Part shown: positions 1-64,000 of the stretch, one piece after another
How the letters are laid out: every line of letters starts with the position of its first letter
How positions within the stretch are numbered: position 1 is the stretch's first letter
Origin: an uncultured Lachnospiraceae bacterium
GTDB lineage: Bacteria > Bacillota > Clostridia > Lachnospirales > Lachnospiraceae
NCBI GenBank assembly: GCA_902779575.1
Contig: CACZBW010000004.1
Location: 248,001 to 312,000, forward strand
DNA: 64,000 bases
Direction: 5' to 3'
Notes under the pieces: generated by a model
What the model saw: the letters and a program-made list of their open reading frames with translations, nothing else
What the model was told of the DNA's origin: nothing
The model's database searches: none
Made by a program: the position numbers and the translations under genes

Positions 1-2
1 TC

Positions 3-506
3 GGAATGAAAAATCCGACAAGCGGCGACCTTTCGGTTATGTTCAACTCCATCATGGCGGCGCAGTCGAAGCACAATTTCATCTACAGAGGATGGGATGT
101 GACCACAGACGGAAACGATCTGGCCCATGTGGTCCTGCGCGGAGGCGTGAACAAGCATGGGAATAATCTTCCCAATTACCATTATGAAGACCTGCTTCTG
201 CTCAATGAGCAGTACGGGAAGAAGAACCTGAAAAATCCTGCGGTCGTAGTGGACTGCAACCATTCCAATTCCAACAAGCAGCATATGGAGCAGATCCGGA
301 TCGCCAGGGAAGTTCTCCACAGCCGGCGCTATAATGAGGAACTGAGAAAGCTTGTCAAAGGGCTCATGATTGAGAGCTATCTGGTGGGCGGAAGGCAGGA
401 TTCCGTCGGCGGGCCCGATCATGTATACGGCCAGTCGATCACGGACGCCTGCCTGGGCTGGGAAGATTCCGAAAAACTGGTATTCGATATTTACCGCGAA
501 TGCTGA
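3..506 (+). CDS. 3-deoxy-7-phosphoheptulonate (DAHP) synthase, C-terminal part
   Basis: The gene is cut by the window edge; the reading frame is already open at base 3, so the first ATG (position 6) is internal. The product condenses phosphoenolpyruvate with erythrose-4-phosphate, the first step of the shikimate pathway. The visible 167 residues carry hallmarks of the class I (AroF/G/H) enzyme: GMKNPTSGD, the VLRGG motif, the metal-binding DCNHSNSNK stretch, and a C-terminal IESYLVGG...YGQSITDACLGW block. The family is recognised with confidence, but which feedback-regulated isozyme it is cannot be told because the N-terminus is missing. A strong hairpin terminator follows. Confidence 0.93.
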   Translation, partial: GMKNPTSGDLSVMFNSIMAAQSKHNFIYRGWDVTTDGNDLAHVVLRGGVNKHGNNLPNYHYEDLLLLNEQYGKKNLKNPAVVVDCNHSNSNKQHMEQIRIAREVLHSRRYNEELRKLVKGLMIESYLVGGRQDSVGGPDHVYGQSITDACLGWEDSEKLVFDIYREC

Positions 507-511
507 GCAGG

Positions 512-560
512 AAAACGCTGATCTGTTTTTTATCAAAATAATATTCAGATCAGCGTTTTT
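512..560. terminator. Bidirectional-looking terminator after DAHP synthase gene
   Basis: The arms AACGCTGATCTG and CAGATCAGCGTT are perfect inverted repeats around an AT-rich loop and are followed by a T-run. It lies between the converging DAHP synthase and RNase H genes and could serve both. The arm core AACGCTGAT resembles the ends of the palindromic elements at 3260 and 33065. Confidence 0.7.
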
Positions 561-651
561 CGATCTGTCTTTCAGCATTCAAAGTGATCAGGACTCCGGG
601 CAATATGGTTTCGAAGAAAGGATTTATCTGTGCTGTAATATGCCAGAGCTT

Positions 652-1698
652 TTATCCGACGGCAGGATCCTCGATCAGATTGTCCGAATCCGCGGCGGAG
701 GTTGCGAGTTCGTCGCAGCGTTCGTTCCGCGGATTCCCGTTGTGACCCCTGACCCAGTTCCAGCTTACCTGATGAGGAGCGGCAGCTGTAAGAAGACGCT
801 TCCAGAGATCGGCATTTTTCACCGGTTCCGTACGCGTACGCATCCAGTCATTCCGGATCCATTTGTCAATCCAGTGTTCGTTGAAGGCTTTGACCAGATA
901 CTGGGAATCCGACCACAGATCCACGCTGCAGGGCCGCGTCAGGGCTTCAAGGCCTGCGATGGCTGCCATGAGTTCCATGCGGTTGTTCGTGGTCTTCCGG
1001 TAGCCCTGGCTGTATTCTCTGCTGTGCAGCTGTCCTTCGCGGTCCCTGAATTCCAGTATGACGCCGTAGCCGCCGGGCCCGTCCGGGTTTCCGCGCGCGG
1101 CTCCGTCTGTATAGACAGTTACTTCCGGCAGGAGAGGCTCTTCCGGCGCGGTGCTGTTTTTCTTCTCTGCGCCCTGCGGGCGATCAGCAGATTCTTTCTG
1201 ACCGGAGCCTTCCGGCGCAGATTCCGTCCGGCTGCGGGATCCTGTCTGTCGTTCAGGGCCGGTTTCCCTGTGTTCAGATTCCTGTAAAAAATCCGGCTGC
1301 CCGGGATCTTCTTCCGGCGGTTCCAGGAAAAAATCACTGTGCGCGGGATCGCCCGGAACACAGATCCGGATGCCGAGCGTGCGGCAGCTGACGAAGATAT
1401 CGCGGACTGTTCCGGGATCCTCCAGGCAGCAGATTACATAATCCATGTCATAGAGATCCTCCCGCTCGTAAGATTTTTGCAGGACGGTTAAGTCCCCCCC
1501 GCTGCACAGCTCGGAAAGCACAGGGGGAAGAGGGTCGGAATCCGTGAGACAGAAAAGTCGGACATTGCCGGCAGAGAGGGCGCCGAGTGCCCTGAGGGCG
1601 GCGGGACCGCTGCCCGTCACAAGAACTTTTTTTTCTGAAAGATCTACGTATAAGGGAAAATACTTTTTGCGGCCCCGGACCGCACGGCTTTTTTCCAT
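652..1698 (-). CDS. Siroheme-synthase-like N-terminal domain fused to ribonuclease HI
   Basis: The C-terminal domain (about 190-348) is a complete RNase HI, which cleaves the RNA strand of RNA:DNA hybrids. The catalytic residues D198 (YTDGA), E242 (NRMEL), D264 (SDSQY), H319 (RGHNGN) and D329 (NERCDE) are all present. Residues 12-128 instead resemble the NAD-binding precorrin-2 dehydrogenase domain of CysG/Met8: a YFPLYVDL start, a KKVLVTGSGPAAL nucleotide-binding loop, a CLEDP motif where the family has ATDDP, and GDPAHSDFF where it has DDPxxCDF. A charged low-complexity linker (about 130-188) joins them. No other tetrapyrrole gene is nearby, so the N-terminal domain may be a degenerate or regulatory remnant. 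The ATG at 1698 has AGGAAG upstream. Confidence 0.85.
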   Translation of the reverse strand: MEKSRAVRGRKKYFPLYVDLSEKKVLVTGSGPAALRALGALSAGNVRLFCLTDSDPLPPVLSELCSGGDLTVLQKSYEREDLYDMDYVICCLEDPGTVRDIFVSCRTLGIRICVPGDPAHSDFFLEPPEEDPGQPDFLQESEHRETGPERQTGSRSRTESAPEGSGQKESADRPQGAEKKNSTAPEEPLLPEVTVYTDGAARGNPDGPGGYGVILEFRDREGQLHSREYSQGYRKTTNNRMELMAAIAGLEALTRPCSVDLWSDSQYLVKAFNEHWIDKWIRNDWMRTRTEPVKNADLWKRLLTAAAPHQVSWNWVRGHNGNPRNERCDELATSAADSDNLIEDPAVG

Positions 1699-1872
1699 AA
1701 GCTGCGTCTTCCTTTCAAAAGTTCGCTGAACGGATTTCCCTGATGCCGTCTTCGGACGGGAAACGCAGCGAAATCAGAGATTTGTGGATTCTGTACAGAC
1801 TATATTGTATCCTGCCGGACGGAAAAAAGCGAGAAGATCCGTAAGATTTGCAGCAGGGAAGGAGAGACTGAT

Positions 1873-3228
1873 TTGGATAAAGTAAAAGATATGACGAAAG
1901 GGAGCCCGGTCGGGCTGATTTTTACCTTTGCCATCCCGCTCATGCTCGGAAATCTGTTCCAGCAGCTCTATACCGTGGCGGATTCACTTATTGTGAGCAG
2001 GGGAGTCGGCGTGGACGCGCTGGCTTCGCTGGGCAGTATTGACTGGTATCTGTATCTTGTTCTCGGAACGATACAGGGGATTACGCAGGGCTTCGCTATT
2101 CTGATCGCGCAGCGTTTCGGAGCGGGAGACCGGCCGGGCCTCAAGAGAGCCTACCGCCAGTCGCTGCTTCTGTCCGCGGGCCTTGGCCTGCTTCTGACCG
2201 TGTGCGCGCTGCTTTCCGTTCATCCGGTGCTGAATCTTCTGCAGGTACCCGGGGGGATCCGCCCCATGTCACGGATCTACGCGATTATCCTGTTCCTGGG
2301 CGTGCCGGCGCAGATGCTGTTCAATTATACGGCTTCCATGCTGCGGGCCCTGGGAAACAGCCGGACTCCGCTGCAGGCGATGACTGCGGCTTCCCTCTTT
2401 AATATTGTCATGGACCTGCTCTTTGTCATGGTTTTTCACTGGGGCGTCGCGGGCGCTGCAGCCGCTACAGTCATGGCCCAGCTGCTTTCGGGTGCCTGGT
2501 GCTTAAGAGCCATGCTTTCGGTCGACGAATTCAGTATGGACGGCAGGCAGGAGAAAACTACAGAGCCCGGACTGAACAGGAAGCTTCTCGGCCTCTGCAG
2601 CCCGCTTGTTCTGCAGAATATCCTGATTTCCGTCGGCGGGATGATCGTCATCCATGTGGTAAACGGCTTCGGGGTTTCCTTCATAGCCGGCTATACTGCC
2701 ACCAACAAGCTGTATGGGGCGCTGGAGGGGGCAGGCATCGCCTACGGATATGCGATGGTGACTTATATCGGGCAGAATTACGGAGCCGGAAGATGGGACC
2801 GGATCCGTTCCGGCTATAAGGCGGCGATGCTGATCGGCATGGCTACTGCCTTTCTGATCGGGGCAGTCATGGTAATCTTCGGACATCAGATCGGAGCCGC
2901 ATTCCTCCCCGGCGGCGGCGCCGGGGTCCCGGAGGCGAGAGAGACTGCCTACAGATATCTGATGATAATGGGCATCTGCCTTCCCATTCTGTATGTGCTG
3001 CATGTGACGCGTTCAACCCTGCAGGGGTTCGGTGATACAGTCATGACGATGGTTTCCGGAATCGCGGAGTTTCTGATGCGCACCTTTATGGCTGTTTTTG
3101 TGAGCCGTTATCTGGGCGGAACCAGCATCATGTACGGGGAAGTGGCGGCCTGGCTGGGCGCGGACCTTGTTCTGGTCGGCTCGCTGATAAAACATTTCCG
3201 CGGCGGCGGCACGGAAAGGGCAGGCTGA
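1873..3228 (+). CDS. MATE family multidrug/solute exporter
   Basis: A 451-residue integral membrane protein with about 12 hydrophobic segments and the two-fold repeated layout of the MATE (NorM/DinF-like) family. Typical signatures include the opening GSPVGLIFTFAIPLMLGN, QQLYTVADSLIVSR in the first repeat, and LLFVMVFHWGVAGAA. Such proteins export cationic drugs or metabolites using Na+ or H+ gradients; the substrate cannot be predicted. The start is read as TTG at 1873, about 7 bases after an AAGGAGAG ribosome binding site. An ATG six codons downstream (1891) is an alternative without a good binding site. Confidence 0.88.
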   Translation: MDKVKDMTKGSPVGLIFTFAIPLMLGNLFQQLYTVADSLIVSRGVGVDALASLGSIDWYLYLVLGTIQGITQGFAILIAQRFGAGDRPGLKRAYRQSLLLSAGLGLLLTVCALLSVHPVLNLLQVPGGIRPMSRIYAIILFLGVPAQMLFNYTASMLRALGNSRTPLQAMTAASLFNIVMDLLFVMVFHWGVAGAAAATVMAQLLSGAWCLRAMLSVDEFSMDGRQEKTTEPGLNRKLLGLCSPLVLQNILISVGGMIVIHVVNGFGVSFIAGYTATNKLYGALEGAGIAYGYAMVTYIGQNYGAGRWDRIRSGYKAAMLIGMATAFLIGAVMVIFGHQIGAAFLPGGGAGVPEARETAYRYLMIMGICLPILYVLHVTRSTLQGFGDTVMTMVSGIAEFLMRTFMAVFVSRYLGGTSIMYGEVAAWLGADLVLVGSLIKHFRGGGTERAG

Positions 3229-3259
3229 TCTTGCAGCAAGGGAAGGAAAGCACTTTTTC

Positions 3260-3380
3260 TAAGGAAACACTGATTATATCAGTGTTTCCTTAGAGCCTCC
3301 GGCGGATCGCAGTGCTGCGCAGCGGAAGGCTTGCTCTGCAAGCCGCGCAGCACTTCAGTATAAATCAGCGTTTCCCTAAA
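3260..3380. repeat. MITE-like palindromic element with TAAGGAAACACTGATT ends
   Basis: The element begins with a perfect 15-base palindrome (3260-3292, TAAGGAAACACTGAT and its complement) and ends with AAATCAGCGTTTCCCTAA (3363-3380), which is a near inverted copy of the left end. Between them lies a strong hairpin (3311-3352) with arms AGTGCTGCGC and GCGCAGCACT. The first palindrome could also act as a terminator for the MATE gene. The ends match those of the short element at 33065-33126. No transposase is present, so mobility is inference. Confidence 0.55.
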
Positions 3381-3385
3381 ATCGC

Positions 3386-3523
3386 CCGGACAGATCCCTG
3401 CGGAGACTGACAGGTACGAAACACGAGTTAACAGGAAGCATATCCGACCGGCGGATCCCTGCGGAGACTGACAGGTACGAAACACGGGTTAACAGGAAGC
3501 ATACCAGCCCGGCAGATCCCTGC
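3386..3523. repeat. 61-bp tandem repeat, about 2.2 copies
   Basis: GATCCCTGCGGAGACTGACA starts at 3393 and 3454, and its first part recurs at 3515, giving a 61-base period. Copies one and two are nearly identical and the third is truncated. The array ends about 40 bases before the esterase start codon, so it lies in that gene's promoter/leader region. With the element at 3260-3380 it fills the 333-base gap between the MATE and esterase genes. Confidence 0.8.
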
Positions 3524-3561
3524 AAAAGCCGGGATGTTACGGACCGGGAAAGGAGAAGAGG

Positions 3562-4323
3562 ATGGAAAACAGAGAATTCTACATTGATCATGACGGAATC
3601 GCGCTGCATGCGAAACTGGATTTTCCGAAGGATGCGGAAAAATGTCCGCTGGTGGTCGTTGCCCACGGCTTTACCGGACATATGGAAGAGCGCCATATCA
3701 CCGCTGTGGCTTCGGCGCTGAATGAGATCGGTTTTGCCAGCCTGCGCGTGGAACTTTACGGGCACGGAAAGAGCGGGGGCAGTTTCCGCAGGCATACGAT
3801 ATTTAAATGGGTATCGGAACTGCTGACGGTGATTGATTATGCGGCGAAGCTGGATTTCGTGACAAATCTTTACCTGACGGGGCATTCGCAGGGGGGTCTT
3901 GCGACGATCCTGGCCGGCGGCATGAATCCGGACCGTCTGAAAGCGATCATTCCCCTTTCGCCCGCTGTCATTATTAAGGAAGGGGCACTGAAGGGAGACA
4001 TGCTCGGAGCGGCATTTGATCCCCTCCACATCCCGGATACCGTGGAATTTCCGGATGGGAAACTTCTGGACGCAAGTTATTTCCGGACAGCCCAGCTTCT
4101 GCCCGTTGAGGAGGCAGTAAAGCGGTACAGGGGCCCGGTCCTGATCGTACACGGGGATGAGGATGAGGCGGTTCCCTACCGCTGCGCCGTCGAACTGGAG
4201 AAAGAGTATGAAAATGCGAAGCTGGTCACCATTCCGGGTGACGACCACTGCTATGATTACCATCTGGATCAGGTGCTTGAAGCGGTCACCTCTTTCGTAA
4301 AGGACTGCGAGTCCGGCCGCTGA
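3562..4323 (+). CDS. Alpha/beta hydrolase of the cinnamoyl/feruloyl esterase type
   Basis: A 253-residue single-domain serine hydrolase without a signal peptide, so probably cytoplasmic. The nucleophile elbow GHSQGG places Ser109; the acid is probably Asp199 (HGDED) and the base His229 (GDDHC). HGFTGH near residue 35 would form the oxyanion hole. The overall pattern, including the LSPA and IPLSP/HIPD segments between strand 6 and the acid, is like the intracellular cinnamoyl esterases of gut Lactobacillus and Butyrivibrio, which release ferulic or p-coumaric acid from plant-derived esters. The substrate assignment is inference. The ribosome binding site AAAGGAGAAGAGG precedes the ATG. Confidence 0.82.
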   Translation: MENREFYIDHDGIALHAKLDFPKDAEKCPLVVVAHGFTGHMEERHITAVASALNEIGFASLRVELYGHGKSGGSFRRHTIFKWVSELLTVIDYAAKLDFVTNLYLTGHSQGGLATILAGGMNPDRLKAIIPLSPAVIIKEGALKGDMLGAAFDPLHIPDTVEFPDGKLLDASYFRTAQLLPVEEAVKRYRGPVLIVHGDEDEAVPYRCAVELEKEYENAKLVTIPGDDHCYDYHLDQVLEAVTSFVKDCESGR

Positions 4324-4363
4324 TAACAGGACTGGGCGGGAAGCCGGAAACAGACGGTTCTAA

Positions 4364-4392
4364 TTGACTTTTGGAAATAGCGTTTGTATACT
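4364..4392 (+). promoter_or_regulatory. Sigma-A promoter of tyrS
   Basis: TTGACT (4364-4369) and TATACT (4387-4392) are separated by 17 bases. Transcription would start near 4399, leaving an untranslated leader of about 200 bases before tyrS. The leader contains no recognisable T-box core (GGGTGGNACCGCG), although Gram-positive tyrS genes often have one. No clear terminator/antiterminator pair is visible in it. Confidence 0.75.
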
Positions 4393-4600
4393 ATTATGCA
4401 TCGCGGTCCTGTGAGGCCGCAGAGAATGCAGAACCACAGCTGCCTTCAGATCGGGGGCGTATCTGGGGAGCGTGTGAAACCGGAGCAGGTCCTGAGGCAT
4501 TGCCGCGTATGGCTGTATGCACTTCAGCTTGTGATGGTTCCGGAAAGGCCGGGACAGAACTGTGCGTATGAAAGCCCGGGAATAAGAAAGGAAGAGACAG

Positions 4601-5836
4601 ATGGGTGTTTATGAGGAGCTTCAGGCGAGAGGCCTTCTCGCGCAGCTGACGGATGCGGAAAAGATCCGTGAGATGATCAATAACGGCAGGGCGACCTTTT
4701 ACATCGGATTCGATCCGACCGCGGACAGCCTCCATGTAGGCCACTTTATGGCACTGTGCCTGATGAAGAGGCTGCAGATGGCGGGGAATAAACCGATCGC
4801 TCTCCTGGGCGGCGGCACGGGCATGGTCGGAGATCCGTCCGGCAGAACCGATTCCCGTCCCATGATGACGGTTGAGGAGATTCAGCACAACTGCGAGTGC
4901 TTCCGTCAGCAGATGAGCAGATTTATCGATTTCGGAGAGGGCGAGGGAAAGGCGATTACGGTCAATAACGCGGACTGGCTGCTGGACCTGAACTATGTAA
5001 ACCTTCTGCGCGAAGTCGGGACCTGCTTCACGGTCAACGAGATGCTGGCGGCAAGGTGCTACAAGCAGAGATGGGAGAAGGGCCTGACCTTCTTTGAATT
5101 CAACTATATGATCATGCAGGCATATGATTTCTATATGCTTTACAAGAATTACGGCTGCCAGATGCAGTTCGGCGGGGACGACCAGTGGTCGAACATGCTG
5201 GCCGGCCGCGAACTGATCCGCAGAAAGCTTGAGAATGCGGATTCCGAGGCCATGACCATCACCCTCCTTACCAATTCGGAAGGGAAGAAGATGGGCAAGA
5301 CCGCGAAGGGAGCCGTATGGCTGGATCCGAACAAGACCAGTCCCTTTGACTTCTACCAGTACTGGAGAAATGTCGGCGACCAGGACGTCATCAAGTGCAT
5401 GAAGCTGCTCACCTTCCTTCCCATTGAAGAGATTGAAAGCTATGAGAAGAAGGAAGGACAGGAACTGAACGCGGTCAAGGAAGTCCTTGCATATAATCTT
5501 ACCGAGATGGTACACGGGGAAGAGGAAGCGAAAAAGGCGCAGGACGGCGCACGCAGGCTCTTTGCCGCAGGCGGTGCCGATACGGAGCATCTGGAAGCGG
5601 TCATGCTTGACCTTGCTTCTTTCCGTGACGGGAAGGTGGACCTGATCGGCGCTCTGGTTGCGGCCGCGCTTGTCACGAACCGTTCGGAAGGACGCCGCGC
5701 GATCGAGCAGGGCGGAGTTCTGGTCGATGAGGAGAAGGTCACGGACGTTCATGCAGTCCTGGATCAGGAAAAGCTGAAAAACGGCGGCATTGTGCTTCGC
5801 CGCGGCAAGAAGAAATTCGCGAAAGTAGCGCTTTGA
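4601..5836 (+). CDS. tyrS: Tyrosyl-tRNA synthetase
   Basis: Charges tRNA-Tyr with tyrosine in two ATP-dependent steps. The 411-residue length fits bacterial TyrRS. The class I signatures are present: HVGH at 45-48 (HIGH motif) and KMGKT at 230-234 (KMSKS). The tyrosine-binding region is seen in YIGFDPTADSLHVGH and in the GGDDQWSN segment. An S4-type RNA-binding domain forms the C-terminus (about 345-405, ending in RRGKKKF). The start follows AAAGGAAGAGAC. alaS lies 92 bases downstream on the same strand and may be co-transcribed, since no terminator was seen between them. Confidence 0.97.
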   Translation: MGVYEELQARGLLAQLTDAEKIREMINNGRATFYIGFDPTADSLHVGHFMALCLMKRLQMAGNKPIALLGGGTGMVGDPSGRTDSRPMMTVEEIQHNCECFRQQMSRFIDFGEGEGKAITVNNADWLLDLNYVNLLREVGTCFTVNEMLAARCYKQRWEKGLTFFEFNYMIMQAYDFYMLYKNYGCQMQFGGDDQWSNMLAGRELIRRKLENADSEAMTITLLTNSEGKKMGKTAKGAVWLDPNKTSPFDFYQYWRNVGDQDVIKCMKLLTFLPIEEIESYEKKEGQELNAVKEVLAYNLTEMVHGEEEAKKAQDGARRLFAAGGADTEHLEAVMLDLASFRDGKVDLIGALVAAALVTNRSEGRRAIEQGGVLVDEEKVTDVHAVLDQEKLKNGGIVLRRGKKKFAKVAL

Positions 5837-5928
5837 CAGAACTGCTGTTCACAGGCCGCTGACATTGTCCGGCGATGAACGGCAATCTTTGGTATCCGCA
5901 TATAATTAGGAAAGGTCGTAATCGAATC

Positions 5929-8568
5929 ATGAAGAAGTATGGTGTCAATGAACTTCGCAGGATGTTTCTTGATTTCTTTGAGAGCAAGGACCATCTCGTG
6001 ATGCCGAGTTTTTCGCTTGTACCGCACAATGACAAGAGCCTTCTGCTGATCAACGCAGGAATGGCTCCTCTGAAACCGTATTTTACCGGAGCGGAGATCC
6101 CGCCGCGCCGCAGGGTCGCCACATGCCAGAAGTGCATCCGTACCGGAGATATCGAGAATGTCGGAAAGACAGCCCGGCACGGCACCTTCTTTGAGATGCT
6201 CGGGAATTTCTCCTTCGGAGATTATTTCAAGACAGAAGCCATCCACTGGTCCTGGGAATTTCTGACCGAGGTCGTGGGGCTCGATCCGGAGAGGCTGTAT
6301 CCTTCCGTCTATCTGGATGACGATGAGGCCTTTGATATCTGGAACAAGGAAATCGGCGTGCCGAAGAACAAGATCTACCGCTTCGGCAAGGCGGACAACT
6401 TCTGGGAGCACGGCGCCGGTCCCTGCGGTCCCTGCAGCGAGATCTACTATGACCGCGGCGAGAAATACGGCTGCGGCAAGCCGACCTGCGAGCCGGGCTG
6501 CGACTGCGACCGCTATATGGAGATCTGGAACAACGTCTTCACGCAGTTTGAAAATGACGGAAACGGCAATTATGAGACGCTGAAGCAGAAGAATATCGAC
6601 ACAGGTATGGGTCTGGAACGCCTTGCGGTGGTCTGCCAGGAAGTCGACTCCATGTTTGACGTTGACACGATCGTCGCCCTCAGGGACAAGGTCTGCGAAT
6701 TTGCCCGTATTCCCTATCATACGGATGAAAAGAAGGATGTCTCGATCCGCAGGATCGTTGACCATATCCGCTCTTCGACCTTCATGATTTCGGACGGCAT
6801 CATGCCGACCAATGAAGGCCGCGGTTATGTGCTGCGCCGCCTGATCAGGGGCGCCGCCAGACACGGAAGACTTCTCGGCATCGAGGGAGCTTTCCTCTCC
6901 GAGCTGTCGAAGACCGTGATTGAGACTTCCAGGGACGGATATCCGGAGCTGGAGGAGAAGAAAGATTTCATTTTCAAGGTTCTGGCCCAGGAAGAGGATA
7001 ATTTCGACCGCACGATCGACCAGGGACTTTCCATCCTCTCCTCTCTGGAAGAGGGGATGAAGGCGGAAGGAAAGAAGGAGCTTGCAGGAAAAGATGCCTT
7101 CACCCTTTACGATACCTACGGTTTCCCGCTGGATCTGACGAAGGAGATCCTGGAGGAGAAGGGATATACCGTCGACCAGGCAGGATTCGACGCCTGTATG
7201 AAGGAGCAGAGGGAGAGAGCGCGCGCGGCCAGGGCCAAGACCAATTATATGGGCGCGGACGCTACCGTATACGACAGCATTCCGGTCGAGATTACGACGG
7301 AGTTCGACGGCTACGATCGCCTGAGCGAGGAGTCTGAGATCTCGGTTCTTACGACCCAGAGCGAGCTTACGGAAGCTCTGACGGACGGCGAGAAGGGTAC
7401 GATCGTGACGAAGAAGACCCCCTTCTACGGAACCATGGGCGGCCAGACAGGAGATATCGGCCTGATTACCGGACCGGACGGAGTCTTCCAGGTTGAGGAT
7501 ACGATCCATCTGCGCGGAGGCAGGGTCGGTCATGTCGGCCATATGCTGCGCGGCATGCTGAAGACGGGCGACCATGTTACCCTCGCTGTTGACGAGAAGG
7601 CCAGAAAGGCTACCTGCGGCAATCATTCCGCGACGCATCTGCTTCAGAAAGCGCTGAAGTTGGTACTGGGATCCCACGTTGAGCAGAAAGGATCCCTGGT
7701 TACGCCCGGCAGGCTCCGCTTCGATTTTTCCCATTTCCAGGCGATGACCCCGGAGGAGATCCGCAGGGTTGAGGATCTGGTGAACCAGGAGATCATGGAA
7801 GGGATTCCGGTAAAGACGGATGTCATGTCTTTGGATGAGGCGAAGAAAACCGGCGCCATGGCCCTGTTCGGCGAGAAATACGGAGAGGAAGTCCGCGTGG
7901 TCTCCATGGGAGATTTCTCCAGAGAACTCTGCGGCGGTACGCATGTGGCGAACACAGCCGATATCAGGAACTTCAAGATCCTGTCCGAAGCGGGTATCGC
8001 GGCGGGCGTCAGAAGAATTGAAGCCCTGACAGGCGCGCAGGTGATCGACTATTATCGTCAGCAGGAGTCGGAAGTTGCGGCGGCGGCAGCCATGCTGAAA
8101 ACTTCCCCGGACGGGCTGCTGGATAAGATCGCAGCGCTTCAGGCGGAACTGAAAGAAGCCCACAGCCAGATCGAATCCCTCAAGAGCGAGGCGGCGAAGA
8201 ACGCCATGGGCGATGTGACGGACAATGTCCGCGAGATCGGCGGAATCCGCTTCCTTGCAGCCAGGATGGAAGGCGTGGATGCCAACGGCCTGCGCGAGCT
8301 CGGAGATTCTCTGAAAGAGAAGCTGGGTGAGTGTGTTATCGTACTTGCTTCCGTTGCGGACGGTAAGGTCCAGCTGATGGCAACCGCTACGGACGGAGCC
8401 TTGAAGAAAGGCGCCCATGCGGGCAGCCTGATCAAAGGGATCGCGAAGTTTGTCGGCGGCGGAGGAGGAGGAAGACCGAACATGGCCATGGCCGGCGGTA
8501 AGAATCCGGAAGGCGTGGACCAGGCTCTGGAGGAATCCGCGAAGGTTCTCGAAAGCCTGCTGAAATAA
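5929..8568 (+). CDS. alaS: Alanyl-tRNA synthetase
   Basis: Class II synthetase charging tRNA-Ala, with an editing domain that hydrolyses mischarged Ser/Gly-tRNA-Ala. The product is 879 residues from the ATG at 5929. An in-frame ATG at 5875 would add 18 untypical residues, while family members usually begin near MKKYGVNELRRMFLDFF. Catalytic-core signatures include GNFSFGDYFK and NEGRGYVLRR. The editing-site zinc ligands are His566 and His570 (HSATH), Cys668 and His672 (CGGTH). The C-terminal glycine-rich GGGGGGRPNMA segment is typical of the C-Ala domain. AGGAAAGG lies about 13 bases before the chosen start. Confidence 0.97.
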   Translation: MKKYGVNELRRMFLDFFESKDHLVMPSFSLVPHNDKSLLLINAGMAPLKPYFTGAEIPPRRRVATCQKCIRTGDIENVGKTARHGTFFEMLGNFSFGDYFKTEAIHWSWEFLTEVVGLDPERLYPSVYLDDDEAFDIWNKEIGVPKNKIYRFGKADNFWEHGAGPCGPCSEIYYDRGEKYGCGKPTCEPGCDCDRYMEIWNNVFTQFENDGNGNYETLKQKNIDTGMGLERLAVVCQEVDSMFDVDTIVALRDKVCEFARIPYHTDEKKDVSIRRIVDHIRSSTFMISDGIMPTNEGRGYVLRRLIRGAARHGRLLGIEGAFLSELSKTVIETSRDGYPELEEKKDFIFKVLAQEEDNFDRTIDQGLSILSSLEEGMKAEGKKELAGKDAFTLYDTYGFPLDLTKEILEEKGYTVDQAGFDACMKEQRERARAARAKTNYMGADATVYDSIPVEITTEFDGYDRLSEESEISVLTTQSELTEALTDGEKGTIVTKKTPFYGTMGGQTGDIGLITGPDGVFQVEDTIHLRGGRVGHVGHMLRGMLKTGDHVTLAVDEKARKATCGNHSATHLLQKALKLVLGSHVEQKGSLVTPGRLRFDFSHFQAMTPEEIRRVEDLVNQEIMEGIPVKTDVMSLDEAKKTGAMALFGEKYGEEVRVVSMGDFSRELCGGTHVANTADIRNFKILSEAGIAAGVRRIEALTGAQVIDYYRQQESEVAAAAAMLKTSPDGLLDKIAALQAELKEAHSQIESLKSEAAKNAMGDVTDNVREIGGIRFLAARMEGVDANGLRELGDSLKEKLGECVIVLASVADGKVQLMATATDGALKKGAHAGSLIKGIAKFVGGGGGGRPNMAMAGGKNPEGVDQALEESAKVLESLLK

Positions 8569-8767
8569 GAGGATTCCCGGTTCCTGCCGGACTGCATATG
8601 AGGGACTTCCTGAGGGACGGGCAGCAGGACGGCGGGGCAGGCGGTTTTCTGCAGGTCCATGCGCCGGAGCACAGGCGGAAAGACAGTCTGCCGCGGATGG
8701 AAGATTTGCACAATTTGCGGAGAAAAAGATTGTCTATCTTGAATGGCTTCCCGCGGAAGAAAAAGTA
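8569..8767. other. Intergenic gap alaS-rpsU (about 300 bases with the promoter)
   Basis: No convincing gene, terminator or RNA motif was found in this stretch apart from the rpsU promoter at its right end. Open frames on the minus strand here are Cys/Ser/Pro-rich and lack a ribosome binding site. Confidence 0.5.
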
Positions 8768-8797
8768 TTGACGGAACAAAAGGGAACGTGTTATAAT
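8768..8797 (+). promoter_or_regulatory. Sigma-A promoter of rpsU
   Basis: TTGACG (8768-8773) and a consensus TATAAT (8792-8797) with an 18-base spacer, about 70 bases before rpsU. Confidence 0.75.
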
Positions 8798-8871
8798 CTC
8801 GTTCGTGCATGAAATTACCCGGACAGTTGGTGATGCACAATTTCACAGCTGGAGGGAGGTAGGGTTAAAGA

Positions 8872-9048
8872 ATGTCTAATGTCATAGTTCGTGAGAACGA
8901 GTCTCTGGACAGTGCTCTTCGCCGCTTCAAGAGAAGCTGTGCAAAGGCAGGTATTCAGCAGGAGATTCGCAAGAGAGAGCATTACGAGAAGCCGTCTGTA
9001 AGACGTAAGAAAAAGTCTGAAGCTGCTCGTAAGCGCAAGTATAACTGA
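8872..9048 (+). CDS. rpsU: 30S ribosomal protein S21
   Basis: A 58-residue very basic protein of the small ribosomal subunit. It opens [20 protein letters not shown], continues with the family's [20 protein letters not shown] and ends [24 protein letters not shown] is the ribosome binding site, about 11 bases before the ATG. It is flanked by its own promoter and a strong terminator, so it is probably a monocistronic, highly expressed gene. Confidence 0.97.
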
Positions 9049-9069
9049 TCTTCCCGATGGATGATTTGT

Positions 9070-9098
9070 CCCCGGTCTTCGCGACCGGGGATTTTTCT
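9070..9098 (+). terminator. rpsU terminator
   Basis: An 8-base GC-rich stem (CCCCGGTC / GACCGGGG) with a 5-base TTCGC loop, followed by ATTTTTCTT. Confidence 0.92.
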
Positions 9099-9206
9099 TG
9101 AGAGCCGTTTTTTTACCGCATATCTGCAGCGACCGCCGCTGCGCGGTATGGCTTATGGAAAAACAGTCTCTGTTCACCGTGCTTTTTCCCGGCTTCCGGA
9201 GGAGAC

Positions 9207-9992
9207 ATGATTCGAATCGCTCATTACAAAATCCGCGTTCCGGACAGAAAAAACCGTCCTGTCCGGCCTTATTCGATTGCGCTACTGGCGGATCTTCACA
9301 ATGAAGTCTATGGTTCTGATCCGGAACATCTGGTCCGGGCCGTGGAGATGGCAGGTCCGCTGGCCATATTTTCCGTCGGCGACCTCGTTCTTGCCAAATT
9401 CGGAAGATGCGGCTATGGAACTGCCCTCGGAACCCTCCGCGCTCTTGCACGGATCAGTCCGGTGTACGCCATTAACGGAAACCATGAGACCCGGATGCGG
9501 ACCGGGGCGCGCTATGCGGAAGCTTTCCGCGCATATGATGAGGCGGTAAGGGCAGCGGGAGTTATCATGATGAACAACTGCCGCAGAGAGCTTCATTTTG
9601 AAGGCATGACCGTGAGTCTTTCCGGCCTGGAACCGGATTATGAATTCTACAAAAGCTTCGGCCCGCGCCTGGACGCCGGGATCATCCGGGAAAAACTGGG
9701 GGATCCGGGAACAGGATACAATATTCTGCTCGCTCATCATCCGAAGTATTTTCCGGCCTATGCCCGCTGGGGAGCGGATCTGACCCTCTCGGGGCATCTG
9801 CACGGCGGCATCGTCCGCCTGCCCGGAATCGGGGGGATCATCGGACCGGGGCCTGATCTGCTGCCGGTCTATGACCGCGGCCGTTTCAGGGAGGGCGCCG
9901 CTTCGATGATCGTGAGCGCCGGGCTTGGAACCCATACGATAAAACTGAGGCTTTTCAATCCGGCGGAGCTTGTGATTCTGGATTTCGAATAA
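9207..9992 (+). CDS. Metallophosphoesterase (YkuE/YaeI-like)
   Basis: A 261-residue calcineurin-like phosphoesterase. The dimetal-site motifs appear in order: DLHN (near 29), GDLV (near 58), GNHE (near 92), AHHP (near 176) and SGHLHGG (near 196). In Gram-positive relatives such enzymes are often linked to UDP-diacylglucosamine hydrolysis or general phosphoesterase activity, so the substrate here is open. Unlike many relatives it has no N-terminal membrane anchor. A GGAGGAGAC ribosome binding site precedes the ATG. scpA starts 60 bases downstream and may share the transcript. Confidence 0.85.
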   Translation: MIRIAHYKIRVPDRKNRPVRPYSIALLADLHNEVYGSDPEHLVRAVEMAGPLAIFSVGDLVLAKFGRCGYGTALGTLRALARISPVYAINGNHETRMRTGARYAEAFRAYDEAVRAAGVIMMNNCRRELHFEGMTVSLSGLEPDYEFYKSFGPRLDAGIIREKLGDPGTGYNILLAHHPKYFPAYARWGADLTLSGHLHGGIVRLPGIGGIIGPGPDLLPVYDRGRFREGAASMIVSAGLGTHTIKLRLFNPAELVILDFE

Positions 9993-10052
9993 CTGCTGCG
10001 GAGAGCGGCACTGAATAAGCAAAAACCTTTCTTCCGGGAGGGCAGTGATACG

Positions 10053-10895
10053 ATGGCGATCGAGATAAAGCTGCAGGCCTTCGAGGGTCCGCTGGACCTT
10101 CTCCTGCACCTGATCGATAAGAATAAAGTCAATATTTACGATATTCCGATTGCGCTGATTACGGGACAGTATATGGAGTATCTGTCCGCCATGCAGGAAG
10201 AGGAGACCCAGCTGGACACCATGAGTGAATTCCTGGTGATGGCGGCGACCCTTCTGGATATCAAATCCCGCATGCTTCTCCCGGCCGAGAAGGACGAGGC
10301 GGGAGAAGAGATTGACCCCAGGGACGAGCTGGTCCGCCAGCTCCTGGAGTACAAGATGTACAAGTATATGTCCTTTGAGCTGAGAGAACGGGAAGAGCGC
10401 GCGGAAGGCGTCTACTACCACAGGCAGAGTATCCCGAAAGAAGTGGTCTCCTACCGGGAACCCGTGAACGTCGACGAGGTGCTGGACAAAGCGGGAGTGA
10501 CCCTTCCTGGACTATACAGAATTTTCCAGGAGGTCATGAAGCGGCGGGAGGATCTGAAGGATCCCATCCGTTCCTCCTTCGGCAGAATTGAGAAGCAGGA
10601 GGTCGATACCGCCGAAACCATGCAGTTCGTGGAACGCTATATCATGAACCGCAGGCACTGCACCTTCCGCAGACTGCTGATGCTGCGCAGCGGCCGCATG
10701 TATACAGTGGTCGCATTCCTGACCCTGCTGGAGCTGATGAAGCGGGGACATATTTACGTAAAACAGGAAGAGACCTTCGGAGAGATCGAGATCGAAGCCA
10801 ACGATCCCTCCATGTGGACGGAGGATGAGGACGACTATCTTTCGGAATGGGCGGAGGATGACGGACAACCGGCAAGGCCGGACCCGGTCCGCTGA
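10053..10895 (+). CDS. scpA: Segregation and condensation protein A
   Basis: Kleisin subunit that bridges the heads of SMC and, with ScpB, forms the bacterial condensin used in chromosome segregation. The product has 280 residues. The N-terminal kleisin signature FEGPLDLLLHLIDKNKVNIYDIPI-type block begins at residue 10. An acidic middle (KDEAGEEIDPRDELVRQLLEYK) and a C-terminal winged-helix region (VAFLTLLELMKRGHI) follow. scpB follows on the same strand, the usual pairing. Start ATG at 10053 follows CGGGAGGGC. Confidence 0.95.
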   Translation: MAIEIKLQAFEGPLDLLLHLIDKNKVNIYDIPIALITGQYMEYLSAMQEEETQLDTMSEFLVMAATLLDIKSRMLLPAEKDEAGEEIDPRDELVRQLLEYKMYKYMSFELREREERAEGVYYHRQSIPKEVVSYREPVNVDEVLDKAGVTLPGLYRIFQEVMKRREDLKDPIRSSFGRIEKQEVDTAETMQFVERYIMNRRHCTFRRLLMLRSGRMYTVVAFLTLLELMKRGHIYVKQEETFGEIEIEANDPSMWTEDEDDYLSEWAEDDGQPARPDPVR

Positions 10896-11039
10896 AGAGA
10901 AGGCCTGGGCGGGATATAAAGTTGGAGAAGCAGGGCCGGATTTGCGGTGAATACACGGCCCCGCTCCGTGACGGACGGGGACAGAAAGCAGGCTGACCTG
11001 CGGTCAATGCCTGTGAGGGAGTATATGGAGAACAGCTTT

Positions 11040-11837
11040 ATGAGCGAATCAATGCAGAGCGGGCAGGAAATGCAGATGGAAGATGCACAAGTCCGGCAGG
11101 AAGAACGGAATATGGATCCTGCAGGGGCAGAGCAGCAGGCGGAAGAAGCTGCAGAGGCAGAGCAGCAGGCGGAAGAAGCTGCAGAGGCAGAGCAGCAGGC
11201 GGAAGAAGCTGCAGAGGCAGAGCAGCAGGCGGAAGATCTGGCAGCATCCCTGCCGCCGGAAAAAGACATTCTGTCAATAAAAGCCGCTGTGGAGGCGGTT
11301 CTTTTTGCCATGGGCGATTCCCTGGACCTTGAGACGATCTCGGAGGCCGTCGGGATGCCGGCGCCGGAGCTGGAAAAGGTCCTGAAGGAGATGACGGAGG
11401 ACTACGACGCCCCCGGCAGCGGGCGCGGGATCCATATCATAAAGCTTGAGGACCGCTATCAGCTGGCGACAAAAAAAGAATGTTATCCGGTCCTGATCCG
11501 GCTCGCGCGCCAGCCCAGAAAGGTCAGCCTCAGCGACGTGGTGATGGAAACCCTCTCCATCATTGCCTACAAGCAGCCTGTCACCAGGGTTGAGATTGAA
11601 AAGATCCGCGGCGTGAAATGCGAACATGCCATCAACCGCCTGATCGAGTACAACCTGATCCGGGAAGTCGGAAGGCTGGATGCCCCCGGGCGGCCGATTC
11701 TCTTCGGTACGACGGAAGAATTTCTCCGGCATTTCGGGACGGGTTCCCTGGATGAACTGCCGGCCATCAGCCCGGTCAAGGTGGAAGATTTCAAGGCGGA
11801 AGCAGAAGAAGAGGCCAGGGTACAGCTTGGTATCTGA
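11040..11837 (+). CDS. scpB: Segregation and condensation protein B with repeat-bearing N-terminal extension
   Basis: ScpB dimers bind ScpA in the SMC complex. The family domain begins at about KAAVEAVLFAMGDSLDLE and shows the two winged-helix halves, including TLSIIAYKQPVTRVEIEKIRG and RPILFGTTEEFLRHFG. Ahead of it is an unusual acidic extension with three exact copies of the ten-residue unit AEQQAEEAAE plus part of a fourth. The start is uncertain. ATG 11040 is chosen because GGAG lies 9 bases upstream; GTG 10947 and ATG 11025 are in frame but have poorer ribosome binding sites. Confidence 0.88.
   Translation: MSESMQSGQEMQMEDAQVRQEERNMDPAGAEQQAEEAAEAEQQAEEAAEAEQQAEEAAEAEQQAEDLAASLPPEKDILSIKAAVEAVLFAMGDSLDLETISEAVGMPAPELEKVLKEMTEDYDAPGSGRGIHIIKLEDRYQLATKKECYPVLIRLARQPRKVSLSDVVMETLSIIAYKQPVTRVEIEKIRGVKCEHAINRLIEYNLIREVGRLDAPGRPILFGTTEEFLRHFGTGSLDELPAISPVKVEDFKAEAEEEARVQLGI
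11127..11236 (+). repeat. 30-bp in-frame tandem repeat in scpB
   Basis: Three exact 30-base units starting at 11127, 11157 and 11187, then a 20-base partial copy. They encode AEQQAEEAAE. Copy-number change would stay in frame and only alter the length of the acidic N-terminal tail. Confidence 0.95.
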
Positions 11838-11879
11838 GAGTTTTCATATCGCTTTCATTTCGTTTTTTTGTGCATTTTA

Positions 11880-11912
11880 GCGGCAGGAGGCATCCTGCCG
11901 CAGTCTTTTTTT
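11880..11912 (+). terminator. Terminator of the scpAB transcript
   Basis: Perfect 9-base stem GCGGCAGGA / TCCTGCCGC with a GGCA loop, followed by AGTCTTTTTTTCC. Confidence 0.92.
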
Positions 11913-11914
11913 CC

Positions 11915-11966
11915 TTGCTTTTTATTAAGATTTAACGTACTATGAGAAATGGCAGAATTTCATAGT
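11915..11966 (+). promoter_or_regulatory. Promoter and overlapping palindrome of the decarboxylase operon
   Basis: TTGCTT (11915-11920), a 17-base spacer and TACTAT (11938-11943) form a plausible sigma-A promoter. An inverted repeat, ACTATGAGAAAT then ATTTCATAGT (11939-11966), overlaps the -10 box and start site. That is a classic position for a repressor operator. No cognate regulator can be named. Confidence 0.5.
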
Positions 11967-12082
11967 TGTTTCTTTATGATGGCTGACTGTCCGGGCATTC
12001 CGGTCCGGCCGGAGCAGCTGCATCATAATCATTGGGGAGAGGAAGATCCTCTCACAGCTGTTTTATATGGAGGTCTGATAGT

Positions 12083-13513
12083 ATGAGCAATACAGCACAG
12101 AGCTTGGCGGCAAACAGAATTGCTGCTTTGCTTGACGAAAACAGTTTCGTTGAGATCGGCGGGTGCGTTACTGCCAGAAGCACCGATTTCAACCTGACAG
12201 ACGAGAAGACTCCTTCTGACGGCGTGGTTACAGGCTATGGTCTGATCGATGACAGCCTGGTCTACGTGTACAGCCAGGATTCTTCTGTACTGGGCGGAAG
12301 CCTGGGCGAGATGCATGCCGGAAAGATTATCCGTCTCTATGATCTTGCCATGAAGATGGGAGCTCCTGTGATCGGGCTGATCGACTGCGCAGGCATCAGA
12401 CTTCAGGAGTCCACGGATGCCCTGAACGCGTTCAGCAAGCTGTATCTGAAGATGTCCCTTGCCAGCGGAGTGATCCCCCAGATCACGGCTGTGCTGGGCA
12501 GCTGCGGCGGCGGCCTGACGGTTGCAGCCGGCCTGAGCGATTTTGTCTTCATGGAAGAGAAGAAGGCGAAGCTCTTTGTGAATGCGCCGAACGCCCTCGC
12601 AGGCAACAAGACAGAGGATACCTCAAGCGCTCAGTTCCAGAGCGAGTCCACAGGTCTTGTCGATTTCGTCGGAAGCGAAGCGGATATCCTTGCCCAGATC
12701 CGTGAGCTGGTTTCCATGCTTCCTGCGAACAATGAGGATGAGGCTCCCTACAGCGAAGCCGGTGATGACCTGAACAGAGTATGTGCTGATCTGGAAAACG
12801 CCGCGGGAGATACTTCCATTCTTCTGAGCCAGATTTCTGACGGCAACCTTTTTGTCGAGGTAAAGGCTGCGGCGGCGAAGGAGATGGTTACCGGTTTCAT
12901 CAGGCTGAACGGCAATACGGTCGGCGCTGTTGCGAACCGCACGGAAGTTTATGATGAAAAGGGTGAGAAAGCTGCTGATTTCAAGCCGGTTCTGACCGCA
13001 AAAGGCTGCGAGAAGGCCGCGAAGTTTGTAGAGTTCTGCGATGCTTTTGAGATTCCTGTCCTTACTCTGACCAATGCGACAGGTTTCCTTGCGGACAAGC
13101 ACAATGAATACCGCATTGCCAAAGCGGCCGCGAAGCTGACTTACGCATTTGCGAGTGCTTCCGTTCCGAAGGTGAACGTCATTATCGGCAAGGCATTCGG
13201 AAGCGCCTATTCCATCATGAACAGCCAGGCGCTCGGCGCGGATATGACCTTTGCCTGGGAAGATGCGCAGATCGGCATGATGGACGCGAAGCTGGCTGCA
13301 GGCATCATCGCCTCCGGCAAGGACGCCGGCGTCATGAATGAAGTGGCAGCGAAGTACGCAGCAGAGCAGGAGAGCGCCATGGCCGCGGCGAAGCGCGGTT
13401 ATGTCGATACCATCATCAAGGCGCAGGATACCAGGAAACAGGTGATCGGCGCTCTGGAGATGCTTTATACAAAGAGAGAAGACCGCCCGGTAAAGAAGCA
13501 CGGAACGGTTTAA
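12083..13513 (+). CDS. Carboxyltransferase, 12S / acyl-CoA (PccB-MmdA) type
   Basis: A 476-residue member of the acyl-CoA carboxyltransferase family (beta subunit of propionyl-CoA carboxylase, MmdA, transcarboxylase 12S). It moves the carboxyl group between biotin and an acyl-CoA such as malonyl- or methylmalonyl-CoA. The two-halved crotonase-like fold is visible: IGLIDCAGIRLQES and GSCGGGLTVAAG in the N-half, VLTLTNATGFLADK and IGKAFGSAYSIMNS in the C-half. It is somewhat shorter than typical relatives of about 510 residues. ATG 12083 is chosen because ATGGAGGT lies 8 bases upstream; an ORF extension to 12032 has no support. It is the first gene of a five-gene operon. Confidence 0.88.
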   Translation: MSNTAQSLAANRIAALLDENSFVEIGGCVTARSTDFNLTDEKTPSDGVVTGYGLIDDSLVYVYSQDSSVLGGSLGEMHAGKIIRLYDLAMKMGAPVIGLIDCAGIRLQESTDALNAFSKLYLKMSLASGVIPQITAVLGSCGGGLTVAAGLSDFVFMEEKKAKLFVNAPNALAGNKTEDTSSAQFQSESTGLVDFVGSEADILAQIRELVSMLPANNEDEAPYSEAGDDLNRVCADLENAAGDTSILLSQISDGNLFVEVKAAAAKEMVTGFIRLNGNTVGAVANRTEVYDEKGEKAADFKPVLTAKGCEKAAKFVEFCDAFEIPVLTLTNATGFLADKHNEYRIAKAAAKLTYAFASASVPKVNVIIGKAFGSAYSIMNSQALGADMTFAWEDAQIGMMDAKLAAGIIASGKDAGVMNEVAAKYAAEQESAMAAAKRGYVDTIIKAQDTRKQVIGALEMLYTKREDRPVKKHGTV

Positions 13514-13528
13514 GTGAGGTGCATGCAG

Positions 13529-14449
13529 ATGAGAAAAAGATTTCAGACGATTCTGCTTGCCGCCGGCCTTTCAGCCGCTCTGCTGTCCGGATGCGTCTAT
13601 GCATCTGACACAGGGGTGACAGAGGCGGCTGTAGAGATGGCTGCCGATGAGGCAGAGAAAGCCGTGTCAGAAGCTGTCGAGACTGCGGCAACAGAAGCAG
13701 AAAAAGCCCAGGCAGAGGCCGGGGCAGACGCGGCGCAGGCTGCATTAAAGGAACCGGCCAATGTAACCGGGGACGGCCTGAACGTGAAGCTCTATGGGTT
13801 CTATGAACAGCAGATTGAAGAGGTACTTTTTAACCTTTCCGCTATGTCGGAGGAGGAGATCAGTGCCCGCATCAGAGCAGGCAATGAAGGTTCCGTGATG
13901 GTTGCTACCTGGGACAGTGTCCGGGAAGATCTAGGAAAATTTCTTGGTGTAAGCAGCTATGATGTGGATGATACCGACGACATCCTTACTTATGTATTGG
14001 ATACTCAGTATGAGGATGCGGAGGCAGTTGGCTCAAAGGTCAAAGTGAGATACGCCATCGACTTGACCAAAAGAGAGGAAGAGACAGCCAACTGGGATGT
14101 GAAGGAAACCATAGGCCGTTCTGTCAGAAAAGCCGCTCTGAACACGCTGATCGGCCTGGGCATCGTGTTTGTGGTCCTGATGTTCCTGACCTTCCTGATC
14201 AGCCAGATCCACTGGATCCCGGATATCCTGAACGGAAGAAAGAAGAAGGAAGAAGCGGCCGCTCCCGCGGCACCGACGCCCGCGCCGGCTCCTGCCGCTG
14301 TTGAGGAGGCCGTGGATGAGACAGATGACCTGGAACTGGTCGCAGTCATCTCGGCAGCGATCGCGGCGAGCGAGGATGTTCCCGCAGACGGATTTGTCGT
14401 CCGCTCCATCCGCAGAAGAGGCAGAAAAAGCAACTGGCAGAATGCCTGA
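13529..14449 (+). CDS. OadG-type gamma subunit of Na+-pumping decarboxylase, lipoprotein-like
   Basis: About 306 residues. It starts with a lipoprotein signal ending LLSGC, then an Ala/Glu-rich stretch and an extracytoplasmic region. A single membrane segment (TLIGLGIVFVVLMFLTFLIS) leads to a cytoplasmic tail. The Pro/Ala linker and the ending LVAVISAAIAAS...FVVRSIRRR are typical of OadG/MmdD-like subunits, which hold the carboxyltransferase and membrane pump together. Family gamma subunits are usually much smaller, so the extracellular part is an addition. ATG 13529 follows GTGAGGTG at good spacing; GTG 13514 and ATG 13523 are alternatives. Confidence 0.8.
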   Translation: MRKRFQTILLAAGLSAALLSGCVYASDTGVTEAAVEMAADEAEKAVSEAVETAATEAEKAQAEAGADAAQAALKEPANVTGDGLNVKLYGFYEQQIEEVLFNLSAMSEEEISARIRAGNEGSVMVATWDSVREDLGKFLGVSSYDVDDTDDILTYVLDTQYEDAEAVGSKVKVRYAIDLTKREEETANWDVKETIGRSVRKAALNTLIGLGIVFVVLMFLTFLISQIHWIPDILNGRKKKEEAAAPAAPTPAPAPAAVEEAVDETDDLELVAVISAAIAASEDVPADGFVVRSIRRRGRKSNWQNA

Positions 14450-14494
14450 CTTTTCAGATAAGTTAGAATCATCATTATTGAAGGAGAAATCACG

Positions 14495-14869
14495 ATGAAA
14501 AACTATACCATTACCGTAAATGGAAATGTCTATGATGTCACTGTTGAAGAGACTGGCTCTGCCGCATCCGCACCTGCTTCCGCTCCGAAGGCCGCTCCCA
14601 AGGCAGCCCCGAAGGCCGCACCCGCGGCAGCTCCGAAGGCTGCAGCCGGCGCAGGCGCCGTGAAAGTCACCGCATCCGTTCCGGGCAAAGTATTCAAGGT
14701 GAACGCTGCTGTAGGCCAGGCCCTCAAGGCCGGTGACGCGATCATTACTCTGGAAGCTATGAAGATGGAGATCCCGGTTGTCGCTCCGCAGGACGGCACT
14801 GTCGCTTCCATCGATGTAGCTGCCGGCGATGCAGTAGAAAACGGACAGGTCCTTGCAACCATGAACTAA
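14495..14869 (+). CDS. Biotin carrier protein (biotin/lipoyl attachment)
   Basis: A 124-residue carrier. Residues 1-20 form a short N-terminal strand region (MKNYTITVNGNVYDVTVEE), 22-53 an Ala/Pro/Lys-rich swinging linker, and 58-124 the biotinyl domain. The biotinylated lysine is Lys90 in EAMKM. It shuttles the carboxyl group between the carboxyltransferases and the membrane beta subunit. Its position between the OadG and OadB genes supports this. AAGGAGAAATCACG precedes the ATG. Confidence 0.95.
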   Translation: MKNYTITVNGNVYDVTVEETGSAASAPASAPKAAPKAAPKAAPAAAPKAAAGAGAVKVTASVPGKVFKVNAAVGQALKAGDAIITLEAMKMEIPVVAPQDGTVASIDVAAGDAVENGQVLATMN

Positions 14870-14912
14870 TCCGTTCAACTATGTAAGACCCTAAACGTCA
14901 GGAGGTTATTTG

Positions 14913-16070
14913 ATGGATTACGTTTTAAATACATTGTCAAATCTTCTGCATCAGACCGCGTTTCTGAATCTGACCTGGGGAAACTACCTGATGATGATCG
15001 TCGCGTTTGTTTTCCTGTATTTGGCAATTAAACATGATTTTGAACCGCTTCTGCTGGTTCCGATCGCGTTCGGCATGCTTCTGGTCAATATTTATCCGGA
15101 GATCATGAGCAAGCCTTACGTGGACCCGATGGGAATCGAGCATGCCGGCGGACTGCTTCACTATTTCTATATCCTTGACGAGGCTTCCATCCTTCCGTCC
15201 CTGATCTTCATGGGCGTAGGAGCCATGACAGACTTCGGTCCGCTGATCGCGAACCCGATTTCCTTTGTCATGGGCGCGGCGGCACAGCTGGGCATTTATG
15301 TCGCCTATTTCCTTGCGATTGCCTTCGGCTTTAACGGCAAGGCAGCCGCGGCAATCTCCATTATCGGCGGCGCGGACGGACCGACTTCCATCTTCCTTGC
15401 AGGTAAGCTCGGACAGACGACCCTGATGGGCCCGATCGCGGTTGCGGCGTATTCCTATATGTCGCTGGTTCCGATTATCCAGCCTCCGATCATGAAACTG
15501 TTCTCCACAGAGAAGGACAGAAAGATCAAGATGGAACAGCTTCGTCCTGTCACCCAGCTTGAAAAGATCCTGTTCCCGATCATCATCACGGTTGTTGTCT
15601 GCATGCTTCTGCCGACAACTGCACCGCTGGTCGGTATGCTGATGCTTGGCAATCTCTTCCGTGAGTGCGGAGTTGTCAGACAGCTGACAGAGACCGCGTC
15701 CAATGCCATGATGTATATCGTTGTTATTCTGCTGGGCACTTCTGTCGGAGCTTCCACTTCCGCAGAAGCATTCCTGAACGCAGCGACCCTGAAGATCGTT
15801 GTCCTGGGTCTTGTTGCATTCTGCTTTGGTACAGCCGGAGGCATGTGGCTGGGACAGCTCCTGAAAGTCCTGACCCATGGAAGGATCAATCCGCTGATCG
15901 GATCCGCGGGCGTGTCCGCCGTTCCGATGGCGGCGCGCGTATCCCAGAAGGTAGGCGCGGAAGCGGATCCCACAAACTTCCTGCTGATGCACGCGATGGG
16001 ACCGAATGTTGCCGGCGTTATCGGAACAGCCGTTGCGGCCGGTACGTTTATGGCGATCTACGGAGTATAA
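14913..16070 (+). CDS. Na+-translocating decarboxylase beta subunit
   Basis: A 385-residue polytopic membrane protein of the OadB/MmdB/GcdB family, which decarboxylates carboxybiotin and pumps Na+ out of the cell. The hallmark GGADGPTSIF contains Asp155, corresponding to the conserved cation-path aspartate. A second signature, GTSVGASTSAEAFL, is also present, with GSAGVSAVPMAARV near the C-terminus. ATG 14913 lies six bases after AGGAGGT; an upstream TTG (14910) is less likely. Its presence shows the operon couples decarboxylation to a sodium gradient instead of fixing CO2. Confidence 0.95.
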   Translation: MDYVLNTLSNLLHQTAFLNLTWGNYLMMIVAFVFLYLAIKHDFEPLLLVPIAFGMLLVNIYPEIMSKPYVDPMGIEHAGGLLHYFYILDEASILPSLIFMGVGAMTDFGPLIANPISFVMGAAAQLGIYVAYFLAIAFGFNGKAAAAISIIGGADGPTSIFLAGKLGQTTLMGPIAVAAYSYMSLVPIIQPPIMKLFSTEKDRKIKMEQLRPVTQLEKILFPIIITVVVCMLLPTTAPLVGMLMLGNLFRECGVVRQLTETASNAMMYIVVILLGTSVGASTSAEAFLNAATLKIVVLGLVAFCFGTAGGMWLGQLLKVLTHGRINPLIGSAGVSAVPMAARVSQKVGAEADPTNFLLMHAMGPNVAGVIGTAVAAGTFMAIYGV

Positions 16071-16214
16071 GGTATTTTACGGCGGCTTATACTCACGGAC
16101 GAAATTTACTGCCGGGCGGCAGCCGACGCCCCGGTATATGCAGCTGCACGGACTGTCTGCCCGCGGCGGACAGGAACCGCAGCTGGTATAAAATTTCATG
16201 AAAGGATATGAATC

Positions 16215-17621
16215 ATGGCAGAGAAAAAACCGATTAAAATAACTGAGACTGTCCTGCGTGACGCGCATCAGTCCCTGATCGCAACCCGTATGACGACAGA
16301 CCAGATGCTTCCGATCATCGACAAGATGGATCAGGTAGGCTATCATTCCGTAGAGTGCTGGGGCGGAGCTACATTTGACGCGGCCCTTCGTTTCCTGAAG
16401 GAAGATCCGTGGATCCGTCTGCGCAAGCTGCGCGAAGGCTTCAAGAAAACCAAACTGCAGATGCTTTTCCGCGGCCAGAACATTCTCGGCTACAAGCCCT
16501 ATGCGGACGACGTTGTAGAGTATTTCGTTCAGAAGTCCATCGCCAACGGTATCGATATCATCCGTATCTTTGACTGCTTCAACGATCTGAGGAACCTTGA
16601 GACGGCAGTCAGGGCTTCGAAAAAGGAAAAAGGCCATGCCCAGATCGCTCTTTGCTATACCTTGGGCGATGCCTATACACTGGACTACTGGGTTGATATC
16701 GCGAAGAAGATCCAGGACATGGGTGCCGATTCGATCTGCATCAAGGATATGGCAGGCCTGCTTGTTCCCTACGCCGCGTCAGATCTGGTCAAGGCTCTCA
16801 AGGAAGCGGTAGATCTTCCGATCCAGCTGCATACCCACTATACTTCCGGCTGCGCTTCCATGTCTTATCTCAAGGCTGTTGAAGCAGGCGTCGATGTCAT
16901 CGACTGCGCCATGAGCCCGTTTGCGCTCGGTACTTCCCAGCCGGCAACGGAAGTTATGGTTGAGACCTTCAAGGGGACGCCTTATGATTCGGGATATAAC
17001 CAGAAGCTTCTGGCGGAGATCTCGGATTACTTCCGTCCGCTCAGGGACGAAGCGCTTGCTTCCGGCCTGCTGAACCCGAAGAACCTGGGCGTCAATATCA
17101 AGACCCTGCTCTATCAGGTACCGGGCGGCATGCTTTCGAACCTGACCAGCCAGCTCGACAAGCTCGGCGCTGCGGACAAGTTCTACGAGGTTCTGGAGGA
17201 AGTTCCGAAGGTAAGAAAAGACCTCGGCGAGCCGCCGCTGGTTACCCCGTCCTCCCAGATTGTCGGTACGCAGGCTGTTATGAACGTTATCTCCGGCGAG
17301 CGCTATAAGATGGTTCCGCAGGAGACCAAGGACGTTCTGAGCGGCAAGTACGGCGTGACCGTCAAGCCGTTCAACAAGGAAGTCCAGAAGAAGTGCATCG
17401 GCGATGCTGAGGTCATCACATATCGTCCGGCGGATGATATCGAGCCGCAGCTTCCGATCCTTGAGAAGGAAATTGCCCAGTGGAAGCAGATGGATGAAGA
17501 TGTTCTTACCTACGCTCTGTTCCCGCAGGTTGCCATCGACTTCTTCAAATATCGTCAGGCACAGCAGACAGGGATTGACCCGGAGAAGGCTGACGAGGCA
17601 AATAAGGCTTATCCTGTATAA
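16215..17621 (+). CDS. Carboxyltransferase, 5S / oxaloacetate decarboxylase alpha (OadA-PycB) type
   Basis: A 468-residue TIM-barrel carboxyltransferase with the HMGL-like N-terminal domain (RDAHQSL at 15-21). The carbamylated metal-ligand lysine is probably Lys177 (IKDMAGLL), and the metal-binding histidines are H206 and H208 (HTHYTSG). The PYC_OADA-type C-terminal domain follows. It ends without a biotin domain, as in transcarboxylase 5S and PycB. It exchanges CO2 between biotin and oxaloacetate/pyruvate. Together with the 12S-type protein this gives the operon two acceptor chemistries. The 145-base gap before it holds no strong terminator. Confidence 0.93.
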   Translation: MAEKKPIKITETVLRDAHQSLIATRMTTDQMLPIIDKMDQVGYHSVECWGGATFDAALRFLKEDPWIRLRKLREGFKKTKLQMLFRGQNILGYKPYADDVVEYFVQKSIANGIDIIRIFDCFNDLRNLETAVRASKKEKGHAQIALCYTLGDAYTLDYWVDIAKKIQDMGADSICIKDMAGLLVPYAASDLVKALKEAVDLPIQLHTHYTSGCASMSYLKAVEAGVDVIDCAMSPFALGTSQPATEVMVETFKGTPYDSGYNQKLLAEISDYFRPLRDEALASGLLNPKNLGVNIKTLLYQVPGGMLSNLTSQLDKLGAADKFYEVLEEVPKVRKDLGEPPLVTPSSQIVGTQAVMNVISGERYKMVPQETKDVLSGKYGVTVKPFNKEVQKKCIGDAEVITYRPADDIEPQLPILEKEIAQWKQMDEDVLTYALFPQVAIDFFKYRQAQQTGIDPEKADEANKAYPV

Positions 17622-17660
17622 AGACAGCATCAGCCAGGAAAGAAACAGATTTAAAACAGA

Positions 17661-17694
17661 AGGGCCGGCGCGTGAAATGCGCCGGCCCTTTTTC
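17661..17694 (+). terminator. Terminator of the decarboxylase operon
   Basis: Perfect 11-base stem AGGGCCGGCGC / GCGCCGGCCCT with a 7-base loop, then TTTTTCGG. Confidence 0.95.
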
Positions 17695-17724
17695 GGATTG
17701 ATTTAATTTTATGAAATGAACAGT

Positions 17725-18093
17725 TCAGGTATTCTCATTGATATACTTTTTTATGGCAGCGAAGCTTTCAGCACTCAGGTCATGTTCGATCTTGCAGGCA
17801 TCCTCCACGGCGATCTTCGGATCCACCCCCAGATGGATAAACCAGGCGGACAGAACTTTATGCCGTTCATAAATCATGGAAGCCAGTTCCAGTCCTTTTT
17901 CCGTAAGAGAAATATATCCTTCCGGACTGATGGTTATATAGCCGTTCTCGCGCAGGTTTTTCATGGCGATGCTGATGCTGGACTTGCGGAATCCAGTTTC
18001 ATTGGCAACGTCTACGGACCGGACAACGGGCTTTTTCTCGCTGAGCATGAGAATTGTTTCGAGATAATTCTCAGAAGATTCGGTAGGTGTCAT
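17725..18093 (-). CDS. DtxR/MntR-family metal-dependent repressor
   Basis: About 122 residues from the ATG at 18093, which follows GAAGGG; a GTG at 18111 is in frame. The N-terminal winged helix-turn-helix (RSVDVANETGFRKSSISIAM) and the dimerisation region with ligand-type residues (ERHKVL, GVDPKIAVEDACKIEHDLS) match Mn2+/Fe2+-responsive DtxR-family repressors. These block metal-uptake genes when the metal is plentiful. The adjacent genes are not obvious metal transporters, so targets probably lie elsewhere or include its own promoter. Confidence 0.88.
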   Translation of the reverse strand: MTPTESSENYLETILMLSEKKPVVRSVDVANETGFRKSSISIAMKNLRENGYITISPEGYISLTEKGLELASMIYERHKVLSAWFIHLGVDPKIAVEDACKIEHDLSAESFAAIKKYINENT

Positions 18094-18198
18094 GAATATC
18101 CCTTCTTTCACGATAACAAATTTTCAGGAAGGCTGTAATGCATTTCAGGGAAACGCGGATGAATCCGGCTTCTTTTCCGCTTACAGCTATATTGAAAT

Positions 18199-18262
18199 AT
18201 AATACCATTTTTTTCTCATTACGGCAATGATGTTTTTACATGTAGTTCGAAAAGACTAACTA
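18199..18262 (-). promoter_or_regulatory. Promoter of the DtxR-type gene with upstream palindrome
   Basis: On the minus strand TTGCCG (18227-18222) and TATTAT (18204-18199) are 17 bases apart. Just upstream is an imperfect palindrome, TAGTT...AACTA (18243-18262). It might be an operator for this or another regulator, but it matches the known DtxR/MntR box only loosely. Confidence 0.4.
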
Positions 18263-18289
18263 TCTTCAGACAGACAGAGGCGGAACTTT

Positions 18290-19342
18290 TCAGCGGGAAA
18301 ACCCGACAGTGTTGAGTACGACTCCCTGCCCGGTGAAACGGAAGATATGCCGGATCTTTTTATATCCGTAAATGCCCTGTGCGACTTCCAGCTCTGTGCC
18401 GCTCTGATCTCCTCCGCGGTGTTTTTTATCCGCGCCGTGGGACTGGGCGATCTGGGCTGTTTTTCTGTTTCCGTCGGAGAGGACCAGCTCGCAGTGATTC
18501 GGGAGAACGACGATATCTCCTGTCAGGAAACGGAAATTTTTCCTGTCTGCAAGGTAGCGGTCCGTAACGTCAGTGAACCCGAACAGGTTCAGAAAGTTGT
18601 TCAGATTGTAGGAATTGGTGCCCGAGACATAAAGCTGCCCATTATAGTAATAGGAGATCTGATTCGTGTAGAAGGGCAGCGTTGTATGCGGGATATAGAC
18701 CGGATCCGGTCCTCCCAGACCTTCTCCGATCAGATTTACGCCTGCAAAGTAATAGGCGCAGAGGGGGAGGGAGGAGCAGCAGTAATCCCCGGTTCCGGGA
18801 GCTTTTCTCTTCGCCTGCCCGTAACGGCTGCCCCAGGAGGCATTGCGGTAGCCGCTTCCAACGTCATAGCCGTGCCATGGACTGTCGCAGACGGCTCTTG
18901 CCCACCAGGCGGCTTTCTGCCGGGTGGCCATAACGTCCGCTTTTCTGAGCCGGACGCCGGGAACGCCCACGGCTCCGTTGTTTTCCGCCGCCCATATATT
19001 CTCAAGGCCGTCGCCTCCGTCCTTGTGGATATAGAGCGGAGCGCTCTGGCCGCAGCTGCTGAAGGAACCGACATAGAGGCCGGTATCGCTGATCCGGTTC
19101 GTAAGCTCCTTGAACAGGTTTCCGTCCATGTAAAGGGTCTGGTATACTTCTGTGCTTTCTGCCGCTTTTCTCCCTGAATCTTCCGCGGCCTGAAATTCCC
19201 GCATACCAGCCTGAAGAAGGGAAAGGAACAGAGTGAGAAGGAGAAGACAGCGCCGGGATCCGGCTGCGCGGGCGGAAAGCCGGTGAAAAGAACTGTCGGA
19301 TTTTCTGTGGAAAAAGAAAATTTCTGTTCGTTTATCATTCAT
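18290..19342 (-). CDS. Secreted/membrane-anchored NlpC/P60-like cell-wall hydrolase
   Basis: A 350-residue protein with a hydrophobic export segment (CLLLLTLFLSLLQAG) after a basic N-terminus. The region ATRQKAAWWARAVCDSPWHGYD, then GDYCCSSL, then GDIVVLPNHCELVLSDG resembles NlpC/P60-type amidohydrolases, with the Cys in YCCSS as probable nucleophile and a later His as base. Such proteins cleave peptidoglycan stem peptides. The match is by pattern only, and substrate and activity are unproven. It is divergent from the acyltransferase gene. Confidence 0.65.
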   Translation of the reverse strand: MNDKRTEIFFFHRKSDSSFHRLSARAAGSRRCLLLLTLFLSLLQAGMREFQAAEDSGRKAAESTEVYQTLYMDGNLFKELTNRISDTGLYVGSFSSCGQSAPLYIHKDGGDGLENIWAAENNGAVGVPGVRLRKADVMATRQKAAWWARAVCDSPWHGYDVGSGYRNASWGSRYGQAKRKAPGTGDYCCSSLPLCAYYFAGVNLIGEGLGGPDPVYIPHTTLPFYTNQISYYYNGQLYVSGTNSYNLNNFLNLFGFTDVTDRYLADRKNFRFLTGDIVVLPNHCELVLSDGNRKTAQIAQSHGADKKHRGGDQSGTELEVAQGIYGYKKIRHIFRFTGQGVVLNTVGFSR

Positions 19343-19503
19343 GGAATATCATCCTCATTATCTGAAAAATCATCCGCAAATAGTAATCCTATTGTCAGGC
19401 AGGCTGCTCAGGCAGCGGTTTTTATGCAGCAGAGCCCTGCAGCCTTCATTTTATCATAAGGCAGGCAGAGAAAAACAAAAAATAATCTTAAGACCGGGAA
19501 GCG

Positions 19504-19532
19504 GTGACAGAAGTCAGAAACTATGCTATTAT
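19504..19532 (+). promoter_or_regulatory. Promoter of the acyltransferase gene
   Basis: GTGACA (19504-19509), 17-base spacer, TATTAT (19527-19532) preceded by TGC, an extended -10. Confidence 0.5.
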
Positions 19533-19581
19533 ATCTTTGATTTTTCTGCATTGTTGCCCGGCTGTTTCAGGAGCATGGCCT

Positions 19582-20649
19582 ATGAGTGGAAAGAAACATT
19601 ATACAGAGATCGACATTGCGAGGGGCATCGGAATTCTGGCTGTGGTTCTCGGCCACGCAGTAAAGCAGACGCAGGTATCCGCGCGCTGGATCCGTATAGT
19701 GACATATATTATATACAGTTTCCATATGCCGCTGTTTTTCCTGCTGTCCGGTTTCGTGGCGGTCAGGATCCTGCGGATGCAGACTTTTACGGAACGTCTG
19801 CGCTATATCGGCGACAGAGCCCTGCGGCTTCTGGTTCCTTATTTTGTGATTGGCGCCCTGTATATTCCGCTGAAGCTGAAGCTCAGCGCTTATGCGGTGA
19901 CGCCCTTTGCGACGGCGGATATCCCGAAGATGCTGATCGGGCAGAATCCCGATGTCTCTCTGTGGTTTTTGTATATTCTGTTCGTGATTACGGCCATAGC
20001 GGCCCTTTTTATAAATGAAGACAATTTCCGTTCAATCCTCTACGGAAGCTTTGCCCTGTGCGTTGCCAGCTACTGGGCTAATATCAGTTACCGGACGCCC
20101 AAGTATTTCTTCTTTTTTCTGCTGGGTTTCTGGGTCAGGCTGAAATTTGAGGATTCCGAGAAGGAAGGAAATCCGGACGTCATGCAGGGACAGGAGCTGA
20201 TGGCGGCGATTGTCCTGGTTCTGGATATATGCTGCATCGCCTTCCTGTACCGGACGACGATTATGGTGACGATGGTACTGACGACCCTGTCGGGCATCTA
20301 CCTTGTCTTATGGCTTTCCACAAGGCTGGTTTATGGCAGAACGGCGGAGAGCGGGGAAGGGGATTCCGTCCTTTTGGAAGAGAGAAGCGCGGGGAACCGT
20401 CCGGGAAGAGCGGCGCGGCTGCTTGAGGGACTCGGGCTTATGAGCATGGATATCTATATTCTCCATGAGCCTGTCGTTACAGCCCTGAAACTTGTGTTCT
20501 GGAACAGGCTGGGATGGAATTACATTCTATGCACGATCCTGTTTTTTGTCCTGGGCGTGCTGATCCCGATTCCGGTTTCCAGATGGCTGATCCGGCCGGT
20601 TCCGCTTTTCAGATTTCTTCTGTTTGGGGAATACAGGAAAAAAGCCTGA
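19582..20649 (+). CDS. Acyltransferase-3 family membrane protein
   Basis: About 355 residues with some ten membrane segments. The opening EIDIARGIGILAVVLGHA and SFHMPLFFLLSGF are diagnostic of the acyltransferase-3 family, which O-acetylates or acylates surface polysaccharides, peptidoglycan or lipids. The catalytic-type His in VLGHA is present. A hydrophilic insert rich in Glu/Arg (about 280-300) precedes the last segments. ATG 19582 follows CAGGAG at 8 bases; the frame is open to 19504 without a better site. The acceptor is unknown. Confidence 0.85.
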   Translation: MSGKKHYTEIDIARGIGILAVVLGHAVKQTQVSARWIRIVTYIIYSFHMPLFFLLSGFVAVRILRMQTFTERLRYIGDRALRLLVPYFVIGALYIPLKLKLSAYAVTPFATADIPKMLIGQNPDVSLWFLYILFVITAIAALFINEDNFRSILYGSFALCVASYWANISYRTPKYFFFFLLGFWVRLKFEDSEKEGNPDVMQGQELMAAIVLVLDICCIAFLYRTTIMVTMVLTTLSGIYLVLWLSTRLVYGRTAESGEGDSVLLEERSAGNRPGRAARLLEGLGLMSMDIYILHEPVVTALKLVFWNRLGWNYILCTILFFVLGVLIPIPVSRWLIRPVPLFRFLLFGEYRKKA

Positions 20650-20703
20650 AGAAAAACGGATGGCGGATGTGGAAGAAGCCGGATGAAGGAGAGGACAGGC
20701 TGA

Positions 20704-21168
20704 TTGAATATGACAGACGACAGCAGGGCGGGGGAGCGGCTGGTCAGAATCTTCCTGATCTGCGTGATCAGCATAACGGTGATTACGGGGGTGGCTGCCT
20801 GGCAGTCAAAACGGCCCAGTGAAGGGAAGATTTATGAGCGGCTCACAGTGGAGGAAGCCCTCCGCTTTATGAGTTATGAGAAGGATTACGTCATCGTCGA
20901 CGTCCGGGAAAAGGCCGATTATGAAGCGGGCCATCTGGACGGGGCAGTCAGTATTCCCTATGAAGGACTGGTCGCCCATGCGATGGATCTTCTTCCGGAT
21001 ACAGGCTGTACCGTATATGTATACGGGAATACGGAGCAGGAAAGCTGCTCTGCGGCACAGAAGCTGAGCGATATGGGCTATACGAGTATCTCTGAGATCG
21101 GGGCGTACGGGGACTGGATTACAGCCCAGCCCGAGACAGAGAACCTGATGGGAGACCTTCTTGGCTGA
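20704..21168 (+). CDS. Membrane-anchored rhodanese-fold protein lacking the catalytic cysteine
   Basis: About 154 residues: an N-terminal membrane anchor (LVRIFLICVISITVITGVAAW) followed by a rhodanese domain facing outside. Domain landmarks YVIVDVREKADYEAGHLDGAVSIP and LSDMGYTSISEIGAYGDW are clear. Where active rhodaneses have a Cys loop (YCxxGxRS), this protein has VYVYGNTEQES, so sulfur transfer is unlikely and a binding role is more plausible. The TTG at 20704 lies 9 bases from AAGGAGAGG; the ATG at 20710 is an alternative. Confidence 0.75.
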   Translation: MNMTDDSRAGERLVRIFLICVISITVITGVAAWQSKRPSEGKIYERLTVEEALRFMSYEKDYVIVDVREKADYEAGHLDGAVSIPYEGLVAHAMDLLPDTGCTVYVYGNTEQESCSAAQKLSDMGYTSISEIGAYGDWITAQPETENLMGDLLG

Positions 21169-21270
21169 GACTTCTGAGGAAACGCCGGACAGTCAGAGTT
21201 TCCATTTTGTACGGGTTTATATGTCTGACGCAGGGACTGATGACATTTTGGATTTGAGAGGAGAACTGAG

Positions 21271-22029
21271 ATGAAAAGACGAAACCGCCTGATTGCAGGG
21301 ACCGCCGTTCTGTTCCTGATGCTGCTGCTTTTGCCGGCCGGAGTCTTCAGCAGGGTATGGGCAGATACGGATACGGAGTCCTATTTCCTGGAGGATGTGG
21401 CGAACCAGAAGCTTCAGAAGGTAGAGACTGCCCAATGGCTGGTCAGGGTGAACAAGACGGTCAAATCGGGAAAGAATAAAATTGAGGCAGGCTCCTATGC
21501 GACGGTCATAAAGAGGGATTACCGCCGGCTTACCGGCGCCAGCCTTGTTCAGTTCCCCGACTCGGAGGAGACGATCCGCATTAAGAATACCAGTCTCACC
21601 TGGATCAAGGACCTGTGTGTCAGCAAGGATTACAACGAGCGGACCAAGATCGAGTACGTGAACCGGAAGGGCTACAGCAGCAAGACGAACTATCTGGTCT
21701 GGATCAGCTTAAGCCGTCAGAGTTTCACGGTTTTCCAGGGAAAGAGGGGGAACTGGCATATCATCCGCCAGTGCGATACCTCCACGGGCAAGGCTACGAC
21801 GCCCAGCCCGACCGGCACCTACAGAGTATACAGGAGAGCCCCTTATCATGAAGGCGTCGTCTGGTGGAGCGAGTACGGCGGAAACGGAATCCATGCCTGG
21901 CCGGGAGGCGGCATGGCAGGCGTGATCGGCGAACATCCGGCGTCCCACGGCTGCGTCCGTCTGACATATGCTGACGCAAAATGGTTCTATGAGAACATCC
22001 CGATGTACACGACAGTGATTATCTACTGA
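21271..22029 (+). CDS. L,D-transpeptidase (YkuD domain), secreted
   Basis: A 252-residue exported protein with a signal peptide or anchor (residues 1-31, LLLLLPAGVFSRVWA). The YkuD catalytic motif occupies the C-terminus: GIHAWPG followed by SHGCVRL, with nucleophile Cys228. YkuD enzymes form 3-3 cross-links in peptidoglycan or attach proteins to it. The preceding 150 residues, with NYLVWISLSRQSFTVFQ, fit the N-terminal part of the catalytic fold. AGAGGAGAACTGAG precedes the ATG. Confidence 0.92.
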   Translation: MKRRNRLIAGTAVLFLMLLLLPAGVFSRVWADTDTESYFLEDVANQKLQKVETAQWLVRVNKTVKSGKNKIEAGSYATVIKRDYRRLTGASLVQFPDSEETIRIKNTSLTWIKDLCVSKDYNERTKIEYVNRKGYSSKTNYLVWISLSRQSFTVFQGKRGNWHIIRQCDTSTGKATTPSPTGTYRVYRRAPYHEGVVWWSEYGGNGIHAWPGGGMAGVIGEHPASHGCVRLTYADAKWFYENIPMYTTVIIY

Positions 22030-22054
22030 TCCGGAGAGAACCGATCCGGGCTGA

Positions 22055-22108
22055 AAAGGCCATGGACCGTTTTCCGTCCGACCCGGGCGGAGACGATTCA
22101 TGGCCTTT
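22055..22108. terminator. Hairpin between converging L,D-transpeptidase and WbqC genes
   Basis: Ten-base arms AAAGGCCATG and CATGGCCTTT enclose about 34 bases. No long T-run follows, so terminator activity is uncertain. Confidence 0.4.
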
Positions 22109-22222
22109 ATGTGAGTAATCAGAAAGAAAAAGATGGCCGCCATACCGGCATGAGCCGGCAAATGAGGGCTGCGGACATCGGGCAGCAGTGCCGGGGAGAT
22201 GCCGCGTTGATCGCTTCTTCAT

Positions 22223-22951
22223 TCAGAGTGCGGAATCCGCGCTGCCATCTTTGCCGCCGCGGAAACTGAGCATGTATTCCGGGGCGGAAGGACCTGTCAT
22301 GAAAAGAAGGTCCAGGATCGAGACATTGTGCGTGAAGCTGTCACCGCGCTGCGGATACTCCGGGTAACCTTCGTAGCTCATATAAGCAAGCTGAATGCCC
22401 GCGTCCTCGAAGACCTGATCTTCGATATAATCCTTTGCGGCCGGGCCGGAGAGATAATAGCTGCCGCCCGCAGAACGGACAAGCGCGGCAAGGCGTTCGG
22501 TTTTCCCTTCCGCCAGCGGATAATCAGACGACCAGCTGATGGCGGTCCGGATCCCCAGCAGGGAACAGATTCCCGTTAAAAACAGGTGATTGATCTCACT
22601 GAGGTAGTCCAGTTTTTCCGCTTCCCCATAGAGCTTTTCAAAAAAAGGACCATAGTTTTTAAAGTAAGGGGTCCTGGCATAATTGAGGGAGATGGACCGC
22701 CAGTGTTCCTGCGCCCATTTGTGGCCGGTGACCTTTGTATCACGGATCCGCTGATAGAACTTCCCCTTGCTCTCAACCGGAATGGTCAGCCAGAGCATCC
22801 CGGACGGGGTCTTGATCTGGTTGCGGTTGCGCCAGTCCCGCCGCGTATACTGCATGTCATCGTAAAGAATGAATTCGTCGACACTGTTGATAATATCGAA
22901 ATATCCCTTCCAGGGGATATAATCAGACTGAAGAATCGCCACTTTTTTCAT
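22223..22951 (-). CDS. WbqC family protein
   Basis: A 242-residue protein opening MKKVAILQSDYIPWKGYFDI with VDEFILYDDMQYTRRDWRNRN, the WbqC family signature. Members occur in O-antigen and other surface-glycan loci and are thought to act in sugar-nucleotide or glycan modification, possibly amino-acid ligation to sugars; the biochemistry is not established. It is oriented away from the YfhO/GT2 cluster but next to it, which supports a surface-polysaccharide role. Confidence 0.85.
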   Translation of the reverse strand: MKKVAILQSDYIPWKGYFDIINSVDEFILYDDMQYTRRDWRNRNQIKTPSGMLWLTIPVESKGKFYQRIRDTKVTGHKWAQEHWRSISLNYARTPYFKNYGPFFEKLYGEAEKLDYLSEINHLFLTGICSLLGIRTAISWSSDYPLAEGKTERLAALVRSAGGSYYLSGPAAKDYIEDQVFEDAGIQLAYMSYEGYPEYPQRGDSFTHNVSILDLLFMTGPSAPEYMLSFRGGKDGSADSAL

Positions 22952-23126
22952 GTCAGAGAGCCTCTTGAAAATGAGCCGCGGCAGAGCAGTGATCCGTACC
23001 GCGCGGGTTTACTGGTGATAATCCCGGCATTTCACACGCCGGTTTGAAAACACACGCTTTTTATCATACATATTTTTTGGAAAAAAGCAACCGCAGACGG
23101 GTAGCTGCCGGCGAAGGATGGGGACG

Positions 23127-23155
23127 TTGAATATTTTTCTTGTCCCTGTTATAAT
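23127..23155 (+). promoter_or_regulatory. Promoter of the YfhO gene pair
   Basis: TTGAAT (23127-23132), 17-base spacer, TATAAT (23150-23155), about 75 bases before the first YfhO start. Confidence 0.65.
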
Positions 23156-23231
23156 CACAGGATTAATGACGGGAACAGGATAAATAGGTGAGTGATAAGC
23201 AGACAGTCCTGCTTTGAGGGGGGAGAGTCAG

Positions 23232-26150
23232 TTGAAAAAAGCAGCAAGAGGATATCTTTGGAAATATACGCTTCTTTTCGCAGGAGTCTCCCTTATTGTT
23301 TTTCTGCCCTTCCTGCTGGAGGGAAGGAGCTTTGTCTGCAAAGTGGACGGACAGTCCCAGTACATTGTCTACCTGCGCTATATGGGACAGTTTCTCCGGG
23401 AATGGTTTCGCGGGATTGCCGGAGGCAAGCTGATTCCGCCCCAGTATGATTTTTCGATCGGGATCGGGGATGACATCAATGCCATTGTCCGTTTTCATCC
23501 GCTGGATTTTCTGTCAGCCTTTTTTCCGGCGTCGAAAACGGAATCTGTTTATGCGCTGATTCTGCTGCTTCGCTTTTACCTGGCGGGGCTCTCCTTCAGC
23601 GCCTATGCCTTTTACTGGAATACGGTACCGGTATCCGGGGAGAGGCAGCCGCGGATGATCGCTTATTCCTCCAACGTGATGGCCGGTTCGCTGGTCTACC
23701 TGTTCGGGGGCTTTATGCTGATCCGTGTAACCAACCATCCGATCTACGCGGCCCCTTTTATTGTCCTTCCCCTTCTGCTTCTCGGAGCGGAGCATGTGCT
23801 GCACGGGCAGGGATTTCTGCTCTTTCCGCTGATGGTCATGCTGGGCTTCTGGAGCAATTACTATTTTATGTATATTCTCTCCATCGCCCTGCTCATCTAT
23901 ATGCTGATCCGCTTTCCGGAAGTGTATCCGCGCAGACCCGGCAGAAAAGCTGATTCAGGGAAGCTGCCCTGCGGGACCGGAGGACCGGGAGGGGAGACGA
24001 AAGATTATACAGGCGGAGAGGAGACGAAAGATTATAACGGAGGAGAGCGGACGAAAGAGTTTTCAGGCGGAAAGAGAATGCTGGCCTTTTTTATCCTGAC
24101 CGGGAAAATGGTCTGCCTCTACCTGCTCGGACTGTGTATGTCTCTTGCGACTCTTCTTCCGACCGTCCTGCGCTACCTTTCCTCCACCAGACTCAGCCAG
24201 GCCAGCCAGACGAAAAACCTGCTGGTCTATGAGGACAAAAGGAGATATGCGGCCTGGTTCCTGAACCTGATCAGCCCTTACCGCAGCTCCGGGAACGGTA
24301 CCGACCTGAACTTCGCGGTCATTGTTCTTCCGGCCGCCGCGCTTTTATTTGCCCTGGAGTGGAAAAAACTCCGTTCTCTGAAACTGACCCTGATCGCGGA
24401 GCTTCTGTTTCTGCTGATTCCGGCCGGCGGCTATATTCTGGCCGGTTTCAACAATGAGAATAACCGCTGGATGTTCCTGATCGCGCTTTCGCTGGGGATG
24501 GCGGTTGTTTTCCTGGGGGACAGCTTCCGGTCGCTTTCCCGCAGACAGGCCGCCTTCCTCATTGGCAGCACCGCGCTGTTCTGCCTTGGAGTCCTGGCGC
24601 AGACGGCTTTTGACGGATTTAATATCTATAATACGGCGGCAGCTGCTGAGCTTGCCGCGGCGGCAGTCCTGCTTCTGGCCCTGTCCCGCCGGAAAGCCTC
24701 CCTGAAACTTGTCAGGGGGATTGTCCTGGCCCTGACGGTGGCGTCCACGGCGGTCAGCGGCATCCTTACCTACGCGCATCCCTTCGGGGCAGTTGCGGAA
24801 GAGTATACAAAAGCGGGACAGTCCCTTGCGAAATACAGAAAATACGCCCCGGCGGCGGCTGCGAAGAAAGCGGCCCGGTCCGGCGGAGGACTTCTGGACC
24901 GGACGGAGATCTGGAACCTGGAGCACGGATATGAGAACAGCGCCGAGTTTTGGGGATACAGCGGGATTTCCATGTACAACAGTATTCTGAACGCAGGCTT
25001 TACGGATGCCCTGGCCGCGCAGAACAATCTGGGCCTGGATGCCGTCACCCAGATCCACGATCTGAACGGAAGGCCGGTATCGGAGCTGATGTCCCGCGTC
25101 CGCTGGTTTGCCGTGCCGGAGGATCAGCCTGCCGCGGTTCCCTATGGCTTCCGGAAAGAACCCGTTCTGGAGAAGGACGGAATTCTTGTATATGAATCAG
25201 ACTGCCTGCTTCCGGAGGCATACAGTTATGATTCCTTCATCACAAGAGAAGATTATGATCTGCTGACAGACCTTCAAAGAGAACTGGTTCAGCTGCATGC
25301 AGTTGTCCTTGACGCGGAGAAAGCGGATTCTCCTTCTCCGGCGGAAGCGCTCCGCTCAGCGGGCCTGACGCAGATCAGCGCCCCTCCGGAGGAGATTCTG
25401 ACAGAGACAATTTCTGATGTCACAACGGAAGAAGGGGTCAGCAGGACTTCGGATGGATATGAAGTCAGCCGGAAAAAGGGCCGGATTACGCTTCCGGTTC
25501 AGAGAAAAGCCGGATACACAGCCTTCCTTCGCCTGAAAGGCCTGCATGCGGAAGATGAGTATTTCCGTCTGCAGCTGGCGTCGGACGGCCTGTGCTATGA
25601 GACGACGGTCCGGAATGCGCATCAGGTCTACAATGTCGGACGGGACGAGTACCTTTTTAATCTGGGATACAGCGATGAGGACCGGAGCGGGGACGTTACG
25701 CTTACCTTTTTTGCGCCCGGAAGCTATGATCTTGAGGAGATCACAGTGCAGTATATGCCGATGGATTCTTTCCGGCAGGCGGCGGAAATGCTGAATGAGG
25801 AATCCCTTGAGAACGCTGTGGTCAGTGCGGAGCGTCTGGAGGGGACGATCAGGCTTACCGCTCCAAAATTCATTGTGTTCCCGGTCGCGCGCGCGAACGG
25901 CTGGTCCCTGACCGTCGACGGGGAGAAGAGGAAGGCAGAGGGAGCAAACCTGGCATATATGGGACTGCTGCTGGAGGCGGGAGAGCATGAGATTCAGCTT
26001 ATCTACCGCACGCCCGGGCTGAAGGCCGGAGCGCTGGCATCCGCGGCGGCCATTCTCATCTGGATCCTTCTGGCCCTGGTCCGGCGGAGACGACAGCGGC
26101 AGGAGAAAGGACGAACCGGCCGACCTGAGCGGAGCCGGTTCTCCGGCTGA
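23232..26150 (+). CDS. YfhO family polytopic membrane protein (copy 1)
   Basis: About 972 residues. The N-terminal two thirds are membrane segments typical of YfhO, a GT-C-like family implicated in glycosylating lipoteichoic acid or other surface polymers. The conserved loop GIGDDINAIVRFHPLDFLSAF is present, with FHPIYAAP-like NHPIYAAP and FNNENNRWMF. A large soluble C-terminal region ends in one membrane helix and a basic tail. A hydrophilic loop carries repeats of GGE(E/R)TKDY. The start is read as TTG 23232, 6 bases after GGAG; another TTG at 23214 is in frame. The donor and acceptor are unknown. Confidence 0.85.
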   Translation: MKKAARGYLWKYTLLFAGVSLIVFLPFLLEGRSFVCKVDGQSQYIVYLRYMGQFLREWFRGIAGGKLIPPQYDFSIGIGDDINAIVRFHPLDFLSAFFPASKTESVYALILLLRFYLAGLSFSAYAFYWNTVPVSGERQPRMIAYSSNVMAGSLVYLFGGFMLIRVTNHPIYAAPFIVLPLLLLGAEHVLHGQGFLLFPLMVMLGFWSNYYFMYILSIALLIYMLIRFPEVYPRRPGRKADSGKLPCGTGGPGGETKDYTGGEETKDYNGGERTKEFSGGKRMLAFFILTGKMVCLYLLGLCMSLATLLPTVLRYLSSTRLSQASQTKNLLVYEDKRRYAAWFLNLISPYRSSGNGTDLNFAVIVLPAAALLFALEWKKLRSLKLTLIAELLFLLIPAGGYILAGFNNENNRWMFLIALSLGMAVVFLGDSFRSLSRRQAAFLIGSTALFCLGVLAQTAFDGFNIYNTAAAAELAAAAVLLLALSRRKASLKLVRGIVLALTVASTAVSGILTYAHPFGAVAEEYTKAGQSLAKYRKYAPAAAAKKAARSGGGLLDRTEIWNLEHGYENSAEFWGYSGISMYNSILNAGFTDALAAQNNLGLDAVTQIHDLNGRPVSELMSRVRWFAVPEDQPAAVPYGFRKEPVLEKDGILVYESDCLLPEAYSYDSFITREDYDLLTDLQRELVQLHAVVLDAEKADSPSPAEALRSAGLTQISAPPEEILTETISDVTTEEGVSRTSDGYEVSRKKGRITLPVQRKAGYTAFLRLKGLHAEDEYFRLQLASDGLCYETTVRNAHQVYNVGRDEYLFNLGYSDEDRSGDVTLTFFAPGSYDLEEITVQYMPMDSFRQAAEMLNEESLENAVVSAERLEGTIRLTAPKFIVFPVARANGWSLTVDGEKRKAEGANLAYMGLLLEAGEHEIQLIYRTPGLKAGALASAAAILIWILLALVRRRRQRQEKGRTGRPERSRFSG

Positions 26151-26182
26151 CCAGTACACAGTAAAAAAGAGTGGAGTTATCT

Positions 26183-28987
26183 ATGAGTGAGACCCGGATA
26201 ACAAAGAAATATCTGATGATCTATACCCTGGCGTTTCTGGCGCTGGGCTTTCTGGTCTTTCTGCCGTTTCTCACGGCCGGAAAAAGCCTGGTGGGAAACG
26301 GGGACGGCGTATCCCAGTACATCCTTCAGCTGCGCTATACGGGGCAGTGGCTGAGAGAGGCGGCGTCGGATCTCCTGCACGGACATCTGAATCTGAGAAG
26401 CTATGACTTTACGATCGGTCCCGGGGATGACGTCAACGCCATCGTCCGCTTTCATCCGCTTGATTTCCTTGCTGTTTTTGTTCCGGCGGCCCATACGGAA
26501 GCACTGTATGTTTTCCTGATTTTCTTCAGGCTCTGGCTGGCCGGCCTGGCCTTCTCCGCATACGCTTTTTACTGGAAGAGGACGGGAGCCTGCACCCTTG
26601 CGGGCTGTATGGTTTACCTTTTCTGCGGTTATGTGTTTGAACTCGCAATTGTGCATCCGATCTACGCCGCGCCGATGATCGTCATGCCCCTGCTCCTCCT
26701 CGGGGCGGAATACATGATGCTCGGTCTTCATTCTTTCGCGCTTTTTTCAGTCATGGTATGGCTGGGCTTCGTATCCAACTATTATTTTATGTATATCAAT
26801 TCGGTGGGGCTTCTGATTTATGTGCTCGTGCGCTTCTGGAGCGTTTTCCGCCGGGACCGTGTCCGGAACTTTGTGCTTCTCTTCATCCGCATGGTCAGCG
26901 CCTACCTGCTGGGACTCTTTCTCTCGGCTGTCACCCTGCTGCCGGCGATTCAGCGTTATCTGGGAAGCTACCGCTCTGAAAATCTGACCAGTGTTTCGAA
27001 CCTGCTGCTTTATGACGACAGGCGGCGCTACGGTGCCTGGCTGGTGAATCTGATCAGTCCCCTGGAGGCGTCAGGGAACGGGACGCACCTGAATTTCGCG
27101 GTGATCGTCCTTCCCTGCCTGGCGGTTCTTTTTCTGGGGGCACGCAGAGTATTGTCAGGACTGAAAAGTCTTTCGCTGATAACACTTCTGTTCCTGCTGC
27201 TGCCGGCGGGCGGTTTTGTCATGGCGGTCTTCCACAATGAAAACAACCGCTGGGTCTACCTGATCAGCCTCCTGCTCGGAATGGTTACGGCATTTACGGC
27301 TGACTGCTTCCACGAGCTGAGCAGGCTTCAGAAGCGGGGCCTGCTTCTGACTGTGCTTCTGTATGATGCGGGGATTGCGGTCCTCAGCTTTGCGGAAGGG
27401 CGGAATCCTTATCATCTGCTGGCTGCCGCGGAGCTGACGGCAGCGACGGTCCTGCTTCTGTATGCCGGAAAGAAGGATGCGCCGCACCGGGCCGGAAGAT
27501 GCATAAGCGCTGTGCTCGCGGTGACTTTTGTTTCTACTGTCCTGAACGGGTATTTCACCTTCGGGTCCCGCTTCGGCGGCCTGACGCGCTATTATGCGGA
27601 CGCCGGCAGCCTGGAACAGTATTACGGGGAATCTGTCTACGCCAATTATAATGAGACAGCTGCCCTTATGTCGGGAACGGACGGAGCCGGACAGGTATCC
27701 TCGCCGGCTGATGTCTGGGAAAATGGCTTTTACCGGGTCGACGGACTCTGGAACGGGTCAAACGAGGACAATGCTTCCGTCCAGCTGGGCTATCCGGGCT
27801 GCCAGATTTACAACAGTGTGCTGAACGCCTCCCTGATCCGCTGGCTGATGCAGACGGAAAATATCGGCCTGACTACCATGCTTCACATTCACGGCCTCGA
27901 CGGCCGGAGCGCTTCAGAGGCCTTCATGGGGACCCGCTATTACCAGTGTGAGCTCTCTAAGGAGAAAAGCCTGCCTTATGGCTTCGGGCCGGAACCGGTC
28001 TGGTCGGACGGAAAGATGGGGATTTATGAAAACAGATTCCCCCTCTCTTTCGCTTTTGCCGTGGATCAGGTTCTTCCCATGTCTGTCTGGGAGCAGCTGG
28101 ACGGTGCGCAGGCGGAGGAAGCGATGCTGCACGCCGCCGTGCTGGCGGACGGGGAAGCTGCGGAAGCCGTCGGGAAAGGCCTTGGAGAATACGATCCGTC
28201 GCGGGAGAGCGGCCGTTTCCTGTATGAGGAACTTCCTCTTCCGGAAGGAAATGAAGATGTGAAGCGTACGGATTCCGGCTACAGGGCGAAGAAAAAGAAG
28301 GCGGAGATTTCCTTCTCTTACGAACGCAGGCCGGGATATGAAATCTTTCTGCAGCTTCAGGGACTCGTCCCGAAAAATATGGGGACAAGCGTCCGGATAC
28401 TCGGAGACGGGATCGACAAGAAAGTAACCCTTCTGTCGGAAGAGCAGACCTATACCCTTCTCAGGGAAGACTACCTGGTCAGCCTGGGCTGCGGGGACGG
28501 AACCAGCGCAGGGGAGGAAACTCTGTCAGTCCGCTTCGCGGAAAAAGGGCAGTATGAGCTTGAGAAGATGCGTATCATCTATGTCTTAAGGGATCCGCAG
28601 GCGGCAGGCCTCAAAGATGCCGCTTCAGGGCCGGAAAGCTTTGAGGAACGGATTGCCGCACTGAACGGCTGCGTTCTTGAAAATGTACGGTTCGGGAAGG
28701 ATACCGTGACAGGTACCCTCCATGCGGATCAGCCCCGTTATATTGTCTTCCAGATTCCCTTCAGCAAAGGCTGGACTGCCCGGGTGAACGGTCAGAAGAC
28801 AGCTCTGCTGCAGACTGACGCCGGATTTATGGGACTCTGCGCGCAGCCGGGCGACAATGAGATCCGGCTATCCTACCAGACGCCGGGATCGCGGACCGGA
28901 AGATATCTGACGCTGGCTGGCGTCCTTCTGTTCGCGGCCGGGCTGGCCGTCTGCAGGCGCAGGCGGAAGAAAGCGGCAGTCCGGTAA
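26183..28987 (+). CDS. YfhO family polytopic membrane protein (copy 2)
   Basis: About 934 residues and a clear paralogue of the preceding gene: GPGDDVNAIVRFHPLDFLAVF, VHPIYAAPMIVMPLLLLGAE and FHNENNRWVYL occur at matching places. It lacks the GGETKDY repeat loop of copy 1. The two genes are only 32 bases apart and presumably form one transcript, so they arose by an old tandem duplication. Two different YfhO proteins side by side may glycosylate different positions or work together. ATG 26183 is 6 bases after GGAG. Confidence 0.85.
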   Translation: MSETRITKKYLMIYTLAFLALGFLVFLPFLTAGKSLVGNGDGVSQYILQLRYTGQWLREAASDLLHGHLNLRSYDFTIGPGDDVNAIVRFHPLDFLAVFVPAAHTEALYVFLIFFRLWLAGLAFSAYAFYWKRTGACTLAGCMVYLFCGYVFELAIVHPIYAAPMIVMPLLLLGAEYMMLGLHSFALFSVMVWLGFVSNYYFMYINSVGLLIYVLVRFWSVFRRDRVRNFVLLFIRMVSAYLLGLFLSAVTLLPAIQRYLGSYRSENLTSVSNLLLYDDRRRYGAWLVNLISPLEASGNGTHLNFAVIVLPCLAVLFLGARRVLSGLKSLSLITLLFLLLPAGGFVMAVFHNENNRWVYLISLLLGMVTAFTADCFHELSRLQKRGLLLTVLLYDAGIAVLSFAEGRNPYHLLAAAELTAATVLLLYAGKKDAPHRAGRCISAVLAVTFVSTVLNGYFTFGSRFGGLTRYYADAGSLEQYYGESVYANYNETAALMSGTDGAGQVSSPADVWENGFYRVDGLWNGSNEDNASVQLGYPGCQIYNSVLNASLIRWLMQTENIGLTTMLHIHGLDGRSASEAFMGTRYYQCELSKEKSLPYGFGPEPVWSDGKMGIYENRFPLSFAFAVDQVLPMSVWEQLDGAQAEEAMLHAAVLADGEAAEAVGKGLGEYDPSRESGRFLYEELPLPEGNEDVKRTDSGYRAKKKKAEISFSYERRPGYEIFLQLQGLVPKNMGTSVRILGDGIDKKVTLLSEEQTYTLLREDYLVSLGCGDGTSAGEETLSVRFAEKGQYELEKMRIIYVLRDPQAAGLKDAASGPESFEERIAALNGCVLENVRFGKDTVTGTLHADQPRYIVFQIPFSKGWTARVNGQKTALLQTDAGFMGLCAQPGDNEIRLSYQTPGSRTGRYLTLAGVLLFAAGLAVCRRRRKKAAVR

Positions 28988-28993
28988 GACGCT

Positions 28994-29135
28994 GCAGCCG
29001 GCGGATGCGGCATATAAACTGCGTCAGCAGGGCGCTTCAGCCGGCAGATGCGGCACATAAAGTGCGTCAGCAGAACGCAGCAGCCGGCAGAGACGGCATA
29101 TATAAAGTGCGTCAGTAAGTCGCAGCAGCCGGCAG
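28994..29135. repeat. 43-45-bp tandem repeat, about 3.3 copies
   Basis: Units beginning GCAGCCGGC or TCAGCCGGC start at 28994, 29037, 29080 and 29125. The shared core includes GATGCGGCA, ATAAA and TGCGTCAG. The array lies just upstream of the GT2 promoter region. Confidence 0.85.
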
Positions 29136-29168
29136 GCGATACCGGGTATGGAAAGGCGGCCGGAGCTA

Positions 29169-29216
29169 TGCTATAATCAAAGGATGCCGGGAAATGCGGA
29201 GGAATCCGCATTTTTC
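29169..29216 (+). promoter_or_regulatory. Extended -10 promoter and leader hairpin before GT2 gene
   Basis: TGCTATAAT (29169-29177) is an extended -10 with a poor -35. Shortly after the expected start is a stem AAATGCGGA / TCCGCATTT followed by TTCG (29192-29216). It looks like a small intrinsic terminator inside the leader, hence possible attenuation. Confidence 0.4.
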
Positions 29217-29254
29217 GTAAAAGAGTGATAATACACAGGAGGAAAGACCAGTTC

Positions 29255-30292
29255 ATGCTGCATACGGTTGTGATTCCCTGCTATAAATCTTCCCTGACCA
29301 TCCGGAAAGTGGTGGAAGAGACCATGCAGAAGTTTAAGGACATGGACCGGGGAGACGTGGAATTTGTCCTGGTGGATGACTGCAGCCCGGACGAGGGCGC
29401 CACAGTGCGCGCGCTAAGAGAGCTTGTGAAGGATTACGGCAATATCCGGGCAGTGGAGCTGGCGCGCAACAGCGGACAGCATAATGCGGTGATGGCGGGG
29501 CTCAACTACGCGAAGGGGGACCTGATCATCGCCATGGATGACGACGGCCAGACCAGCCCGACCCAGCTTCCCAGGCTTCTGGAAGAGATAGAGAAGGGTT
29601 ATGATATTGTCTACGGCTATTATCCGAATAAGCAGCACAGCAGCTTCCGCAATCTCGGCAGCCGCTTCAATCAGTGGACCACGCGGATTCTTCTGGATAA
29701 GCCGAAGGGCCTGAAGACCAGCTCCTACTGGGTCATCAGGAGATTTGTGAGGGATTACGCGATTCAGTACCGCAGCGCCTATACGCACCTGCAGGGGGTT
29801 TTTCTGAGAGTCACGCGCAATATCAGCTGCATTCCGATCGAGCATTTTAAGAGGGAGACCGGCCGGTCCGGCTATACCCTGTCCAAGCTGATGGGACTGT
29901 GGGCGAATATCATCGGCTTCTCCATCGTACCGCTCAGGGTTGCAACCCTGCTGGGCAATTTCTTTGCCCTTGCCGGCCTGATCGGGATTATTGCGGTTAT
30001 CATCCGCAAGATTGTACGGCCTGTGACGGCGATCGGCTGGCCGAGCGTGATGGTTTCCATCTTTTTCTTCTCCGGCCTGCTTCTGTTTTTCATGGGGCTG
30101 ATCGGGGAATACATCGGCCGGATCTTTCTCGGGATCTGCAACAATCCCCAGTTTGTCGTCCGGCAGGTGGACGAACAGGGAAGCGGTCCTTATCTCATCA
30201 ATGAAGCCGGCGAGAAGTTTGTAAGAGCGGAGGAGCCCTGCGGGAAAGCGCCGGGAGAAGAAAAAGCGGCAGATCAGACTTTGCCGGGCTGA
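29255..30292 (+). CDS. Family 2 glycosyltransferase (GtrB/DPM1-like)
   Basis: About 345 residues. A GT-A domain with VVIPCYKSS, the sugar-nucleotide aspartate in VLVDDCSPD and the metal-binding DDDGQTSP is followed by two C-terminal membrane helices (about 230-300). This is the layout of polyprenyl-phosphate sugar transferases such as GtrB and ArnC. Such enzymes load a sugar onto undecaprenyl phosphate, which GT-C proteins of the YfhO type could use; that link is inference from adjacency. ATG 29255 is about 12 bases after AGGAGG. Confidence 0.9.
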   Translation: MLHTVVIPCYKSSLTIRKVVEETMQKFKDMDRGDVEFVLVDDCSPDEGATVRALRELVKDYGNIRAVELARNSGQHNAVMAGLNYAKGDLIIAMDDDGQTSPTQLPRLLEEIEKGYDIVYGYYPNKQHSSFRNLGSRFNQWTTRILLDKPKGLKTSSYWVIRRFVRDYAIQYRSAYTHLQGVFLRVTRNISCIPIEHFKRETGRSGYTLSKLMGLWANIIGFSIVPLRVATLLGNFFALAGLIGIIAVIIRKIVRPVTAIGWPSVMVSIFFFSGLLLFFMGLIGEYIGRIFLGICNNPQFVVRQVDEQGSGPYLINEAGEKFVRAEEPCGKAPGEEKAADQTLPG

Positions 30293-30457
30293 TTCCTGCG
30301 ACTGTGCTGCGGGAAGGAACATGCAGGAGCGATTCTGTGCAAAAGTGAGCCCGGACCTGCGGCGGGTTAAGACTTCCGGCGGATGCCGGCGAAGTCCCTG
30401 AAAAATGATTTTTTCGGGAATGGGCATCCGGCCTTCCGGAGAAAGGGGTTGAAGGGT

Positions 30458-31636
30458 ATGAAAAAACTGATGATTATGGGAGCGGGCATCTATCAGGTCC
30501 CGCTGATTCTGGCCGCGAAAGAGATGGGCATTCATACGATCGCCGTCTCCATCCCGGGCAATTATCCGGGATTTGCCTACGCGGATGAGATTCTCCACAT
30601 CAATACCGTTGACTCCCAGGCAGTGCTGAGGGCGGCCCGGGAGAAGCAGATCGACGGGATCTGCACGGCGGGAACGGACGTCGCCGTAGTGACGATCGGA
30701 AAGGTCAATGACGCCCTGGGACTGTCCGGGATCTCTTACGAGGCCGCGCGCATCGCGACGGACAAGGTTCTGATGAAGCAGTGCTACGAGGAAAACGGGA
30801 TCCGGACCGCGCGCTACCGCAAGGTCTATTTCAATGAGGACGTCAATGAGAAGATAAAGGGGCTGGAGTACCCGCTGATTTTCAAGATCGTGGATTCCTC
30901 CGGAAGCCGGGGAATCATGCGCATCGACAGTCCCTCCCAGATCCCGCAGGCGATTCTGAACGCCCAGGCTTTCACACGCAAGGACTATTATATCGTCGAG
31001 GAATTTATCGTCGGCAGGGAGTTTGGGGCCCAGGCCTTTGTTATGGACGGGAAAGTTCAGTTTATCCTGCCGCACGGCGATTACATTTTCCATGGAAGCA
31101 CAGGAGTGCCGGCGGGACATTTCGCACCCTACGAGCTCAGCGAGGAGGCGGAGGAGGACTGCAGAATTACCTGCGAGAAGGCGATTCATGCCATGAAGCT
31201 GGATAACTGCGCCGTGAACGCGGACTTTATCATGCGGGACGGAAAAACCTATGTACTGGAACTGGGCGGACGAAGCGGCGCGACCTGCCTCGCGGAGCTG
31301 GTTTCCATTTACTATGGCTACGATTATTATAAAAAAATCATTCAGGTCGCTCTCGGCGAGAAACCTGATTTCCCGACGAGCAGAGCGGTTCCGAACGCCA
31401 GTAAGCTACTCATGAGCGACAGGGACGGCGTGATCAGCTGTATCGCCAACCGCAATCCCCGGAATGATTCCAATATCTATGAGGTGAAGTTTGACTACAC
31501 GGTTGGAGACACGGTAAAAAAATTCCATGTGGGACCGAACCGGATCGGCCATGTGATCACGAAGGGCCGTACACTGGCGGAAGCAACAGCGGCGCTGGAC
31601 AGGGCTCTTAAGAAAATTGAGATCGAGGTGGACTGA
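30458..31636 (+). CDS. ATP-grasp domain protein
   Basis: About 392 residues. A Rossmann-like preATP-grasp part (MKKLMIMGAGIYQVPLILAAKE) is followed by an ATP-grasp fold: DKVLMKQCYEENGI, PLIFKIVDSSGSRGI as the phosphate-binding loop, and VNADFIMRDGKTYVLELGGR with the Mg-binding Glu/Asn type residues. ATP-grasp ligases join a carboxylate, activated as acyl-phosphate, to an amine or similar group. The neighbouring adenylating enzyme and glycosyltransferase suggest decoration of a surface glycan or an amino-acid-linked precursor. GAAGGGT precedes the chosen ATG. Confidence 0.82.
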   Translation: MKKLMIMGAGIYQVPLILAAKEMGIHTIAVSIPGNYPGFAYADEILHINTVDSQAVLRAAREKQIDGICTAGTDVAVVTIGKVNDALGLSGISYEAARIATDKVLMKQCYEENGIRTARYRKVYFNEDVNEKIKGLEYPLIFKIVDSSGSRGIMRIDSPSQIPQAILNAQAFTRKDYYIVEEFIVGREFGAQAFVMDGKVQFILPHGDYIFHGSTGVPAGHFAPYELSEEAEEDCRITCEKAIHAMKLDNCAVNADFIMRDGKTYVLELGGRSGATCLAELVSIYYGYDYYKKIIQVALGEKPDFPTSRAVPNASKLLMSDRDGVISCIANRNPRNDSNIYEVKFDYTVGDTVKKFHVGPNRIGHVITKGRTLAEATAALDRALKKIEIEVD

Positions 31637-31685
31637 GCGCTTCCGGCCGGATTTACAGAAGAAGTTGCAGGAGGATTCTTGCAGT

Positions 31686-32972
31686 ATGTTTGAAAATGTT
31701 CAGAAGAAACTGATGAATTTCTATATTCTTGCGGATCTGGGGAAAATGTCCCACCGGATTCCGAAGAATTTCTCGCACGTCATGCAGCTGCAGAATGAGC
31801 GGGTGCAGAAACTGGCGAAAAAAGCTTATGAGATTCCCTTCTACAGGGAGCGTTTTGACAGGGCGGGCGTAAAGCCGGAAGAGATCCGGACGGGAGACGA
31901 CCTGACGAAGCTTCCGGTTCTGACCAAGGATGAACTCAGGGAATGGATGGGGAGCCTGAAGGACCAGCCCCGCTATAAGGACTGGATCTGCGACACGACT
32001 TCCGGGTCAACCGGAAAGCCGGTTTCGATTCTTTTCTCCCCGAAGGAAAAGGCTTATATGAAAGCCAACTGGTTCCGCGTGATGCTCTGCTGCGGCTACA
32101 ACCCGGTGACCGGTAAGATGATGAGCCGGATCAATATGCACGATGTCAATCCCGGCGGCCGGGATACCTTCCTGCAGAAATTCGGGATTCTGCGCCATGA
32201 ATATGTCAATCAGTACGCGCCGGAGGAGGAAGTGATCGACGCAATCAACGAAAACCGGCCGGACTGGCTGTATATGAATAAAACCGAGATGATGCGCCTG
32301 GTCCTCTACGCGAAGCGGACCGGAAAGAAGATCTGGCATCCGCGCTTTTATGATCCTATTTCCGAGAAGATCACCGAAAATGACAGGGCGCTCTTTATCG
32401 AAGAGCTGGGCCCCGGCATTATCGATTCCTACGGGTCCGCGGAGACGGGCGCCTGCATGCTCCGTCTGCCGGACAAGAATTACTATGCGGTCCACAACGA
32501 TTCCTTCGTCGTGAACGTGGTGGATGAGAACGGGCAGCTTGCCCGGCAGGGACGCGTGATCATCACGCCCCTCTATAAGACGGATCTTCCTCTGATCAAC
32601 TATGAGGTCGGCGACAGGGCGGAGATGCGGACGAGCCAGGGCGTACATTTTATCACGAGCATGGACGGCAGACTGAACGATTACTTCCGCTATGAGGATG
32701 GGAGAGTAACCAGCTTCTTTGAGGTTACGCCCGTGATCGCCCACTGCCAGGATATCCTGCAGATCCGTTTCATCGAGAAAAGCTACGACCTGATCCATGT
32801 GCAGATCGTGCGCGACGGGAAGGCGAAGATGAGCAGGGAAGAGCTTGAGGAATACCTCAGCAGCAGTCTGAACAGAATCTTCAAAAAACCCTTCCGCTTT
32901 GAGTTCGAATGGATGGATGTCATTCCGCCGGACGCGAACGGAAAGCTCAGGATGATCGTCTGCGAAGTCTGA
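31686..32972 (+). CDS. PaaK/CapK-like AMP-forming adenylate enzyme
   Basis: About 428 residues. The ATP-binding P-loop-like motif DTTSGSTGKPV is near residue 100, YGSAETGA near 245, and a C-terminal subdomain follows. This fits the phenylacetate-CoA ligase/CapK family, which adenylates a carboxylic acid. In polysaccharide loci such proteins are common and probably activate an acid for attachment to a sugar. ATG 31686 follows AGGAGG by 11 bases, 49 bases after the ATP-grasp gene, so the two are probably co-expressed. Confidence 0.8.
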   Translation: MFENVQKKLMNFYILADLGKMSHRIPKNFSHVMQLQNERVQKLAKKAYEIPFYRERFDRAGVKPEEIRTGDDLTKLPVLTKDELREWMGSLKDQPRYKDWICDTTSGSTGKPVSILFSPKEKAYMKANWFRVMLCCGYNPVTGKMMSRINMHDVNPGGRDTFLQKFGILRHEYVNQYAPEEEVIDAINENRPDWLYMNKTEMMRLVLYAKRTGKKIWHPRFYDPISEKITENDRALFIEELGPGIIDSYGSAETGACMLRLPDKNYYAVHNDSFVVNVVDENGQLARQGRVIITPLYKTDLPLINYEVGDRAEMRTSQGVHFITSMDGRLNDYFRYEDGRVTSFFEVTPVIAHCQDILQIRFIEKSYDLIHVQIVRDGKAKMSREELEEYLSSSLNRIFKKPFRFEFEWMDVIPPDANGKLRMIVCEV

Positions 32973-33033
32973 TGAAGGCGGAGCAGGCCCCTTCACAGTA
33001 CATGAGTCTGCCGCATCCGTTTTCTGCCTGAAG

Positions 33034-33058
33034 CTTTGAGCGCATTGTGCGCTCAAAG
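33034..33058. terminator. Hairpin at the end of the glycan cluster
   Basis: Perfect stem CTTTGAGCGCA / TGCGCTCAAAG with a TTG loop. Only a short ATTGTAT follows, so it is a possible terminator without a strong T-run. Confidence 0.5.
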
Positions 33059-33064
33059 ATTGTA

Positions 33065-33126
33065 TAGGGGAACGCTGTTTCCAGTCTGTCAAAAGTTGTT
33101 ATTCAGAATAAAACAGCGTTTCCCTA
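33065..33126. repeat. Short palindromic MITE-like element
   Basis: Ends TAGGGGAACGCTGTTT (33065-33080) and AAACAGCGTTTCCCTA (33111-33126) are 16-base inverted repeats with one mismatch around a 30-base centre. The ends match the family seen at 3260-3380. It sits directly upstream of the pyrH promoter region and a transcript of it would fold as a hairpin. Confidence 0.65.
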
Positions 33127-33223
33127 TTTTAAATAAGCGTGGAATTGTTCCGGGATCTGTGCTATGATGAATAGCAGATTTTGTGACAAAGTTCTGAACT
33201 TTAAGGAAGGCGGTAGGTCTGAT

Positions 33224-33919
33224 ATGAAGCGTGTTCTGCTGAAACTGAGCGGGGAAGCTCTTGCGGGTGAGAAGAAGACCGGATTTGACGAAGCGACGGT
33301 ATCCGGTATCGCCGGACAGGTGAAAGCCCTGACGGAGAAGGGAATCCAGATCGCTGTGGTCACCGGCGGAGGCAATTTCTGGCGGGGCAGGTCCAGTGAG
33401 AATATGGACCGCACCAAAGCGGACCAGATCGGTATGCTTGCGACGGTCATGAACTGCATCTATGTGTCGGAGATTTTCCGTTCACAGGGACTGCGCACGC
33501 ATGTCATGACGCCTTTCCTGTGCGGAAGCTTTACAGAACTTTTCTCCAAGGACGCCGCGCTCGCGGCGCTTGAGAAGGGAGAGATCGTTTTCTTCGCGGG
33601 AGGAACGGGACATCCCTACTTTTCGACGGATACCGCCACTCTTCTGAGGGCGATCGAGATCGAAGCGGACGAGATCCTGCTTGCCAAGTCCATCGACGGC
33701 GTATATGACGACGACCCGAAGGATAATCCGGACGCCAGGAAGTTTGATACGATCACGATCGACGAGGTGATCGCGAAAAATCTGAAGGTTGTGGATATGA
33801 CCGCTTCCATCCTTGCCAGGGAAAACCGCATGCCCATGTTCGTCTTCGGACTGAACGAGGAGAACAGCATTCTGAGGGCCGCGGAAGGAGCGATCGACGG
33901 GACGAAGGTTACTGTCTGA
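33224..33919 (+). CDS. pyrH: UMP kinase
   Basis: Phosphorylates UMP to UDP; a hexameric amino-acid-kinase-fold enzyme of pyrimidine synthesis. The 231-residue product opens MKRVLLKLSGEALAG and shows VVTGGGNFWRGR, the GTGHPYFSTDTA nucleotide-binding segment and SIDGVYDDDPK. ATG 33224 is chosen, with AAGGAAGGCGG upstream; the frame is open to 33164 but the extension lacks family similarity. It is followed by frr 24 bases downstream, the widely conserved gene order. Confidence 0.97.
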   Translation: MKRVLLKLSGEALAGEKKTGFDEATVSGIAGQVKALTEKGIQIAVVTGGGNFWRGRSSENMDRTKADQIGMLATVMNCIYVSEIFRSQGLRTHVMTPFLCGSFTELFSKDAALAALEKGEIVFFAGGTGHPYFSTDTATLLRAIEIEADEILLAKSIDGVYDDDPKDNPDARKFDTITIDEVIAKNLKVVDMTASILARENRMPMFVFGLNEENSILRAAEGAIDGTKVTV

Positions 33920-33943
33920 GAAATCAGTGAAGGGAGAAGAATT

Positions 33944-34492
33944 ATGGATGCTAGACTGACACCTTATGTGGAGAAGATGGGAAAGACACTGGTCAGCCTT
34001 TCCGAGGATTTCAAGACGATCCGGGCGGGCAGGGCGAATCCGGCGGTGCTGAATAAGGTACGCGTGGAATATTACGGATCTCAGGTTCCGATTTCCCAGG
34101 TAGGAAACATTACAGTCCCGGAGGCGCGTATCCTGCAGATCGCCCCGTGGGAACCGAACATGGTGAAGGCTGTGATCAAGGCCATCAATATGTCCGATAT
34201 CGGCATTAACCCGAGCACGGACGGCAAAGTGATCCGCCTTGTTTTCCCGGAGCTTACGGAAGAGCGCAGAAAAGATCTGAGCAAGGACGTCCGCAAGAAG
34301 GGCGAGGAGGCGAAGGTTGCGATCCGCAATATCCGCCGCGACGCCGACAAGCAGTTCAAAAAGCTGAAGGATGAGATCTCCGAGGACGTGGTTGCGGATC
34401 TTCAGGATGATCTGCAGAAAGAGACGGATAAGAAGATCAAGGAGATCGACAAGGCTGTCGAGGAGAAGACGAAAGAGATTCTTACTGTCTGA
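33944..34492 (+). CDS. frr: Ribosome recycling factor
   Basis: Releases ribosomes from mRNA after termination together with EF-G. The 182-residue product shows DFKTIRAGRANPAVL, VEYYGSQVPISQVGNI, ARILQIAPWE and the coiled-coil C-terminal arm (RRDADKQFKKLKDE). AAGGGAGAAG precedes the ATG. It is the second gene of the pyrH-frr-uppS-cdsA-dxr-rseP series. Confidence 0.97.
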   Translation: MDARLTPYVEKMGKTLVSLSEDFKTIRAGRANPAVLNKVRVEYYGSQVPISQVGNITVPEARILQIAPWEPNMVKAVIKAINMSDIGINPSTDGKVIRLVFPELTEERRKDLSKDVRKKGEEAKVAIRNIRRDADKQFKKLKDEISEDVVADLQDDLQKETDKKIKEIDKAVEEKTKEILTV

Positions 34493-34519
34493 TTTGTGAG
34501 GAAAAGATTGCTATATCAT

Positions 34520-34559
34520 GGGGCTGTCAGATCGATGAGGAATTCGGGGTGACAGCCCC
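34520..34559 (+). other. Intercistronic hairpin frr-uppS
   Basis: Perfect 10-base arms GGGGCTGTCA / TGACAGCCCC with a 20-base loop and no T-run afterwards. It could be a processing or mRNA-stability element, or a partial terminator that separates frr from the lipid-synthesis genes. Confidence 0.5.
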
Positions 34560-34642
34560 GTTCTGTACGGGGAGGACGACATGCGGGAAGCGGGAGAACG
34601 GCCTGCGCCGCGTGCATTTTTCAGAGAACGGAGAGAATGATT

Positions 34643-35377
34643 ATGGAGATTCCGCGCCATGTAGCGATTATTCTGGATGGAAACGGACGGTGGGCCAGGT
34701 CCAGAGGCATGCCCCGCAACTACGGGCACGTCCGCGGGGCGGCAAATGTGGAGAATATCTGCCGGGCGGCAGACGAACTCGGCATCCGCTATCTGACGGT
34801 TTACCTGTTTTCGACCGAAAACTGGAAGCGCAGCCAGGATGAAGTAAAAGCCCTGATGACCCTGTTTCACAGCTATACGAGAACGGCGATCCGGCAGGCA
34901 AGAGAGAACAATATGCGCTGCCGCGTGCTCGGAGACCCTTCCGCCCTGGATGCGACGCTGCAGAAGAATCTGTCCGAGCTGGTGGAAAGCTCAAAGGAGA
35001 ATACGGGACTGAATTTCCAGCTGGCCATCAATTACGGAAGCCGCGATGAGATCGTCCGCGCGGTCCGCCGCCTCGCGGAGGACTACAAAGGCGGCTCGAT
35101 CGGGAGCAGCGGGGAGATTACAGAGGAAAAACTGGCCTCCTATCTGGATACCGCGGATATTCCGGATCCGGATCTGCTGATCCGTACCAGCGGAGAGATG
35201 CGCCTGAGCAATTACCTGATGTGGCAGCTGGCCTACGCGGAACTGTATTTTACGGATGTTCCCTGGCCGGCCTTCTCCAAAAAGGAGCTGGAAAAAGCCA
35301 TCGAAGTCTATAACGGCAGGACGCGCCGCTTCGGAGGCCTGAAGCCCGGCGAAGAGGATCCTGCGGGAAAGGGATAA
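34643..35377 (+). CDS. uppS: Undecaprenyl diphosphate synthase (cis-prenyltransferase)
   Basis: Makes the C55 lipid carrier for peptidoglycan and surface glycans by condensing isopentenyl diphosphate onto farnesyl diphosphate. The 244 residues show the family start HVAIILDGNGRWARSRG with catalytic Asp12, then YGHVRGAANV, TVYLFSTENWKR and the C-terminal LLIRTSGEMRLSNYLMWQLAYAELYF. ATG 34643 lies 7 bases after GGAGAG; ATG 34637 is too close to it. It shares the carrier-lipid pathway with dxr downstream. Confidence 0.96.
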   Translation: MEIPRHVAIILDGNGRWARSRGMPRNYGHVRGAANVENICRAADELGIRYLTVYLFSTENWKRSQDEVKALMTLFHSYTRTAIRQARENNMRCRVLGDPSALDATLQKNLSELVESSKENTGLNFQLAINYGSRDEIVRAVRRLAEDYKGGSIGSSGEITEEKLASYLDTADIPDPDLLIRTSGEMRLSNYLMWQLAYAELYFTDVPWPAFSKKELEKAIEVYNGRTRRFGGLKPGEEDPAGKG

Positions 35378-35413
35378 TAAGCGGGGACAAGCCTCGCGGA
35401 AGGAGACAGACTT

Positions 35414-36223
35414 ATGTTTTGGACCCGTCTGGTCAGCGGGATTGTCCTGCTGGCTGTCGCTATCGTAACGATTGTTCTGAACGGCCCTCTTCTTTTTGCC
35501 GTTCTGCTGTTCATTTCGCTGGTCGGGATGTTTGAGCTCTACCGCGCGACGGGGATACAGAAAAACGGCGTCAATCTTCTGACGGCGGTGTCTTTCGCGG
35601 CCGCGGCCGCCTTCTATATCATGGTTTTCCTGGGACTGAAGGACCTGTATCTGCCCGTACTGATCGCGGGACTGATCGCGGATTTGTTTGTCTATGTATT
35701 CACCTATCCCCGCTATCACGCGGACGAAGTGATGACTGCCTTTTTCGGGATTGCCTATGTGGCGGTCTGCTTAAGCTCGATCTTCCAGATCCGCAATCTC
35801 CCGGGCGGAGAATTCACGGTATGGCTCGTATTTCTCTGCTCCTGGGGAAGCGATACCTTTGCGTACTGCGCCGGAAGACTCTTCGGCAGGCATAAGATGG
35901 CTCCGGAGCTGAGTCCGAAGAAGACCGTGGAGGGAGCGGTCGGCGGCGTGCTGGGATCCGCGGCCGCCGGCATGATCTACGCGGCGTGCATGATTCATTT
36001 TATGCATGCGGAAAATGTCCGGATCCCGGTCTACGGACTGATCTGCGTCTGCGGCGCCCTGATTTCCATGGTCGGAGACCTTGCGGCATCCGCCATCAAG
36101 CGGAATCATGATATCAAGGACTACGGCCGCCTGATTCCCGGGCACGGGGGAATCCTGGACCGCTTTGATTCCGTGATCGCCGCGGCGCCCGGCATCCTTC
36201 TGCTGGCGCTGATTTTCGGATGA
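35414..36223 (+). CDS. cdsA: Phosphatidate cytidylyltransferase (CDP-diacylglycerol synthase)
   Basis: An integral membrane enzyme of 269 residues making CDP-diacylglycerol from phosphatidate and CTP. Several membrane helices are followed by DTFAYCAGRLFGRHKMAPELSPKKTVEG and the signature KDYGRLIPGHGGILDRFDS. AAGGAGACAG precedes the ATG. Confidence 0.95.
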   Translation: MFWTRLVSGIVLLAVAIVTIVLNGPLLFAVLLFISLVGMFELYRATGIQKNGVNLLTAVSFAAAAAFYIMVFLGLKDLYLPVLIAGLIADLFVYVFTYPRYHADEVMTAFFGIAYVAVCLSSIFQIRNLPGGEFTVWLVFLCSWGSDTFAYCAGRLFGRHKMAPELSPKKTVEGAVGGVLGSAAAGMIYAACMIHFMHAENVRIPVYGLICVCGALISMVGDLAASAIKRNHDIKDYGRLIPGHGGILDRFDSVIAAAPGILLLALIFG

Positions 36224-36299
36224 AAGCGGGAAATGCTGATACATGGTTGAGAGTAAGCGAATGAAACAGTGCCTCTTAAAAAGACACGATGAGGATGTT

Positions 36300-37457
36300 A
36301 TGAAAAAAATAGCTATTCTGGGAAGTACCGGTTCAATCGGAACGCAGACCCTGGAAGTGGTCAGGCGCAATCCGGACCTGAAGGTGACCGCCCTTGCCGC
36401 CGGCCGCAATATCCGCCGGCTGGAGGAACAGATCCGGGAGTTCTCGCCGGAATATGTCGCCGTATGGGAAGAAAAGGATGCCCTGAGCCTGCGGGAGCTG
36501 GTGAAGGATACGGGGATCCGTATCGGCTATGGCATGGACGGACTGATCGAGGCTGCCGCCTATAAGGATGCGCAGATCACAGTGACGGCGATCGTCGGCA
36601 TGATCGGGATCCGCCCGACCATCGAGGCGATTAAGGCCGGTAAGGATATCGCCCTGGCCAACAAGGAGACCCTGGTTACGGCGGGACATATTATCATGCC
36701 TCTTGCCAGAAAATGCGGCGTGAAGATCCTGCCGGTTGATTCGGAACATTCCGCGATCTTCCAGTCCCTGAACGGGGAGGAGGGCAGCAGAATCGAGAAG
36801 ATTCTTCTCACCTGCTCCGGAGGCCCCTTCCGCGGTTACACGAAGCAGCAGCTTTCCAAAGTAACCGTAGAGGACGCGCTGCGCCATCCCAACTGGAATA
36901 TGGGCCGCAAGATCACTGTGGACTCTGCTTCCCTGGTAAATAAAGGTCTGGAGGTGATGGAAGCCGGATGGCTCTTCGGCGTTCCGGGCGACCGGATTGA
37001 AGTGGTCGTCCAGCCCCAGAGCATTATCCATTCTGCCGTGCAGTTTACGGACGGAGCCGTGATCGCGCAGCTGGGGACGCCCGATATGCGCCTGCCGATC
37101 CAGTACGCTCTCTTTTATCCGCAGCGCAGGGAAATGGATACGGAGCGGCTTAACCTGTTTCAAATCGGCAGCCTGACATTTGAAAAGCCGGATACGGATA
37201 CCTTCCGCGGACTGACCCTCGCAAGGCGGGCCATGGCGGAGGGGGGCACGATGCCGACAGTCTTCAACGCGGCCAATGAGATTGCCGTGGCGCATTTCCT
37301 TGCCCGCCGGATCGGCTTCCTGGATATTTACCGCCTGATCGAAGAATGCATGGACAGTCACCGGGTGACGGCGGATCCCGATGTGGACCAGATTCTGGAC
37401 GCGGAAAAAGAAGCCGGTGAAAAGATTGCTTCCATGGAGGAAAAAAATCAGATTTGA
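36300..37457 (+). CDS. dxr: 1-deoxy-D-xylulose 5-phosphate reductoisomerase
   Basis: Converts DXP to 2-C-methyl-D-erythritol 4-phosphate with NADPH, the committed step of the MEP isoprenoid pathway that feeds uppS. About 385 residues: GSTGSIGTQTLEV nucleotide-binding loop near residue 7, NKETLVTAGH, VDSEHSAIFQ metal/substrate site, and CSGGPFRG. ATG 36300 is chosen because the family starts MKKIAILGSTGS and GAGG lies just upstream. Its TGA overlaps the TTG start of rseP by four bases. Confidence 0.97.
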   Translation: MKKIAILGSTGSIGTQTLEVVRRNPDLKVTALAAGRNIRRLEEQIREFSPEYVAVWEEKDALSLRELVKDTGIRIGYGMDGLIEAAAYKDAQITVTAIVGMIGIRPTIEAIKAGKDIALANKETLVTAGHIIMPLARKCGVKILPVDSEHSAIFQSLNGEEGSRIEKILLTCSGGPFRGYTKQQLSKVTVEDALRHPNWNMGRKITVDSASLVNKGLEVMEAGWLFGVPGDRIEVVVQPQSIIHSAVQFTDGAVIAQLGTPDMRLPIQYALFYPQRREMDTERLNLFQIGSLTFEKPDTDTFRGLTLARRAMAEGGTMPTVFNAANEIAVAHFLARRIGFLDIYRLIEECMDSHRVTADPDVDQILDAEKEAGEKIASMEEKNQI

Positions 37458-38503
37458 GAATTATTATTGCACTTCTAATATTCAGCGGAATTATATTATT
37501 TCATGAATTCGGGCATTTTCTGCTGGCGAGACTGAATGGCGTGTTTGTAATTGAGTTCTCTCTCGGGATGGGGCCGAGGCTTCTGAGCCATGTAAGCCGG
37601 AAAAGCGGGACAAGATATTCCCTGAAAATTCTGCCTTTCGGAGGTTCCTGCGCCATGCGGGGAGAGGATGACGGGGATATGTCGGAAGGGGCCTTCGGCA
37701 GGGCGAAGGTCTGGCAGCGGCTGCTGATCGTGGCGGCGGGGCCTTTCTTCAATTTTCTGCTTGCCTTCCTGGGCGCGGTGATTATCGTGACCGGCGCGGG
37801 ATATGACGCCCCGTATGCGGAGTATCTGTCGGAAGGATATCCGGCGCAGGAAGCCGGGATGGAGCGGGGAGACCTGATCACTTCCGTCGGAGGGGAGAAG
37901 ATCACCGTCTACAGGGACTTCTCCGGTTATATTTCTCTGCACCAGAAGGATTTTGCCGCCGGGAAACCGGTGACGGTCAGCTGGATCCACGACGGAGAAT
38001 CAAAGAGCGCAGAACTGACAGCCCGGCAGAGTGAGAGCGGAAGATATATCCTGGGTATTACCGGCGGAGTCCGGATCCCGGCGAAAAATCCTGCTCAGGT
38101 GCTGAGATACAGTCTTTATGAGGTGAAATACTGGATCAGTACGACCCTGAACAGTCTCAGGCTTCTGCTTACGGGACGCATCTCCGTTCAGAACGTATCA
38201 GGCCCGGTGGGCGTGGTGCAGATGATCGGCGATACCTATGAGGAGACGAAGAGCGAGGGAGGCTTCTACCTCTTCCTGAATATGATCAATCTTGTGATCC
38301 TGCTCTCCGCCAATCTGGGCGTCATGAACCTGCTTCCCTTCCCGGCCCTTGACGGGGGAAGGATCGTCCTACTTCTGCTGGAAGCGGTGCGGGGAAAGAA
38401 GCTTGGGGAAAATATCGAGGGATATATCAACCTGGCCGGCTTTGCCGTGCTGATGGTCCTGATGGTCCTGATTCTGATCAACGACACGCGGAAAATTCTG
38501 TGA
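37454..38503 (+). CDS. rseP: RseP-type site-2 intramembrane metalloprotease
   Basis: A 349-residue M50 protease. HEFGH (17-21) in the first membrane helix gives the zinc site, and NLLPFPALDGGR near the C-terminus supplies the third ligand Asp. A PDZ domain (about 115-190) lies between. In Gram-positives such enzymes cleave membrane anti-sigma factors and leftover signal peptides. TTG at 37454 overlaps the dxr stop (TTGA), pointing to translational coupling. Confidence 0.95.
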   Translation: MRIIIALLIFSGIILFHEFGHFLLARLNGVFVIEFSLGMGPRLLSHVSRKSGTRYSLKILPFGGSCAMRGEDDGDMSEGAFGRAKVWQRLLIVAAGPFFNFLLAFLGAVIIVTGAGYDAPYAEYLSEGYPAQEAGMERGDLITSVGGEKITVYRDFSGYISLHQKDFAAGKPVTVSWIHDGESKSAELTARQSESGRYILGITGGVRIPAKNPAQVLRYSLYEVKYWISTTLNSLRLLLTGRISVQNVSGPVGVVQMIGDTYEETKSEGGFYLFLNMINLVILLSANLGVMNLLPFPALDGGRIVLLLLEAVRGKKLGENIEGYINLAGFAVLMVLMVLILINDTRKIL

Positions 38504-38583
38504 CAGGCCGCTGCGGTTTACGGCCTGCGCGGAGGGGCCAAAGCGCAGCGATCTGCCGTTTCAGCGGCTGAAATGAGGTTTTT

Positions 38584-39066
38584 ATGACGGATTATGATCT
38601 TCTGACCGCCCAGGCGGAAGCGCTGCTGGAAAGCGAAAGCGGATATCTTCCCTTTCTTTCCAATCTTTCCGCGCTGATAAAGGATTCCATGGAAGATGTG
38701 AACTGGGCCGGTTTTTATCTGCTCAGGGGAGGCTTTCTTGTTGTCGGCCCCTTCCAGGGGCATCCTGCCTGCATCCGCATTGAGATCGGGAAAGGGGTGT
38801 GCGGCACTGCCGTAAAGGAGATGCGGAGCATTCTGGTGAAAGATGTACATGCTTTTCCCGGGCATATCGCCTGCGACGCCGCGTCCGCTTCGGAGATTGT
38901 GGTTCCGCTCCAAGACGCAGATGGAAAGATCCGGGGCGTTCTGGATATCGACAGTCCTTTAAAGGCCCGTTTTACGGAAACGGATCAGGAAGGCCTGGAG
39001 AAACTGTGCGGGCGGCTGAGCGGGAAAATCTGCTGGGAAGCGTCCGGGCCGGATCTCTTTCCCTGA
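38584..39066 (+). CDS. Free methionine-(R)-sulfoxide reductase (GAF domain)
   Basis: A 160-residue GAF-domain protein. Its cysteines at 63, 73 and 97 have the same spacing (10 and 24) as the three active cysteines of E. coli fRMsr, in the expected contexts HPACIRI, KGVCGTA and HIACDA. It reduces free methionine-R-sulfoxide with thioredoxin. DVNWAGFYLL and GVLDIDSP are further family landmarks. It stands 80 bases after rseP and may be the last gene of that run. Confidence 0.92.
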   Translation: MTDYDLLTAQAEALLESESGYLPFLSNLSALIKDSMEDVNWAGFYLLRGGFLVVGPFQGHPACIRIEIGKGVCGTAVKEMRSILVKDVHAFPGHIACDAASASEIVVPLQDADGKIRGVLDIDSPLKARFTETDQEGLEKLCGRLSGKICWEASGPDLFP

Positions 39067-39132
39067 GAGAAGGCTTTCGTCCGGGACTATGTGATTATCG
39101 CCTGCCGGTTATTCATAGCTCGTTTTTCATTG

Positions 39133-39232
39133 CAGGAGCTTCATAACCGCAGTCAAACAGGAGTTTCATGGCAGCAGTCAAACAGGAGTTTCATGGCAGT
39201 GGTCATACAGGAGTTTCATGACCGCAGTCATG
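39133..39232 (+). repeat. 25-bp tandem repeat carrying repeated SD-ATG modules
   Basis: Four copies start at 39133, 39158, 39183 and 39208. Copies two to four each contain CAGGAGTTTCATG, that is a ribosome-binding-site-like AGGAG four bases before an ATG. The period of 25 places the three ATGs (39168, 39193, 39218) in three different frames. The last is in frame with the secreted protein at 39308. Confidence 0.85.
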
Positions 39233-39307
39233 GAGGAATGCGCAGAACAATCCGCTTTTCTTTCACAGGAGCGGACAGGGATAAAGTCAGACAAAGGAGG
39301 GAAATAC

Positions 39308-39958
39308 ATGAAAAAAACAGGTACAAACCGCTTTACAAAAAGAGCGTTCTTCAAAAAGATGACTGCGGCGGCGCTCTGCGCAGTCTGCCTGACGGCAGCT
39401 GTTCCGGCTGTCTGTCAGGCGGGAGGAGCCCGGCAGGATGTCTCCGCAGCTTACAGGAAGGAGTCGGCGCTTCCTGCCTTCAAATACACGGGGAATAAGA
39501 AAGAACTCGCGGTGATCTGCGAGTACCTTCTGGAAAAGAAGGCACCCCTCTATAAGGATGCGGACGTCTTCATCCCTGCACCGGTGATTTTCGGAATACG
39601 CGAAAAAGGCGGAGAGACGCTTGTGTTCGGCAATTTCTGGATCTTCGGCTACGATCTTTCCGGCGCTACGCTGATCTGCGAAAGCGGCGGCGCGATGCCT
39701 GCCTGCTTCCATCTGGCGAAGGACGGGGACAGCTATAAGGTCACAAAAGTCGAACAGGCGGAAGACGGCGCGGGATTTACGGACAGCATTGAGAAGATGA
39801 CAAAGGGGTATAAGAAGATCCGGAAAAAAATGCTTGTCTCCAATGAGAAAAAGGAAAAGCAGGTTCGCAGAAACTGGATCAGAAATTATGTTCAGGCGAA
39901 CAATCTTGCAGTCACTGCCTATAAGGACTACGGATGGGATCCGGTATCTGTTCGATAA
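39308..39958 (+). CDS. Secreted protein of unknown function
   Basis: About 216 residues. A basic N-terminus (KKTGTNRFTKRAFFKK) and hydrophobic AAALCAVCLTAAVPAVCQAGG form a signal peptide. The mature part is a small mixed domain with VICEYLLEKKAPLYKDADVFIPAPVI and a Lys-rich C-terminal half. I recognise no family. ATG 39308 has an excellent AAAGGAGGG site. An in-frame ATG at 39218, in the last 25-bp repeat, would add 30 residues ahead of the signal peptide and is less likely. Confidence 0.75.
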   Translation: MKKTGTNRFTKRAFFKKMTAAALCAVCLTAAVPAVCQAGGARQDVSAAYRKESALPAFKYTGNKKELAVICEYLLEKKAPLYKDADVFIPAPVIFGIREKGGETLVFGNFWIFGYDLSGATLICESGGAMPACFHLAKDGDSYKVTKVEQAEDGAGFTDSIEKMTKGYKKIRKKMLVSNEKKEKQVRRNWIRNYVQANNLAVTAYKDYGWDPVSVR

Positions 39959-40071
39959 TGCCGGGAAACGCTGCTTAACGAAGCGGATCAGGGAAAACGG
40001 CAGCATCAGGATTTTCCTGAAAATTGCCGCCATGCCGCTTTTCTGGCAGATGGGGAAAGAATAAAGTGAGA

Positions 40072-40107
40072 ATGGTCCGGTGCGCAGAGCCGGGCCATCT
40101 CTGTTTT
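40072..40107 (+). terminator. Terminator after the secreted protein gene
   Basis: Nine-base stem ATGGTCCGG / CCGGGCCAT with one wobble pair, followed by CTCTGTTTTC. It lies within the 587-base gap before recA. Confidence 0.65.
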
Positions 40108-40198
40108 CAACAAAAGACCAGACTCGCTTTACCTGCCTGACGATCGGATCAGCAGACCAAATGTCACACATTAGTATAGTGCATATGCAAATATAAAG

Positions 40199-40226
40199 TT
40201 GACATCCGGAAAAGTATGCCTATAAT
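40199..40226 (+). promoter_or_regulatory. Upstream promoter in the recA leader region
   Basis: Consensus TTGACA (40199-40204), 16-base spacer, TATAAT (40221-40226), about 320 bases before recA. It gives recA a possible second, SOS-independent promoter, or it drives a short untranslated RNA. No ORF with a ribosome binding site was seen between it and the proximal promoter. Confidence 0.55.
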
Positions 40227-40401
40227 GAAATCATCACATCTTTGTTCCGGCAGTTCTGCCAGTTTCTTCATTTTGTGTTCTTTCTGTCCGGCTGCAGCAC
40301 AGCGGCCTGTCTGTCTTCTGATCTGTTCACAGTCCCGCCCCGCAGGGCTGCTGTGATTCAAGGCTCTCTGCACAGGATCCGACATTTTCTCATTTTTCCG
40401 C

Positions 40402-40430
40402 TTGACAGTGGGGTCCGTTTCGCTTACTAT
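40402..40430 (+). promoter_or_regulatory. recA promoter
   Basis: TTGACA (40402-40407), 17-base spacer, TACTAT (40425-40430). The LexA box follows directly downstream. Confidence 0.8.
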
Positions 40431-40436
40431 AAGAGT

Positions 40437-40450
40437 CGAACATTCGTTCG
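40437..40450 (+). promoter_or_regulatory. LexA (SOS) operator of recA
   Basis: CGAACATTCGTTCG matches the Gram-positive LexA/DinR box CGAAC-N4-GTTCG perfectly. It lies at the expected transcription start, where bound LexA would block recA until DNA damage. Confidence 0.93.
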
Positions 40451-40545
40451 CATAACGCGAAGGGACATACAGAAGAGCAGATCCGTAAAAAGAAGAATTC
40501 GGAACAGGACTGGCCGGATCAGATTTTCCGGAGGAGGTAGAAGAT

Positions 40546-41694
40546 ATGGCAAGAAAAACAGCTGGTGAAGCAGTACAGGCGCCTGAAAAGCAGAATTCAG
40601 ACAAGCTGCGCGCGCTGGATGCGGCACTGAGCCAGATTGAGAAGCAGTACGGCAAGGGCGCGGTCATGCGTCTTGGCGAGAACAGTACGAATATGAACGT
40701 GGAGACGGTTCCCACCGGATCTCTGAGCCTTGACATCGCGCTCGGACAGGGCGGCATTCCCAAGGGACGCATCGTGGAGATCTACGGACCGGAATCTTCC
40801 GGTAAGACGACGGTTGCCCTTCATATGGTGGCTGAGGTTCAGAAAAGAGGCGGAATCGCGGGCTTCATCGATGCCGAGCATGCACTGGATCCGGTCTATG
40901 CGAAGAACATCGGAGTAGATATTGACAATCTGTATATTTCGCAGCCGGATAACGGTGAACAGGCGCTGGAGATCTGCGAAACCATGGTCCGCTCGGGCGC
41001 GGTGGATATCATCATCGTGGATTCCGTGGCAGCCCTGGTTCCGAAGGCGGAGATCGACGGCGATATGGGCGATTCCCATGTAGGGCTTCAGGCAAGGCTC
41101 ATGAGCCAGGCGCTCAGAAAACTGACCGGCGTGATCAGCAAGACCAACTGCAGCGTTATTTTCATCAACCAGCTCCGTGAAAAGGTCGGCGTCATGTTCG
41201 GGAATCCGGAGACAACGACGGGCGGCCGCGCTCTGAAGTTCTATTCGTCGGTCCGTCTCGACGTCAGGAGGATTGAATCGATCCGCCAGCAGGGAGAAGT
41301 GATCGGGAACCGCACCAGGATCAAAGTGGTCAAGAACAAGATCGCTCCGCCGTTTAAGGAGGCCGAGTTTGATATCATGTTCGGGAAAGGCATCTCCAGA
41401 GAAGGAGACGTCCTGGATCTGGCTGCCAATCTCGGCGTTATCGTCAAGAGCGGTGCCTGGTACGCGTATGAAGGCAGCAAGATCGGGCAGGGGCGTGAGA
41501 ACGCCAAGCTGTATCTTGCGGAGAATCCCGATGTCATGAACGAAGTGATCCACAAGGTCAGAGTTCAGTACGGACTGGATCCGGACGATACAGCGGCTGC
41601 TGAGGAGACGTCAGCCCCGGACGTGCCGGAGAGCGGCTTTGCGGCAGGGGCGGCTGACATGGAGACGGCAGCTTCGCCGGATAAGGATATCTGA
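40546..41694 (+). CDS. recA: Recombinase RecA
   Basis: Strand-exchange ATPase of homologous recombination and SOS co-protease. The 382-residue product has Walker A GPESSGKT (81-88), [10 protein letters not shown] (Walker B region), the DNA-binding loop segment [22 protein letters not shown] and the [10 protein letters not shown]-terminal region. An acidic Ala/Glu/Pro-rich tail closes it. GGAGGTAG precedes the ATG. recX follows 8 bases after the stop. Confidence 0.98.
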
Positions 41695-41702
41695 AGACGG
41701 GT

Positions 41703-42380
41703 GTGAGAGTAGAAGAACTTAAAAGGATAACGGACCGGAAGTACAGGATTCTGCTGGAGGATGGAAGCTCCTTCGTTCTCTATGCCGGGGAACTCAGAAG
41801 ATTTCATATTGAGGAAGGCGGCATGATCGGGGAGGATATCCTCTCCGGGATTCTGGAGGGAGTCCTGCTGAAGCGGGCGAAACTTCGCTGTATGAACCTG
41901 CTGAAGACGATGGACCGCACAGTATCACAGCTTGCGGCTGTACTGAAAAGGGACGGCTATCCGGATGAGATTATACAGGGCGCGCTGGATTACGTGGCAT
42001 CCTGCCATTATACCGACGACCGGCGCTATGCGGAGAACTATGTCCGCCTGCAGGCCGGAAAGAAGAGCCTGAAGCAGATCCGCTATGATCTTCTGGGAAA
42101 GGGGATTGCCCCCGAACTTGCGGAGCAGGTCCTTGACGAGGCTCCCTCCCTCTGGGAAGGCAGCCCGCCTTTATCAGAGGATGCAGACGGGGAGTACAGT
42201 CCGGACCTGTCCGGAGAAAGCCCGGACCTGTCCGCGATACGGATTCTTATGAGAAAGCGGCGTTTTGATCCGGAATCATCGGATTCTGACCAGCTGCGGC
42301 GCTTTATACAGTATCTGATGAGAAAGGGCTTTTCCCTTACGGATATCCGGAAGGCGCTTGGCAGGGAATTATATAATTAG
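41703..42380 (+). CDS. recX: RecX, RecA modulator
   Basis: A 225-residue all-helical protein that binds and limits RecA filaments. The three-helix repeats are visible in VLKRDGYPDEIIQGALDYV, YTDDRRYAENYVRLQAGKKS, LLGKGIAPELAEQVLDE and FIQYLMRKGFSLTDIRKAL. An acidic insert (about 155-180) interrupts the last repeat. The start is GTG at 41703, eight bases after recA, so translation is probably coupled. A terminator follows. Confidence 0.9.
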   Translation: MRVEELKRITDRKYRILLEDGSSFVLYAGELRRFHIEEGGMIGEDILSGILEGVLLKRAKLRCMNLLKTMDRTVSQLAAVLKRDGYPDEIIQGALDYVASCHYTDDRRYAENYVRLQAGKKSLKQIRYDLLGKGIAPELAEQVLDEAPSLWEGSPPLSEDADGEYSPDLSGESPDLSAIRILMRKRRFDPESSDSDQLRRFIQYLMRKGFSLTDIRKALGRELYN

Positions 42381-42427
42381 AAAACGGCGGCAGAGAGGAT
42401 CTTGTTTCCCTCTGCCGTTTCTGTTTT
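42381..42427 (+). terminator. recA-recX terminator
   Basis: AACGG(CGG)CAGAG pairs with CTCTGCCGTT, with a three-base bulge, followed by TCTGTTTT. Confidence 0.7.
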
Positions 42428-42540
42428 CGGGTCTCCCATAACGGCTGTTTCTGTTCTCAGCTCCCCCATGCCGGCTGTTTCTTTTTCGGCCTTCTCCAAG
42501 CCGGCTGTCTCTGTTAACGGCTCTCTGCATAGCGGACCGG
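42411..42540. repeat. 30-bp tandem repeat downstream of recX
   Basis: Units containing (A/C)CGGCTGTTTCT start at 42441, 42471 and 42501, with diverged copies at 42411 and about 42531. The first overlaps the 3' arm of the recX terminator, suggesting the array grew from it. It occupies most of the 312-base gap before rny. Confidence 0.8.
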
Positions 42541-42610
42541 CTCTGTTTATGCTTCTCCATAAAGCAGGTCCGCACAGCAGCAGGTCCGTACAGCATGCGG
42601 CAGTTCGTCA

Positions 42611-42639
42611 TTGACAGAAACGGGAAAAATCAGTAGAAT
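42611..42639 (+). promoter_or_regulatory. rny promoter
   Basis: TTGACA (42611-42616), 17-base spacer, TAGAAT (42634-42639), about 50 bases before the start codon. Confidence 0.75.
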
Positions 42640-42692
42640 AGTTTTGCTGCAGTTTTTTGCAGCAAAGAATTACATATCTAGGAGGTGCTCCT

Positions 42693-44249
42693 GTGTCGAT
42701 TCCAGTGATTATTCTCATCACTGTTGCAATCACGCTGGCAGTCGCGATCCCTGTTACAGCCCGTATTTCTGTCAATCGTAAGGTTCAGGAAGATAAAGCC
42801 AAGATCGGCAGCGCAGAAGAAAAGGCCAGACAGATCATAGACGATGCACTGAAGTTGTCAGAGACCAAGAAGCGGGAAGCGCTTCTGGAGGCGAAGGAAG
42901 AGTCCCTTAAGATCAAGAATGAGTCTGAGAGGGAAGCGAGAGATCGCCGTCTGGAAGTCCAGCGCCTTGAAAAAAGAGTCTTGTCGAAGGAAGAAGCCGC
43001 CGACAAGAAGGCTGAGTCTCTGGAACGCAGGGAAGCCGGCATTGCAGCAAAAGAAGAAGAGCTGAGAAAGAGACAGTCCGCGGCAGACAAACTGCTTGGA
43101 CAGCGGCAGCAGGAATTGGAACGAATCTCCGGATTGACCTCCGAACAGGCAAAGGAATATCTTTTAAAATCTGTTGAAGACGAAGTAAAGACAGATGCTG
43201 CGAAGCTCTACAAAGAGCTGGATAGCCAGGCCAGAGAAGATGCGGCGAAAAAAGCCAAAGAATATGTGGTCACGGCAATTCAGCGCTGCGCGGCAGACCA
43301 TGTCGCGGAGGCAGCGATTTCAGTCGTTCAGCTGCCCAGTGATGAGATGAAAGGCCGTATTATCGGCCGTGAGGGACGCAATATCCGGGCTATTGAGACC
43401 ATGACCGGAGTGGACCTTATAATTGATGATACCCCGGAAGCTGTAGTTTTATCCAGCTTTGATCCGATTCGAAGAGAAGTGGCCAGGGTTGCCCTGGAAA
43501 AGCTTGTGGTTGACGGCCGGATCCATCCCGCGAGGATCGAGGAGACGGTTGAAAAGGCAAAGAAGGAAGTCGAGAACGAGATCCGTGAAGCAGGTGAGGA
43601 AGCCTGTCTGGAGGTCGGCGTACACGGCATCCATCCGGAACTTGTCAGACTTCTCGGCCGCATGAAGTTCCGTACCAGTTACGGACAGAATGCGCTGAAG
43701 CATTCCATAGAGGTGGCTCACCTGTCTGGTCTTCTGGCTTCAGAAGTGGGCGTGGACGTGCGTATTGCGAAACGCGCAGGCCTGCTTCATGATATCGGCA
43801 AGTCGATCGACCATGAGGTTGAGGGAACCCATGTTCAGATCGGAGCGGATCTGTGCCGGAAGTATAAGGAATCGAATGTCGTTATTAACGCTGTGGAGTC
43901 TCACCATGGCGACGTAGAGCCAGAGTCGCTGATCGCCTGCATCGTTCAGGCTGCCGATACGATTTCGGCGGCGCGTCCGGGCGCGCGCAGGGAGACCCTG
44001 GAGACATATACCAACAGACTGAAACAGTTAGAAGATATTACAAACTCCTTCAAGGGAGTTGAGAAGTCATTTGCCATTCAGGCAGGACGGGAGATTCGTG
44101 TCATGGTAATTCCTGAGCAGATCAGCGATGCGGATATGACATTCCTCGCAAGGGATATCGCAAAGCAGATCGAGTCTGAACTGGAATATCCGGGTCAGGT
44201 GAAAGTCAGTCTCATTCGTGAGTCAAGAGTTGTAGACTATGCGAAGTAA
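42693..44249 (+). CDS. rny: Ribonuclease Y
   Basis: Membrane-tethered endoribonuclease that initiates mRNA decay in many Firmicutes. 518 residues from the GTG at 42693, six bases after AGGAGGT; the frame is open to 42657 but that start has no site. Order: N-terminal membrane helix (about 4-22), long coiled coil (about 25-190), KH domain ([15 protein letters not shown]) and HD domain ([12 protein letters not shown]). The length matches the family. Confidence 0.97.
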
Positions 44250-44289
44250 TCTGAATCAGCTTAACTGAAACACAAAGAAGAGAAAGTCA

Positions 44290-44320
44290 GGCTGCCGCAT
44301 ATTTTTGCGGCAGCCTTTCT
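44290..44320 (+). terminator. rny terminator
   Basis: Perfect stem GGCTGCCGCA / TGCGGCAGCC around a TATTTT loop, followed by TTTCT. Confidence 0.9.
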
Positions 44321-44342
44321 GATTGTATGGAAAGGCTTTTAA

Positions 44343-45121
44343 ATGGGAAAAATAAAGGAACTGGAGGAAAAGTATCATCGGCTCTGTGAGATTCTGGAAA
44401 ACTGCGGATCTCTGGCAGTAGCGGGGAGAAAGTGCTGGCGCTTACCGCGGCAGGGCCCTGGTTTCCGCAGAGGGAAAGTGCTGAGGCAGAGGAATTCTGT
44501 CTGAAGAGAGGAATACGCCGGAAAACACTGGCGATTACGATTCCGGATATCCCCGGCTTTGCGGAAAATCCCGCAGACCGCTGCTACATCTGCAAAAAGG
44601 CGCTTTTTACGAGGCTCATCGGGGAATCCCGCTCGGAAGGCTTCGATGTCCTTGCAGAGGGTTCCAATATGGATGATCTGGGAGATTACAGACCCGGCAT
44701 GAAGGCGATCGTCGAACTGCAGGTGAGATCCCCGCTCAGGGAGGCAGGGCTGTATAAGGAGGATATCCGCGCTCTGAGCGCGCAGCTCGGACTTGAGACA
44801 GCCTCAAAGCCATCCTATGCCTGTCTGGCTTCCCGATTCCCCTATGGTGACAGAATTACTGAGGAGAGCCTGAAGATGGTGGAAGAGGGAGAAGAACTGC
44901 TGATCCGGCTCGGCTTCCGGCAGATGCGGGTCCGCATTCATGGGAAGCTTGCAAGGATCGAACTGCCTCAGTCGGATCTGGCAGCCGCTCTGGAGGAAGA
45001 AACGCGGAAGGCGATCGTGAAGGGACTGAAGGAAGCGGGATTTACTTATGTTTCACTGGATCTTGCGGGTTACCGGACCGGGAGCATGAATGAAACCCTT
45101 GCCGCCGGGGCCCTCTCATAA
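44343..45121 (+). pseudogene. larE: Broken larE (sacrificial sulfur transferase, nickel-pincer cofactor synthesis)
   Basis: The C-terminal 230 residues (GTG 44432 frame) are clearly LarE: FAENPADRCYICKKALF, LAEGSNMDDLGDYRPGM, SPLREAGLYKEDIRAL and KPSYACLASRFPYG. The N-terminal part sits in another frame: ATG 44343 gives MGKIKELEEKYHRLCEILEN...GSLAVA. At about 44421 the expected FSGGVDSTFLL PP-loop is missing and the frame shifts. The join matches loss of about 18 codons plus one base within a G-run. Without the PP-loop, ATP binding is impossible, so this is a pseudogene unless the assembly is wrong. GGAAAGG precedes the original ATG. Confidence 0.82.
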
Positions 45122-45152
45122 GAATGACGGGCCGTTCGGGCCAGAGTCAGCT

Positions 45153-45224
45153 GACAGAAACAATGGACCGCCCGGAAACGGGATCCGCCGACAGAAACAA
45201 TAGATCGCCCGGGAACGGGATCTC
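45153..45224. repeat. 37-bp direct repeat, two copies
   Basis: GACAGAAACAAT(G/A)GA(C/T)CGCCCGG(A/G)AACGGGATC occurs at 45153 and 45190. It lies just upstream of the symporter promoter. Confidence 0.8.
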
Positions 45225-45239
45225 TGGCAGAACTTTTTA

Positions 45240-45268
45240 TTGTCGAAACGGATGGAGCGTGCTATAAT
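45240..45268 (+). promoter_or_regulatory. Promoter of the symporter gene
   Basis: TTGTCG (45240-45245), 17-base spacer, TATAAT (45263-45268) preceded by TGC. About 135 bases of leader follow. Confidence 0.7.
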
Positions 45269-45404
45269 TCTGCGTATGGTTTAACGCATCATCGCAATAA
45301 AGCATTAAACGGATAAAATTTGGGAGTACAGAATCCCGGATCCGGCTTCCGGATATGCGCTGAACGATTCGGAACAGTTGGTTTTCACAGGAAAGAAGGT
45401 TTTT

Positions 45405-46961
45405 ATGGGTGTTTCACAATTTGGTATCATTGTCGCTATGGTTGCCTATCTTCTTGCGATGCTGGCCATTGGCTTCAAATCAGCAAAGAAGAATGAGACG
45501 GTCGGAGATTTTTATCTGGGCGGACGCCATCTCGGCCCCTTTGTGACCGCGATGAGCGCTGAAGCTTCCGACATGAGCAGCTGGCTTCTGATGGGGCTGC
45601 CCGGACTGGCTTACCTGTCCGGCCTCGCGGAACCTGTCTGGACAGCAGTCGGTCTTGCTGTGGGCACTTATATCAACTGGCTGGTCGTAGCAAAGCGCCT
45701 CAGAAGATATTCGGTTGTGGCAAATAATGCGTATACAGTTCCGGAGTTTTTCTCGAACCGTTTCCGTGATCCGGGTAATATTCTTACCCTGATCGCCGCC
45801 CTTGTGATTGTAATCTTTTTCATTCCCTATACAGCTTCCGGCTTTTCCGCAATCGGAAAACTGTTTTCGACCCTGTTCAATGTGCCCTATCATATGGCCA
45901 TGATCGTAGGAGCGGTGGTCGTCATCGGATATACCCTGACCGGCGGATTCCTCGCGGTCAGTATGACGGACCTGATTCAGAGTATCATCATGAGTATTGC
46001 GCTTGTGATTGTCCTCTTATTCGGAATCAACCAGGCCGGCGGCTGGGCTGCCGTGGTCAGCAACGCGCAGTCCCTTGCAGGACATGTGTCCCTGTCCCTG
46101 AGCCATGTACCGGATTCCGCTGATTTCTGGGCAGCGGGCAGCACGACGCCTTACGGATTCCTGACGGTTGTTTCAACTCTGGCCTGGGGCCTTGGTTACT
46201 TCGGAATGCCGCATATCCTGCTTCGCTTCATGGCGATCGAGGATGAGAAAAAGCTGACTCTTTCAAGGAGAATCGCCAGTATCTGGGTTGTGATCGCCAT
46301 GGGCGCAGCGATCCTGATCGGTATGGTCGGCCTTGGCATGAGCCGGACCGGTTCTGTCGGACTGCTTGAAAATGCCAGTGTTTCCGAAACGATCATCGTA
46401 GAGATCGCGCACCGGCTGAGTACCTTCGGCTTCTTCCCGGCTCTTCTGGCCGGCCTGATCCTGTCCGGTATCATGGCTTCCACCATGTCCACCGCGGACT
46501 CTCAGCTGCTTGCGGCATCTTCATCAGTCTCGAAGGATATTCTGACAAGCTTTTTCCATGTTGATCTTCCGGAGAAAAAGCTGATGAACGTCGCCAGGGC
46601 TTCCCTTTTTGTGATTGCGGTCATCGGCGTGATTCTTGCCTGGAATCCGAACAGCTCCGTCTTCCGGATTGTCTCCTTCGCCTGGGCCGGCTTCGGCGGT
46701 GCCTTCGGACCGACCATGCTCTTTGCGCTTTTCTGGAGAAGGACAAACTGGCAGGGAGCTCTTGCAGGTATGGTTACCGGCGGAGCGATGGTTTTCATCT
46801 GGAAATTTGTCGTCCGTCCGATGGGCGGGATCCTGAATATCTATGAACTGCTTCCGGCATTCATCCTGGCAAGTATTGCGATTGTGCTGGTTTCCCTGAT
46901 CACACCGGCACCTGAAAAAGCGGTGACGGATGATTTTGACAAAGTTGCTTCCATGAGATAA
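45405..46961 (+). CDS. putP: Sodium/solute symporter, PutP (proline) type
   Basis: A 518-residue SSS-family transporter with about 13 membrane helices. NETVGDFYLGGRHLGPFVTAMSAEASDMSSWLLMGLPG carries the Na+-binding and PutP-type signature in helices 1-2; GGFLAVSMTDLIQS and SGIMASTMSTADSQLLAASS in later helices are also characteristic. It probably takes up proline with Na+, which would use the sodium gradient made by the decarboxylase operon; the substrate is by family resemblance. ATG 45405 follows AGGAAAGAAGG. Confidence 0.88.
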   Translation: MGVSQFGIIVAMVAYLLAMLAIGFKSAKKNETVGDFYLGGRHLGPFVTAMSAEASDMSSWLLMGLPGLAYLSGLAEPVWTAVGLAVGTYINWLVVAKRLRRYSVVANNAYTVPEFFSNRFRDPGNILTLIAALVIVIFFIPYTASGFSAIGKLFSTLFNVPYHMAMIVGAVVVIGYTLTGGFLAVSMTDLIQSIIMSIALVIVLLFGINQAGGWAAVVSNAQSLAGHVSLSLSHVPDSADFWAAGSTTPYGFLTVVSTLAWGLGYFGMPHILLRFMAIEDEKKLTLSRRIASIWVVIAMGAAILIGMVGLGMSRTGSVGLLENASVSETIIVEIAHRLSTFGFFPALLAGLILSGIMASTMSTADSQLLAASSSVSKDILTSFFHVDLPEKKLMNVARASLFVIAVIGVILAWNPNSSVFRIVSFAWAGFGGAFGPTMLFALFWRRTNWQGALAGMVTGGAMVFIWKFVVRPMGGILNIYELLPAFILASIAIVLVSLITPAPEKAVTDDFDKVASMR

Positions 46962-46990
46962 GAAAGACAGAATCCGCAGGATCTCTTCAG

Positions 46991-47012
46991 TTATTCTTAA
47001 CTTATTCTTCAC
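46991..47012 (+). promoter_or_regulatory. 11-bp direct repeat, possible response-regulator box
   Basis: TTATTCTTAAC and TTATTCTTCAC lie head to tail with an 11-base period, the geometry of OmpR/PhoB-family binding sites (TTAAC-type half sites). It is about 60 bases before the secreted protein gene. Recognition is tentative. Confidence 0.35.
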
Positions 47013-47073
47013 AGACAGGAGCCGCCTTATGTGCTAGACTTCCGGTATCTGTAAAGAAGGAGGAGAATCACGG

Positions 47074-48222
47074 ATGAAATTCAGAAATAGAAACCTGCTT
47101 AAGGCAGGATTATCCGCGGCGCTGCTTTCCGCCTGTATACTGACGGCGGGAAGCGTACACGCGGCTTCGGTTCAGGAAGTGACGGCCGCTTCGGAGAAGG
47201 CGTTTTCAGGGCTGACACGGGGAAGCTTTCAGGCAAACGGGGAGCTTTCCGCCGGATTCGCTGCAGGAGAACAGCAGACAGTTGCCGGAGTCAGCACCGG
47301 AACGGAACTGCAGGCTGCTTATTCACTGGATCCGCTTATGCTTGAGCTTTCCGGTAAAGGAAAAGCCGGCATTCTGGGCGCCCGGTTTGACGCGGATCTG
47401 CATCTGTATCTGTCAGAGAATGAAGACGGCAGCGGCGGCGTTTACCTTTGCTTTAGCCTGCCGGATCCTGCAGCCGGATTAACCGGTATGCTGAGTCCCG
47501 AATCCGATACGGAAGCGGAGCAGGCTCCGGAAGCGAAGACGGAGGGAGAAGGCTTCGCGGAAGCAAAAAAGAACTGGACTTATGTGCAGATTCCCGCTGA
47601 ACAGATGGAAGCGGTCCGCACGGCGATCGGTCAGATGCAGTCCGGAGAGGAGACGCTTCTTCCCGCAGTTTCGAATCTGCTTGAGGGAGCATCCAGCCTT
47701 TCCGATGAGATGGTTGCGATAGACGGGAAGACCTGCTATGAGATCTCAGTCTTTCCGGGAGCGGCCCAGCTGGAAGAGATCGCGGCCATGGTTCAGGAAA
47801 AACTGTTTCCGAACCAGGCGCTGAACAATTTCCAGAAAAAGCTGATCATGGATATCTGCAGCATTCTGAAGCTGTCCTGCGTGATCGATATTGACTCATC
47901 GAGCTGTCTGCCGGTACGGCTGTCCCTTGACGCTGCCGGCACGGATTTCAGCAGTCTGGCAGAGTACCTGGCAAAGATTCTGACCGGCGGCCGGCTCCGT
48001 CCGGATCCCGGCACAGGAGAGGACTCCGGGAGCAGTATGTTTTTCCAGCTTGCGAAGGGAATTTCAGCCTTTAAACTGGAAGTCCTGTTCGACTACGGAG
48101 AGGATGTATCGATTGCAGTACCGGAAGAGGCGCTTGCAGCCAGGGAAGCTTACCTGGAGAACACGGCGCAGTCCGGACCTCCTGTGATGTCAGCCGGGTT
48201 CGGAATCGGTCCGGAAGGCTGA
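47074..48222 (+). CDS. Exported protein of unknown function, possibly a lipoprotein
   Basis: A 382-residue protein with an export signal (RNLLKAGLSAALLSACILTAGSVHA). LLSAC could be a lipobox, or cleavage may occur after VHA. The mature region alternates beta-rich stretches (GSFQANGELSAGF, LMLELSGKGKAGILGARFDADLHLYL) with an acidic insert. The pattern recalls LolA/LppX-fold lipoproteins that clostridia have in many copies, but I cannot assign a family. AAGGAGGAG precedes the ATG. Confidence 0.7.
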   Translation: MKFRNRNLLKAGLSAALLSACILTAGSVHAASVQEVTAASEKAFSGLTRGSFQANGELSAGFAAGEQQTVAGVSTGTELQAAYSLDPLMLELSGKGKAGILGARFDADLHLYLSENEDGSGGVYLCFSLPDPAAGLTGMLSPESDTEAEQAPEAKTEGEGFAEAKKNWTYVQIPAEQMEAVRTAIGQMQSGEETLLPAVSNLLEGASSLSDEMVAIDGKTCYEISVFPGAAQLEEIAAMVQEKLFPNQALNNFQKKLIMDICSILKLSCVIDIDSSSCLPVRLSLDAAGTDFSSLAEYLAKILTGGRLRPDPGTGEDSGSSMFFQLAKGISAFKLEVLFDYGEDVSIAVPEEALAAREAYLENTAQSGPPVMSAGFGIGPEG

Positions 48223-48267
48223 CCGAATAATGTCAGGATCCCGGAATCCTGCGCGATAAAGAATAAA

Positions 48268-48345
48268 ACAGCCATGGGAGCAGAGTGTCTGCAGCCTCGG
48301 ACAAGAGGTATGCGGAACCCTGCTCCCATGGCTGTTATTCGTTAT
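48268..48345. terminator. Long inverted repeat after the exported protein gene
   Basis: Sixteen-base perfect arms ACAGCCATGGGAGCAG and CTGCTCCCATGGCTGT enclose 36 bases and are followed by TATTCGTTATTATTC. The flanks pair further (GAATAAA with TTATTC). It is probably a terminator, with an unusually long loop. With the opp promoter it accounts for the 341-base gap. Confidence 0.6.
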
Positions 48346-48402
48346 TATTCACGGCGCTCCACACATCGGCCGTGAAAATAACTTTTTTATCACTTTATTG
48401 CG

Positions 48403-48431
48403 TTGACTTGTTTATTCGGTAAAGATATAAT
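48403..48431 (+). promoter_or_regulatory. opp operon promoter
   Basis: TTGACT (48403-48408), 17-base spacer, TATAAT (48426-48431), about 130 bases before oppB. Confidence 0.78.
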
Positions 48432-48563
48432 ACCTTTTATGTTGTTCTGCCGGAAAATCACCGCCATGTGCCGAAAAAATGGGCATAACGGCGAGGGGTG
48501 AAAGAAAGACAGGAGATCCATATCCTTTTTCCGGAGAAATATAAAGGAGGAGAAGCATAGAGT

Positions 48564-49475
48564 ATGGCGAAGTATGTATTCAAGCGAGTGATCCTTGCCA
48601 TCGTCACGATCTTCATCGTATGCGCGATTACCTTTTTTACGATGAACGCGATCCCGGGCGGACCATTCAATGGTGAGAAGGCGACTTCCCCGCAGGTTAG
48701 GGAGACGCTGGAGAAGCGTTTTAATCTTGACAAACCGGTCGGGGAGCAGTTTGTGATTTATATGAAGAATCTTCTGCACGGAGATTTCGGCATCTCCGCG
48801 AAGACCGGACGCGATATCGGAGTGACGATCTCTTCCAAGTTCGCTGTATCCGCGAAACTTGGCATCTTTGCCGTCATCGTTGCCCTGATTCTGGGCGTAT
48901 TTTTCGGAAGCATCGCGGCTCTGATGAGGAACCGGTGGCCGGACCGCCTGATCATTTTCATGTCGACCCTGTTTACATCTCTGCCCAGTTTCGTTCTGGC
49001 GACCTTTCTCCTGGTCGTCTTCTCGGTCAGGCTCGGCTGGGTGAAAGCCTGGAGCCCGACCCACCAGAGCCTGGTCCTGCCGGTTCTGTCCCTTGCGGCT
49101 TATCCGGCGGCTTATATTACCCGTCTGACCAAGACGAGCATGCTGGACGTCCTGGGGCAGGATTACGTAAGGACTGCCCGGGCAAAGGGCGTCGCCCAGG
49201 TAAAGGTGCTTTTTGTTCATACGCTGCGCAATTCCCTGATCCCGGTTGTAACTTATGTGGGGCCGATGATCGCTTCTGTCCTGACTGGATCGCTTGTTGT
49301 TGAGAACATCTTTACAATCGGCGGTCTCGGGGCGGAATTCGTCACCAGCATCACCAACCGTGATTATCCGATGATTATGGGCGTTACGATCTTCCTGGCG
49401 GTATTCATGGTAACCATGAATCTGATCACGGACATTGTCTACAAGCTGATTGATCCGCGGATCAATCTGGACTGA
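48564..49475 (+). CDS. oppB: Oligopeptide ABC transporter permease OppB
   Basis: A 303-residue inner permease with six membrane helices. The N-terminal FKRVILAIVTIFIVCAITFFTMNAIPGGPF and the later DYVRTARAKGVAQVKVLFVHTLRNSLIP (the EAA-type loop that docks on the ATPase) are characteristic of OppB/DppB. AAGGAGGAG precedes the ATG. It opens a tight oppB-oppC-oppD-oppF series. Confidence 0.93.
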   Translation: MAKYVFKRVILAIVTIFIVCAITFFTMNAIPGGPFNGEKATSPQVRETLEKRFNLDKPVGEQFVIYMKNLLHGDFGISAKTGRDIGVTISSKFAVSAKLGIFAVIVALILGVFFGSIAALMRNRWPDRLIIFMSTLFTSLPSFVLATFLLVVFSVRLGWVKAWSPTHQSLVLPVLSLAAYPAAYITRLTKTSMLDVLGQDYVRTARAKGVAQVKVLFVHTLRNSLIPVVTYVGPMIASVLTGSLVVENIFTIGGLGAEFVTSITNRDYPMIMGVTIFLAVFMVTMNLITDIVYKLIDPRINLD

Positions 49476-49488
49476 GAAGGAGGAAAAG

Positions 49489-50571
49489 ATGGCAAACGAA
49501 GCATATGATGTGAATAAAATGCCAGAGAAAAACCCGCTTTCCCTCCAGATCGATCTGAAAAAGTTCGAAAAAGCAACGGAAGACGAGAAGAAACAGGCGG
49601 ATATCATGAGCGAGTCCACCTCCTTCTTCCGGGATGGAATGAAGCGGCTGCGCAGGAATCCTCTGGCTATGATGAGCATTGTGGTTCTGGTGATCATTAT
49701 CGCCATGATCATTGTGGTGCCTTCCGTGGTGCCCTACAGCTATTCCGACATTATCACCGTGAACGGCAAACGCGACAAGACCGCGACCAATATGAGCCCG
49801 TTTACCTATTCAAAGCTGGAGCAGCAGTACATCGACGAAGGCGGGAAGGTTTTCCCCCATATCATGGGAACGGATGAGCTTGGCAGAGATTATTTTGTCA
49901 GAGTCATCTACGGAACCAGGATTTCTCTTGTTGTCGGCGTATTTGCTTCCATGATCGTGCTGGTCATAGGCGTTCTGTACGGGTCGGTTGCCGGCTATTT
50001 CGGCGGCAAGGTTGACCTGATCATGATGCGGATCGTCGACGTGATCTATTCGCTGCCCGACCTGTTAATGATTATCCTTCTCTCGGTCGTCCTGAACGAG
50101 GTCATCAATGTGTCCGGCAACAGCCTGCTGGGACGGCTCGGGACGAATATGATTTCTCTGTTCCTGGTCTTCGGACTGCTGTACTGGGTCGGAATGGCGA
50201 GGCTTGTCCGCGGCCAGATCCTGACCATCAAGCAGAACGAGTATGTGCTCGCGGCGAGGGTTTCAGGGGCCGGCAGCGGCAGGATCATCCGCAGGCATAT
50301 CCTTCCCAACTGCATCAGCGTCATTATTATTTCGGCGGCGCTGCAGATTCCGTCCGCCATTTTCACGGAATCCTTCCTGAGCTTCATCAGTCTGGGCGTA
50401 AAGGCTCCCATGCCGTCCCTGGGTTCGCTGGCCAACGCGGCGCGTTCGGGAGTGACGACATATACCTATAAGCTGATCTTCCCGGCTGTCATGATCGCCC
50501 TGATCACACTGGCCTTCAACCTGCTGGGAGACGGCCTGCGCGACGCATTTGACCCGAAACTGAGGAGGTAA
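49489..50571 (+). CDS. oppC: Oligopeptide ABC transporter permease OppC
   Basis: About 360 residues. A hydrophilic N-terminal tail of some 60 residues precedes FFRDGMKRLRRNPLAMMSIVVLV, the usual OppC start. MGTDELGRDYFVRVIYGTRISL and the EAA loop ILTIKQNEYVLAARVSGAGSGRIIRRHILPN follow. ATG 49489 is after GAAGGAGGAAAAG. OppC pairs with OppB to form the membrane channel. Confidence 0.93.
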   Translation: MANEAYDVNKMPEKNPLSLQIDLKKFEKATEDEKKQADIMSESTSFFRDGMKRLRRNPLAMMSIVVLVIIIAMIIVVPSVVPYSYSDIITVNGKRDKTATNMSPFTYSKLEQQYIDEGGKVFPHIMGTDELGRDYFVRVIYGTRISLVVGVFASMIVLVIGVLYGSVAGYFGGKVDLIMMRIVDVIYSLPDLLMIILLSVVLNEVINVSGNSLLGRLGTNMISLFLVFGLLYWVGMARLVRGQILTIKQNEYVLAARVSGAGSGRIIRRHILPNCISVIIISAALQIPSAIFTESFLSFISLGVKAPMPSLGSLANAARSGVTTYTYKLIFPAVMIALITLAFNLLGDGLRDAFDPKLRR

Positions 50572-50577
50572 AACGCT

Positions 50578-51582
50578 ATGGCAGAAAACATCTTATCTGT
50601 ACAGGACCTCCACACCTCGTTTCATACGGACAACGGGGAAGTTATGGCGGTCAACGGAGTGAACTTTAATCTTGCCGCCGGAAAGATCCTGGGGATTGTC
50701 GGGGAATCCGGTTCGGGCAAGTCGGTAACCGCGTATTCGATCATGCAGATCCTGGAGAAAAACGGGGCCATCAAGTCCGGAAAGATCCTTTACAAGGGGG
50801 AGGACATCACAAAGTGGCCGGAACAGAAGATGCGGGATTTCCGCGGCAAATGCTGCTCGATCATTTTCCAGGACCCGATGACCAGCCTGAACCCGGTCTT
50901 CACGGTCGGCTTCCAGCTGGAGGAGGCGATCCGGCTGCATACGGAGCGGCGCGGGAAAGAAGCGGAACGCCGGGCAATCGAAATGCTTGAGCTGGTCGGG
51001 GTAAATGAACCCGAAAAGCGCATTCGTCAGTATCCCTATGAGCTGTCAGGAGGCATGCGTCAGCGCGTCATGATCGCGATGGCCCTTGCCTGCGAGCCGG
51101 ATATACTGATCGCGGATGAACCCACGACCGCGCTTGACGTTACGATCCAGGCACAGATTCTGGAGCTGATGCAGAGCCTTCAGAAGAAGCTCGGCATGGC
51201 GATTATCATGGTCACGCACGATCTCGGCGTGATCGCGCAGATGGCGGACGAGATCATCGTCATGTACGGCGGACGCGTCTGCGAGAGAGGAACTGCGGAG
51301 GATATCTTCTATCATCCGTGCCATGAATATACAAAGGGCCTGCTCCGCTCGATCCCGAATGTAGACCGGATCGGGCAGAAGCTCGAGCCGATTTCGGGAA
51401 CACCCATCAACCTTCTGAATATGCCCAAAGGCTGTGCCTTCTGCCCCAGGTGCGACGCCGCCATGAAGATCTGCCTGGAAGAGCAGCCGCCTGAAGTCAG
51501 AACCATGGACGGCCATCTGGTATCCTGCTGGGCGCATATCAGGGAAGAAATCGACGCCGGCCTGATTACGGTTCAGGGTTGA
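50578..51582 (+). CDS. oppD: Oligopeptide ABC transporter ATPase OppD
   Basis: A 334-residue ATPase. Walker A GESGSGKS (about 40-47), the [15 protein letters not shown] signature and Walker [10 protein letters not shown] are intact. The C-terminal Cys-containing extension ([15 protein letters not shown]) typical of Opp/Dpp ATPases, often binding an Fe-S cluster, is present. It starts six bases after oppC. Confidence 0.95.
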
Positions 51583-51599
51583 GACGGGAGGACACAAAT

Positions 51600-52580
51600 A
51601 TGGATAAAAATTATGTGCCGGACAAGGAGAACCTTGTCGAGGTAAATGATCTGAAAATGTACTTCCCGGTCAAGACAGGACTGTTTACCAGAACGCCGCT
51701 CAAGGCGGTGGACGGGGTCTCCTTCGCAATTAAGCCCGGGGAAACACTTGGCCTGGTCGGGGAATCCGGCTGCGGGAAGACTACGGTAGGGCGCGCTGTT
51801 ATCCGCCTCTACACGCCGACGGACGGTGATCTGTTTTTTGACGGAAAGAGAATAGACAGCCAGTCAATCGGCAGCATGCGGAAAGACATGCAGATGGTCT
51901 TTCAGGATCCCTACTCATCCCTGAATCCCCGCATGACGGTCGAGGACATCATCGGGGAACCCCTGGATGTCCACAAGCTCTATGCAAATGCAAAGGAGAG
52001 AAGAGAGAAGGTCCTGCACCTGATGGAACTGGTCGGACTGAATGCCGAACACGCTACCCGGTATGTGCATGAATTCTCCGGCGGACAGAGGCAGAGAATC
52101 GGAATCGCCAGAGCTCTTGCGACAAATCCGAGATTTATCATCTGCGACGAGGCTGTTTCCGCCCTGGACGTATCCATTCAGGCGCAGGTCATCAATATGT
52201 TCGAGGAACTGCAGGAAAAACTGGGCGTTGCCTATCTGTTCATTGCCCATGACCTGCTGGTGGTCCATCACATCTCGGACAGGATCGCGGTCATGTATCT
52301 GGGCAGGATGGTGGAGACCGCGGACGCGGATGAACTGAATAATAATCCGATGCATCCGTATACCCAGTCCCTGCTTTCCGCGGTCCCCTATCCGGATCCG
52401 GAGATCGCCAAGTCCAGGAAGCGCATTATCCTGGAAGGCGATGTTCCGAGTCCCCTGCATATGCCCAGCGGCTGTGCATTCCGCACCCGCTGCAAATACG
52501 CGACAGAACAGTGCGCGCAGGAGTGTCCGAAGCTGACAGACCGGGGAAACGGGCATCTTGTCGCATGCTGGAATAAATAA
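51600..52580 (+). CDS. oppF: Oligopeptide ABC transporter ATPase OppF
   Basis: About 326 residues. Walker [10 protein letters not shown], signature [16 protein letters not shown] and Walker [15 protein letters not shown] are intact, with the Cys-rich C-terminal tail ([15 protein letters not shown]). ATG 51600 follows GGGAGGACAC; the frame is open 21 bases further up. It forms the heterodimeric motor with OppD. Confidence 0.95.
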
Positions 52581-52590
52581 AACAGAGATA

Positions 52591-52619
52591 TTGCACAAAT
52601 TCACTGATCTGATTATAAT
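52591..52619 (+). promoter_or_regulatory. Separate promoter of oppA
   Basis: TTGCAC (52591-52596), 17-base spacer, TATAAT (52614-52619). It would allow higher expression of the binding protein than of the membrane parts. Confidence 0.72.
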
Positions 52620-52669
52620 GGATAACAGTGGTTTTTAGTCACTATTTAACTTTTAGGGAGGATTGGATT

Positions 52670-55135
52670 ATGAAGAGGCGCTTAGTGACACTGGTTGCTG
52701 TTGTCTCTCTCGCTGCCATGAGCCTTGCGGGCTGCAGCAGCAAGAAGGCAAAAGAAACTGAGCCGGCAACGACTGCCCAGGTTCAGGAGACCAAGGCTGA
52801 GGAGAAGGAGACAACCGCTCCTGAGACAACTGCTCCTGAGACGGAAGCGGCGGCTGTGGAAGAAGCGGCAGCGGCATTGCAGACCGAGGCAGAGGCGGCA
52901 GCCGAAGCAGTGAAGGCAGTAGAGACTGAGGCAGAGGCGGCAGTCGCGGAAGCAGCGGCGGCAGTTGAGACCGAGGCAGAGGCAGCTGCAGACGCAGTGA
53001 AGGAAGCAGCAGCGGCGGCAGAGACCGAGGCGGAAGCGGCAGTCGAAGCAGCGGCAGCGGCAGTTGAAACCGAAGCGGAAGCGGCAGCAGACGCAGTGAA
53101 GGAAGCGGTTGCGGCAGCAGAGACCGAGGCGGAAGCGGCAGCAGACGCAGTGAAGGAAGCGGTTGCGGCAGCAGAGACCGAAGCGGAAGCGGCAGCAGAG
53201 ACCGAGGCGGAAGCGGCAGTTGCGGAAGCAGCAGCGGCAGTTGAGACCGAAGCGGAAGCAGCAGCCGACGCGCTGAAGGAAGCGGTTGCGGAAGCCGAGA
53301 CCGAGCTGGAAGAAGCAGTCGGTGAAGTGGCAGTGGCAGTTGAGACCGAGGCTGAGGAAGCAGTCGAGGCAGTGAAGGATGTGATCGCGGCCCTTGCCGG
53401 CGAGACCGAAGCGGAAGCAGTTGATGCCGAGACCGAAGCAGAGGCTCTTGATGCCGAGACCGAAGCGGAAGCAGCTGACGCCGAGACAGAGGCAGAGGCG
53501 GCTCCGAGCGAACTCTCCAGCGCGGCAGCTCCGGAATGGGACAGCTACAATGAGAAGATCGCGAAGATCTACACTGAGACAGATCCGGCCAAGCGTGAGG
53601 CTCTGATGCATGAAGCGGAAGACCAGCTTATGGATACCTGGGCTGTCGTCCCGATCTACTACTACAACGATATCTATATGCAGACCGCTGATATCGAGAA
53701 CATTTACTCCAACGTATTCGGATTCAAGTATTTCGCGTATGCGACTGCTCCGGACAACGAGATGAACGTCAACCTGGCCAGCGAACCGGACCATCTTGAT
53801 CCTGCTCTGAATTCTTCTGTTGACGGCGCATGCCTGGCAATCCTCGGATTCTCCGGCCTGTACGCCTATGACGCGGAAGGACAGCTGGTTCCGGAACTTG
53901 CCGAGAAAGAACCGGAAGTTTCCGAAGACGGCCTGACCTATGTCTTCACCCTCAGAGACGGTCTGAAGTGGTCTGACGGCGAAGATCTGGATGCCAATGA
54001 CATCGTCTACAGCTGGAACCGTTTCTATGATCCGAACACCGCTGCAGATTACAGCTACCTGATTGACTCCAGCAATATCGGTGTGAAGGAAGACGGCACT
54101 CTGGATATCGAGGCTTCCGAAGACGGAAAGACCTTTACCGTGCATCTGACCAATCCGTGCGCATATTTCCTTGATCTGTGCGCATTCCCGGCATTCTATC
54201 CGGTACCGGAGCAGGCAGTCACCGAGGCGGATCCGGACGGCTCCAATCCGGGCGCATGGTCTCTTGAAGCAGGCTTTGTGACCTCCGGTCCGTTCACCTG
54301 CACCGAGTGGAAGCACAACGAGTCCATGGTCTATGAGAAGAACCCGAACTACTGGAACGCGGACGCGGTTTCTCTTGAGAAGATCAACTTCATGCTGAGC
54401 GCGGACGACACCGCGATCTTCAACGCGTACAAGGATGGTTCCCTGCAGTTCATCGATACGGTACCGACCGATGAGATCGCGAACGTGAAGGATCAGGATG
54501 ACTTCTACATCGTCCCGAACCTTGGAACCTACTATGTCGGATTCAACGTAAATTCCGAGCTCTTTGACGGTATGACCCCGCAGCAGGCTGCTGACATGAG
54601 ACATGCGCTCTGCCTGCTGATCGACCGCCAGTACATCGTTGACACAGTCGGACAGACTGGACAGGAACTGGCAAGCACTTTCATCCCGACCGGCATGGCT
54701 GACGGAAACGGCGGCGAGTTCCGCGCGAACGACGACGATTACACCTATCCGGATGAGGAAGCAGTCGGTTACTACGATGCGTCCGCTACCGGAGCGGATA
54801 TGGTTGACGAAGCAGTCGAGCTTCTGAAGGGCGCCGGTTTCGAGTTCAATGACGACAATACTCTGTCCGATGAAACTCCGATCCATCTGACCTATCTGAC
54901 CAACGACAGTGACGCTCATGTCAAGATTGCAGAGTCCATGCAGCAAGATTTCGCCCTCATCGGCGTGACCATGGATATCGAGAGCAAGGATTGGCAGGTT
55001 GTCCTGAACGAGAGAAAAGAAGGACAGTTTGACGTCGCCCGCGAAGGCTGGCTGGCAGATTACAACGACCCGATCAACATGCTTGAGATGTGGCTGACCA
55101 ACTCCGGCAACAACGATATGCAGTTCGGAAGATAA
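52670..55135 (+). CDS. oppA: Peptide-binding lipoprotein OppA, circularly permuted, with long Ala/Glu/Thr tract
   Basis: An 821-residue extracellular solute-binding protein of family 5. The lipoprotein signal ends LAGC (Cys22). Residues 23-285 are a low-complexity tract built from ETEAEAA units. Residues 287-360 (PEWDSYNEKI, DPAKREALMHEAEDQLM, VVPIYYYNDIYMQ, NVFGFKYFAYAT) are what normally forms the C-terminal end of OppA. They are followed directly by what normally starts the mature protein (MNVNLASEPDHLDPALN, from 365). The protein ends at GNNDMQFGR, exactly where the moved segment would belong. So the order is permuted, with nothing essential missing. N- and C-terminal parts both lie in lobe I of this fold, so folding is plausible. 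ATG 52670 follows AGGGAGG. Misassembly is the main alternative. Confidence 0.9.
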   Translation: MKRRLVTLVAVVSLAAMSLAGCSSKKAKETEPATTAQVQETKAEEKETTAPETTAPETEAAAVEEAAAALQTEAEAAAEAVKAVETEAEAAVAEAAAAVETEAEAAADAVKEAAAAAETEAEAAVEAAAAAVETEAEAAADAVKEAVAAAETEAEAAADAVKEAVAAAETEAEAAAETEAEAAVAEAAAAVETEAEAAADALKEAVAEAETELEEAVGEVAVAVETEAEEAVEAVKDVIAALAGETEAEAVDAETEAEALDAETEAEAADAETEAEAAPSELSSAAAPEWDSYNEKIAKIYTETDPAKREALMHEAEDQLMDTWAVVPIYYYNDIYMQTADIENIYSNVFGFKYFAYATAPDNEMNVNLASEPDHLDPALNSSVDGACLAILGFSGLYAYDAEGQLVPELAEKEPEVSEDGLTYVFTLRDGLKWSDGEDLDANDIVYSWNRFYDPNTAADYSYLIDSSNIGVKEDGTLDIEASEDGKTFTVHLTNPCAYFLDLCAFPAFYPVPEQAVTEADPDGSNPGAWSLEAGFVTSGPFTCTEWKHNESMVYEKNPNYWNADAVSLEKINFMLSADDTAIFNAYKDGSLQFIDTVPTDEIANVKDQDDFYIVPNLGTYYVGFNVNSELFDGMTPQQAADMRHALCLLIDRQYIVDTVGQTGQELASTFIPTGMADGNGGEFRANDDDYTYPDEEAVGYYDASATGADMVDEAVELLKGAGFEFNDDNTLSDETPIHLTYLTNDSDAHVKIAESMQQDFALIGVTMDIESKDWQVVLNERKEGQFDVAREGWLADYNDPINMLEMWLTNSGNNDMQFGR
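52853..53506 (+). repeat. In-frame repeat tract in oppA (54-bp and 27-bp units)
   Basis: The first part repeats an 18-residue unit of the type ETEAEAAADAVKEAVAAA; the last part repeats a nine-residue unit ETEAEA(V/L/A)DA four times. Eighteen residues equal five helical turns, so a long single helix or stalk is plausible. Confidence 0.9.
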
Positions 55136-55159
55136 GATTCAGATCTGACGAATGAGATG

Positions 55160-55201
55160 ACTGCCGTGACCGGCTGAGAAACCGGTCACGGCAGTTCTTT
55201 A
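55160..55201 (+). terminator. oppA terminator
   Basis: Perfect 14-base stem ACTGCCGTGACCGG / CCGGTCACGGCAGT with an 8-base loop, followed by TCTTTA. Confidence 0.9.
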
Positions 55202-55320
55202 TGCAGGGAAGAGATGCGGCAGAGTCCGGAATCTGCTTCCGGATCCGCATGAGAAGACAGGATCCCTGTCTGCTGCGGGAGACAGAAGCCGGAGATTCCC
55301 GGAATCCGGAGGAAATCACT

Positions 55321-55953
55321 ATGAAAAAGAATCAGTATCTGTACGGAGTCTGTACAGGTATAATCCTGGCAGGAAGCCTTGTTTTCGCTACCCTTTACTC
55401 TGTTGGCGCGGACCCGTCCGGCGGGAACAGCACAGGCTTTTTTTCTGCAACCGGAACTTCCGGCGCGGCGGGAAAAGGAGCAGAAAACACTGCGGAGAGG
55501 ATCGGCACCGGGGCAGAGACAGAAACGGAAAGGGAATCCGGGCTGCCGGGGGAGACAGAGGCGGAACCAGTTCCCCTGACTTTGGAAGAAGCAGGTCTCA
55601 GGAAAGGAAGCTACAGCCTGGAGGGCGAACTGAAGGGGGGAAGCGGGAAGGCTCATTTTGACGGTCCGCTGCTTCTGACTGTAGAGGAGGAAGGCAGCTT
55701 TCTGACTTTTACCATGAGTTCGCCTTATTATGATTATGTCATCGTGGAGGGAGAACGGTTTGAACCTCTTGAACCGGATGGGAATTCCACATTCCGGGTT
55801 CCTTTTGAAAGGCTGAATGAGGACTTTTTGTTTACTGCCGATACGACTGCCATGAGCGAGCCTCACGAGATTGATTACAGCGTCCGGATTGACCTGGAGG
55901 CGCTGACATTTCTGAAAGGGGAAGAGGAATCCGGTTTATCACAGGATCAATAA
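55321..55953 (+). CDS. Exported protein with a YDYV...PHEIDY domain, function unknown
   Basis: About 210 residues. An N-terminal signal/anchor (YGVCTGIILAGSLVFATLYSVG) is followed by a Gly/Thr/Glu-rich linker and one beta-rich domain (about 110-205). That domain contains DGPLLLTVEEEGSFLTFTMSS, PYYDYVIVEGERFEP, NSTFRVPF and TAMSEPHEIDYSVRID. I recall this pattern from clostridial surface proteins near metal or haem uptake genes, superficially like NEAT-type sandwiches, but the identification is weak. ATG 55321 follows GGAGG; the ORF is open far upstream without a site. Confidence 0.65.
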   Translation: MKKNQYLYGVCTGIILAGSLVFATLYSVGADPSGGNSTGFFSATGTSGAAGKGAENTAERIGTGAETETERESGLPGETEAEPVPLTLEEAGLRKGSYSLEGELKGGSGKAHFDGPLLLTVEEEGSFLTFTMSSPYYDYVIVEGERFEPLEPDGNSTFRVPFERLNEDFLFTADTTAMSEPHEIDYSVRIDLEALTFLKGEEESGLSQDQ

Positions 55954-56150
55954 GATCAAAGCTGCCGGACCTGAGGTATGTGATCCGGCGCAGCGGATCT
56001 GTGAATGATACGGAAAAAGAAAATGGCAGAAAATTTAGTTGAAAACAGTTATATTGCCGTGCTATATTTTCATAGTAAACAGGTGGGAATAATCCGCCGC
56101 CCCTTTTCAGGAGGCGGATATCAGACTGGAAGGCAGCAGGTAGAGAAGTT

Positions 56151-56588
56151 ATGATGATCACGACAAAGGGGCGCTACGCCCTCAGAGTTATGGCAGACCT
56201 TGCGGCACATGACGGCGGCGGCTATGTCGCCCTGAAGGAGGTCTGCAGCAGACAGGGCATCACTGTAAAATACGTGGAGCAGATCATGCCGTATCTTTCC
56301 AGGGCGGGATATGTAAAGAGTTTCCGCGGAAACAGCGGAGGATACAGGCTGTCCATGGACCCGTCTTCTTATACGGCAGGGGATATCCTGAGAAGCGTGG
56401 AAGGCGCGCTTAGCCCGGTAGCCTGCCTGCAAGATGATCCGGTCCAGTGTCCGAGGGCGGAGGAATGCAGGACGCTGCCCTTCTGGAGAGGTCTGGAGAA
56501 GGTGATCAATGATTACGTGGACAGCGTGACGCTGGCGGACCTTGCCGGCATAAAGGAGCAGGCTGTAATTGGGAGTGATTCAGAATGA
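56151..56588 (+). CDS. Rrf2/IscR-family transcriptional regulator
   Basis: A 145-residue winged-helix regulator. The start MMITTKGRYALRVMADLA and KYVEQIMPYLSRAGYVKSFRGNSGGYRL give the Rrf2 DNA-binding domain. Cysteines at 92, 100 and 106 could ligate an Fe-S cluster as in IscR. Its stop overlaps the next gene's start by four bases (ATGA). That couples it to a rhodanese/tRNA-thiolation-type protein and suggests a sulfur or Fe-S homeostasis unit. cysK lies 3 kb downstream, though not in the same transcript. Confidence 0.9.
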   Translation: MMITTKGRYALRVMADLAAHDGGGYVALKEVCSRQGITVKYVEQIMPYLSRAGYVKSFRGNSGGYRLSMDPSSYTAGDILRSVEGALSPVACLQDDPVQCPRAEECRTLPFWRGLEKVINDYVDSVTLADLAGIKEQAVIGSDSE

Positions 56589-57778
56589 GGGAAATATCCG
56601 CTGCAGAGCTTTTGGAAGGACAGAGCAGGCCGGAGGGCGGAAGTCCCTGCATAATTGATATCCGGGATGAGGAAGAATACCGGAGGGGATCTCTTCCGGG
56701 AGCAAGGAATATCCCTGCCGGCCGCTTTGAGGAGGATTACGAAAGCTGCTGTGAGGAACTGAAGGGATATTCCCCGGTCTGGCTGCTGTGCCATACCGGA
56801 TCCGGCAGCCGTGCGCTGGCGCAGCGCCTGTGCCTGTCGGGGCTGGACGCGGGAGTGATTGAAGGCGGCTGGCGTTCTTATCTGGTACGGCAGCTGGAGG
56901 CTCTTTCATCGGAGGAAAGTCCGGAAGCGCTGACCGAAAAGCGCCTGCGGGCAGAGAAAAGCCTGATCAAAAAATACCGGAAAGAGATCTGGTCGCAGTT
57001 TACAAAAGCGGTCCGCGATTATCAGCTGATTCAGGAAGGGGACAGGGTTGCCTGCTGCATATCGGGCGGAAAGGATTCTTTTCTGCTGGCAAAGCTGCTG
57101 CAGGAACTGCAGAAGCACGGACCGGTTTCCTTTGATCTGATCTTTCTGACCATGAATCCCGGCTATAATGAGGAAAACTGGAGAATGATCCGGCATAACG
57201 CAGAGCTTCTCGGGATTCCCCTGACAGTCTTTGAAACGCAGGTTTTTGACGCGGTGGCGGTCATAGAGAAAAATCCCTGCTACCTGTGCGCAAGAATGCG
57301 GCGCGGATACCTTTACAACAATGCCCGGCTGCTTGGCTGCAACAAGATTGCGCTCGGCCATCATTATGACGATGTGATCGAAACAATTCTGATGGGGATG
57401 CTGTATGCAGGAAAGATCGAGACCATGCTTCCGAAGCTGCACAGCCAGCATTTCGAAGGAATGGAACTGATCCGTCCGCTCTATCTGGTGCGGGAGAGCG
57501 CTGTCAAGGCCTGGAGAGATTACAACGGTCTTCATTTTATCCAGTGCGCCTGCCGCTTTACGGAGAACACAGCCTCCTATGGAGCACAGAAAGAGTCAAA
57601 GAGGGCAGAAGTAAAGAAGCTCATCGCCCGGCTCGCAGAAAAGGAGCCTGTGATTGAGGCCAATATCTTCCGGAGCGTGGAGAATATCAATCTCCGGACA
57701 GTGATGGCCTGGTGGAAGGACGGGAAGTCATACAGCTTCCTGGACGACTATGACCTGCAGGGTACAGTTTCAGATTGA
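56585..57778 (+). CDS. Rhodanese domain fused to TtcA-like tRNA thiolation ATPase
   Basis: A 397-residue fusion. Residues 1-105 are a rhodanese domain with the active Cys69 in LLCHTGSGSRA. Residues about 115-390 are a PP-loop ATPase of the TtcA/TtuA type with SGGKDS (160-165). It has the cysteine pair C232-x-x-C235 (PCYLC), further cysteines C321/C323 (QCACRF), and GHHYDDVIETILM. TtcA enzymes put sulfur into tRNA cytidine-32 using an Fe-S cluster. Having the sulfur-carrying rhodanese in the same chain suggests direct hand-over. The exact tRNA target is inference. Confidence 0.85.
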   Translation: MREISAAELLEGQSRPEGGSPCIIDIRDEEEYRRGSLPGARNIPAGRFEEDYESCCEELKGYSPVWLLCHTGSGSRALAQRLCLSGLDAGVIEGGWRSYLVRQLEALSSEESPEALTEKRLRAEKSLIKKYRKEIWSQFTKAVRDYQLIQEGDRVACCISGGKDSFLLAKLLQELQKHGPVSFDLIFLTMNPGYNEENWRMIRHNAELLGIPLTVFETQVFDAVAVIEKNPCYLCARMRRGYLYNNARLLGCNKIALGHHYDDVIETILMGMLYAGKIETMLPKLHSQHFEGMELIRPLYLVRESAVKAWRDYNGLHFIQCACRFTENTASYGAQKESKRAEVKKLIARLAEKEPVIEANIFRSVENINLRTVMAWWKDGKSYSFLDDYDLQGTVSD

Positions 57779-57900
57779 TTTCTGCTTTCATCATATTCTT
57801 GTTCAAGCGCCAAAGGCATGACCTGCCAAAATCATAAAAACATTTTTTGACGGCCTGGCTTTTGGCGCCGCTGTCATATTCTGAGTTTTCAAAAAATGAG

Positions 57901-57940
57901 CAGACAGAAACCCCTGCCTTGCGATACTGCAGGGCAGGGG
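57901..57940 (-). terminator. Terminator of the GH32 gene
   Basis: Arms CCCCTGCC (57911-57918) and GGCAGGGG (57933-57940) form a hairpin; on the minus strand it is followed by TTTCTGTCTG. On the plus strand a T-run (CGGTTTTTAT) also follows, so it may act in both directions. Confidence 0.7.
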
Positions 57941-57948
57941 CACGGTTT

Positions 57949-59409
57949 TTATACGACAAAGTCATCCTGCACGGCGCGGTCAAGTCTCCAGATGCGCATG
58001 GAGGCATTGTCGGACAGGACAAAGCCGTTTTCACCCGCGGTCGGGAAGATTCTGGAAGAGAAGACGGCGTCGCCGTTATTGACAAAGATTTCCACGGAGC
58101 TCCGGTCGATGAAGATCCGCAGATGGGAGAGCCGGTTTTCAAGGGAATGTTCTCTGGTCTCGCCCATGGATTCATTGAACCTGCGGTCTACGCCGCTGCG
58201 GTCGACTGTAACCATTCTGCGGCTGTCGTCATAGTGAATGGACATTCCGCCGCTTCCGTCCTGATGGGAGAAGAGTTTCAGGTCAAGGTCACCGCCTCTG
58301 GACAGGATCTCGAGTTCACAGGTTCTGGGAAGAACGCCCGGCCCGGGATCAAGCTCCTCCATACGCAGAGCGGTCAGATCCGCCAGCGGTTTCTGGATGA
58401 GCCGGCGTCCCCGGACCGTCAGTTCTCTTGGCATGGTAAGGCAGCCCTGCCAGTCCTCTTCATCGGTCGGGTAAGAGGAATCGGGAAGCCCCATCCAGGC
58501 GGTCAGGACAGCATAGTCGCGGTCCTCGATATTGGCGGCACATTCCGCCGCATAGGAATCGAAACCGAAGTCCAGCACATGGAAACTGCCGGAGGGCGTA
58601 AAGGTCAGCGTATCCCAGTTCATTTCGCCGAGAATATAGCCGCTGTGGTTGGTGTTCTCCCCTCTTCCCGGAAGTCTGATGTGCTGCGGGCAGAAGAGGA
58701 GTACATCCTGTCCGCTGATTTTTTCAATAGAGGGGCACTCCCACATGCCGCCGAAGTCTTCAAAACCGGGTACTTTCAGCTGCCCGGCAAACTCCCAGCC
58801 GTCCAGAAGAGCGGGAGAGCGGTAGATGATGACGCAGCCTTTTTTATCAAGAGTCTGCGCGCCGATGACGATAAAGTATTCCTTTTTCTCGGGGACGTAA
58901 ATGATTTTCGGATCCCTCTGGTGCTCGGTATAGTCCGGGCTCGGCCCGAAGAGCGGCCACGGGAGCTTATAGCGCCGCCCGTCCTCGTACAATTTGACCA
59001 TGCAGGTGTAGGAGATGCGCTTCCAGTCCGGATCTCTGTGGTTTCCTGTATAGAACAGGCAGACGGAATCCTTTCCGGGCAGGGCGGAGCCTGAGTAGGC
59101 TCCTTTATTGTCATATTCGGAATCCGGGCTGATGCATATGCCCAGATTCTCCCAGTGGATCAGGTCCGGGGAACTGGTGTGGTACCAGTATTTCAGCCCG
59201 TGAACGGCGCCCCAGGGACACCACTGGTAGAACAGGTGCCAGCTTCCGCCGTACCATACAAAACCGTTCGGATCATTCAGCAGGCCTGTGACAGGCTGAA
59301 TATGAAATATCTGTCTGTAATCGGAGCCTTCGATCCGCTCATGAAGCGCACGGATCTCTTCGGGCGACTCCAGCACCCTGTAACGTTCTTCTTTGGTCCA
59401 TTCTTTCAT
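57949..59409 (-). CDS. Glycoside hydrolase family 32, sucrose-6-phosphate hydrolase/fructosidase
   Basis: A 486-residue GH32 enzyme. The nucleophile Asp46 in NDPNG, the transition-state Asp166 in RDP and the acid/base Glu224 in ECPS are all present. A beta-sandwich C-terminal domain ends in RIFIDRSSVEIFVNNG. There is no signal peptide, so it acts inside the cell, typically on sucrose-6-phosphate or short fructans. No PTS gene adjoins it. The start follows AAAGGGG. Confidence 0.92.
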   Translation of the reverse strand: MKEWTKEERYRVLESPEEIRALHERIEGSDYRQIFHIQPVTGLLNDPNGFVWYGGSWHLFYQWCPWGAVHGLKYWYHTSSPDLIHWENLGICISPDSEYDNKGAYSGSALPGKDSVCLFYTGNHRDPDWKRISYTCMVKLYEDGRRYKLPWPLFGPSPDYTEHQRDPKIIYVPEKKEYFIVIGAQTLDKKGCVIIYRSPALLDGWEFAGQLKVPGFEDFGGMWECPSIEKISGQDVLLFCPQHIRLPGRGENTNHSGYILGEMNWDTLTFTPSGSFHVLDFGFDSYAAECAANIEDRDYAVLTAWMGLPDSSYPTDEEDWQGCLTMPRELTVRGRRLIQKPLADLTALRMEELDPGPGVLPRTCELEILSRGGDLDLKLFSHQDGSGGMSIHYDDSRRMVTVDRSGVDRRFNESMGETREHSLENRLSHLRIFIDRSSVEIFVNNGDAVFSSRIFPTAGENGFVLSDNASMRIWRLDRAVQDDFVV

Positions 59410-59782
59410 GAGATGTCCCCTTTCCTTCTGAAAAAGACGAGGCAGTTCCTTACATATTCCTCCCTGGCGGAAATGCGCCCGGGCGCGGCAGCTTTAACTG
59501 CCATGCTTCACCAGCTATGCTCCGGGTCTGCGCTTCGGGTCTGTGCTCCGTTTCGTCCGGTCCGGAGCCGGTGTCCGCCGGACGCTGCGGACCGGTACAG
59601 GAAGACCGCATTCCGCGGACAGACCGGATTCTGGTCTGATTATAGCATGCCATGAGAAAAAAGTGGCGATAACATTCCGGAATCAGAAAAGGCTGCCGCC
59701 CCCTGGCGGAGCCTGACCGGCAGGAATTCCGGCAGCCCCGAAAAAGACAGGAAAGCAGATCAGAATCAGATTGGAAAAAGGG
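59410..59782. other. Divergent intergenic region GH32-cysK
   Basis: The 457-base gap between the divergent GH32 and cysK genes holds a minus-strand extended -10 (TGCTATAAT, 59647-59639) about 230 bases before the GH32 start. It also holds several GC-rich imperfect hairpins, for example GGCTGCC...GGCAGCC around 59692-59738. No clear catabolite-response box or ORF with a ribosome binding site was recognised. Confidence 0.45.
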
Positions 59783-59811
59783 TTGACAAGCAGGTTTGCG
59801 GATCCTATAAT
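59783..59811 (+). promoter_or_regulatory. cysK promoter
   Basis: Consensus TTGACA (59783-59788), 17-base spacer, consensus TATAAT (59806-59811), about 55 bases before the ATG. Confidence 0.85.
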
Positions 59812-59866
59812 GCTCATTAAGCAACAAAACCTAGTAAAATAGTATGAATACGAGGAGGATAGTCTT

Positions 59867-60799
59867 ATGAGTAAGGTCTATGCGAATGCCGCGCAGCTGA
59901 TCGGGCGTACACCGCTTGTGGAATTTACGAATTTCGGAAAGAAGCTTGGCCTGGAGGCGAAGATCGTCGCCAAACTCGAGTATTTTAACCCGACCGGATC
60001 TGTCAAGGACAGAATCGCGAAAGCGATGATAGAGGATGCGGAGCAGAAAGGCCTGCTGAAGGAAGGCTCCGTCATTATCGAGCCGACCAGCGGGAATACA
60101 GGGATAGGACTTGCCTCAATCGCAGCGGTCAAGGGATACAGGATTATTCTGACCATGCCTGAAACGATGAGCGTGGAGCGCAGGAATATCCTGAAAGCCT
60201 ATGGCGCGGAGATCGTTCTGACAGAAGGATCCCGCGGCATGACAGGCGCAATAGAGAAAGCGCAGCAGCTCCTTAAGGAGATTCCCGGAGGCTTCATTCC
60301 CGGTCAGTTCACGAATCCTGCGAACCCGGCCTGCCATAAAGCCACAACCGGACCTGAGGTGTGGGAAGATACGGATGGAGAGGTGGACTTTTTCGTAGCC
60401 GGCGTCGGTACGGGCGGGACCCTTTCCGGAACAGGCGAGTATCTGAAGAGCAAAAAGGCGGAAGTAAAGGTGGTTGCCGTAGAACCGGAGAGCAGCCCGG
60501 TCCTTTCCGAAGGCCATGGCGGACCGCATAAGATTCAGGGCATCGGAGCGGGTTTTGTTCCGGAAACACTGGATACGAATATCTATGATGAAGTAATTAA
60601 GGTTGAAAATGATGCCGCTTTTGAGATGAGCAGACTGGCGGCCCATACGGAAGGAATCCTGGTCGGGATCTCCGCGGGAGCGGCGCTTAAGGCGGCCGTT
60701 GACCTTGCCCGCAGGCCGGAGAATAAAGGAAAGACGATTGTCGCCCTTCTGCCGGATTCCGGAGACAGATATTATTCGACCCCGCTCTTCCAGGAATAA
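59867..60799 (+). CDS. cysK: Cysteine synthase (O-acetylserine sulfhydrylase)
   Basis: PLP enzyme of 310 residues joining sulfide to O-acetylserine. The PLP lysine is Lys47 in NPTGSVKDR; the substrate-binding loop is TSGNTG (74-79), and [14 protein letters not shown] binds the phosphate. The C-terminal ISAGAAL and [12 protein letters not shown] are typical. GAGGAGGATAG precedes the ATG. It has its own strong promoter and terminator. Confidence 0.97.
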
Positions 60800-60901
60800 C
60801 GAAGTGAACAGTGGTGCAACCAGCGTCCCGCTGATTCCGGGACAGGAAATCTGCCGAAATTATTCCGAAGAAATAAAAAGTTAAGGGAATCGTTTTTCAC
60901 G

Positions 60902-60942
60902 AACCGCTGTGTGATCCGAAAGGGACTGCACAGCGGTTTTTT
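60902..60942 (+). terminator. cysK terminator
   Basis: Stem AACCGCTGTG / CACAGCGGTT followed by TTTT, about 100 bases after the stop. The rest of the 478-base gap to the sugar-binding protein gene holds no recognisable gene up to the promoter at 61185. Confidence 0.88.
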
Positions 60943-61184
60943 CTGCCTCGTACGCCTGTCTGACCGATATCGCTCCGGCAAAACCGCGCCAGGGCGCACG
61001 GCAGCAGCTGCTGCCGGCCTCCTTCTGTGCACTTGCGGCATCCGCCTTTCTCTGAAAGATCCGCTTTTATCTGAGCAAACACAGATATTGTTCTGTAACA
61101 GGAGAGGAATGTGCATTTTTACTGATAAAAGAGCATATATTGTCAGAAGAATCACCATAAAAACATGCTCAAACAAATTCCGGA

Positions 61185-61257
61185 TTGACGATTTAATGGA
61201 TAAATGATATTATGAATCGTACCGTTGCGTGATTTTCACCAACAGTTTTCGCTAACA
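61185..61257 (+). promoter_or_regulatory. Promoter and possible cre-like site of the sugar ABC operon
   Basis: TTGACG (61185-61190), 17-base spacer, TATTAT (61208-61213). Downstream, AGTTTTCGCTAACA (61244-61257) matches the right half of a catabolite-response element but not the left half. The cre call is weak. Confidence 0.55.
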
Positions 61258-61277
61258 CCTAATTAAGGAGGGTAAGT

Positions 61278-62528
61278 ATGAAGAAACAGGTTTCTATGGT
61301 ACTTGCGGCAGCTATGACCATGTCTATGGTGGCGGCTGTTCCGGCTGCAGCTGAGGACATCACTGTTTTCAACTCAAAGATGGAGATTCAGACCCAGATG
61401 GAAGAGACCCTTCAGGGCGACTATTCCTCCACATCCGGTGACAAGGTAACAGTTTACTATTCATCTGATACAGTTGCGGCTGAGATGTCCAAGGTTTACG
61501 GCTCCGGCAGCCCGTATACCGTAGCCATGGTAGACGCGAAGGATATCTATTCCCTGGCTGTAGAGTACGGCGTTGATCTGTCCGATCAGGAGTGGGTTGC
61601 GAATACCACACAGGCGATCTCGGTTGACGGAAAGGTTCTCGGCTTCCCGGTCTGTGTAGAAGCGCGCGGCCTCATCTACAACAAGACTGCGATCGAGGAT
61701 ATTACCGGCGAAGAATTCGTACCGGAAAACTACAAGACCCTTGACGCTTTCAAGGAACTTCTTGAGACCCTGAAGGAAGGCGGCATGGATGCCCCGGTTG
61801 CCATCATGAAGGAAGACTGGTCCCTGGCGGCACATTATCTCGCTATGTTCTACGAAGAGAGAGAAGATGTAGACGCTTATATCGACGCTCTGTATGCAGG
61901 CGAAGCGGATGTCGCCGGCGATGCAAGATTCAATTCCCTTATGGATACCTTTGATGTCCTGAAGGAGAACAACTATGCGAAGGATGCTCCGAACGCAGCG
62001 GTTCGTGAGGACTCCGAGATGTTCCTGGCTGACGGCGATGTCGCTTTCATGTTCGGAGGAAACTGGGACTGGGCTGTTATGGCTGAGTTCGATCCGGAAG
62101 GCGAATATGGCATTATGCCGGTTCCGCAGAACGACGCGGACGAGTACTACACCCTCGTAGGCGGCGGCTCCAAGTATTTCTATGTCGACAATTCCGAGAA
62201 TACAACCGATGCGCAGAGAGAAGCCGGCAAGGCTCTTCTGAACTGGTTCGTATTCGATGAAGCCGGACAGGATTTCCTGGTCAACACCTGTGCGCTGGTT
62301 CCTGCATTCTCCAACATCGAGCTCGAGGTTGCCGATCCGCTCGGACAGTCCGTCAAAGCTTTCGCCGATGCCGATATGCTGACCCCGTCCTTCAATTACA
62401 TGCCGGATGATCACTATGCAAAACTCGGACAGAGCATGCAGTCCTATCTGGCAAACGAAATCGACCGCGCAGGCCTTGCCCAGGCAGTTGTTGATTACTG
62501 GAAGTCCACCACTCCGGTAGAGCACTGA
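61278..62528 (+). CDS. Sugar ABC transporter substrate-binding protein (family 1)
   Basis: A 416-residue extracellular binding protein. Residues 1-26 are a signal peptide ending VPAAAED, without a lipobox cysteine, which is unusual for a Gram-positive importer. The mature protein shows GKVLGFPVCVEARGLIYNK, ADGDVAFMFGGNWDW and EAGKALLNWFVFDEAGQDFL, typical of cluster-B sugar-binding proteins of CUT1 systems. The two permease genes downstream confirm the role. The sugar is unknown. AAGGAGGG precedes the ATG. Confidence 0.9.
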   Translation: MKKQVSMVLAAAMTMSMVAAVPAAAEDITVFNSKMEIQTQMEETLQGDYSSTSGDKVTVYYSSDTVAAEMSKVYGSGSPYTVAMVDAKDIYSLAVEYGVDLSDQEWVANTTQAISVDGKVLGFPVCVEARGLIYNKTAIEDITGEEFVPENYKTLDAFKELLETLKEGGMDAPVAIMKEDWSLAAHYLAMFYEEREDVDAYIDALYAGEADVAGDARFNSLMDTFDVLKENNYAKDAPNAAVREDSEMFLADGDVAFMFGGNWDWAVMAEFDPEGEYGIMPVPQNDADEYYTLVGGGSKYFYVDNSENTTDAQREAGKALLNWFVFDEAGQDFLVNTCALVPAFSNIELEVADPLGQSVKAFADADMLTPSFNYMPDDHYAKLGQSMQSYLANEIDRAGLAQAVVDYWKSTTPVEH

Positions 62529-62643
62529 TCCGCTTCTGATAACCGGTCAGAAGATTTGAGAGCAGAGCAAAAGATCTGATCTGACTGCAGATGCGGAGAT
62601 CTGCTCCTGTTTCAAATCATAAAACTGCAATATATGTGTTCGG

Positions 62644-62759
62644 GAAAGTACCGGTCACGGCCGGTACTTTCTTACATAGGAGTTACTATTCACGGCCGGT
62701 TTGAAATCTGCTTCCGGTCCGTCGCGCCTGCACGAAAGAAAGAGGTTCTGAATAGTAAC
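62644..62759 (+). other. Structured spacer between binding protein and permease genes
   Basis: Two elements: a perfect 11-base hairpin GAAAGTACCGG / CCGGTACTTTC (62644-62671), and a long-range 11-base inverted repeat GTTACTATTCA / TGAATAGTAAC (62682-62692 and 62749-62759). The right arm ends just before the permease ribosome binding site AGGGG. The first hairpin lacks a T-run and may protect the 3' end of the binding-protein mRNA. Confidence 0.65.
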
Positions 62760-62774
62760 ACATAGGGGACGAAT

Positions 62775-63635
62775 ATGAATAAAAATTCAATGTCTTACAA
62801 GACAAGCCAGTTTCTCATGTTCGCCGGGGTATCAACCGTACTGTTCTGCGGTGTTGTGATCATTCCGTTCGTTTACGGTCTGTATCTGACATTTACCAGC
62901 TGGGACGGTGTATCCCGCAGCAAGCCTTTTGTAGGCTTCGCGAACTATGCGGCTGCGTTTGCGGATCATGATTACTGGGTAGCCCTGGGACGTACCCTGA
63001 TCTATTCCGCGATCGCGGTTATCCTGATTAACATTGTCGCTTTCCTTCTGGCCTATATGGTAACCAGCGGCGTAAAGGGACAGAATTTCTTCCGGGCAGG
63101 CTTCTTCATCCCGAACCTGATCGGCGGTATCGTTCTCGGTTATGTATGGCAGTTTGTATTCAAGCGTGCCTTCGCAGCTCTGTTCGGTGTCTCCCTTCTC
63201 GGTACCACGGGGCCGAATGCCATGATTGCCCTGATTATCGTATCAGTGTGGCAGTATGCGGGTTACATGATGCTGATCTATGTGGCCGGCTTCATGAGCG
63301 TCTCCAAGAGCCTCATGGAAGCGGCGCAGATCGACGGATGTACCACCAGCCAGGCAACCTGGTATGTAACGGTTCCTCTGATGAGGTCTTCCTTCGTACA
63401 GTGCCTGTTCCTGTCCATTACACGCTGCTTCATGGTATACGATGTCAACCTGTCTCTGACGAACGGCGAGCCTGCCGGCAAGTCCATCATGGCCGCCATG
63501 CATGTCTACAACCAGGCATTTACCTATAGAAACTACGGCACCGGCCAGGCAGAGGCTCTGATTCTCTTCATCGTCTGCGCGATTGTCGGCGTCACTCAGG
63601 TCTATATCGGTAAGAAAGGGGAGGTGGCCGCATGA
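62775..63635 (+). CDS. Sugar ABC transporter permease, MalF/UgpA type
   Basis: A 286-residue permease with six membrane helices. GLYLTFTSWDGVSRSKPFVGFANY near the start and the EAA loop SLMEAAQIDGCTTSQATWYVTVPLM (about 178-202), which contacts the ATPase, are typical of CUT1 systems. Its stop overlaps the next permease start (ATGA). Confidence 0.93.
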   Translation: MNKNSMSYKTSQFLMFAGVSTVLFCGVVIIPFVYGLYLTFTSWDGVSRSKPFVGFANYAAAFADHDYWVALGRTLIYSAIAVILINIVAFLLAYMVTSGVKGQNFFRAGFFIPNLIGGIVLGYVWQFVFKRAFAALFGVSLLGTTGPNAMIALIIVSVWQYAGYMMLIYVAGFMSVSKSLMEAAQIDGCTTSQATWYVTVPLMRSSFVQCLFLSITRCFMVYDVNLSLTNGEPAGKSIMAAMHVYNQAFTYRNYGTGQAEALILFIVCAIVGVTQVYIGKKGEVAA

Positions 63636-64000
63636 TTCAGGACAGCGAAAAAGCTCTGCGCAGGAAAAGGATTATCCACACGATCATGTTTATCATTCTG
63701 ATTGTGGTCTTTTTCTGCTTTATCTTCCCGTTTATTCTTGTAGTAATTAACGTATTCAAGGAAAAGTCCGATATTATCCGTGAGCCGCTGAGCCTGATCG
63801 GAGCCAAGAAAGGCTTCACGCTGGCGAACTTCCCGGAAGCCATGGTTAAGATGAATTTCTGGACGGTGTTCGGCAATTCGCTGATCATTACAGTATCAGC
63901 CACCATCCTGACCCTTCTGTTCTCCTCCATGACCGCTTTTGTCATCGTGAGAAACAACTGGAAGGCATGTGTGCTCCTGTTCTCAGCCATGATCGCTTCC
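63632..64000 (+). CDS. Sugar ABC transporter permease, MalG/UgpE type (partial)
   Basis: The gene begins at ATG 63632, overlapping the preceding stop by four bases, and runs off the window; 123 residues are visible. A hydrophilic start (MIQDSEKALRRKRIIHT), a first membrane helix and the periplasmic loop EPLSLIGAKKGFTLANFPEAM lead to NSLIITVSATILTLLFSSMTAFVI, typical of the second CUT1 permease. GGGGAGG precedes the ATG. Confidence 0.9.
   Translation, partial: MIQDSEKALRRKRIIHTIMFIILIVVFFCFIFPFILVVINVFKEKSDIIREPLSLIGAKKGFTLANFPEAMVKMNFWTVFGNSLIITVSATILTLLFSSMTAFVIVRNNWKACVLLFSAMIAS

Follow-up and report, generated by a model that had tools for sequence, protein, structure and literature searches.

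The closest described relatives of the protein reported here are substrate-binding proteins of family 5 (cluster C), namely OppA from B. subtilis (PDB code 8are), DppE and the OppA proteins of Salmonella and E. coli, which share homology with it along the entire length, split into two pieces. Ordinary OppA and DppE share the predicted fold, the operon partners and the W..D residue pair with the protein of the analyzed window, whose chain order is called type 1 below. They differ from it in the arrangement of the chain: in type 1 the last 74 residues of the ordinary protein precede the mature N-terminus, and the chain ends in a loop of lobe 2. In this fold, as described in the available parts of two structural reports, lobe 1 is composed of domains I and II, domain I being assembled from three pieces of the chain, and lobe 2 corresponds to domain III (PMC11192437, PMC5736914). 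Domain III is delimited there as residues 297–582 in AliD (PMC11192437) and residues 286–503 in BbOppA4 (PMC5736914).

A permuted binding protein is already known, although from another class. According to the available portion of the report, TpMglB-2 (Tp0684) from Treponema pallidum is a circularly permuted glucose-binding lipoprotein, assigned to ‘Type Ic / Cluster Bc’; permutants of this type also occur in Gram-positive gut bacteria, and the question whether tethering drives the permutation was raised in that study (PMC4990184). Both TpMglB-2 and type 1 are thus natural circular permutations of the binding protein of an ABC importer. However, TpMglB-2 has a type I (cluster B) sugar-binding fold, in which a part of the N-lobe was moved to the C-terminus, whereas the sequence and fold matches of the window protein are to family 5. 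Switching of the order back and forth is not mentioned in that portion of the report (PMC4990184). A different kind of exchange is found in the domain-swapped dimer of AliC, where, in the available part of the description, the order of the chain is ordinary and the lobes are exchanged between two chains, the swap being in the same region as the type 2 cut presented below (PMC11192437). For family 5 (OppA-type) proteins no natural permutation was found in a literature search with preprints and most subscription papers outside its scope. The unusual part of the present case is therefore the recurrence of permutation and the switching of the order.

The window is a stretch of 64,000 nucleotides from the genome of an uncultured Lachnospiraceae bacterium, and the features under discussion are collected in Table 1. 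The permuted oppA is preceded directly on its 5′ side by oppB, oppC, oppD and oppF, all of them full length as judged from the alignments with Pfam and NCBIfam models. The true start of oppC may be located further in than the TTG given. Exactly this arrangement, B-C-D-F-A, is seen at 61 loci out of 154; the others are in many cases cut by the ends of the locus or belong to other lineages. The permuted oppA is the sole match to SBP_bac_5 within the window and is thus presumably the receptor of the OppBCDF importer; the type 1 protein is predicted to bind peptide and to feed OppBCDF. The strong hairpin that follows the stop codon likely represents the end of transcription, and it is absent from the output of a consensus terminator scan. 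A scan with the defence library found nothing.

Table 1. Features of the opp locus, with positions counted from the first letter of the window.
Feature	Position	Strand	Evidence and remarks
oppB, permease, 303 aa	48564..49475	+	NCBIfam Opp3B-like E 2e-95, below curated cut-off; Pfam BPD_transp_1
oppC, permease, 373 aa from TTG	49450..50571	+	Opp3C-like E 4e-91, below cut-off; OppC_N
oppD, ATPase, 334 aa	50578..51582	+	OppD-like E 1e-118, below cut-off; ABC_tran and oligo_HPY
oppF, ATPase, 333 aa	51579..52580	+	OppF-like E 3e-121, below cut-off; ABC_tran and oligo_HPY
Permuted oppA (type 1), open reading frame, 821 aa	52670..55135	+	Translation; Pfam SBP_bac_5
Lipoprotein signal peptide up to the lipobox LAGC (Cys22), putative	52670..52735	+	Pattern match only
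Stalk, Ala/Glu/Thr-rich, repetitive, ~260 aa	52736..53518	+	Tandem repeats 52862-53487; linker lengths
Moved C-segment, residues 287-360	53528..53749	+	Structure-sequence alignments; AlphaFold2 model residues 4-77
New join, ordinary C-terminus (..YFAYAT), short linker, ordinary mature N-terminus (NVNLASEP..)	53735..53764	+	Translation; AlphaFold2 model
OppA body, residues 361-821	53750..55132	+	New C-terminus QFGR; Pfam, phmmer, Foldseek
RNA hairpin of 15 pairs 3′ of the stop	55159..55196	+	-32.6 kcal/mol, a value reached by none of 200 shuffles; z -5.9

The two pieces of the window protein match ordinary OppA in swapped order. In a phmmer search against solved structures, residues 364–817 align with residues 21–450 of the 8are chain, and residues 294–356 align with residues 458–520, so that the end of the domain stands ahead of its start. 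When the moved piece was used as the sole query, it matched DppE (PDB code 8ay0, chain 452–512, E 4e-7) and OppA (8are, chain 459–520, E 1.3e-5). The Pfam family SBP_bac_5 (PF00496) is recognized in residues 406–815 with 276 bits, the curated cut-off being 32.4, and the score with the NCBIfam OppA equivalog NF011684 is 208 bits, below its cut-off of 947. Family models in the ordinary order miss the moved end, and such genes could therefore pass for truncated or fused proteins. With the C-segment of 74 residues moved and NNDMQFGR at the end of the chain, the usual linear order of family 5 is broken at one cut. The first-pass annotation of this DNA had proposed that residues 287–360 are the C-terminal end of OppA placed ahead of the body, that the protein stops at QFGR, just where the moved piece would follow, and that this is a natural permutation beside intact oppBCDF genes. 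The alignments to ordinary OppA and the full-length oppBCDF genes bear this out. The permutation is, however, not one isolated event, as follows from the switches of order and from types 2 and 3 described below.

Homologs with the same order exist, in line with that proposal. Among the best 80 of 150 relatives, a sample of close kin, the C-segment is found ahead of the body at 79 loci; two of these are cut by a contig end, and the remaining locus, L108, is of ordinary order. In a second set of relatives, L010–L028, which comes partly from the same genomes, 17 of 19 are permuted, while L026 and L028 are ordinary. Of the 397 genomes from the window’s family, at least 27, the window’s own included, gave one continuous match across the permuted order, with up to three candidates scored per genome and matches of E 1e-60 or better considered; the 26 others, and likewise the window’s own, were re-checked by searching the two pieces separately. 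Cultured members with the permuted order are Blautia caecimuris DSM 29492 (L042) and Blautia sp. Marseille-P3201T (L099), and other permuted loci come from metagenome-assembled Lachnospiraceae and Oscillospiraceae and from one Treponemataceae record (L101). Metagenome assemblies make up the majority of the loci.

This form of the receptor occurs in many gut bacteria. Across 398 genomes sampled evenly from the phylum, the window’s own genome gave the only full type 1 match among the matches listed, and type 1 therefore looks restricted to some families. The position of the new C-terminus is also conserved: among 101 distinct permuted proteins, 89 stop precisely at the G[RK] of a QFG[RK]-type motif, 11 continue for 1–42 residues beyond it, and one (L022) is broken. 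The conservation of the C-segment-first order across relatives excludes chance as its cause.

Residues 284–821 were modeled with AlphaFold2 together with 77 relatives, and the prediction is confident, with a mean pLDDT of 93.4 and a pTM of 0.90. Numbering in the model, and that of the query in the alignment with BbOppA4 below, equals the residue number of the protein minus 283. Blocks of ten residues that cover the C-segment and the join have a pLDDT of 90–96, model residues 71–80 averaging 96, and the values are 87 for model residues 81–90 and 83 for the next block (to 100). The top Foldseek matches are OppA structures, among them 8are with E 7e-35, a TM-score of 0.70 of the query and 479 columns. 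Their TM-scores are in the range of 0.70–0.72 of the query over ~470–485 sequential columns, a length that fits the body alone. The model of an ordinary-order control, L108, was poor (pLDDT 76.8, pTM 0.66) and was not used for comparison. Residues W511, D514, D517 and P518 (model numbers) do not vary among the 78 rows compared. In AliD, a W..D pair at the same spacing clamps the N-terminus of the peptide, as stated in the available part of its description (PMC11192437), and, by analogy of the motif spacing, W511 and D514 of the window protein would be the pair that binds the peptide N-terminus.

The position of the cut was derived from the alignment with BbOppA4 (PDB code 4gl8), in which query residues 83–529 lie on chain residues 33–445, by extending it for nine residues and taking the chain index as the residue number. 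With the domain limits given in the available part of the BbOppA4 report, the type 1 cut corresponds to approximately residue 455 of BbOppA4, which is inside domain III, and the moved 74 residues comprise ~48 residues of lobe 2 (domain III) and ~26 residues of lobe 1 (domain I). A cut inside domain III places the new chain ends and the membrane tether on lobe 2 and not on lobe 1. The old N- and C-termini, now joined via a few residues, are both located in domain I by the same limits. The first-pass annotation had argued that a new join is structurally tolerable because both terminal segments belong to lobe I; this is correct for the old ends and their join, but the cut and the new N-terminus are in lobe 2.

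The exported chain would begin on the surface of lobe 2, in the loop that separates the stretch ending with NNDxQFG[RK] from the helix starting with W..YD. It would then complete domain III, add the closing part of domain I, cross the short linker at the site of the ordinary ends, pass through the whole body and stop in the same lobe 2 loop where it had opened. Such a protein would keep the fold of OppA along with its peptide cleft and docking surfaces, the change being the chain ends and hence the tether on lobe 2, and it is inferred that the moved tether matters.

The linker between the lipobox and the C-segment is 264 residues long in the window protein and 10–67 residues long in the other 44 of 45 permuted open reading frames with a recognized lipobox. 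The long stalk is peculiar to the window’s lineage. It had been suggested at first to go with the new N-terminus, a connection that the 44 short linkers contradict, and a role of the stalk as a part of the permutation mechanism is ruled out by the same lengths. Of the 83 permuted type 1 genes other than that of the window, 59 have a lipobox by a crude pattern and 24 show none. At least three of these 24 misses (L060, L086 and L097) are doubtful. The same pattern is found in one of nine type 3 genes and in nine of ten close genes of ordinary order, the tenth of which, L205, shows LTACG from another start. The absence of the lipobox accompanies permutation in this set, which consists of related rows scored by a rough pattern. 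Since some permuted genes are without a lipobox, relocation of the tether cannot be the general purpose of permutation. The set can be used to test the tethering idea and already speaks partly against it, as some permuted genes have no recognizable lipobox.

An error of assembly would be a rival explanation for the order in the window, with the C-segment truly 3′ of the body and misplaced through the stalk, which is repetitive, in a genome that consists of 75 contigs. The relatives in effect refute this explanation and make its probability negligible: the order is the same in the 79 of 80 records (best 80 of 150) and in G621 and G704, two single-contig genomes among the 27, permuted relatives have linkers of just 10–67 residues, 89 of 101 distinct proteins share the end position exactly, and in the window itself the hairpin follows the stop. 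The gene might also be a decaying or non-functional copy, as in-frame stops are present in two permuted relatives, L022 and G704. This is very improbable for the window gene, the reading frame of which is open and conserved, with many invariant columns and a confident predicted fold, and which adjoins intact oppBCDF genes as the only SBP_bac_5 match in the window. The protein is very probably a natural circular permutant that works as the substrate-binding protein of the peptide importer OppBCDF, its function being predicted. This reading follows from computed evidence of several kinds, namely the order of the chain, its conservation, the operon context, the confident fold, the cleft residues, the switching of the order and the further permutations.

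In the window’s subfamily, permuted and ordinary orders interdigitate on both the tree of the OppA body and the tree of OppF. The rows of the trees were hand-picked for spread, and one tree covers 110 of 169 rotated proteins. With 40 permuted and eight ordinary rows, the ordinary L026 and L108 are placed among the permuted proteins with support of 99/96 and 99/95, respectively; in the body-only version with the same rows the support is 99/91 for L026 and 97/95 for L108. A single clade of permuted proteins was rejected on this smaller tree (p 0.0015 for full length, 7e-5 for the body only). Forcing L026 alone to the outside gives p 0.075 for full length and 0.013 for the body, which is weaker than the one-clade rejection, and forcing L108 alone gives p 0.040 and 0.028, correspondingly. 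A larger body tree with 39 permuted and 24 ordinary rows shows at least seven changes of order, five of them forced by well-supported branches; here seven changes suffice with reversals versus nine gains without, and the support for the nesting of L108 drops to 83/98 and 81/87. Among the rows added to it, the ordinary-order relatives L199, L200 and L202–L209 have a body identity of 51–61%.

The OppF tree contains 57 rows from the same operons, that is, the 63 body-tree rows minus six without usable OppF. It also shows at least seven changes, two of them forced, with L108 having no resolved place, and a single clade of the permuted rows was rejected on it as well (p 1.2e-5). The permuted L106 and the ordinary L208 form a sister pair on both trees, with support of 99/85 on the body tree and 94/94 on the OppF tree. 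The interdigitation of the two orders on the body and OppF trees indicates that the order changed repeatedly as the operon descended.

Two other OppA lines are rearranged independently at other loops, by the same principle and within the same family as type 1 but in separate lineages. Type 2 is represented by two tandem operons of genome G049 with the order A-B-C-D-F, the OppA genes of which are located at positions 4463–6193 and 11198–12940 of locus L109. Residues 303–555 of the protein from the first gene align with residues 29–279 of PDB entry 6npo, and residues 65–299 align with residues 309–541, which places the cut approximately where the chain passes from lobe 1 into lobe 2. Type 3 comprises nine loci (L146, L148–L151 and L153–L156) from at least nine of the 398 phylum genomes. 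A tenth candidate, L145, is broken by a stop and stands outside this count. In L148, residues 161–524 align with residues 11–362 of 8are and residues 2–158 with residues 366–522, so the cut (8are 362|366) is within domain III, ~90 residues before that of type 1. The three types occupy separate places on a tree of 43 rows, on which types 2 and 3 as a single clade were rejected (p 2e-6). Type 3 as a single clade is compatible with this tree (p 0.26), and its origins may be one or two. All three cuts are in domain III or at its edge; as this domain accounts for ~two fifths of the chain, three cuts out of three there are not significant alone.

The order of the chain in the OppA fold is probably labile in evolution, with three permutations at three loops, all of which move the N-terminal tether off lobe 1, and at least five switches in the window’s subfamily. 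If so, these proteins are a natural series of interconverting permutants, and living sister pairs, such as L106 and L208, can be used to test the route of the switch and its selective value. Natural circular permutation is usually inferred from a single old event, the intermediates of which are gone. Here, three permutations are found in a common transporter family of culturable gut bacteria, and since close relatives differ in the order of the chain, the origin of a permutant and its cost or gain become testable.

The likeliest route of the switch, in the authors’ view, would be the gain of a copy of the C-segment at the opposite end followed by the loss of the first copy. A double-ended gene, with one C-segment on each side of the body, would connect the two orders via working proteins. 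Two-way switching through such a double-ended intermediate, formed by duplication or by crossing over between permuted and ordinary genes and resolved by the loss of either copy, has close to an even chance of being correct. It requires the fewest changes on the trees, and L107, L100 and L105 continue past QFGR with short tails that have a Trp in an equivalent position and are possible remnants of a second copy. Against it, this Trp is missing from the tails of at least eight residues in L074 and L193, and no double-ended gene is present among the examined loci, in none of which was a second C-segment detected at E 1e-3. Moreover, a search for a remnant of the C-segment downstream of 104 permuted entries gave nothing above chance, the best score being 5.2 bits versus 2.4 for codon-shuffled sequence. 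The first-pass annotation had derived the gene from a tandem duplication with loss of the outer parts, and the last two results lend that origin no support.

Alternatively, a single hot-spot loop could have given rise to type 1 repeatedly, each time from an ancestor of ordinary order and without reversal, which is a serious possibility even if a somewhat doubtful one. An exactly shared end, as in 89 of the 101 distinct proteins, would be unexpected of independent cuts unless dictated by the structure. On the other hand, the nine gains needed without reversal on the larger body tree differ little from seven changes, and linker-like inserts are found at the cut loop of ordinary-order relatives. 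Typical OppA proteins (L116 and L028) have no spacer in this loop, while the ordinary-order sister clade (L118, L119, L212, L214, L215 and L223) has 18–26 extra amino acids there, and the ordinary-order members inside the clade (L026, L108, L199, L200 and L202–L209) have 8–11. Lengthening of the loop ahead of its opening would be a reasonable first step, and the inserts of 8–11 residues often end with (S/A)APxW, resembling the start of the permuted C-segment.

By a crude pattern match, the permuted OppA proteins at nine loci (L022, L023, L025, L027 and L030-L034), which share the window's type 1 order with the C-terminal segment placed ahead of the body, have no lipobox, and several of these loci come from the window's own genus. 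In contrast to these relatives, the permuted OppA of the window possesses a lipobox together with a 264-residue linker. In L180/L221 (genome G704) and L022 (genome G005), both relatives of the window, a stop breaks the permuted oppA gene. The permuted OppA of L211 (genome G759) is only ~37% identical to the window's OppA in the body and, in the body tree, sits basal in the clade on a long branch; it may represent an early or separate type 1 case.

The genome of the window encodes a further SBP_bac_5 protein, of ordinary order (L112). Its match to the family profile breaks off at position 60 and resumes at position 61 only after ~400 bases, as if the gene contained an insert.

In type 3 proteins the cut lies inside domain III (lobe 2). 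The signal peptide in those of L146, L148, L150, L151 and L153-L156 appears to be of the ordinary, non-lipoprotein kind and to end before KPLP, the pattern match finding a lipobox in L149 only. The solved chain of PDB entry 3o6p (229 residues) matches the domain III side alone of types 2 and 3, and is apparently lobe 2 alone. Type 2 proteins are cut near the crossing from lobe 1 to lobe 2; the two encoded in genome G049 have diverged differently.

Coordinates of the additional OppA loci
Locus	Genome and contig	Position	Feature
L112	G000 (window's genome), C5	79705-81375	SBP_bac_5 ORF, 814 aa
L109	G049	4463-15342	Two tandem opp operons, type 2 permuted OppA first in each
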